This document shows positions 1 through 27,117 of a DNA stretch of 27,117 bases, piece after piece (position 1 is the stretch's first letter; each line of letters starts with the position of its first letter). This stretch comes from a virus. The notes under the pieces are model-generated. The model did not search any database, was not told where the DNA came from, and saw nothing but the letters and a program-made list of their open reading frames with translations. Location: IMG/VR virus record IMGVR_UViG_3300043420_001661, positions 1-27,117 of that record. One strand, written 5' to 3'. The position numbers were made by a program, and so were the translations under genes.

Positions 1-624
1 TGTGCAAATGGTAAACATAGAAACAAGCTGTGCATATGCTTCATTACTAATTAATGCTCCAATACCATTTGCATTGTATTGTGTGTATGAGTCAACAACC
101 ATTGATTTAATGGGACCAATAGCGTTGTTGCCATCAATCTTCATCCCAATACTATCTGGAATAAAGTTTGTGCAGTTCTGAATATATGGCGATTGATCAA
201 TATATGGAATTGTAAGAGGATCAAACGAAAAAATAGAACCAGGATTTACACTTCCAACAAATGACATGTCGGAAACATAACAACCATTATTTACATAAAA
301 TAAATCGCCTAGATTTAAAGGCGTAACTGTTACTTCTCTTAAAGAACTTCCAACAATAGATACTTGAGCTGGAACAAATAGTGGATTATCTTCGATATAA
401 GTACCAGCAGCAACTTTAATAACAGTTCCTGTAGTAGCAATTTCTAATGCCGCTTTAATTGTTAATTTTGCGTTTGCTAGATTTGCTCCAGTATTGGAAT
501 CGTTCCCATCCTTAGATACAAATATAACATTTTTTGTAGTTCTATCAACTTTTTCGGAAAGCTGATTAATTTTTTGCCTTTGAATTTCAAAGGTATCTGA
601 CTTATAGATTTGTATTGATGCCAT
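1..624 (-). CDS. Beta-helix (pectin-lyase-like) virion/fibre protein, 5' part only
   Basis: The frame is open for 208 codons from the ATG at 624 to the window edge, so only the N-terminal part is present. Residues 1-30 (MASIQIYKSD...) look helical or coiled-coil. From about residue 35 there are short strand-turn-strand units typical of right-handed parallel beta-helix proteins: a VSKDGNDSNTG start, an AA..ATTGTVIKVAAGTY unit like the extracellular pectate-lyase rung, then VSIVGSS and VSDMSFVGS rungs. Such proteins in T4-like cyanophages are usually virion or fibre components that may bind or degrade surface glycans. That role is inferred here and no catalytic residues can be assigned. Its start overlaps the end of the 67-aa gene by 23 bases, and GCGAGAA precedes the ATG. 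Family assignment is fairly secure and the exact function is not. Confidence 0.75.
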   Translation of the reverse strand, partial: MASIQIYKSDTFEIQRQKINQLSEKVDRTTKNVIFVSKDGNDSNTGANLANAKLTIKAALEIATTGTVIKVAAGTYIEDNPLFVPAQVSIVGSSLREVTVTPLNLGDLFYVNNGCYVSDMSFVGSVNPGSIFSFDPLTIPYIDQSPYIQNCTNFIPDSIGMKIDGNNAIGPIKSMVVDSYTQYNANGIGALISNEAYAQLVSMFTICT

Positions 625-805
625 TTCTCGCTATTTCTCTAAGGAGCTGTTTAATCTCAGATAGTTCTTTCTTCAATATATTTATGTCATTCCTCATAAC
701 ATTAAACTCAGATGTTAATCTTTTTGTTGGACGATCTTTACTTATAATCGCCCCTGTATTAACATCTCTAACTAAATTAGGGTGTCCCTCAACTGGAATA
801 TGCAT
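602..805 (-). CDS. Small coiled-coil virion-associated protein (67 aa)
   Basis: This is a 67-residue protein with two parts. The N-terminal segment (VEGHPNLVRDVNTGAII, residues 5-21) resembles a motif I recall from small T4-like phage proteins that carry a VEGH/KGH..L.RD...GAI signature. The C-terminal half (about residues 33-60) is a heptad-like helix rich in L, I, K and E, probably a coiled coil. Its start codon overlaps the stop of the 2684-aa gene (TGATG) and its end overlaps the start of the beta-helix gene, so all three are probably co-translated. It may be a small adaptor or chaperone for the neighbouring fibre proteins. That is inference from position only. Confidence 0.75.
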   Translation of the reverse strand: MHIPVEGHPNLVRDVNTGAIISKDRPTKRLTSEFNVMRNDINILKKELSEIKQLLREIARNGINTNL

Positions 806-3800
806 CAGTAAGAAGCAACTGCACGAATGTCTTGAATTTTTGGAACATATGCTGGATCATCTGTCTTCATAACAAGTTCAATTGCAAATGATGTAAATTC
901 AGGGAGATCAGCAACACTGTACTTAAATTCTTGATATGATGATTGCTTTTCAACAATAGCCGAAATTGAATTTTCTGCTGTTGCTAAATCATCATTATCT
1001 GGAGATCCATCTGTGTTAAAATATTTCCAATTGATATCTTCAAAATTAGATTGTAAAGATGCTTCCTTAATTCTATAAAGAACTTTTACATTTTCTCTAT
1101 CTTTGACATTAGCTGTAATTCTAACATCAATCGATGTACCAGGACTGTTAATAGCAACTTCCTTAGAAACATACTTTGCCAATGATGAAGTATTTTTCGC
1201 ACTTGTTTCTGGAGTAAAGTCAACCCCAGTACTAAATTCCATTGAAGAAATTTCTACATATTTACCATCTCCAGTTTTAACAATATCACCAACTCTAAAG
1301 ATATCTTGAGATTGATTTGTTGATTGTCTTACAAAAACACTTCCCTTAGTAATTGGGCTAGTGTAGTTATTGGAAATTGGTAAATAACTATTTTCAACAA
1401 TCAACTCTTTATCTTTAGAATCCCATGAAATAATCTTTCCATTGATAGTATTAGCATAATTAGTATTTACATTTTCTGGATAATATGCAATGAGATCTGC
1501 ATTTTCTGAGAAGTTAAACAATTGTTCAGTTACTGTAGATACACTTAGATTTACGTTTGTTATACGAACTCCTGCCGAAGTGCTAGCAATCAACTGCTCA
1601 TTAGTTTCAAATATAACAGACGTATTTAAAATTACCAAAGCAATATTATCTGCATAATTTAATATAGTACCAGTTGCTTTACTTGCTTCTCCCGTTAATA
1701 TTGTTCCAGTTACTATTTGATTAGACGAGCCAACAACAACTAAACCTATATTATACAAAGGAGAGAACTTTAGTTTTTGGTATCTCTTTCCAAATCTATC
1801 TTCATAACCAGTAGAATTTTCTACTCTATTAGTTGACATCTTAACAGAACAAGTATTTAAATCAATTACTGGTGATAAGTAAGAGACGGAAGATGATAAA
1901 TTAACTTTATATGTTAAGGATTTATCAATAGAATTTAATGTCTCATTAATTCTTGATGCGACAATTTTTTGATTAGAGAAGAAGTGCTCTTGGTTTAAGA
2001 ATGTTTTTTCATAATCTGTTTGTGTATATGAAGGGAAATTAATTGATGTAGAATCTACTGGTGTAATATTAGTGGTTTTTACAAATGTATCAATAGTAGT
2101 TCCTTCTAACTGCAAGTAAGAAATTTGAGCATAAAGTTTTTCGTACTTTCTATTATAGGAAGCAAGAACTTTTTTACCTCCACCAACAACACTAGATCCA
2201 GCTCTGTTTGGTGAAATAATATTATAAGAGTCAATACCAGAATTTGTAACTTCAAATAGTAAAGCATTTAAAGATGCTGAAGAAATACCTCCAACAGTTT
2301 CTGCATTTTTAAAGAATACATAAGATTTCCCAGCTCCCTCAAAACCATGGTCTCGGTGATTTACCTTAACAATAGAGTTATTATTTTTGAATAAATTTGA
2401 TGTTGCATTAGTGCCAGATCTTACACTAGTTTCAAATGGATTTGCATCTAGTAACTCGTAACCTAAATTATTGTTGGTAAGTAGAAGTTCCGCTGGTCTT
2501 GTGATATCAAATTCTGCTCTATAAAGAGTAAATTTAATATCCTCAAATAAATCTTCTGTCCAGTTATCGGTGTTCTGTGACTTGTAAACAGAACCAAGTA
2601 GAGGTTGTGAATTTACAGTAGTGCTAGTAGCGATTTCAGTTTCACCTAATCTAGACGCCCAAATCTCATAATTAATAGAATCAGTTTCAATTGTTAATGC
2701 ATACTCAGAATCGTTCTGAAGATATACTGGATGCTTGAAATTAAATCTTGTTGGGACAACTGATTTAGTATCACTAAATTGATCTGTAGCAATACCCATT
2801 CGTACTGCTGGAGTATCTATTTCAATTACAGATTCAATTACAGCTTCGCCTGCACCACTACCAATACCTTTAATAACTACTGAAGGCGCTTCTGTATAAC
2901 CACGACCACTTAGAGAAATTTCTGCATTATAGATTTTAAAATCAGAAACACTAACAGTACCAGTTGCTGTACTTCCACCTGGAAGTTGAGGACTTTCAAT
3001 TACAATAGTAGCACTCTCATAATTATCTCCTACGTTAGTAACTTTGAGATCAATAACCTTACCAGAATCTTTAGCAATCGTTAAAACTGCATTCTTATTA
3101 CGTGTGTTATTGAACTCTGTAACGGAAGGAATCTCTAAAGGCTCATTCTGTAAGAATGAAGTTCCGTTATTGTTACTTAGGACTAATGTATAAACTTGTT
3201 CCTTGTTCAATTGGAATTGAACGGAATTTTCATCCCCAACTAAAATATTATTTTTATCGTATACTTTTAAAATAGGACCAGTGGCATTTGAATTTTTTCC
3301 TTTGACAAATTCATTTTTTCTGATTGAAATAGTATCGGAATCTCCAGTTAAATAAACTCTCAAATATGTTTCTGGATATAGCACTGATTCTGAACCAGGA
3401 ATAACATATTTTCCAGGTTTTCCAGTATCAATATTAGTTAGATATACTCTAATAGGTACTGAAGAATCTTTCTTGTTGAAGAATAAATCAACTCCAGTTG
3501 TGAACATACCACCAGCAAAATTCTCAATCTTGAATGTTTGTGCCAAAGGATTTGGCTTTGATTCTTGATCTGTATTGCTGTTTACAAGTTGTACTCCTTC
3601 GTTTGCTTTGAAGTATGCAACAGAAGTTGAGATTATTGATGGAGGATTCTCTGGAATGATACCAGTAGAATAGAATTTAATTTCTGCATAAGTATCTGAA
3701 TTTAATTTTTCCGAATATTCTGGAGTAGATGCAAATGTAATCGTCTTTTCGCCAGCCGTAAATCTAATCTCTTCCGAACCTTCGTCATACGAAACTGTAT

Positions 3801-6800
3801 TTACATCTCCAGTCCACTTTGAGTTTTCAATTGGTGGATAACCTGCTGGGAATAAAATTACTCCACTTAAGTTACCATTTGAATCAGTTACTAATGGAGA
3901 ATTGAAGGTAGATAGAGAGTTGCCTGCAACACCAGTGAAAATAGTATCAGGCACAGCCCATCTGTTGACATTTCTGCCGTCAACGTAAACATTAATATTA
4001 GTATTTGCTTTTAATCTTTGTACCTTAAACTTGATAGGAATAGATCTAGCAAAGAATTGTAAGGAAGATGCAATATTATTATTATTTACAGTTTTTGAGT
4101 TTATTCCTTTACCAATTTCATTATTTTGAGGATTGACATTGGAAGAACTTGCAATAGATGCTTGTTGAACTGATGCACTAATACTTTCACTTGCCACAGA
4201 AGCAAATGAATTGATATTTAAAAATGAAGCATTTGTTCCTACCCAGTTAACTATAAACGAATTGCAGATGCTTGAAAGAGATTCTTTTACATCATCTTTT
4301 GCTTGGAAAATAGTAAAGTGGCTTGTATTATTATTTACAGCTAATGGAGCAACAGTAGTGTCATACCACTGATCAATTACTGGAGTAATATCACAATCAC
4401 CGACATATTGAACTACTACAAATGGATTTGGATTGATAGTTCTGGTAGCATACTCATTGCCCAATATCTTAATAGATTTAAAAGGTAGAGTAACAATATT
4501 GTTTGATTTTTTGTATCCAGCAATAGCACGTTGATCATCTCTAGTGTTGATCTCTACTAGATTAAAACTATTCTCTCTTGTTTGTGGTCTTAAAACTGAT
4601 TGCTGAGTATCAATTGAGCATCTGTAATCTGGTGATTTGAGATTACCGATTCCGTGTGATTCAAAGTTATCTACAATAAAACCACTCTTAAATCTGTCTA
4701 AACCAATTTCATCTTTAATCTGCATATTAAGAGCTTGCTGCTCCAGAATGCTGAGAGTTGTATAATACTCTAAACGCTCAATACGCTTTTCAAGTTTTCC
4801 GATATCCCTCATTGTATATCTGCGATTATCAACAGGGATAATTCTTACATCCTTACTATCTACAGTAAATGAAGGAATGTGAATGTAACAAATTGCAATA
4901 GCATCATCGACATTATCTGGTTTAGAAGGATTCATTGAAGAATTACCTTGCTTAACAATAAATTCTCCTTTTTTATTCAAGAAAATACCATCAATACGAT
5001 CAAGATATTGGGTCTCGCTAAATGATATTGTATATTCTAAATTAACATCGGATGCTGGGGTTGCTGATATAACACCCCCATCATCAATGAAGTTTACATA
5101 ACTCTTTCCTTCTGGGTTTGCCAAAATAGAAACATCTTGGAAACCAGTAATTGTAGTATTAGAATCTACTTTTGGTCTGAAATCAATAACATCTTTTAAT
5201 GAAACAATTCCATGAAGAGCTGAGTTAAACGATGGGATCTCTCCAGCTGGTACTCCTGCCTCATGTAGATATGAATCTACCGTACAAAAATCTCCTTGAG
5301 AATGCTCAAAGTAATCAAATGCAATTACAAGTTGACCAACAGGAGCATCAAATCCTGGTTTTAGAACAATTCTAGAAACATCATATAAGGTATCTCTTTG
5401 ACCATCATCAAAAGTAAACTTATATGTAATATCTGTGCCACTAATTAGCTGACCACTAGCGTCAACATTTGGCGGAGTAGTAGAAGTACCTTCGTATACA
5501 TATCTTAGTTTATATGCGTCGGAGTAAGAATAAACCTGAATTGTCTCTTCGTCATAATCGTTACCTCTCAGTGGAATTACTCTATCTCCACTGGAAGAAA
5601 CAACAATTCTTTTATTTTTGATCGCAGTTTTTAATCTAGGCTTTCCTTTATCAATTTCCACAGTCGCAGTTAGTTTTAATTTTGGATAGTTAATTAAACC
5701 AGTCCCAAAATAACTATCGGGTAAATTAATTACAGCAGATCCAGTAGTAATACCAGTAGAATCTGATGTTGGATTATTTAAAGTAACAAACTCGGGTGCA
5801 ATATAAATTATATCGCCAGATTCAACAAGAGTAGAATCACCGCTATCCAAAACAGTTAGAACGAAAGAATTCTCCGAATAAGTAACAAATCTTTGGAAAC
5901 CATTTCCTAATTGTGCAGTAAATGTTAAAGTTCCTCCACTTGAAGATAGATCTGTTGTAAAATCTTTACGGATATAATATTTAATTTTTGTATCAGATGT
6001 ATCTTTAACTAGTGACGCTACTTGCTTGCTTCCTGTTGGATAAATTAATGATGAAGTAACATTTTGGATATTTGGTCTAATTCTAACAACACTGGTGTTT
6101 ACAATATCTTGAGGTAGTGAGTAATCTAGATAAATTCTGGATTTGTATACACCTTGTGCATCTGATGTATATTGTACGATATTTTTTACAACCTGATTAG
6201 TTACATCAGTAAATTGTACAATATCTCCTTGAATTAAATCTTTTGCTAGATTTGCTCCAAATCCATTGCACTCAATAAAACGATCACCCTGCTTACCTGA
6301 GAAAGTAAAGTTTGTTATTTGCTTATAAGCAGAGTATTCTGTCTTATTAAAATCAATATCTGCAGTAAATTTGTAATTATTATAATCAGAATGTACTGAC
6401 TTTACATTTTGTGGATTATATGTAAGTACAGAATTTTTGAATAATACTGGTATAATAACTGCATAATTTGATGGTGAATCTGGCTGTGGTGATGCAGTTA
6501 CAACTGGAGGAGCAGCATACTCTTTTCTTAAAGCATTTCTATCTTTAATATTAATTTTATAGATAGATCCTCCAATTAATTCTGGAGTAACTTTACTTGA
6601 ATTTATTTCATCGCCGTCAATAATTAGCTTAGATTCGGTGGTGTACCCATTACCACGCTTTGTCACTATAAAGTGCGAAATAGTATTATCTTTAGCAATT
6701 TTTAAACTATTTCCATCTTCGTCTGAAATAGTTTCCCCTGAAATAAATTCACCAGAAAGTACGCTAACAAATAGTACGTTACCGCTGCTATAATTTTCTG

Positions 6801-8859
6801 TAGTATCTGATTCGATCACTCCATATGCATTACTTGTTTTTCCAACAATATACTTACCAATACCAAATCCAATTGCAGGAGATTCTTCTAACGTAATTTT
6901 AGTAAAGAAGATAGGATTAAAATAAGAGAAATTAAATATTCCACTATATGGTCTATTGTTAATACCACTTCTTCCTCTTGACACAACAATATCAGTGTCT
7001 TCATTAAATCCTAATGCTCTATCAGAAAGAGTAAAATTCTTTGGTTTTGTAATTCCAATTACAGGAGTAATTGTAGTGTTATAATCAACAATTGTACCAT
7101 AATAAGTGGATGAGCCATCTAAAGCATCTGCTTCAGTTTCAAAGAGTAATCTTATCTTACCTGCTCCACCATCATCATACTCTAAGAAATACGTATCTAA
7201 AATAGATTTATCACCTTTAATCGTAAACTCTACGAAGAACTGTCCAGTTGCTGTCGAAACATCATTTCTCTTACATATGGAACTTGATATTACATCAACA
7301 TAATCTACAGAAGATGGTTCTCCTCCGCTTCTAGTTTTGATATACCACAACTTATCGGGATATTCATCTCTAGAATTTGGTAAAACATTTGCTACTTGAA
7401 CATAGATTGTTTTTAAGCCATCTGCTAAAGTAAATGATTGTGCTCTTCTTGATTTTGTCAGTTTAAAATAAGAATCATCTTCTTGACCATTTAATCCAAT
7501 AGAACCATCGTTAAATACACAATTTAAATAAACATTGGGGTAGGCAGTTAAATCGCCAGCAACATTGTTGAGAGGAACACTTCCGTAAACATTTGAAATT
7601 TTAAAACTAGAAGAGCCTTTAGATTTAATAGTTACATTATCTCTAGTTAAGGTATCTCTTGCCTTATCGACTTCAAGATACTTAGTTTCTTTATTTACTA
7701 TTTCAAAACCACGAACATATGCTTTTCCTGGTCCAATATTAGCAACCATTTTTCTGGATGCTTCTACTTCACTAATGCCATTTACTAAACCAGATTCTGA
7801 CAGTTTATATAATCCATTATTATTGTTATTTTGATAATACTCTCTAACATCAACTGAAAAATCTTTTACTACATAATCGCCAGATTCATCAAAAGTCCTT
7901 CTGGCTAGAGTTTCTTCAAGTAAGGTATAATCAGCAGGTTTTACTTGTTTTTCTACGACACCATTTTTAATTTGAATCAACTGAATAAAATTTTTGTCAG
8001 TTAATTCATTATAAGTGTATTTCTTTAAATCAAGTGAAATTTTTAATCTATGTGATCCAGGAGCAGAATAGTTTGAAAAACCTCTTGCGTTATCATAAAG
8101 AGATGGATTTTCTTCTGGAGTAACAATACTCTCTACAATATTAAAACCAATTTTTGCTGATGGTTTATCATAATATTTGTTTACTACTAATAACTGCTGC
8201 TCGTTTCTTACAAAATAACCATTTACAAAATAAATTCCTTCTTCTACTTTTAACGCAGTAGCATAACCCATTGCTGGGCTAGTTAGTGATTTAGTTTCTT
8301 CAGTGTCGGGATCAAAAATTGAAATAGTAGTTGGTAAAACGCTACCATCAGTACCAACAACTAATAAGGGAGTATTAATGCCACCAACAACTTCTAGAGT
8401 TTCTCCTTGTCTAAATGTAGATTCATTACCTGCATCGCCACTGTTTACATAATTTACAAAAATTGTATCTGCTTCTTCTGTAGTTGCATATTCAGTTTCA
8501 ATAACAACTCCAGTTACTCCAGAATTAATACCACGCAGAGTAGAACCGATTAAGTTCTTAATATCATATTTTTTATATACAATAGATCCATTTTCATTTA
8601 CAGCCACTTCTGAGACAGAAGACAATTTGACATAATCTAATTTTGTATTAAGACCAATTTCTCCAGGAATTACTAGTTGACCTTGCTTAAATTGGAACTT
8701 AGCATAGTTCTCAATTTGATTTTGTAGGATCGACTGTAGAGAAGTTAATTCTCTGGTTTGTACAGAATACCCAGGTCTAAAGAGAACTTTATAAAAATTC
8801 TTTTGTGGATCAAAGTCGTCAAAATATGGTGATACGTTAAGATTTGTCTTCTGTGGCAT
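805..8859 (-). CDS. Giant DUF4815-type virion structural protein (2684 aa)
   Basis: The N-terminus (residues 1-60: QKTNLNVSPYFDDFD, then FRPGYSVQTRELTSLQSIL) matches the DUF4815 family of T4-like phage virion proteins as I know it. Around residues 1340-1410 there is a charged helical segment (RDIGKLEKRIERLEYYTTLS) that should form a coiled coil, flanked by long beta-rich regions. At least three G-x-GY modules (for example TNVGDNYESATIVI and LSGRGYTEAPSVVI) and several GE-type modules occur in the remainder. The position downstream of gene 8, where T4 carries gp9 and gp10, suggests a peripheral baseplate or tail-fibre role and host contact. That role is inferred. It has its own GATAAATA late promoter and an AGAGAGATT ribosome-binding region about 11 bases before the ATG. 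There is no signal peptide or transmembrane segment. Confidence 0.87.
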   Translation of the reverse strand: MPQKTNLNVSPYFDDFDPQKNFYKVLFRPGYSVQTRELTSLQSILQNQIENYAKFQFKQGQLVIPGEIGLNTKLDYVKLSSVSEVAVNENGSIVYKKYDIKNLIGSTLRGINSGVTGVVIETEYATTEEADTIFVNYVNSGDAGNESTFRQGETLEVVGGINTPLLVVGTDGSVLPTTISIFDPDTEETKSLTSPAMGYATALKVEEGIYFVNGYFVRNEQQLLVVNKYYDKPSAKIGFNIVESIVTPEENPSLYDNARGFSNYSAPGSHRLKISLDLKKYTYNELTDKNFIQLIQIKNGVVEKQVKPADYTLLEETLARRTFDESGDYVVKDFSVDVREYYQNNNNNGLYKLSESGLVNGISEVEASRKMVANIGPGKAYVRGFEIVNKETKYLEVDKARDTLTRDNVTIKSKGSSSFKISNVYGSVPLNNVAGDLTAYPNVYLNCVFNDGSIGLNGQEDDSYFKLTKSRRAQSFTLADGLKTIYVQVANVLPNSRDEYPDKLWYIKTRSGGEPSSVDYVDVISSSICKRNDVSTATGQFFVEFTIKGDKSILDTYFLEYDDGGAGKIRLLFETEADALDGSSTYYGTIVDYNTTITPVIGITKPKNFTLSDRALGFNEDTDIVVSRGRSGINNRPYSGIFNFSYFNPIFFTKITLEESPAIGFGIGKYIVGKTSNAYGVIESDTTENYSSGNVLFVSVLSGEFISGETISDEDGNSLKIAKDNTISHFIVTKRGNGYTTESKLIIDGDEINSSKVTPELIGGSIYKINIKDRNALRKEYAAPPVVTASPQPDSPSNYAVIIPVLFKNSVLTYNPQNVKSVHSDYNNYKFTADIDFNKTEYSAYKQITNFTFSGKQGDRFIECNGFGANLAKDLIQGDIVQFTDVTNQVVKNIVQYTSDAQGVYKSRIYLDYSLPQDIVNTSVVRIRPNIQNVTSSLIYPTGSKQVASLVKDTSDTKIKYYIRKDFTTDLSSSGGTLTFTAQLGNGFQRFVTYSENSFVLTVLDSGDSTLVESGDIIYIAPEFVTLNNPTSDSTGITTGSAVINLPDSYFGTGLINYPKLKLTATVEIDKGKPRLKTAIKNKRIVVSSSGDRVIPLRGNDYDEETIQVYSYSDAYKLRYVYEGTSTTPPNVDASGQLISGTDITYKFTFDDGQRDTLYDVSRIVLKPGFDAPVGQLVIAFDYFEHSQGDFCTVDSYLHEAGVPAGEIPSFNSALHGIVSLKDVIDFRPKVDSNTTITGFQDVSILANPEGKSYVNFIDDGGVISATPASDVNLEYTISFSETQYLDRIDGIFLNKKGEFIVKQGNSSMNPSKPDNVDDAIAICYIHIPSFTVDSKDVRIIPVDNRRYTMRDIGKLEKRIERLEYYTTLSILEQQALNMQIKDEIGLDRFKSGFIVDNFESHGIGNLKSPDYRCSIDTQQSVLRPQTRENSFNLVEINTRDDQRAIAGYKKSNNIVTLPFKSIKILGNEYATRTINPNPFVVVQYVGDCDITPVIDQWYDTTVAPLAVNNNTSHFTIFQAKDDVKESLSSICNSFIVNWVGTNASFLNINSFASVASESISASVQQASIASSSNVNPQNNEIGKGINSKTVNNNNIASSLQFFARSIPIKFKVQRLKANTNINVYVDGRNVNRWAVPDTIFTGVAGNSLSTFNSPLVTDSNGNLSGVILFPAGYPPIENSKWTGDVNTVSYDEGSEEIRFTAGEKTITFASTPEYSEKLNSDTYAEIKFYSTGIIPENPPSIISTSVAYFKANEGVQLVNSNTDQESKPNPLAQTFKIENFAGGMFTTGVDLFFNKKDSSVPIRVYLTNIDTGKPGKYVIPGSESVLYPETYLRVYLTGDSDTISIRKNEFVKGKNSNATGPILKVYDKNNILVGDENSVQFQLNKEQVYTLVLSNNNGTSFLQNEPLEIPSVTEFNNTRNKNAVLTIAKDSGKVIDLKVTNVGDNYESATIVIESPQLPGGSTATGTVSVSDFKIYNAEISLSGRGYTEAPSVVIKGIGSGAGEAVIESVIEIDTPAVRMGIATDQFSDTKSVVPTRFNFKHPVYLQNDSEYALTIETDSINYEIWASRLGETEIATSTTVNSQPLLGSVYKSQNTDNWTEDLFEDIKFTLYRAEFDITRPAELLLTNNNLGYELLDANPFETSVRSGTNATSNLFKNNNSIVKVNHRDHGFEGAGKSYVFFKNAETVGGISSASLNALLFEVTNSGIDSYNIISPNRAGSSVVGGGKKVLASYNRKYEKLYAQISYLQLEGTTIDTFVKTTNITPVDSTSINFPSYTQTDYEKTFLNQEHFFSNQKIVASRINETLNSIDKSLTYKVNLSSSVSYLSPVIDLNTCSVKMSTNRVENSTGYEDRFGKRYQKLKFSPLYNIGLVVVGSSNQIVTGTILTGEASKATGTILNYADNIALVILNTSVIFETNEQLIASTSAGVRITNVNLSVSTVTEQLFNFSENADLIAYYPENVNTNYANTINGKIISWDSKDKELIVENSYLPISNNYTSPITKGSVFVRQSTNQSQDIFRVGDIVKTGDGKYVEISSMEFSTGVDFTPETSAKNTSSLAKYVSKEVAINSPGTSIDVRITANVKDRENVKVLYRIKEASLQSNFEDINWKYFNTDGSPDNDDLATAENSISAIVEKQSSYQEFKYSVADLPEFTSFAIELVMKTDDPAYVPKIQDIRAVASY

Positions 8860-8899
8860 CGTAAATGAATCTCTCTACTTAGAACCTATTTCCCTATCT

Positions 8900-8907
8900 T
8901 ATTTATC
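8900..8907 (-). promoter_or_regulatory. Putative T4-type late promoter for the DUF4815 gene
   Basis: The minus strand reads GATAAATA here, one base from the T4 late consensus TATAAATA. It lies directly after the terminator that follows gene 8. By T4 spacing, transcription would begin near 8894, giving a leader of about 35 bases with AGAGAGATT before the start codon. The assignment rests on motif and position only. Confidence 0.55.
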
Positions 8908-8916
8908 AGTAAAGAT

Positions 8917-8946
8917 AAAAAAAAATCTCCCCTAGTGGGGAGATTT
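8917..8946 (-). terminator. Intrinsic terminator after gene 8
   Basis: On the minus strand a perfect 10-bp stem (AAATCTCCCC / GGGGAGATTT, at 8946-8937 and 8932-8923) encloses an ACTA loop and is followed by a run of T. It lies 16 bases after the gene 8 stop codon and separates the wedge genes from the DUF4815 gene, which has its own promoter just downstream. Confidence 0.92.
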
Positions 8947-8961
8947 ACGCTGTGATTTAAA

Positions 8962-10791
8962 TCAGAACTCAATTACAAGCTTGATGTCCTCGATTTGGTC
9001 GGGTGCTCTGGTGATGAGCCTTCTGTTTTCTACATAAATCATGTCGCCACTATTTGGTGCAATCTCTGGAGTTGCAAGACCATTTGCAAATGTTACACCA
9101 AGAACAGATGAGTTATCAGTAACATCAACATTAGCACTGGTTAGCGAAATAGCGCCAGTAATTGCATTAGCACCATTTGATTCAAATGCTCTTACCACAC
9201 CAGAATCTTTATGGAGATCTGGCGATTGGATGTACTTAAGGACACCATCAGTAGTGCTATTAGAATCTAGTGTCCAAGAAACAACAGTGCCGTAAGCGGT
9301 GCCACCTGAAACTGTTTGTGAAATAGTTTCATCTGACTGGAAATCTGAAGTTACTCCAGTCACTTTTACTGCATATAAACCATTAACAGTATCTACTGTT
9401 GCGAATGAAGTTGTTCCAAATGCATATGGATCCTTGAGAATACCAATTCTGCGGAAATCGTTGTCTACAGGGAAGTCACCAGAACCTTCTGCATAGGTTA
9501 GACGGATGTTTGTCATGATACGCTTAGCGTTAAGCTCAAGCTCCATATCAGAACCATGCCCACCTTGAGGTGAAATAATTGCTTCTAAAGCACCAGTCGC
9601 AGTTCCGCCAACAGCAACTGATGCGGTCAGACCAGAATCACTGAATAAACCATAAGCAGTAGAACCAGAACCAGTTCCAGTAGCAAGAGGAACTGATGCA
9701 TAGGCATAACCACTACCAGGATTAGTTACTGTTGCTGAAGTTAGTGCTCCTGCGCTAACTACTAGCTGGACAACGCCACCAGAACCGTCACCAATAATTG
9801 GTGCGTAATGAGTGCCGTTTGGCAGGTTTGCACCTGCATTTTCAATCAATGCTACATGAACTGCACCTTCAACAGCAGCAGCTTCAGTTGCCTGTCTGGT
9901 TGGATCAGTTGGAGCGACGATTGGTAGGAAGTCAGTTGAGAGGAAACGTAGCACATCATTCGTTGGAATGGTAAATAAATACTTCCAAACATAGCCTGCA
10001 GTACCAGCTTCTTCTGTAAAGATGCCATTTGCATATGAACCTTGACCAGCAGAAGGAGCGGTTTTTGGCTCATTGGTAGCATTTTGACCAGTAGGATTTG
10101 CTGGGTTCTCGCCGTTGTAAACACACTTAAATACTTCATATAGTGAATTTACAACATAGAACTTGGCTTCCCCAATTGTAGTAGCTCCAGTTGCAGCTTG
10201 CTTACCTACCTGACCCCCACTACCTGGAGTAGCAGAGTAATCAGGCTTCCACATGTCAAACTTAGGATTAGCAACTAAATCCCAGTTATAACGACGAACT
10301 ACTGCACGAGCAAAATCTGAGGTAATTCTCTTTGCTGCAATGATATCGTCATAGAGGTCAAACTTTTCTTTCTGGTTATCTAGAGGTACTGGTGGTACAT
10401 CTTCGGATGCATATCTATATACACCAGTAACGGCAGTAGCACCTGTATCAGCAGTTCCATTCCATCCTTTTAAAGTTGATCCTGGAGAAGGAACTGAAGA
10501 TGTTGATGGACCAATATTGAAGAGAAGCAAACTATCTTCGTAAACTTCTCTAATAGTTCCTTTAAATGTTGCTGAAGCGTATGAAGCTCCAACATAAACT
10601 TCATTACCAACAACAAAAGCAGTTGCTGATTTATTGTAGATTTCTACATAAGTATCCCATCTTTGTGGACGACCAACAAAGAAATACATTCTAGTGCGTT
10701 CTGCACCATTATCAGTCGATCCTTCAGATAGAGATTCCAAAAACTGTTTAGCATTAAAAATTCTAAACTTATCTGAGATAATAGCAGCCAT
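8962..10791 (-). CDS. gp8: Baseplate wedge protein gp8
   Basis: This 609-aa protein is recognised as the T4 gp8 equivalent. The C-terminus (SGDMIYVENRRLITRAPDQ) lines up well with the end of T4 gp8 (SGEMIYMENR...DQTEEI), and TAGYVWKYLFTIP near residue 265 matches the YVWEYLFEIP segment. gp8 dimers join the wedge around gp7 and gp6 in the baseplate. The protein is nearly twice the T4 length (334 aa). The extra sequence includes a Gly/Ser/Ala-rich beta region at about residues 340-400 with a G-SGY module (TNPGSGYAYASVPL), and GE-type modules near residues 65 and 490. The gene has its own tandem late promoter, GAGAG about 9 bases before the ATG, and a strong terminator behind it. Confidence 0.93.
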   Translation of the reverse strand: MAAIISDKFRIFNAKQFLESLSEGSTDNGAERTRMYFFVGRPQRWDTYVEIYNKSATAFVVGNEVYVGASYASATFKGTIREVYEDSLLLFNIGPSTSSVPSPGSTLKGWNGTADTGATAVTGVYRYASEDVPPVPLDNQKEKFDLYDDIIAAKRITSDFARAVVRRYNWDLVANPKFDMWKPDYSATPGSGGQVGKQAATGATTIGEAKFYVVNSLYEVFKCVYNGENPANPTGQNATNEPKTAPSAGQGSYANGIFTEEAGTAGYVWKYLFTIPTNDVLRFLSTDFLPIVAPTDPTRQATEAAAVEGAVHVALIENAGANLPNGTHYAPIIGDGSGGVVQLVVSAGALTSATVTNPGSGYAYASVPLATGTGSGSTAYGLFSDSGLTASVAVGGTATGALEAIISPQGGHGSDMELELNAKRIMTNIRLTYAEGSGDFPVDNDFRRIGILKDPYAFGTTSFATVDTVNGLYAVKVTGVTSDFQSDETISQTVSGGTAYGTVVSWTLDSNSTTDGVLKYIQSPDLHKDSGVVRAFESNGANAITGAISLTSANVDVTDNSSVLGVTFANGLATPEIAPNSGDMIYVENRRLITRAPDQIEDIKLVIEF

Positions 10792-10827
10792 TTAATTAAT
10801 CTCTCTTGTAAAACGTTTTGTCTGATT

Positions 10828-10841
10828 TATTTATATTTATA
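10828..10841 (-). promoter_or_regulatory. Tandem overlapping late promoter upstream of gene 8
   Basis: The minus strand reads TATAAATATAAATA, which is two perfect copies of the T4 late -10 element TATAAATA offset by 6 bases (10841-10834 and 10835-10828). Predicted starts lie near 10828 and 10822, leaving a 31-37-base leader before the gene 8 ATG at 10791. The first motif overlaps the very end of the gp7-like gene region, whose stop is at 10846. Confidence 0.75.
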
Positions 10842-10845
10842 AAAT

Positions 10846-13800
10846 CTAGAATGATCTTAAATAATCATTTGAAGTGTGAGAAGCTGGTACAGTATTATCT
10901 GCTCCTCTTATTAATCCTAATAGAGTATTTCCACTCTTGGAAGTATATTCAATCACTTCTTTATTAATAATAATTCTTCCATTATCAGGAAATCCTGATG
11001 CATTATCAATAACCATAGTGGTACTTGTATCTGAAATATTTGATGTCAGCATAGAACCAATTTCATTTATTGATGGTACAGCCAAATTAAAGAATTCTCC
11101 TGTTAATGTAATAGCAGAATATCTTCTTTGTTCAAAATCATTTATAGTAAGATTTGGATATGCATAAGTAATAGCCTGTATAGAACCAGAAACTTTAAAT
11201 ACACCAGTATCTATAAAGCGATTATTTTCAAATGCTGTTATAGTATATCCAGCATTCCCTAAATTATAACCTTCAAAGAACTCATCTCTTCCAACATTTT
11301 TGTTAGTAACTTCAATTGTAGAACCATCTCTAGATATAATGGTATTAATTGGTTCCGATAAAGTAAAGAATCCTTGATTTCTAGTTTTGATTGGATTTTC
11401 CAATACAAAAAGTTCAGTGAAGAAATCTAAGATACCAATGTTGAAATCTATTTCTCTTATCGAAGATCCTCTAATACCAGTCGAAGTGTCTATTTGTACT
11501 GTAGTTTGCGAAGAGTTTGGATTTACTTTAGATGAAATTTGATTTGAAGATGATATGTAAGTACAGTTAATAACTGGATCTATATTAAGCTTTAATGGTG
11601 TTTGGTTATATATAGCTGTATTTGTTACTGAAGTTACTGAAGATTGGATAGTGCTATTAACTAATGTTACTGATGTAGAATGAGCAGAGTGGCTAGTATT
11701 AATACCGTAAGTAACTACATCAATGACTTCAAGTTGAGTTGAAATAACTTTTGACGTTTGAGAAGTGATATAACTATGCTCATACCCTGCATTAATATGA
11801 GTAGAAACTACAGTATTTCTTGTATCAAGAATATTGATATTCAGATTGTTAGTTAATTCTATATTAGCTTCTATTGGAGAAACAATTAATGATTCCGCAA
11901 CAGTTGTTATTGCAGGAACCTGTGCGTATAAGATTCTTGTTACAGAATGTGAATTTCTTACTTCCAAATATGATACAGGAGGAATAACCAATATTTCATT
12001 GATAATATTTTCAATAGTATTGATTGAAGAAACAATACTTTCTATTGTTGACTCATTTCTTAAAATATAATTGGAAGAATAATTTTCTATTGTAACTGCA
12101 GAAACTACATTAATATCATTTTCTACAACAATTGCATTATAAGAAGATGTTACTACAGATGAGAATACTGATTCATATGAAGATTCTGTTGCAGAAACAA
12201 TCTGAGTAGAAGACAATATCTCGGAAACATCAACATTAATTTGCTGTTCAGCAAAAACTTGAATATTTGTTTCTTTTACAGCTGTAATTGTTGAGGTTAT
12301 TGAATCTAGTTTAGATGCCTCAACAACATTTTGTACTTGTGATGATGTAGAATGTACTACTGTTATTACATTATATACAGGTGTCTGAATAATACCGATC
12401 CAAGGGAGAACTTCAAAATCACTATTATCAATTTCAATTTGCTGATTTGCACTTAAAACTGTCGAATCGTGAGTTATTGATGATTCTTTTGGTTCTGCAC
12501 TAAAAGTTTTTACTACTTCAATTAAAACATCTTTAATAGATTCTATTGAGGTAATAGATTGAATAGTCGATGTTCCAACAGGTACAACACTTACAATTTT
12601 AGGTAGATGTCTTAGATAATCACCTGCTTCGTGTGTTTGTGCGGTAGTGCCATCTGCTCCTCTAGTAACATCTAAGAAACGATCCTGTTTCTTTCTTTCG
12701 TAGTAGACAATTTCTCTACCAACTAGCAATCTACTTGAATCTGGGAATCTTAGTGTATTTGGTATGAAAATAATAGTATCAGTTTCTGATAATGGAGCAT
12801 CTAGGAATGCACCAATATCATTAATCGAAGCAGTATCAAGTTGAACAAATGCTTCATTGATTTGCTTACTAATTGTGGATGTTATTTCTCTATCAGTTGA
12901 AATAATAGCAGTAGAGGAAATAATATCTGCTCTTGCATCAATAGTGCTTACAACTTCAAGTTCTATTGACTGGATTTCATAATCAATCTCAATTGGTGGT
13001 AAGTTTACAACAAATTCATTCTGAGCTAATCTTTCGGCAAAAGTAACCACTTGTAATGGTGGTATAATGATATAGGTAATTTGCTTCGCTGCTTCTTTAA
13101 ATGCACCCTCAGCTGCTAAATCAATTAACGAGAATATCGATAATCCAGTAGGACCACTAGCAAATAATGTAATTACACTACTTGCTACTAAACTATCAGA
13201 AAATGCTACTGGAGGAGAGATATTTAATACTGTTGTAACATCAAATTTTCTTGATTTATTTTTAATTCTGTTATATCCTCTAGATATAACAACCTTAGGT
13301 GGTTGATCATACCCATATCCATTTTCTACAAGTACAATATCAACAACATTGCCGCCAATACAGATTGCTTCTGCTCTTGCACCACCACCATTTTGTGATA
13401 AAGGAATAAAATCTATTACTGGAACAGTGTAGTATTGATATGCAGTTGGCTGCAATAATACTTTATTATTAAAATAGAGCATTAAATCTCTTTTGTTCCA
13501 ATTTAGTTTAGTTACTCTACCACTAGAATCAATCTCAGCTGTAATACTTAACCCCTCGCCTCTAGTTATATCATTATAATTTGAAGTTTGTACTCTAGAG
13601 TAAATATCTCCTGGTAAAAACTGTCCTGTATTATATTGTTTTGTGTTTACTAATTCAGGAATTGATATAATTTCTCTATAATCCGATTCTCCATCAATCT
13701 GGATTAAATCTCCAATATTTAAGTTAGCATATAATTTGCTTCTTTCTTCATAAGCATTACGTCCTAATTTAGTACCAAACAACCAAGATGGAACATCCAC

Positions 13801-16800
13801 CTGAAGTTTTCTAATACCATCTTCATCTTCGAAATATGTAATTGAAGATTCAAATACTTGCGTTAATGTAAAACTATCATTATTAATAGGATTTACGAAA
13901 GTAAAATCTGAATTGTCTATTATTTCATATGAAGATGATAGTAAAGTTAAATTAATATTTGATGTTTTTGGTTTAACTGACTTTACTTTTCCTAGAGTAG
14001 TTCCATTTTGAGAAACTATTACATTATCAGAAAAATAATCAGCAATCCATGTGAAAAATTCTTGCTGATTTGAAGCTCCATCAATAATTAAATTTGATTT
14101 TGTGTAGTAAGCATTTGGCTCAAAATCATAGAATGTTAACGTTTTTAATTTATCAATTCCATAGAATAATAAAATAGAAACTTTCTGTAGGGTTTGTTTT
14201 CCAGATTCATCTTCATGATATTTTAATGGAGATGTAAATGTAATATTTGGTCCTACAATTTGATAAGATTTTCCTGGTATTTGTAAAACACCATCTATAA
14301 ACACAACTGCATATAGAGGATCGTCAATTTTTACAACAGATTTCTGTACTTCATTTAAAATTAAGAATGGACCTTTACCTCTATATTTTACAGTTCTAGA
14401 ATCAATTGTTAATCTTTTATAAGAACCAACGCTATAGATAAAGCACTTTTCCCTAATAACAATATCATCAGTGCTATCATATAATTCTCCATGACTAATA
14501 GGAGGTTCTGTAAATGCAATTTTATCTGTAACATCAGGATCTACAGATCTTATAATAGCATATGAATTACCAAATGGTTCTTCTTCTGTTGTTTTTGCAT
14601 TTTGTAAAACACCATTTAATGCTACAATAAACTTCTCATTTGGCAAAGATTTAACTATAGATCCATCTTCTTCATATAAATCAAATATTCTTTGCTCTCC
14701 ATCAAATTGATCAGCAATATTTCTTAGCTTCCTTATGTATTGAGAATTTAATTCTTCTGTTTTAAATAAGATAGCTCTGCAGTAAAAATTTTGTGCAGCT
14801 ACTTCTTGACCTTCAGCAATGCGCTTTCCAAATGGTGGCTGGGCAAATGTAATTTTATTACCTTTGACTGTAAATGATTTACCTGGCTCTTGTAAAACAC
14901 CATCCAAAGAAATAATCAATGAATTTTCGCTGTATGGAGAAAAAGCAGTTCCAGCTTTCTTATCAATCAAAGTAAATGTTTGTGTTCCATATAATACTCC
15001 ACTATTTGGATCAAAGTCACCATCAAATGGAGCAGAAAGAATTAGCTCTTTAGCAATTGTTTCTGACGAGTCAAATGTGTCTATAGAAACAGATCCAATA
15101 CCTCTTTCTATATTACTATTAGCTACAGATAAAATATTTTCCGTCAGATATTTTACTGTGTTTATAATAGAGATATTTTGTGGCTTTAGGTTGATAAAAG
15201 AGTGTGTTTCTATTTCTTTTACATTCTGAGGCATTGCAGTGGTGCCTTCAGATTCAACTATTAATTCACCAAACAGTTGGAATCCTGCTGGATGAGTTGT
15301 TTCTTTAATTAAATCTCTCCAAAAATCAATAGGAGTTCTGGATTTAATTACATAAGAATAATCTTGATAGAAATAAGAATCAGATAATTTTTGAGAATTT
15401 GAGCTTAATTTACCTTTCTCAGAATTAAATCTCCCTAAATTATCAAAATATGTTTTAATATCAACTGAAAAAGAAGTTTCTAATTGTGCTACAATAGTAG
15501 CAGTTTTTGATCTAGCAAATCCTTTTATAGGAAGATCATTCCTAAAAATACCATTAATATTTTCTACTTTTAGTAAATTACTTCCTACCCTCCAACCATT
15601 TTTAGAAACAATAGCATTAGCAACTAATATTCCATTTTCGTATTGAGCTATTTTTTCTCCGCCGTAGAAAGAATCATCTTCAAAATCTTTTAATACAAAA
15701 GTATTGGTAGATTTGAATGAAGGTAAAGTAGAATAATCAGAATTATAGCCAAAACCATTACTGATTAATTTAATATTTTTAGGAATCCCAATATTATTAG
15801 ATGTGAAGAAAACTTTTACATCTGATTCAAATATTCTTATTTCTGGATCATATGTAAATCCCTGTCCTGGATTTAAAATATTAACTGCTTTAATTCTACC
15901 ATTTTCTGAGATACATTCTAACTTATAATCAAAGCCATCACCATTTGTTATTAATGCTACTGGCTTACTGTAATTTTGTCCTTGATTATTGACAATTATT
16001 GAAGACAAATAACCAGTAGTAGTATCTATTGATGCAGTAACTAATGCTTCGTGTATAGAAGTTGGTAAAATACCTCTGCATAAAGGAATTAAATCATAAT
16101 CACTGCCAGTATCTACAATAGACAATGCTTTAATTGAACCTATTGCAAACTGGGATGTTGTATCATATTTGATTGTTCCTGTGCCATCATATTGAGGCAA
16201 ACTATTCATTGAATAAACAAATTTATTTTCAGTTGAATAAATTACAAAATTTTCTCCTGATAGTGGATCATCTATTACTTTTAATGATGATTCATCAGTA
16301 TCAACATCAGCTGAAGCTTTGATAAAATAGTAATAATTATTGAAATTTACAGGAATCTTTTGTTCATATTCATTTGATGAAATATTTGGTCCAAAACCAA
16401 GTTTAATAGAGACAAAAGATCCCACAGTTCCTGGTAAATTAGAACTTACATTCTTTTCTTCTGTAAATAAGTTATAATTTAAACTAGATGAGAAATCTAG
16501 ATAAGTATCAACCATTGAAAAATGGCTAGTATCAAAAGTGTATTTGTAATACTTTTGGATATTAATTACTGGGTTAATAATAAAATTAATTTCATCTTTA
16601 CTAAATTCTAGTTTATACTTTGGCTCTTCTACCGATTCAATCTTTACAAATTTACTTGCAATATTCTGATCGAAGAAAATACTGCTTTGCAATACCCGAA
16701 TTGGATTTGATACTCCATAATCATAAGCTAAGATAAGTTCTCTTGTATTTGAATTATATGAAATAACATATGGAGTATTTTGAGTCGTACCTAAAACACC

Positions 16801-19800
16801 AAAACCAGCATCAAATTTATAAGAAGTTTCGTAAAAATTAACTTCTTGACCATTAAAGTGGTCAACTGCTTTGGTATTTTTTTGTGCTCTTTCTACTGTT
16901 ATTAACTTAGCATCTTTATTTGTAGAGGTTACCTTAACTACTTCTTCACCAATCTGCAAGAAATCTCCATTAGAGATATCATTTATTGAAATTAAAGAAA
17001 TCTCTGTATTTTCTGCAGAAACTCCTACATGATCTACAATGATATTCAATCTACTTGTTGATATAGAAGATGACAATCTGTTTAAATCGTCGTCAGCTAC
17101 AGTTAAAATATCGGACTTTCTATATCCAAAACCTTTATTGGTTATTTCAACAAAAGAAACTCTACCATAACCACCACCAAGCTCAAAGACAGTTATTCTT
17201 GCTCTGGCATTTCCTGAGTCACCTGGCTTACCAATATTTTTTCTAGCCTTAGATGAATCAACAAATATTAACTCAATATCATTATATACACCTTCTCTAT
17301 AGTCAGAACCACTATTCAAAAATCCAAATCTACCAATACCAGTATCTACAATTTCGCCATTAAATTTTAAGTCTTGTAAAATACATTTTTGGTAAAGCCT
17401 CTTTCTTACATAATAAGTAGTTTCTGTTAAAGAATCATCTGGGAATATATCTACATTAATTTTATCACCTATTCCTAAATTATGAGTGCCATTTGTTTCT
17501 ACAATGGCAACTTTGTCATTGAGTGTGTTTATTTGTAGGTTTTCACTTAAAGAAGTTGATTTTATAATTTTGCTACTTGATGTATCTGAAAGAACATTAC
17601 TTTTAATAATAAAATCATCAGAAGCAAAGAATTCCCCAGAAATAACCCTTATTTTTAGTGAGTTCTGTCTTAAAGATCCTTCTAAAACAGTTGCTGTTCC
17701 AAAAATAACTCCATCATCTTCCCTAATAAATGATAGTGTAGATCCTTTACTGTAAGTTGCATTTTTGTCAAGTAAAATATTAAGTACTTTAATAGTAGCG
17801 AACAAAGGTAAATCAGTAGTGAATGTTCCATTTACATTTCTAACTACTAATCTATTATCATTAACAACATCACCTATAATCTCTCCTTGAGTTAAAGATG
17901 AAGTATCATCTAAAATAACTCTAAAAGAAGAAGCTGAAGCAACAGCCAAATCATTTACAACTTTGACATTTGGAGAATCTGAATCTTGTTGACCAGTAAT
18001 CTCTAAATTATCGACAATAATTTGATTCAATAATAATCCTTCTGATTGGAATACTGTATCTCCAGCAAACAAATATGCATTTTGCTTTAGATCAATCGCA
18101 ATTGCTTTATTTTGTACTGATTCTAAAGAAACAATCTCCTTTCCATTTACAGATGAAACAACAGATTTTGCGCCAAATCCTCCAGTATTATTACTATCAA
18201 TAAAAACTTGAGATCCAACAGAAAATGTTTCTGGTGAATAATCGGAATATCCACCAGAAACATTTCCTTTAGTAGTATCACCAATTAAAGCTAAAGAATT
18301 AGCTCCATTAGAATCTATTGCATCATCCCTATATCTAACAACATTTTTTGGGATATCATCTTGGGATATATTTGAATTATAGTTAGAATCTACTGGTAAG
18401 GAATAGAAATTTTTACCTATGATATATGGAAAGGTTGGATTTCCTAAACCATCGATACTAATAAAATAAGCATAAGTTCCATTTGGATATTCTGGAGTGA
18501 CACAAAATCTTCCGTTATTCTCGTCAAGTTTTGTTTTGTTGCTATTTACAGAAGGTATCCATTCATAGTCATCAACAAAAGTACCTAATGGATAATCTAC
18601 CAAAGAAGGACCGTTTTGGCGATTATTTTTTAGTTGATAACCACTACTCATTCTAACAACAGTAGAATTACTATTTCCTGGATCTGAAAATCCATATGGA
18701 CCATAAATTGGATTGCCATCATAAGCAAATCCTAATATTGGGGAATGGATTTTAACTCCTGTAGATTCGTCTAAAACACTATTGATGTTATCAGCAGATC
18801 TAAATCTAAGATTTGCTGGATTAGCTACTACTCCATAACCATCAGTAAATTTTGGATTAAAGTTAGAGAAAACATAAGAATTATTTGAATCTAGTAGTAA
18901 TTCATTCTTTTTAAATCTATCTTTAATCCATTCTCTAATTTTTGCTGAAGCAAATGCACCAGATCCTGCTGGAATAACTTCTACAATTAAACTATTTCTG
19001 CTGTAGAATCTACCACCGTTTATTTTTTGACACTTTGTAATTTGACCTTCTGGTGAAATAATTGCTTCATATTCAGCAAAAGCTCCTTTACCTAAAGCAT
19101 CGAAAATTCTAATCGTTGGTGCCGAAGAATAGTATTCACCTGGATCTTCTATTCGGATACTAGTAATTTCGCCATTAGTAACGACTGGTTTTAATTTAGC
19201 ATTTCTACCAGAAGTAATTGTTATAGTTGGATCTTCATTATAAACATCTTCAGAAAGTAACTCGATTCTGTCAACTACTTCACCTGCAAGAAAACATCTT
19301 GCTTTATTTGCTTCATTATTAATTAACACAAAAGGAGGATTTTTATAACCAACTCCTTTATTTTCAATAACAACTGATGTAATGTTGCCATATTTTACAC
19401 TATCAAAATCTTTATTGCTATAAGCTACAGAACCATCAATTAAAATACCAATATCTCTATTTGAAGTTGGGTAAATTTCTGTAGTATTAATTGGATATTT
19501 TCTAATCAGTTTTAAAAATTTCTGATCACCCAAATTCGATGGGGAATATTGATTTAAAATAGAATGATGCGGATAACCACTAGAACAAATGTAAAAATAC
19601 TGATCATCTTCATAAATTGCCGAAACATCAGAATTTAAATCCCCAATTGCATCAGAAATATTTTGATTAAGAGCCGAAAATGCTTTTCTGAAATTTGTGT
19701 TTAAAAACCAGTCAGCTCCATTGATAACTGGGTGGTTACTAATAAAACCAGATTTGGATATTTGTACCTTATCTCCAGAACTGGAATAAGGATTTGGATT

Positions 19801-20994
19801 TGATACGTTTAGATTGTATAATACACCAAGTGCAAGTAGAGTTACTGTTCCTCCATCATACTTGCATGTGATAACATTGTCACTGTAAACATCAGTTCCT
19901 GCAATGTGGGTAGTATTTGGATTTGATCTACCATTAATGATAAATTGATTTACATTTTTTTCGACAAAAGCAATGGTTTCTGAATTGACAATGATATTAC
20001 CTTTAGGCTCCAAACCTAAAGTGGAATAAACATCAATTCTATCTCCAATAGTATCTGTTACGGAAATATCTGTTTTTAGTTTGGTTTGTGCTGCAATACT
20101 AAAAGAGCCATTGACAGAGCCTGGTGATAAAACTAATTCAAAAATTCCGCCATCTCCACCATAATTAACCGCATCGACTATGGCAGATGCATATGATGTT
20201 GAAGTTTTTTGTATTAATTTGTTTCCAACTAATTTTTTAATATCACCAGTCAGTACCTTTGCTTTAATTGAATAATTACTTATCCAATCAGAAGTGGAGG
20301 CTTTTATGGTAAAATCTTTTGGATTATATGTCTCTGGGGTATCTTCAGCACTCTTTGAAACAATAGAGTTGAAAATAAACTTTATAGATCTATCAGTACC
20401 CTTTGCTTTGTAGAAGTCACTGATATTTTTAATCAGTACACGCTTATCTACATCTCCTTTTAAATATGCTTCGGGGAAACCACCTAGATACTGTGATTCA
20501 AAGCTTTTTACAAAAGCATACAAAAATAGATTACTAACATTATATACAGTATCATTTACATAATGTGGCTCTGCTTGAGTAGTAACAAACTTAGAACTCT
20601 CATATAAATCTCCTAGAGTTGTGTTGCCACTAACACCCCTAGAAACTTCTAAAAATTCTGTATCTGTTCTTTCTTTATAAAAACAAATTTCATTTCCAAT
20701 TTTAATATATCCATTTTGTTCTGGAAATGAAGTAGCATCCTCAACTACGATTGTAGTGTCGGTTTCGGTAATGCTTGATGATAATTCAGTAAATTGATTG
20801 AGTAAGTTTTTCTCGTAGTAATTAATGTCACAATACTTTGTAACATTAGAAATAATGTCAAGTGGTTGTCCTTGACTTTCTAATTGCTCGTAGTATTTCT
20901 CTACAAACTTGGAGAAGTTTTCGTATTCAGAAACTATAAACCCAGGTAGTTGAGATTCAATTAAGCTAGAGATATTTCTTGTCTTTGCAGCCAT
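10846..20994 (-). CDS. gp7: Giant gp7-like baseplate wedge initiator (3382 aa)
   Basis: Its position between genes 6 and 8, and the N-terminus (SSLIESQLPGFIVSEYENF, then KYYEQLESQGQPLDII), fit the gp7-like wedge protein of T4-type cyanophages, which organises gp6, gp8, gp10 and gp25 in the wedge. At 3382 aa it is over three times T4 gp7 (1032 aa) and takes up 37% of the window. Visible parts: a helical N-terminal domain (residues 1-220); a YHYH-like domain at about 755-865 (FAYDGNPIYGPYGF, then GTYAYFISIDG and FPYIIG); many G-x-GY beta modules; three LDGVLQ-type modules at about 2020-2260; a Ser/Thr/Ile/Val-rich stretch at about 2796-3170; and five scattered copies of an FP..G.I.I..E.I.Y...RG module, the last one ending the protein. 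Six bases separate it from gene 6. The gp7 name rests on context as much as on sequence. Confidence 0.85.
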   Translation of the reverse strand: MAAKTRNISSLIESQLPGFIVSEYENFSKFVEKYYEQLESQGQPLDIISNVTKYCDINYYEKNLLNQFTELSSSITETDTTIVVEDATSFPEQNGYIKIGNEICFYKERTDTEFLEVSRGVSGNTTLGDLYESSKFVTTQAEPHYVNDTVYNVSNLFLYAFVKSFESQYLGGFPEAYLKGDVDKRVLIKNISDFYKAKGTDRSIKFIFNSIVSKSAEDTPETYNPKDFTIKASTSDWISNYSIKAKVLTGDIKKLVGNKLIQKTSTSYASAIVDAVNYGGDGGIFELVLSPGSVNGSFSIAAQTKLKTDISVTDTIGDRIDVYSTLGLEPKGNIIVNSETIAFVEKNVNQFIINGRSNPNTTHIAGTDVYSDNVITCKYDGGTVTLLALGVLYNLNVSNPNPYSSSGDKVQISKSGFISNHPVINGADWFLNTNFRKAFSALNQNISDAIGDLNSDVSAIYEDDQYFYICSSGYPHHSILNQYSPSNLGDQKFLKLIRKYPINTTEIYPTSNRDIGILIDGSVAYSNKDFDSVKYGNITSVVIENKGVGYKNPPFVLINNEANKARCFLAGEVVDRIELLSEDVYNEDPTITITSGRNAKLKPVVTNGEITSIRIEDPGEYYSSAPTIRIFDALGKGAFAEYEAIISPEGQITKCQKINGGRFYSRNSLIVEVIPAGSGAFASAKIREWIKDRFKKNELLLDSNNSYVFSNFNPKFTDGYGVVANPANLRFRSADNINSVLDESTGVKIHSPILGFAYDGNPIYGPYGFSDPGNSNSTVVRMSSGYQLKNNRQNGPSLVDYPLGTFVDDYEWIPSVNSNKTKLDENNGRFCVTPEYPNGTYAYFISIDGLGNPTFPYIIGKNFYSLPVDSNYNSNISQDDIPKNVVRYRDDAIDSNGANSLALIGDTTKGNVSGGYSDYSPETFSVGSQVFIDSNNTGGFGAKSVVSSVNGKEIVSLESVQNKAIAIDLKQNAYLFAGDTVFQSEGLLLNQIIVDNLEITGQQDSDSPNVKVVNDLAVASASSFRVILDDTSSLTQGEIIGDVVNDNRLVVRNVNGTFTTDLPLFATIKVLNILLDKNATYSKGSTLSFIREDDGVIFGTATVLEGSLRQNSLKIRVISGEFFASDDFIIKSNVLSDTSSSKIIKSTSLSENLQINTLNDKVAIVETNGTHNLGIGDKINVDIFPDDSLTETTYYVRKRLYQKCILQDLKFNGEIVDTGIGRFGFLNSGSDYREGVYNDIELIFVDSSKARKNIGKPGDSGNARARITVFELGGGYGRVSFVEITNKGFGYRKSDILTVADDDLNRLSSSISTSRLNIIVDHVGVSAENTEISLISINDISNGDFLQIGEEVVKVTSTNKDAKLITVERAQKNTKAVDHFNGQEVNFYETSYKFDAGFGVLGTTQNTPYVISYNSNTRELILAYDYGVSNPIRVLQSSIFFDQNIASKFVKIESVEEPKYKLEFSKDEINFIINPVINIQKYYKYTFDTSHFSMVDTYLDFSSSLNYNLFTEEKNVSSNLPGTVGSFVSIKLGFGPNISSNEYEQKIPVNFNNYYYFIKASADVDTDESSLKVIDDPLSGENFVIYSTENKFVYSMNSLPQYDGTGTIKYDTTSQFAIGSIKALSIVDTGSDYDLIPLCRGILPTSIHEALVTASIDTTTGYLSSIIVNNQGQNYSKPVALITNGDGFDYKLECISENGRIKAVNILNPGQGFTYDPEIRIFESDVKVFFTSNNIGIPKNIKLISNGFGYNSDYSTLPSFKSTNTFVLKDFEDDSFYGGEKIAQYENGILVANAIVSKNGWRVGSNLLKVENINGIFRNDLPIKGFARSKTATIVAQLETSFSVDIKTYFDNLGRFNSEKGKLSSNSQKLSDSYFYQDYSYVIKSRTPIDFWRDLIKETTHPAGFQLFGELIVESEGTTAMPQNVKEIETHSFINLKPQNISIINTVKYLTENILSVANSNIERGIGSVSIDTFDSSETIAKELILSAPFDGDFDPNSGVLYGTQTFTLIDKKAGTAFSPYSENSLIISLDGVLQEPGKSFTVKGNKITFAQPPFGKRIAEGQEVAAQNFYCRAILFKTEELNSQYIRKLRNIADQFDGEQRIFDLYEEDGSIVKSLPNEKFIVALNGVLQNAKTTEEEPFGNSYAIIRSVDPDVTDKIAFTEPPISHGELYDSTDDIVIREKCFIYSVGSYKRLTIDSRTVKYRGKGPFLILNEVQKSVVKIDDPLYAVVFIDGVLQIPGKSYQIVGPNITFTSPLKYHEDESGKQTLQKVSILLFYGIDKLKTLTFYDFEPNAYYTKSNLIIDGASNQQEFFTWIADYFSDNVIVSQNGTTLGKVKSVKPKTSNINLTLLSSSYEIIDNSDFTFVNPINNDSFTLTQVFESSITYFEDEDGIRKLQVDVPSWLFGTKLGRNAYEERSKLYANLNIGDLIQIDGESDYREIISIPELVNTKQYNTGQFLPGDIYSRVQTSNYNDITRGEGLSITAEIDSSGRVTKLNWNKRDLMLYFNNKVLLQPTAYQYYTVPVIDFIPLSQNGGGARAEAICIGGNVVDIVLVENGYGYDQPPKVVISRGYNRIKNKSRKFDVTTVLNISPPVAFSDSLVASSVITLFASGPTGLSIFSLIDLAAEGAFKEAAKQITYIIIPPLQVVTFAERLAQNEFVVNLPPIEIDYEIQSIELEVVSTIDARADIISSTAIISTDREITSTISKQINEAFVQLDTASINDIGAFLDAPLSETDTIIFIPNTLRFPDSSRLLVGREIVYYERKKQDRFLDVTRGADGTTAQTHEAGDYLRHLPKIVSVVPVGTSTIQSITSIESIKDVLIEVVKTFSAEPKESSITHDSTVLSANQQIEIDNSDFEVLPWIGIIQTPVYNVITVVHSTSSQVQNVVEASKLDSITSTITAVKETNIQVFAEQQINVDVSEILSSTQIVSATESSYESVFSSVVTSSYNAIVVENDINVVSAVTIENYSSNYILRNESTIESIVSSINTIENIINEILVIPPVSYLEVRNSHSVTRILYAQVPAITTVAESLIVSPIEANIELTNNLNINILDTRNTVVSTHINAGYEHSYITSQTSKVISTQLEVIDVVTYGINTSHSAHSTSVTLVNSTIQSSVTSVTNTAIYNQTPLKLNIDPVINCTYISSSNQISSKVNPNSSQTTVQIDTSTGIRGSSIREIDFNIGILDFFTELFVLENPIKTRNQGFFTLSEPINTIISRDGSTIEVTNKNVGRDEFFEGYNLGNAGYTITAFENNRFIDTGVFKVSGSIQAITYAYPNLTINDFEQRRYSAITLTGEFFNLAVPSINEIGSMLTSNISDTSTTMVIDNASGFPDNGRIIINKEVIEYTSKSGNTLLGLIRGADNTVPASHTSNDYLRSF

Positions 20995-20999
20995 TTAAT

Positions 21000-22793
21000 C
21001 TACTCGGGATAAGCAGTGAACTTACTTGTGGTCATATCAACATCTAGGAAAACCTCTCTTACTGCATTAATATCATTGCTTAAAGGTTTTACTCTTAGTT
21101 CAACTCGGTTGTCTTCAAACGAACCACGGATAATAGTTAAATCATACAACATAACTTCGCCTTTTGCATAATCTATTACTCCAGCGGAGTCATTTAGAAC
21201 TAATTTTAGTCCAGTTAAATCATCTATTCTATATAGGACGATTCTACCATCCCTATCTTCCAAATACACGGTATATTCAGGAAATTCGGTAACTGTAAAC
21301 CCAGTTGATCGAAGTGTTGGACCATCACATTCTTTATCAAAGGCATTTTGGAAACAAACTTCGTAAAAGAATGAAGAATTGATAGCTGGAAAGAAATCTT
21401 TCCTCAACATCACTGTAGTTTGATTAGAATTGATTGATCTATCTGCATCATCAATTACACCAATAAATTTACTATATCTAAATTTGCCATTAAACTTTTC
21501 AGTATCTGATTGATCAATATATTGTTGAATTCCTGTTCTTACCTTCTTTACAATCTCAGCTGGAGGTAAATTTGTCTTGGTCCTATTAAAATAAATCTTA
21601 CTTGTCAGTTCTACGAATAAAATTGATGGATCAATGATATCAACAGTAACTGATCCAACCATATATGGCTGTAATCTTCTTACAATATCTTGTTTAGTAA
21701 ATGAAGAAAGTAGGTTTGCATTAGATGGTTTGATTACTACCTTAACTTTGCCGTATTCTGGTGGATCTGCATCTTGACCGCCAAAAGTAATGATATCAGC
21801 GACCGCTGGATAAACGTTCCTAACGATGGCTGCGTAGTCCTGTGCGGTCACTGCACGGTCTTGTGTGCCGAAATACCTAGGCGCATTGTATTTAATTTTA
21901 TCAATGCTTTCAATGTTCTCTCCACCAGATGCTGGAGTTACTGAATTGACAACAACATTTAATGGATAAACCGCATTGTTTCTATCATCAACAATACCAT
22001 TGAATACAAATGTCTTAGCACCATTTGTATCAGGACCATTGGTTACTAGATAAGTAACCTCAATAAACTGACCACTTTCTAGTTTCTTACCTAATACACC
22101 ATCGCCAAAGAAAAGCTCATAGTTCTCATCTTCGACTTCATTTAAAAAATATGTCTTAGTTTCTGAATTTACATCAAGAATATTGTCTGCTCTTTCATAA
22201 AATTCAAAAGCAGATGAATTTTGTGATGGATATACCTTTACTCTAATACTACTTGTATCAACGCCTTGATTCTGAATCAAAAAACGTTGAGATTTTAGTG
22301 CTGTATTGACAGTATAAAAATTTTTAATTAGTGATCCTTCATAGATGGGAACATCAATAAAAGATGCTGTTCCATTCTCTACTGCAGCAGAAACATCATC
22401 TAGTGTGGTGTATTGATATAGTTCTGAATCAAAAATAGTAGTAAATGCAGATCCAGTTCTTAAAATAGCAACATCAGGGGTTGTATTGGTAAAATTAACG
22501 TCAAAATTAATGTAAGCAACAGGTGAAGTAACTGACTTCGGTGTATATCCTAATTGCTTGGCGATTGCAACAACATTATCTCTCAGGGTTGCTGAATCTA
22601 AAAATAACTCGTTAACAACGAGGTTGGTATTAAATGCCGTATAATACGTATTATACGCTAACACATCAAGCAGTGTGCTCCATACAGAACCTTCAAAATC
22701 ATAATCAGTAAAATCTGATTGTGATCTTAAATATTCCTTCAGTGCAATCTTAATATCATTATAATCTAAATTAGATACTTGTGTGTATGGCAT
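21000..22793 (-). CDS. gp6: Baseplate wedge protein gp6 (baseplate J-like)
   Basis: This 597-aa protein is close to T4 gp6 in length (660 aa). The N-terminus contains the characteristic helical segment (FEGSVWSTLLDVLAYNTYYT, followed by NELFLDSATLRDNVVAIAKQLGYTP), where a buried LLD.LAYN motif precedes a surface helix. The middle (APRYFGTQDRAVTAQDYAAI, about residue 310) is the hallmark of baseplate J/gp6 proteins. In T4, gp6 dimers connect neighbouring wedges into the inner baseplate ring and drive the sheath-triggering change. The start codon follows the gp25 stop directly (TAAATG), with AGAGAGAA about 10 bases upstream. No disruption is visible. Confidence 0.94.
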   Translation of the reverse strand: MPYTQVSNLDYNDIKIALKEYLRSQSDFTDYDFEGSVWSTLLDVLAYNTYYTAFNTNLVVNELFLDSATLRDNVVAIAKQLGYTPKSVTSPVAYINFDVNFTNTTPDVAILRTGSAFTTIFDSELYQYTTLDDVSAAVENGTASFIDVPIYEGSLIKNFYTVNTALKSQRFLIQNQGVDTSSIRVKVYPSQNSSAFEFYERADNILDVNSETKTYFLNEVEDENYELFFGDGVLGKKLESGQFIEVTYLVTNGPDTNGAKTFVFNGIVDDRNNAVYPLNVVVNSVTPASGGENIESIDKIKYNAPRYFGTQDRAVTAQDYAAIVRNVYPAVADIITFGGQDADPPEYGKVKVVIKPSNANLLSSFTKQDIVRRLQPYMVGSVTVDIIDPSILFVELTSKIYFNRTKTNLPPAEIVKKVRTGIQQYIDQSDTEKFNGKFRYSKFIGVIDDADRSINSNQTTVMLRKDFFPAINSSFFYEVCFQNAFDKECDGPTLRSTGFTVTEFPEYTVYLEDRDGRIVLYRIDDLTGLKLVLNDSAGVIDYAKGEVMLYDLTIIRGSFEDNRVELRVKPLSNDINAVREVFLDVDMTTSKFTAYPE

Positions 22794-23195
22794 TTATCGA
22801 GTTCTCTCTAAAAAGAATTCTACGTTGAGTGGAATATCGTCTCTACCTATAATCTCAAATTCCATTCCAACATCAAATCCATTATTATCGTAATTTGGTA
22901 TAACCTCTAATGATATAATTCTAATTCTTGGTTCATATTCAGTTAATACGTTTTTAATCTCAGATTGGACCAGTGCTGCTACACCATAATCTAATTGTTC
23001 AAATAATAATCTAGAAATATCCGATCCAATCTGAGAATTAAATAAACGTTCACCTTTGTTAGTTAACAAAAGATTAACAACGGCCTGTTTAATAGCAGCC
23101 TCATCCTTACTAACAATTAAATCGCCAGTAATTGGATGAGGCTTGAATGTAACATTTAAATCTTTAAATGTTTGAAACTGTGGCACAGTAGACAA
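22794..23195 (-). CDS. gp25: Baseplate wedge protein gp25 (GPW/gp25 family)
   Basis: This 133-aa protein is almost the same size as T4 gp25 (132 aa). It carries the family signature in order: an N-terminal DLNVTFKPHP..GDL segment, a helix (AAIKQAVVNLLLTNKGER), then LFNSQIGSDI.RLLFE, where GER.F....G is the conserved core. The C-terminal beta part is VIPNYDNNGFDVGMEFEI. gp25 is the wedge component that nucleates sheath assembly with gp6. The start I use is TTG at 23195, because no ATG exists in this frame near the conserved N-terminus and a TAA stop lies 12 bases upstream. GTG at 23186 is the alternative. No Shine-Dalgarno sequence precedes either, and a late promoter lies only 14 bases upstream. 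Confidence 0.94.
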   Translation of the reverse strand: MSTVPQFQTFKDLNVTFKPHPITGDLIVSKDEAAIKQAVVNLLLTNKGERLFNSQIGSDISRLLFEQLDYGVAALVQSEIKNVLTEYEPRIRIISLEVIPNYDNNGFDVGMEFEIIGRDDIPLNVEFFLERTR

Positions 23196-23208
23196 AAACG
23201 TTTGTTAT

Positions 23209-23216
23209 TATTTATA
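23209..23216 (-). promoter_or_regulatory. T4-type late promoter upstream of gene 25
   Basis: There is a perfect TATAAATA on the minus strand, starting 2 bases after the stop codon of the 58-aa gene. With T4 spacing (start about 6 bases past the element) the transcript begins near 23203, giving only about 8 bases of leader before the gp25 TTG. It would drive gene 25 and probably genes 6 and 7. Confidence 0.75.
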
Positions 23217-23217
23217 G

Positions 23218-23394
23218 TCACTCATGCCACCTCTCTACAAAATCATCGAATCCATTAGCACCACCACACGGTCTGCTATATCGATCTTCTGGAATTTTGT
23301 AACTTGCTTTTTTTAACAGGCGGTCACTCGCCTGTTCTGAGATCAGAGTCATCCCCGATTTGAGGAACTCCTCGCTCTTATCTACATTTGGCAT
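23218..23394 (-). CDS. Hypothetical 58-aa protein upstream of gene 25
   Basis: This 58-codon reading frame begins MPNVDKSEEFLKSGM and ends FDDFVERWHE. It is preceded by a good Shine-Dalgarno sequence (GGAGA, about 7 bases before the ATG), the main argument for it being real. The N-terminal half is amphipathic helix-like with mixed charge. The middle contains an RYSRPCGGANGFDDF segment with a single Cys. I do not recognise the family. It lies between the terminator of the early-type unit and the gene 25 late promoter, so it needs its own promoter or read-through. A GTAAATA sequence at 23466-23472 is a weak late-like candidate. Its base composition is more GC-rich than the wedge genes. Confidence 0.7.
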   Translation of the reverse strand: MPNVDKSEEFLKSGMTLISEQASDRLLKKASYKIPEDRYSRPCGGANGFDDFVERWHE

Positions 23395-23473
23395 CTGTTT
23401 TCTCCATAAAGGTTGAACAGAACTTTTTAAGGGGTTGCTATCCCTGCCTTCAGAGACACATAACTATTTACCA

Positions 23474-23503
23474 ATAAAAAAGCGACACCCGAAGGCATCG
23501 CTT
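23474..23503 (-). terminator. cUUCGg intrinsic terminator after the small basic genes
   Basis: The minus strand folds into a 10-bp stem: AAGCGA pairs with TCGCTT, followed by two G-U pairs and CC/GG. It is closed by a UUCG loop on a C-G pair, one of the most stable RNA tetraloops. A TTTTATT tract follows. It begins 5 bases after the stop of the 36-aa gene. Confidence 0.93.
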
Positions 23504-23507
23504 ATCT

Positions 23508-23618
23508 CTACTTCTTCTTCCTTTTGTTTGCTGCTGCCTTTTTCTTTTGACTTTGATGTTGCGTTGAACGCTTATCTATTTTACTTTTACCATCCTTATG
23601 AATCCATGGATTCTTCAT
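23508..23618 (-). CDS. Small, highly basic 36-aa protein
   Basis: This 36-codon frame starts at 23618 with ATG overlapping the stop of the 46-aa gene (ATGA), which implies translational coupling. It reads MKNPWIHKDGKSKIDKRS, followed by a Q/K/A-rich stretch and a KRKKK C-terminus. Over a third of its residues are Lys or Arg and it has almost no acidic residues, so it probably binds nucleic acid or ribosomal RNA. No family is recognised. It ends just before a cUUCGg terminator, so it is the last gene of a two-gene unit. Its size leaves some doubt, but promoter, coupling and terminator together support expression. Confidence 0.7.
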   Translation of the reverse strand: MKNPWIHKDGKSKIDKRSTQHQSQKKKAAANKRKKK

Positions 23619-23755
23619 CGACCTTGACCACGATAACGCTTACGAGCACCATTACGACTCGTAGCGGCATACTTCGTATGTGCTCCCATACCCTGACGGG
23701 TTTTCTTGGGTTTAGATTCGATTTGATTGCCAGTCAGCGAAGGACGCTTTGCCAT
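23615..23755 (-). CDS. Small basic protein MAKRPSLTG-type (46 aa)
   Basis: This 46-aa protein begins MAKRPSLTGNQIESKPKK and ends SRNGARKRYRGQGR. It is rich in Lys and Arg throughout, with Gly in the middle and end, and probably has little ordered structure by itself. I recall very similar short proteins in marine T4-like cyanophages, but no established function. It is the first gene after a consensus sigma70 promoter, with a 20-base leader and GAGAGG about 6 bases before the ATG, and it overlaps the 36-aa gene by four bases. The expression signals look like those of early, host-polymerase-read genes, whereas its neighbours are late virion genes. A nucleic-acid-binding or host-directed role is a guess from charge and promoter type. 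Confidence 0.85.
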   Translation of the reverse strand: MAKRPSLTGNQIESKPKKTRQGMGAHTKYAATSRNGARKRYRGQGR

Positions 23756-23781
23756 AAGACCTCTCGGTTGATTACCCACAT

Positions 23782-23810
23782 ATTATAGCACACCCCTCAC
23801 CCATTGTCAA
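23782..23810 (-). promoter_or_regulatory. Consensus sigma70 promoter with extended -10
   Basis: The minus strand has TTGACA (23810-23805), exactly 17 bases of spacer, and TATAAT (23787-23782). Both hexamers are perfect, and TGC before the -10 makes it an extended -10 as well. Transcription should start near 23775, about 20 bases before the 46-aa gene. The -35 overlaps the last codons of the PAAR gene. The host RNA polymerase could read it without phage factors. Confidence 0.92.
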
Positions 23811-24129
23811 CAAACACAGAGTTCGCACCAAATGATGCAACCGTACCCGCTTCCCCGTATTTACAAGTTAATAAACTTTTACCAACGATTGCCATCGGTT
23901 TGCCATTGACAAATACTGTGGGTGATCCTGTTGATATCTCATCATTATGTGCATCTTGTGGTTGACTCATATGTATTAATGTTTTATCCCCAACCCTATG
24001 TACACTCTTTGAATTTATAAAAACATCAGCAGATGCTCCAGTTGGTGCTGGTTGATATCCAACAGGTGGCCATGGTCCATGTCCTGTGGTGTTATCCTCT
24101 GGGGTATATAATGCTGGTATATCAGACAT
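23797..24129 (-). CDS. PAAR-motif spike-tip protein (gp5.4-like)
   Basis: This 110-aa protein has the PAAR fold pattern: repeated strands ending in Gly-Asp or Asn-Gly turns (DVFINSKSVHRVGD at 35-48, GSPTVFVNGKPMAIVG at 68-83, SVFVDNG at 104-110). His44, His53, His61 and Cys89 are plausible ligands for the metal ion that PAAR tips carry. PAAR proteins cap the central spike below the gp5 trimer of T4-like phages (gp5.4) and help pierce the outer membrane. The N-terminal 30 residues (Pro-rich, GHGPWPPVGYQPAP) lie outside the core. The start codon overlaps the preceding stop (TAATG), with GAGGA six bases upstream. Metal ligands are inferred and the family call is firm. Confidence 0.87.
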   Translation of the reverse strand: MSDIPALYTPEDNTTGHGPWPPVGYQPAPTGASADVFINSKSVHRVGDKTLIHMSQPQDAHNDEISTGSPTVFVNGKPMAIVGKSLLTCKYGEAGTVASFGANSVFVDNG

Positions 24130-25001
24130 TATTCTTCCTCAAAATTATCTCCACTAGTATTTAATACCGCTTTCTTTCCTCTACGACTCATCGCAAACTT
24201 TAATCTTGATTCTGCTGCTTTCTGATTATTCTGTACTGTTAAATGTGCAGTAAATGGAAATATTCCTTTGTCACTAGTAACTGTAATATCAAAAAAGAAT
24301 CTTAACTTCTTGATATCAGAAGGCTTATATCTAATAACTTGTCCAATTGTTTTTAAATATGGCTCTATTGTCTCACTTTCCGTTGTATACGCTGCTGCTA
24401 TACTTAATGGATAAAATGTATTCACATTAACCGATGAAGGTAACGGTATTTTAATCTTCTCTAAATCAAATGGTAAATCTTTCGGAAAACTATCTAAAGG
24501 TGCCCAGAAAAATCCGTTACTATTAAATTTAGTAACGGCATTTATATATTTTACTACAATCTCCCTATCATAAAAATTCCTCTCAGTGAAATATCCACTG
24601 ATTGTTGCTGGTGATACCCCAGATCCAGGAAAAGTCTTCACTAATGGCTCTAAAAATAATCCAGGTGCCCAAAATGGTGATACTTTAATATCTAATACAC
24701 CATCTAATGATCTCGTAGTATCAGCTCCTGGTAATGGATCCTCTAATATACAATACTTCGGTCCAACTACAGTTGTACTGAGAATTTTTTCATCACCTAC
24801 AGGTGTAGCACTTACTTGCATACTAAATGCTTGGTATGTACTAATGAAATTACCCTCAGGACTTAATTGTATCTCATCATCCGTAGGTGTTGCTATCGGA
24901 AATAACTCAATTAACCCCTGAGGAAATAATTCGAAATTTCTCTTCGGTGTTGATGATAATGGAAATATTCCCGTACTAACTGTCTCTGTTATTATTGGCA
25001 T
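24129..25001 (-). CDS. Unrecognised 290-aa putative spike/baseplate protein
   Basis: I do not recognise a family. The protein is beta-rich with repeated aromatic-Pro segments (FPLSSTP, LFPQG, LFPIATP, FWAPGLF, FFWAPLD), a central segment with charged strands and loops, and a C-terminus that is strongly basic (RLKFAMSRRGKKA) and then acidic (NFEEE). No signal peptide, membrane helix or lysozyme motif is seen. It overlaps the upstream 60-aa gene by 26 bases and the PAAR start by one base, so it belongs to the same late operon. Its place directly before the PAAR gene, where a spike or hub gene is often found, suggests a tail-spike or hub-associated virion component. This is inference from position. 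Confidence 0.8.
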   Translation of the reverse strand: MPIITETVSTGIFPLSSTPKRNFELFPQGLIELFPIATPTDDEIQLSPEGNFISTYQAFSMQVSATPVGDEKILSTTVVGPKYCILEDPLPGADTTRSLDGVLDIKVSPFWAPGLFLEPLVKTFPGSGVSPATISGYFTERNFYDREIVVKYINAVTKFNSNGFFWAPLDSFPKDLPFDLEKIKIPLPSSVNVNTFYPLSIAAAYTTESETIEPYLKTIGQVIRYKPSDIKKLRFFFDITVTSDKGIFPFTAHLTVQNNQKAAESRLKFAMSRRGKKAVLNTSGDNFEEE

Positions 25002-25158
25002 CTTCCAATATCTCTATTCTTTTATCTACTTCATCTAGATATTCAGTTATACTTACATGTTCCTCCCTCTCGGGAGGTCTGTACATTAATCTGAGATTAT
25101 AGAGGGATGCCTCTAATCTCTCAATCCTCTCAATCAAGGAGTTCAGGTCTTGGTTCAT
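24976..25158 (-). CDS. Small coiled-coil protein (60 aa)
   Basis: This 60-residue protein has two helical heptad segments, LNSLIERIERLEASLYNLRL (residues 5-24) and VDKRIEILED (44-53), separated by a YRPPEREEH loop. It is probably an alpha-helical oligomer. A GGAGAGAG sequence lies about 9 bases before its ATG. It overlaps the 70-aa gene by 29 bases and the 290-aa gene by 26 bases, so the three are probably translated together. No family is recognised. It may be an assembly partner of the neighbouring virion proteins, judged by position only. Confidence 0.75.
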   Translation of the reverse strand: MNQDLNSLIERIERLEASLYNLRLMYRPPEREEHVSITEYLDEVDKRIEILEDANNNRDS

Positions 25159-25342
25159 TATTTGTTACTCTCTCCTTCTTTACCATATTATCATACATTG
25201 TCTCTACGCTCATCTCAGGTTGCCCACCTGTATAATAATCCATGGCGGCATCTTGGATGAGATCTGCAAATTCATTGAAATCATCAAATACTTGCTCTCT
25301 TAATGAACCATCCTTGGTTTTGTAAGTTACTCGTTGTTTCAT
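25130..25342 (-). CDS. Hypothetical 70-aa protein, first gene of the late cluster
   Basis: This 70-residue acidic protein begins MKQRVTYKTKDGSLREQVFD, looking like a short beta hairpin, and then has a helical acidic part (FNEFADLIQDAAMDYYTGG). I do not recognise it. It is the first gene downstream of the AT-rich non-coding region, about 71 bases after a predicted late transcription start, and it overlaps the next gene by 29 bases. No clear Shine-Dalgarno sequence precedes its ATG (AAAAAAGTCGCC). The uninterrupted overlap chain to the PAAR gene supports its being real. Confidence 0.75.
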   Translation of the reverse strand: MKQRVTYKTKDGSLREQVFDDFNEFADLIQDAAMDYYTGGQPEMSVETMYDNMVKKERVTNNEPRPELLD

Positions 25343-25418
25343 GGCGACTTTTTTGGGTAAAAATTTTCTGGGAAATTTTTTTGGAATTCGAGGTTTTGTG
25401 TTTTCGATTTCCTTTTAA

Positions 25419-25426
25419 TATTTATC
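25419..25426 (-). promoter_or_regulatory. Putative late promoter for the 70-aa to PAAR cluster
   Basis: The minus strand reads GATAAATA, the same one-base variant of the T4 late element as the one before the DUF4815 gene. Predicted start is near 25413, giving a leader of about 71 bases that is A- and T-rich. It is the only late-type element between the terminator at 25741-25770 and the first gene of the cluster. Confidence 0.55.
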
Positions 25427-25499
25427 GGGCGCTGGGAAACGTTTGTAGGTTAGAAAGAAGGTACTTTTTTGGCACACGCTTAACGATATAAACAATTAA

Positions 25500-25746
25500 C
25501 GAACGATTACGATTAACTGTTAATTCTAATTACCTTCTAATCGTATTTACTGTGTATTATTAATTCAAACTCACTGTGTATTAATAATACATTGTGAGTT
25601 GTTTATATTTTATCTTTGCAATTTGCTATGTATTAATAATACTGTGAAATCGTAAATATCAAAATATAATTATATTTTGATAAATGTTATGTATTAATAA
25701 TACATAGTAAATCGTTATTTTATTGTTTATAACAAAACATAAAAAA
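25500..25746. repeat. AT-rich non-coding region with repeated pseudo-palindromes
   Basis: Between the terminator at 25747-25770 and the late promoter at 25419 I find no convincing gene. The stretch is extremely AT-rich. A core TGTATTA-A-TAATACA pseudo-palindrome occurs with centres near 25584, 25636 and 25697, and a partial copy (TGTATTATTAAT) lies near 25558. The copy at 25697 extends to TATGTATTA-A-TAATACATA, and the one at 25584 has flanking AACTCAC/GTGAGTT arms. Tandem CGATTA units lie at 25504-25515, and the inverted TAATCG is at 25538. This could be protein-binding sites, an origin-like element or a structured RNA. Sequence alone does not decide. Confidence 0.7.
25657..25682. repeat. 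26-bp perfect palindrome
   Basis: The half-site TATCAAAATATAA is followed directly by its exact reverse complement, with no central spacer. It lies between the repeat copies centred near 25636 and 25697. All but two of its base pairs are A-T. A palindrome with no loop is more like a binding site for a dimeric protein, or a cruciform, than an RNA hairpin. Confidence 0.9.
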
Positions 25747-25770
25747 AGCAGGTAATAATAATTACCTGCT
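25741..25770 (-). terminator. Intrinsic terminator after the 90-aa gene
   Basis: On the minus strand a perfect 10-bp stem (AGCAGGTAAT / ATTACCTGCT) with a TATT loop is followed by a run of six T after the stem. It lies about 40 bases after the stop codon of the 90-aa gene and closes the small-gene block. Confidence 0.92.
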
Positions 25771-25809
25771 ATCTGTGATTTGAGAGTATTATTAATTATC
25801 TGAAATGTT

Positions 25810-26082
25810 TCAGATGTTAATAATCTCAAGGTCGCCAGATTTGCGTGCCTTTGCTATTATCGACCCCATGCTATGTTCGGTGGGGTTGAAGTCAGTAACC
25901 ACGGCACGAATGTGGGCGATAAATCTATCTGAAGCAGCGAAGATGTACTGCTTTTCGGTGTTGCTTTGGAAGGCAATTGTGACGTTGTTGCCTAACACCG
26001 AGATGCAGTAGATTGCACTGGATTCGTCTACACTAAACTCACGAAAAAGCATGGAGTTTGTGATGTCGAAGGAAACGGACAT
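25810..26082 (-). CDS. Hypothetical 90-aa protein (possibly KTSC-like)
   Basis: This protein begins MSVSFDITNSMLFREFSVDE and continues SSAIYCISVLGNNVTIAFQS, then KQYIFAAS. The order SxxI..I......v.v.F.....Y.F followed by a helix and an IAKARKSGDLEII end resembles small KTSC-type domains (short beta sheet plus helix). I cannot confirm that. It lacks membrane segments. It follows the gene ending at 26140 by about 57 bases containing a GC-rich hairpin, and it ends before a strong terminator. Its stop codon lies inside a small ATCTGAAA/TTTCAGAT inverted repeat (25798-25815). Codon use is more GC-rich than in the virion genes. No clear Shine-Dalgarno sequence is present (TTTTTCCTCAAATG). Confidence 0.75.
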   Translation of the reverse strand: MSVSFDITNSMLFREFSVDESSAIYCISVLGNNVTIAFQSNTEKQYIFAASDRFIAHIRAVVTDFNPTEHSMGSIIAKARKSGDLEIINI

Positions 26083-26105
26083 TTGAGGAAAAAGTGAGAA
26101 TGTGG

Positions 26106-26125
26106 AGGGGGGAGATTTCCCCCCT
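26106..26125 (-). other. GC-rich stem-loop between two small genes
   Basis: On the minus strand AGGGGGGA and TCCCCCCT pair perfectly around a four-base AATC loop. No T run follows on either strand, so it is a weak intrinsic terminator at best. It may protect the 3' end or mark a processing site. It closely resembles the hairpin of the terminator at 26571-26595. Confidence 0.6.
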
Positions 26126-26139
26126 TATGTGATGCTAAC

Positions 26140-26550
26140 TCAGACGGGGGTGTTCTTATTTTGTGCCCAGAACTTGAGACGCATTGTTGATGCTTTGTTG
26201 AACACCCGATCGTTAATCAAACCGTCAACGTGGTGACGGTTAGCAACCTTGGCACACAGTTTGAGTGCATCACGTCCGAGTTTGTTGTTATCAATTGCTG
26301 CGAGATTGAACAGCATTTGAGCACGCTTCGGACCTATAACTTTCGGGTTCTTGATAAGCGAAACTGCGAGTGCTTCGCTGTTACCAGTGAGGACGAAGAA
26401 GCGGGTGGAAGTGAACATAACTCTCAGTGGGTTTGTGATAACGAGGTGTGGATCTCTCACCTCGTTGAACATACAATAACGGATCTCGGGGTGCTGTGTA
26501 GTTCGTGGTGATACAAAACCGAAAAATCGGGACAGTTCGAGAATTGGCAC
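26140..26550 (-). CDS. Hypothetical protein, start uncertain (92-136 aa)
   Basis: The frame stays open upstream to 26640, but that extension would run through the terminator at 26571-26595 and the end of the 57-aa gene, so a later start is needed. I show GTG at 26550, which gives 136 aa with protein-like composition (VPILELSRFFGFVSPRTTQ...). ATG at 26472 (110 aa) and ATG at 26418 (92 aa, MFTSTRFFVLTGN) are alternatives, and none has a good Shine-Dalgarno sequence. The C-terminal part is helical and basic (KNPKVIGPKRAQMLFNLAA, KLGRDALKLCAKVANRHH, STMRLKFWAQNKN). No family is recognised. A 9-bp inverted repeat (AACGAGGTG/CACCTCGTT, 26452-26478) lies in the region that decides the start. Confidence 0.6.
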   Translation of the reverse strand: MPILELSRFFGFVSPRTTQHPEIRYCMFNEVRDPHLVITNPLRVMFTSTRFFVLTGNSEALAVSLIKNPKVIGPKRAQMLFNLAAIDNNKLGRDALKLCAKVANRHHVDGLINDRVFNKASTMRLKFWAQNKNTPV

Positions 26551-26570
26551 ACCAGGAGAGTTTGTATAAC

Positions 26571-26595
26571 AAAAAGGGGGGCGATTTGCCCCCCT
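26571..26595 (-). terminator. Intrinsic terminator after the 57-aa gene
   Basis: The minus-strand stem AGGGGGGC / GCCCCCCT is perfect (8 bp), with an AAATC loop and a short run of T. It begins 8 bases after the stop of the 57-aa gene. The U tract is short, but the GC-rich stem is strong. Confidence 0.8.
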
Positions 26596-26602
26596 GTTAG
26601 TA

Positions 26603-26776
26603 TTAGTCCCGATCCGAAATGTTCCAGGTTTGTGTATCATTCCAGTTCGGTGCAGGTATCAAACCATCACGAACTTGCTGCTGATAGTGTTGCTCACGTT
26701 GCAACTGTTTCTTATAGTTTTCCATTGCTATTTGGCAAGCAAGGTCTTTTTTTGCGAAGTCGTTAGTGATGAACAT
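26603..26776 (-). CDS. Hypothetical 57-aa protein
   Basis: The frame reads MFITNDFAKKDLACQIAMEN, then YKKQLQREQHYQQQVRDGLI, then PAPNWNDTQTWNISDRD. The first two thirds should be one amphipathic helix rich in Q, K and R, and the tail is Trp/Asn/Asp-rich. It lies 33 bases after the stop of the 58-aa gene and ends 8 bases before an intrinsic terminator, which is good evidence for a real transcription unit. No Shine-Dalgarno sequence is visible (TTTTCACTCCAATG). Family unknown. A plus-strand frame overlaps it but is Cys-rich and has no expression signals. Confidence 0.7.
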   Translation of the reverse strand: MFITNDFAKKDLACQIAMENYKKQLQREQHYQQQVRDGLIPAPNWNDTQTWNISDRD

Positions 26777-26809
26777 TGGAGTGAAAAGTGTGTGGGTTTG
26801 TGTAAAGAA

Positions 26810-26986
26810 TCAGGCGGTGACTTTCATCCACTTAATGGGTGCAGTTCGGGTCATCTTCCAGATAACAACTGGGCGACCACTAAGTTCAACCGACCAGTCA
26901 AATGCTGCATCGTTTGCATCATCGAAGTCTGCAAATACTTCAGCATTTGCCTCATTGAAGGTTTCGGTGGAGGTGATAGCAAACAT
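26810..26986 (-). CDS. Hypothetical 58-aa protein
   Basis: The frame reads MFAITSTETFNEANAEVFAD, FDDANDAAFDWSVELSGRPV, then VIWKMTRTAPIKWMKVTA. It is acidic in the first half with several FxxAN/D repeats, and has a short beta-like end with two Trp. It probably forms a small alpha/beta domain, but I recognise no family. Its ATG lacks a clear Shine-Dalgarno sequence. A TATAAT at 27015-27010 on the minus strand is a possible -10 about 24 bases upstream, without a convincing -35. It precedes the 57-aa gene, and together they form a short unit closed by the terminator at 26571-26595. Confidence 0.68.
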   Translation of the reverse strand: MFAITSTETFNEANAEVFADFDDANDAAFDWSVELSGRPVVIWKMTRTAPIKWMKVTA

Positions 26987-27022
26987 GGTGGTTTGTTTGA
27001 ACTGAAGTCATTATAACCATAG

Positions 27023-27070
27023 ATTCTCCCCGAATGGGAGAATAGTGTGCCACTAGTATTTGTGGCACAC
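27023..27070 (-). other. Two adjacent stem-loops between small genes
   Basis: Two perfect inverted repeats lie side by side: GTGTGCCAC/GTGGCACAC with an 8-base loop (27045-27070), and ATTCTCCC/GGGAGAAT with a 5-base loop (27023-27043). Neither is followed by a T run in the minus direction. They begin just after the stop of the partial gene at the window edge and end just before the possible -10 of the 58-aa gene. They may serve as an mRNA end structure, a processing site or an attenuator. Confidence 0.6.
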
Positions 27071-27079
27071 ATTTGTTAC

Positions 27080-27117
27080 TCAAACCGTTGCAGTCTGCTT
27101 CACTTTGAGTTTCTGAA
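27080..27117 (-). CDS. C-terminal stub of a gene entering the window
   Basis: The last frame before the edge ends in QKLKVKQTATV and a TGA stop at 27082-27080. Only the last 11 or 12 codons are visible, so no function can be named. Support is the location: two hairpins follow directly, as after other genes here. Other frames in this short stretch cannot be excluded. Confidence 0.4.
   Translation of the reverse strand, partial: QKLKVKQTATV

Follow-up and report, generated by a model that had tools for sequence, protein, structure and literature searches.

In bacteriophage T4, a non-late gene lies directly before late gene 25 in the uvsY-gene 25 region. An RNA structure has been described between the Shine-Dalgarno sequence and the AUG of T4 gene 25 itself (PMC3014915), and in cyanophages gp25 borders a hot spot of variable small genes (PMC3037559). 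Cyanomyoviruses lack alt, modA, motA and asiA, and their early genes are thought to be read by unmodified host polymerase (PMC2984593). Here, we analysed a stretch of 27,117 nucleotides (the window; IMG/VR record IMGVR_UViG_3300043420_001661), a T4-like cyanophage contig in which a small unit stands between late virion genes, all on the minus strand (Table 1). An earlier note, made from the sequence alone, had described this unit as an early-type cassette, and all the features which it named were found where it had placed them: a sigma70 promoter with two perfect hexamers, a 17-base spacer and an extended -10, two very basic mini-genes overlapping at ATGA, and a UUCG terminator. Our analysis supports the view that a sigma70-type unit next to gene 25 is transcribed separately.

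Table 1. Features of the locus in gene order on the minus strand, with positions in the window.
Feature	Position	Strand	Evidence
PAAR-motif protein gene	24129-23797	minus	Pfam PAAR_motif, E 1.3e-14; phrog_281, E 4.4e-20
Sigma70-type promoter	23810-23782	minus	12/12 match
Shine-Dalgarno GAGAGG of ORF A	23765-23760	minus	sequence; 4 nt ahead of ATG
ORF A (46 aa)	23755-23615	minus	phrog_516, E 2.5e-23
ORF B (36 aa, lysine-rich)	23618-23508	minus	open frame; ATGA overlap with ORF A
Intrinsic terminator (10-bp stem, UUCG loop, T tract)	23503-23480	minus	sequence and fold
Structured RNA leader of the next gene, outside the unit	23446-23392	minus	covariance model
58-aa gene 3' of the leader, between the unit and gp25	23394-23218	minus	phrog_12480/phrog_1414 type, E about 9e-9
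gp25 baseplate wedge gene	23195-22794	minus	Pfam GPW_gp25, E 1e-11
597-aa gene, position of gp6	22793-21000	minus	

The promoter is composed of a -35 TTGACA (23810-23805), which overlaps the coding 3' end of the PAAR gene, and, after 17 bp, a -10 TATAAT (23787-23782) extended by a TG ahead of it (TGC-TATAAT); transcription is predicted to start near 23775. Among 125 non-redundant loci (upstream 60 nt less than 75% identical), 48 have a sigma70-type site 26-36 nt ahead of the ORF A start codon; the same scoring gave 1.8% at random positions, and in a smaller first set of loci the site was found in 32 of 50. The element therefore has the two properties by which a sigma70-type promoter was recognised, hexamers 16-18 bp apart and a conserved distance from a gene. 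Among the 48 promoter-bearing loci, the TG extension occurs in 36 and a perfect -10 in 30, and between 2 and 6 positions of the -35 match. Five loci, the window, L009, L026, L048 and L129, have two perfect hexamers. These figures indicate that the extended -10 is the constant part, a perfect -35 being confined to the window phage and a small number of other loci. L005 and L006, the nearest relatives, have had the DNA just upstream of the -10 replaced; both keep the extended -10, the 5' leader, the ribosome site, ORF A and a UUCG terminator, and the GAGAGG of ORF A is identical in these two and in L010.

The presence of the promoter depends on the upstream neighbour, and its position and the synteny with gp25 are conserved. 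When ORF A follows a PAAR or other virion-type gene, the promoter is found in 38 of 47 loci, versus only 4 of 61 when it follows a glycosyltransferase or small-ORF gene (Fisher p = 4e-16, uncorrected for shared ancestry). A need to transcribe ORF A separately from the late virion genes would give such counts. Seven of the nine promoterless loci behind PAAR/virion-type genes, Syn9 included, have an intergenic distance of 19 nt or less, and in Syn9 and several others ORF A starts 2 nt behind the PAAR-type gene and its own promoter is absent. Since Syn9 carries ORF A without this promoter, the promoter is not obligatory and other transcripts can supply ORF A. Among the isolates, S-PM2 has the promoter. 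In loci with a small ORF or glycosyltransferase gene before ORF A, a promoter further upstream was seen in 8 of 58, not clearly above the background of 8.4%.

ORF A (calculated pI about 11.9, charge about +11) is a member of phrog_516 by a profile match over most of its length, residues 6-46 aligning to positions 8-48 of the 48-residue profile, and it is a homologue of S-PM2p076 (T4-GC394; 79% identity) and of Syn9 gp96. By tblastn it matches 443 cyanophage records, mostly annotated as hypothetical. The location of the family upstream of gp25/gp6 in T4-like cyanophages was observed in the window, in isolates and in genome contigs: in the annotated isolates inspected and in most genome-contig matches ORF A is found shortly upstream of gp25, separated from it by a few genes at most, and in most of these contigs gp25-like and gp6-like proteins are encoded downstream. 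Fifteen residues are invariant across 57 aligned members. ORF A is under purifying selection, with 3 synonymous and 0 non-synonymous differences from L005 and a ratio of 8:2 for L006, and it is an old and widespread cyanomyovirus gene, of a family without assigned function. Homologues beside gp25-like and gp6-like genes were also found in records labelled as Bacteroidota (L351, a 188-kb contig of Nonlabens xiamenensis 1Q3, and L348/L349, a Flavobacteriales MAG), which are either phages of other hosts or misbinned or co-assembled phage contigs. In HQ634189.1 (Syn30), the homologue at 8669-8812 has no annotation, and in KU686206.1 (S-CAM9) the sole feature annotated under the match at 49884-50027 is a ferredoxin; these gaps show that genes as small as ORF A get missed.

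Pfam returned no match for ORF A or ORF B, PDB sequence searches gave none for either, and in NCBIfam ORF A had only a sub-threshold match to StpA (E 0.06). A likeness of ORF A to ribosomal protein bL27 found no support in a profile search of PDB chains. ORF A is probably largely unfolded and nucleic-acid-binding; because its AlphaFold model is of low confidence (pLDDT 62; one basic helix, residues 28-42, which would be compatible with binding), the argument for binding comes from composition only. Host takeover, one of the two roles suggested in the earlier note, would be just one possible role of ORF A and is unsupported, the searches of Pfam, NCBIfam and PDB sequences having yielded no takeover-relevant match for ORF A or ORF B, and Syn9 and others having ORF A but no promoter dedicated to it.

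ORF B (calculated pI 11.0, charge about +11) behaves differently from ORF A. It had no match by tblastn and is absent from L005, L006, L010 and L094-L096; in the first three a terminator equivalent to that of the window follows directly after ORF A. Therefore, the two genes are not conserved together, and the idea of a conserved two-gene cassette is not supported. The search of relatives proposed in the note recovered promoter and ORF A together beside gene 25 in many of them, but not ORF B. Judged by this distribution, the conserved unit is promoter plus ORF A, and ORF B is an accessory gene. A basic, ATGA-coupled peptide of 36-44 aa follows ORF A in 7 of 189 distinct downstream regions, the window included. 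An HMM built from the six other peptides did not list the ORF B of the window at E 10, so that a common descent of the coupled peptides is possible and unproven. In other phages the slot is occupied by short ORFs, by larger unknown genes or by a ferredoxin-like gene. The last of these is coupled at ATGA to the homologue of ORF A in L142 and L243, which indicates that the slot can carry host-like metabolic genes. The terminator reads AAGCGATGCC-TTCG-GGTGTCGCTT followed by TTTTTTATTG, with a fold of -17.4 kcal/mol (z = -4.4), and a terminator within 130 nt after ORF A was present in 38 of 125 loci against a background of 1.8%.

The neighbouring genes had been said to use T4-type late elements, and this holds in part. 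On the minus strand, exact ATAAATA closely precedes gp25 (23215-23209) and also stands ahead of the operon that begins at 25342 (25425-25419) and of the genes that begin at 10791 and 8859. However, the motif is not enriched across the window, with 7 matches versus 18 expected, and the 58-aa gene is preceded only by a TAAATA-type element (23470-23465, minus). Downstream of the gp25 operon, the minus strand holds two very long open frames (10846-20994, 3382 aa, and 805-8859, 2684 aa), which probably encode tail or virion proteins.

Between the terminator and the 58-aa gene lies the RNA leader. Its hairpin 1 is AGGG-AUAGCAAC-CCCU, with an invariant loop AUAGNAAC; an A-rich linker, a hairpin 2 (CUGUU/AACAG) enclosing the Shine-Dalgarno GGAG and then the AUG follow. 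A covariance model made from six sequences matched the window leader with 44.5 bits (E 3.8e-8) and gave 80 matches, one per locus, among 99 loci, the window included, many of which had been retrieved by a pattern fixing hairpin 1 and the first three bases of hairpin 2. The 11 pairs hold in 94.8% of cells and six of them have changed on both sides; the covariation score was 0.247, whereas shuffles gave 0.090 and slid controls no more than 0.043, in an alignment which was fitted to the structure and is so biased towards it. A tally on raw sequences gave the same exchanges in hairpin 2, which the pattern left free after those three bases: CTGATTT/AAATCAG, CTGTT/AACAG and CTAATTC/GAATTAG. Since the folding energy of the single sequence is unexceptional (z -0.8), the evidence for the leader is the covariation. 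An H-type pseudoknot pairing loop AAC with tail GUU, both invariant, is possible. Four complete isolate genomes each had one convincing match to the model, and no convincing match was obtained in S-PM2, S-RIM32, Syn1, S-H9-2 and Sf-FP1, five of the nine isolates with ORF A. Rfam 15, at gathering and relaxed thresholds, showed no known RNA at the locus, and the leader copy of S-CREM1 is missing from the Rfam-based RNAs listed for S-CREM1.

We propose that the RNA polymerase of the host, carrying the main sigma factor, would read the extended -10 promoter either as soon as infection begins or during the early/middle phase, that the short transcript would encode ORF A and, in this phage, by translational coupling also the accessory ORF B, and that transcription would stop at the UUCG terminator, ahead of the late, gp55-driven gp25 operon. 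That this is a self-contained sigma70-type unit, from which host polymerase expresses ORF A early or in the middle phase amid late virion genes, seems to us rather probable. As ORF A usually keeps its own promoter behind virion genes, its expression probably does not depend on that of the surrounding late genes, and we infer that it is likely early or middle. Sigma70 promoters can also serve middle genes, and timing cannot be read from promoter strength in E. coli terms; in Ma-LMM01, genes of all three classes, early, middle and late, are preceded by sigma70-type sites (PMC5780444). What makes early timing plausible is that cyanomyoviruses are without the T4 polymerase modifiers and presumably use unmodified host polymerase early in infection (PMC2984593). 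With motA and asiA missing, middle promoters may be sigma70-like as well (PMC2984593), and the unit might thus belong to the middle genes, read by host sigma70 polymerase once the first minutes have passed and not as an immediate-early unit. Such a schedule would resemble that of the metabolic genes of P-HM2, which are expressed in the middle cluster (PMC5082946), and the ferredoxin-like gene in the ORF A-coupled slot of some relatives fits it; a consensus extended -10 promoter, however, works without an activator and should be active immediately, and we regard a purely middle unit as a tentative possibility.

The promoter is the sole 12/12 sigma70 site in the 7 kb scanned, and about 0.07 such sites are expected by chance (first-order model, whole 27-kb window, both strands), which makes a perfect promoter by chance alone unlikely, not impossible. 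In favour of a chance feature of the window sequence, the -35 falls within the last part of the PAAR coding sequence and neither L005 nor L006 retains it. Nevertheless, a sigma70-type site, mostly with extended -10, occupies the same place in many distant relatives, and this conserved position upstream of ORF A is a stronger argument than the chance expectation, so that an accidental promoter is highly improbable. ORF A could also be a virion component or a small factor for tail or baseplate assembly, whose place beside gp25 reflects its function and whose promoter secures a baseline supply. It precedes gp25, at most a few genes away, whatever gene lies upstream, and some phages such as Syn9 have it only within the PAAR-type transcript. 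Yet a late protein would not need a separate sigma70 promoter conserved behind virion genes, and searches of Pfam, NCBIfam and PDB sequences gave neither a structural motif nor a solved relative, which leaves us doubtful about a structural role. Even less probable appears an ORF A that binds the adjacent leader and thereby controls the gp25 operon. The protein is very basic and a strongly conserved, covarying leader lies immediately downstream, but the isolates with ORF A and no convincing leader show that the two are not obligate partners. On the wider reading that many cyanomyoviruses combine a host-polymerase unit, with its promoter mainly behind virion genes, and an undescribed cis-acting leader controlling translation of the gp25 operon, we consider the case evenly balanced.

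These results single out ORF A among the many uncharacterised small genes of cyanophages as one that is probably expressed outside the late programme despite its late cluster, and they indicate that inferring timing from nothing but gene position is misleading. If functional, the leader would be a new structured RNA of abundant aquatic phages, acting on a tail-assembly operon.

Compared with known systems, ORF A belongs by sequence to phrog_516/T4-GC394 (S-PM2p076, Syn9 gp96) and has the same place upstream of gp25; its promoter and the link with the upstream neighbour are unmentioned in the literature consulted on the family. The promoter resembles the early sigma70 promoters of T4 and of RB49 and S-PM2 in its host-type -35 and -10 with a 17-bp spacer and in the expected use of unmodified host polymerase, but those sit in an early gene block, whereas this one is isolated between virion genes. 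As in the uvsY-gene 25 region of T4, a gene outside late control would stand just upstream of the gene 25 unit, with an RNA structure near a translation start. In the window, however, this structure precedes the small gene before gp25 and not gp25 itself, and no sequence relation of ORF A to UvsY is apparent. Finally, the unit lies at the gp25 edge of the hot spot of variable small genes (PMC3037559), where variation is expected and is seen in ORF B and the upstream gene, while ORF A itself is constant.
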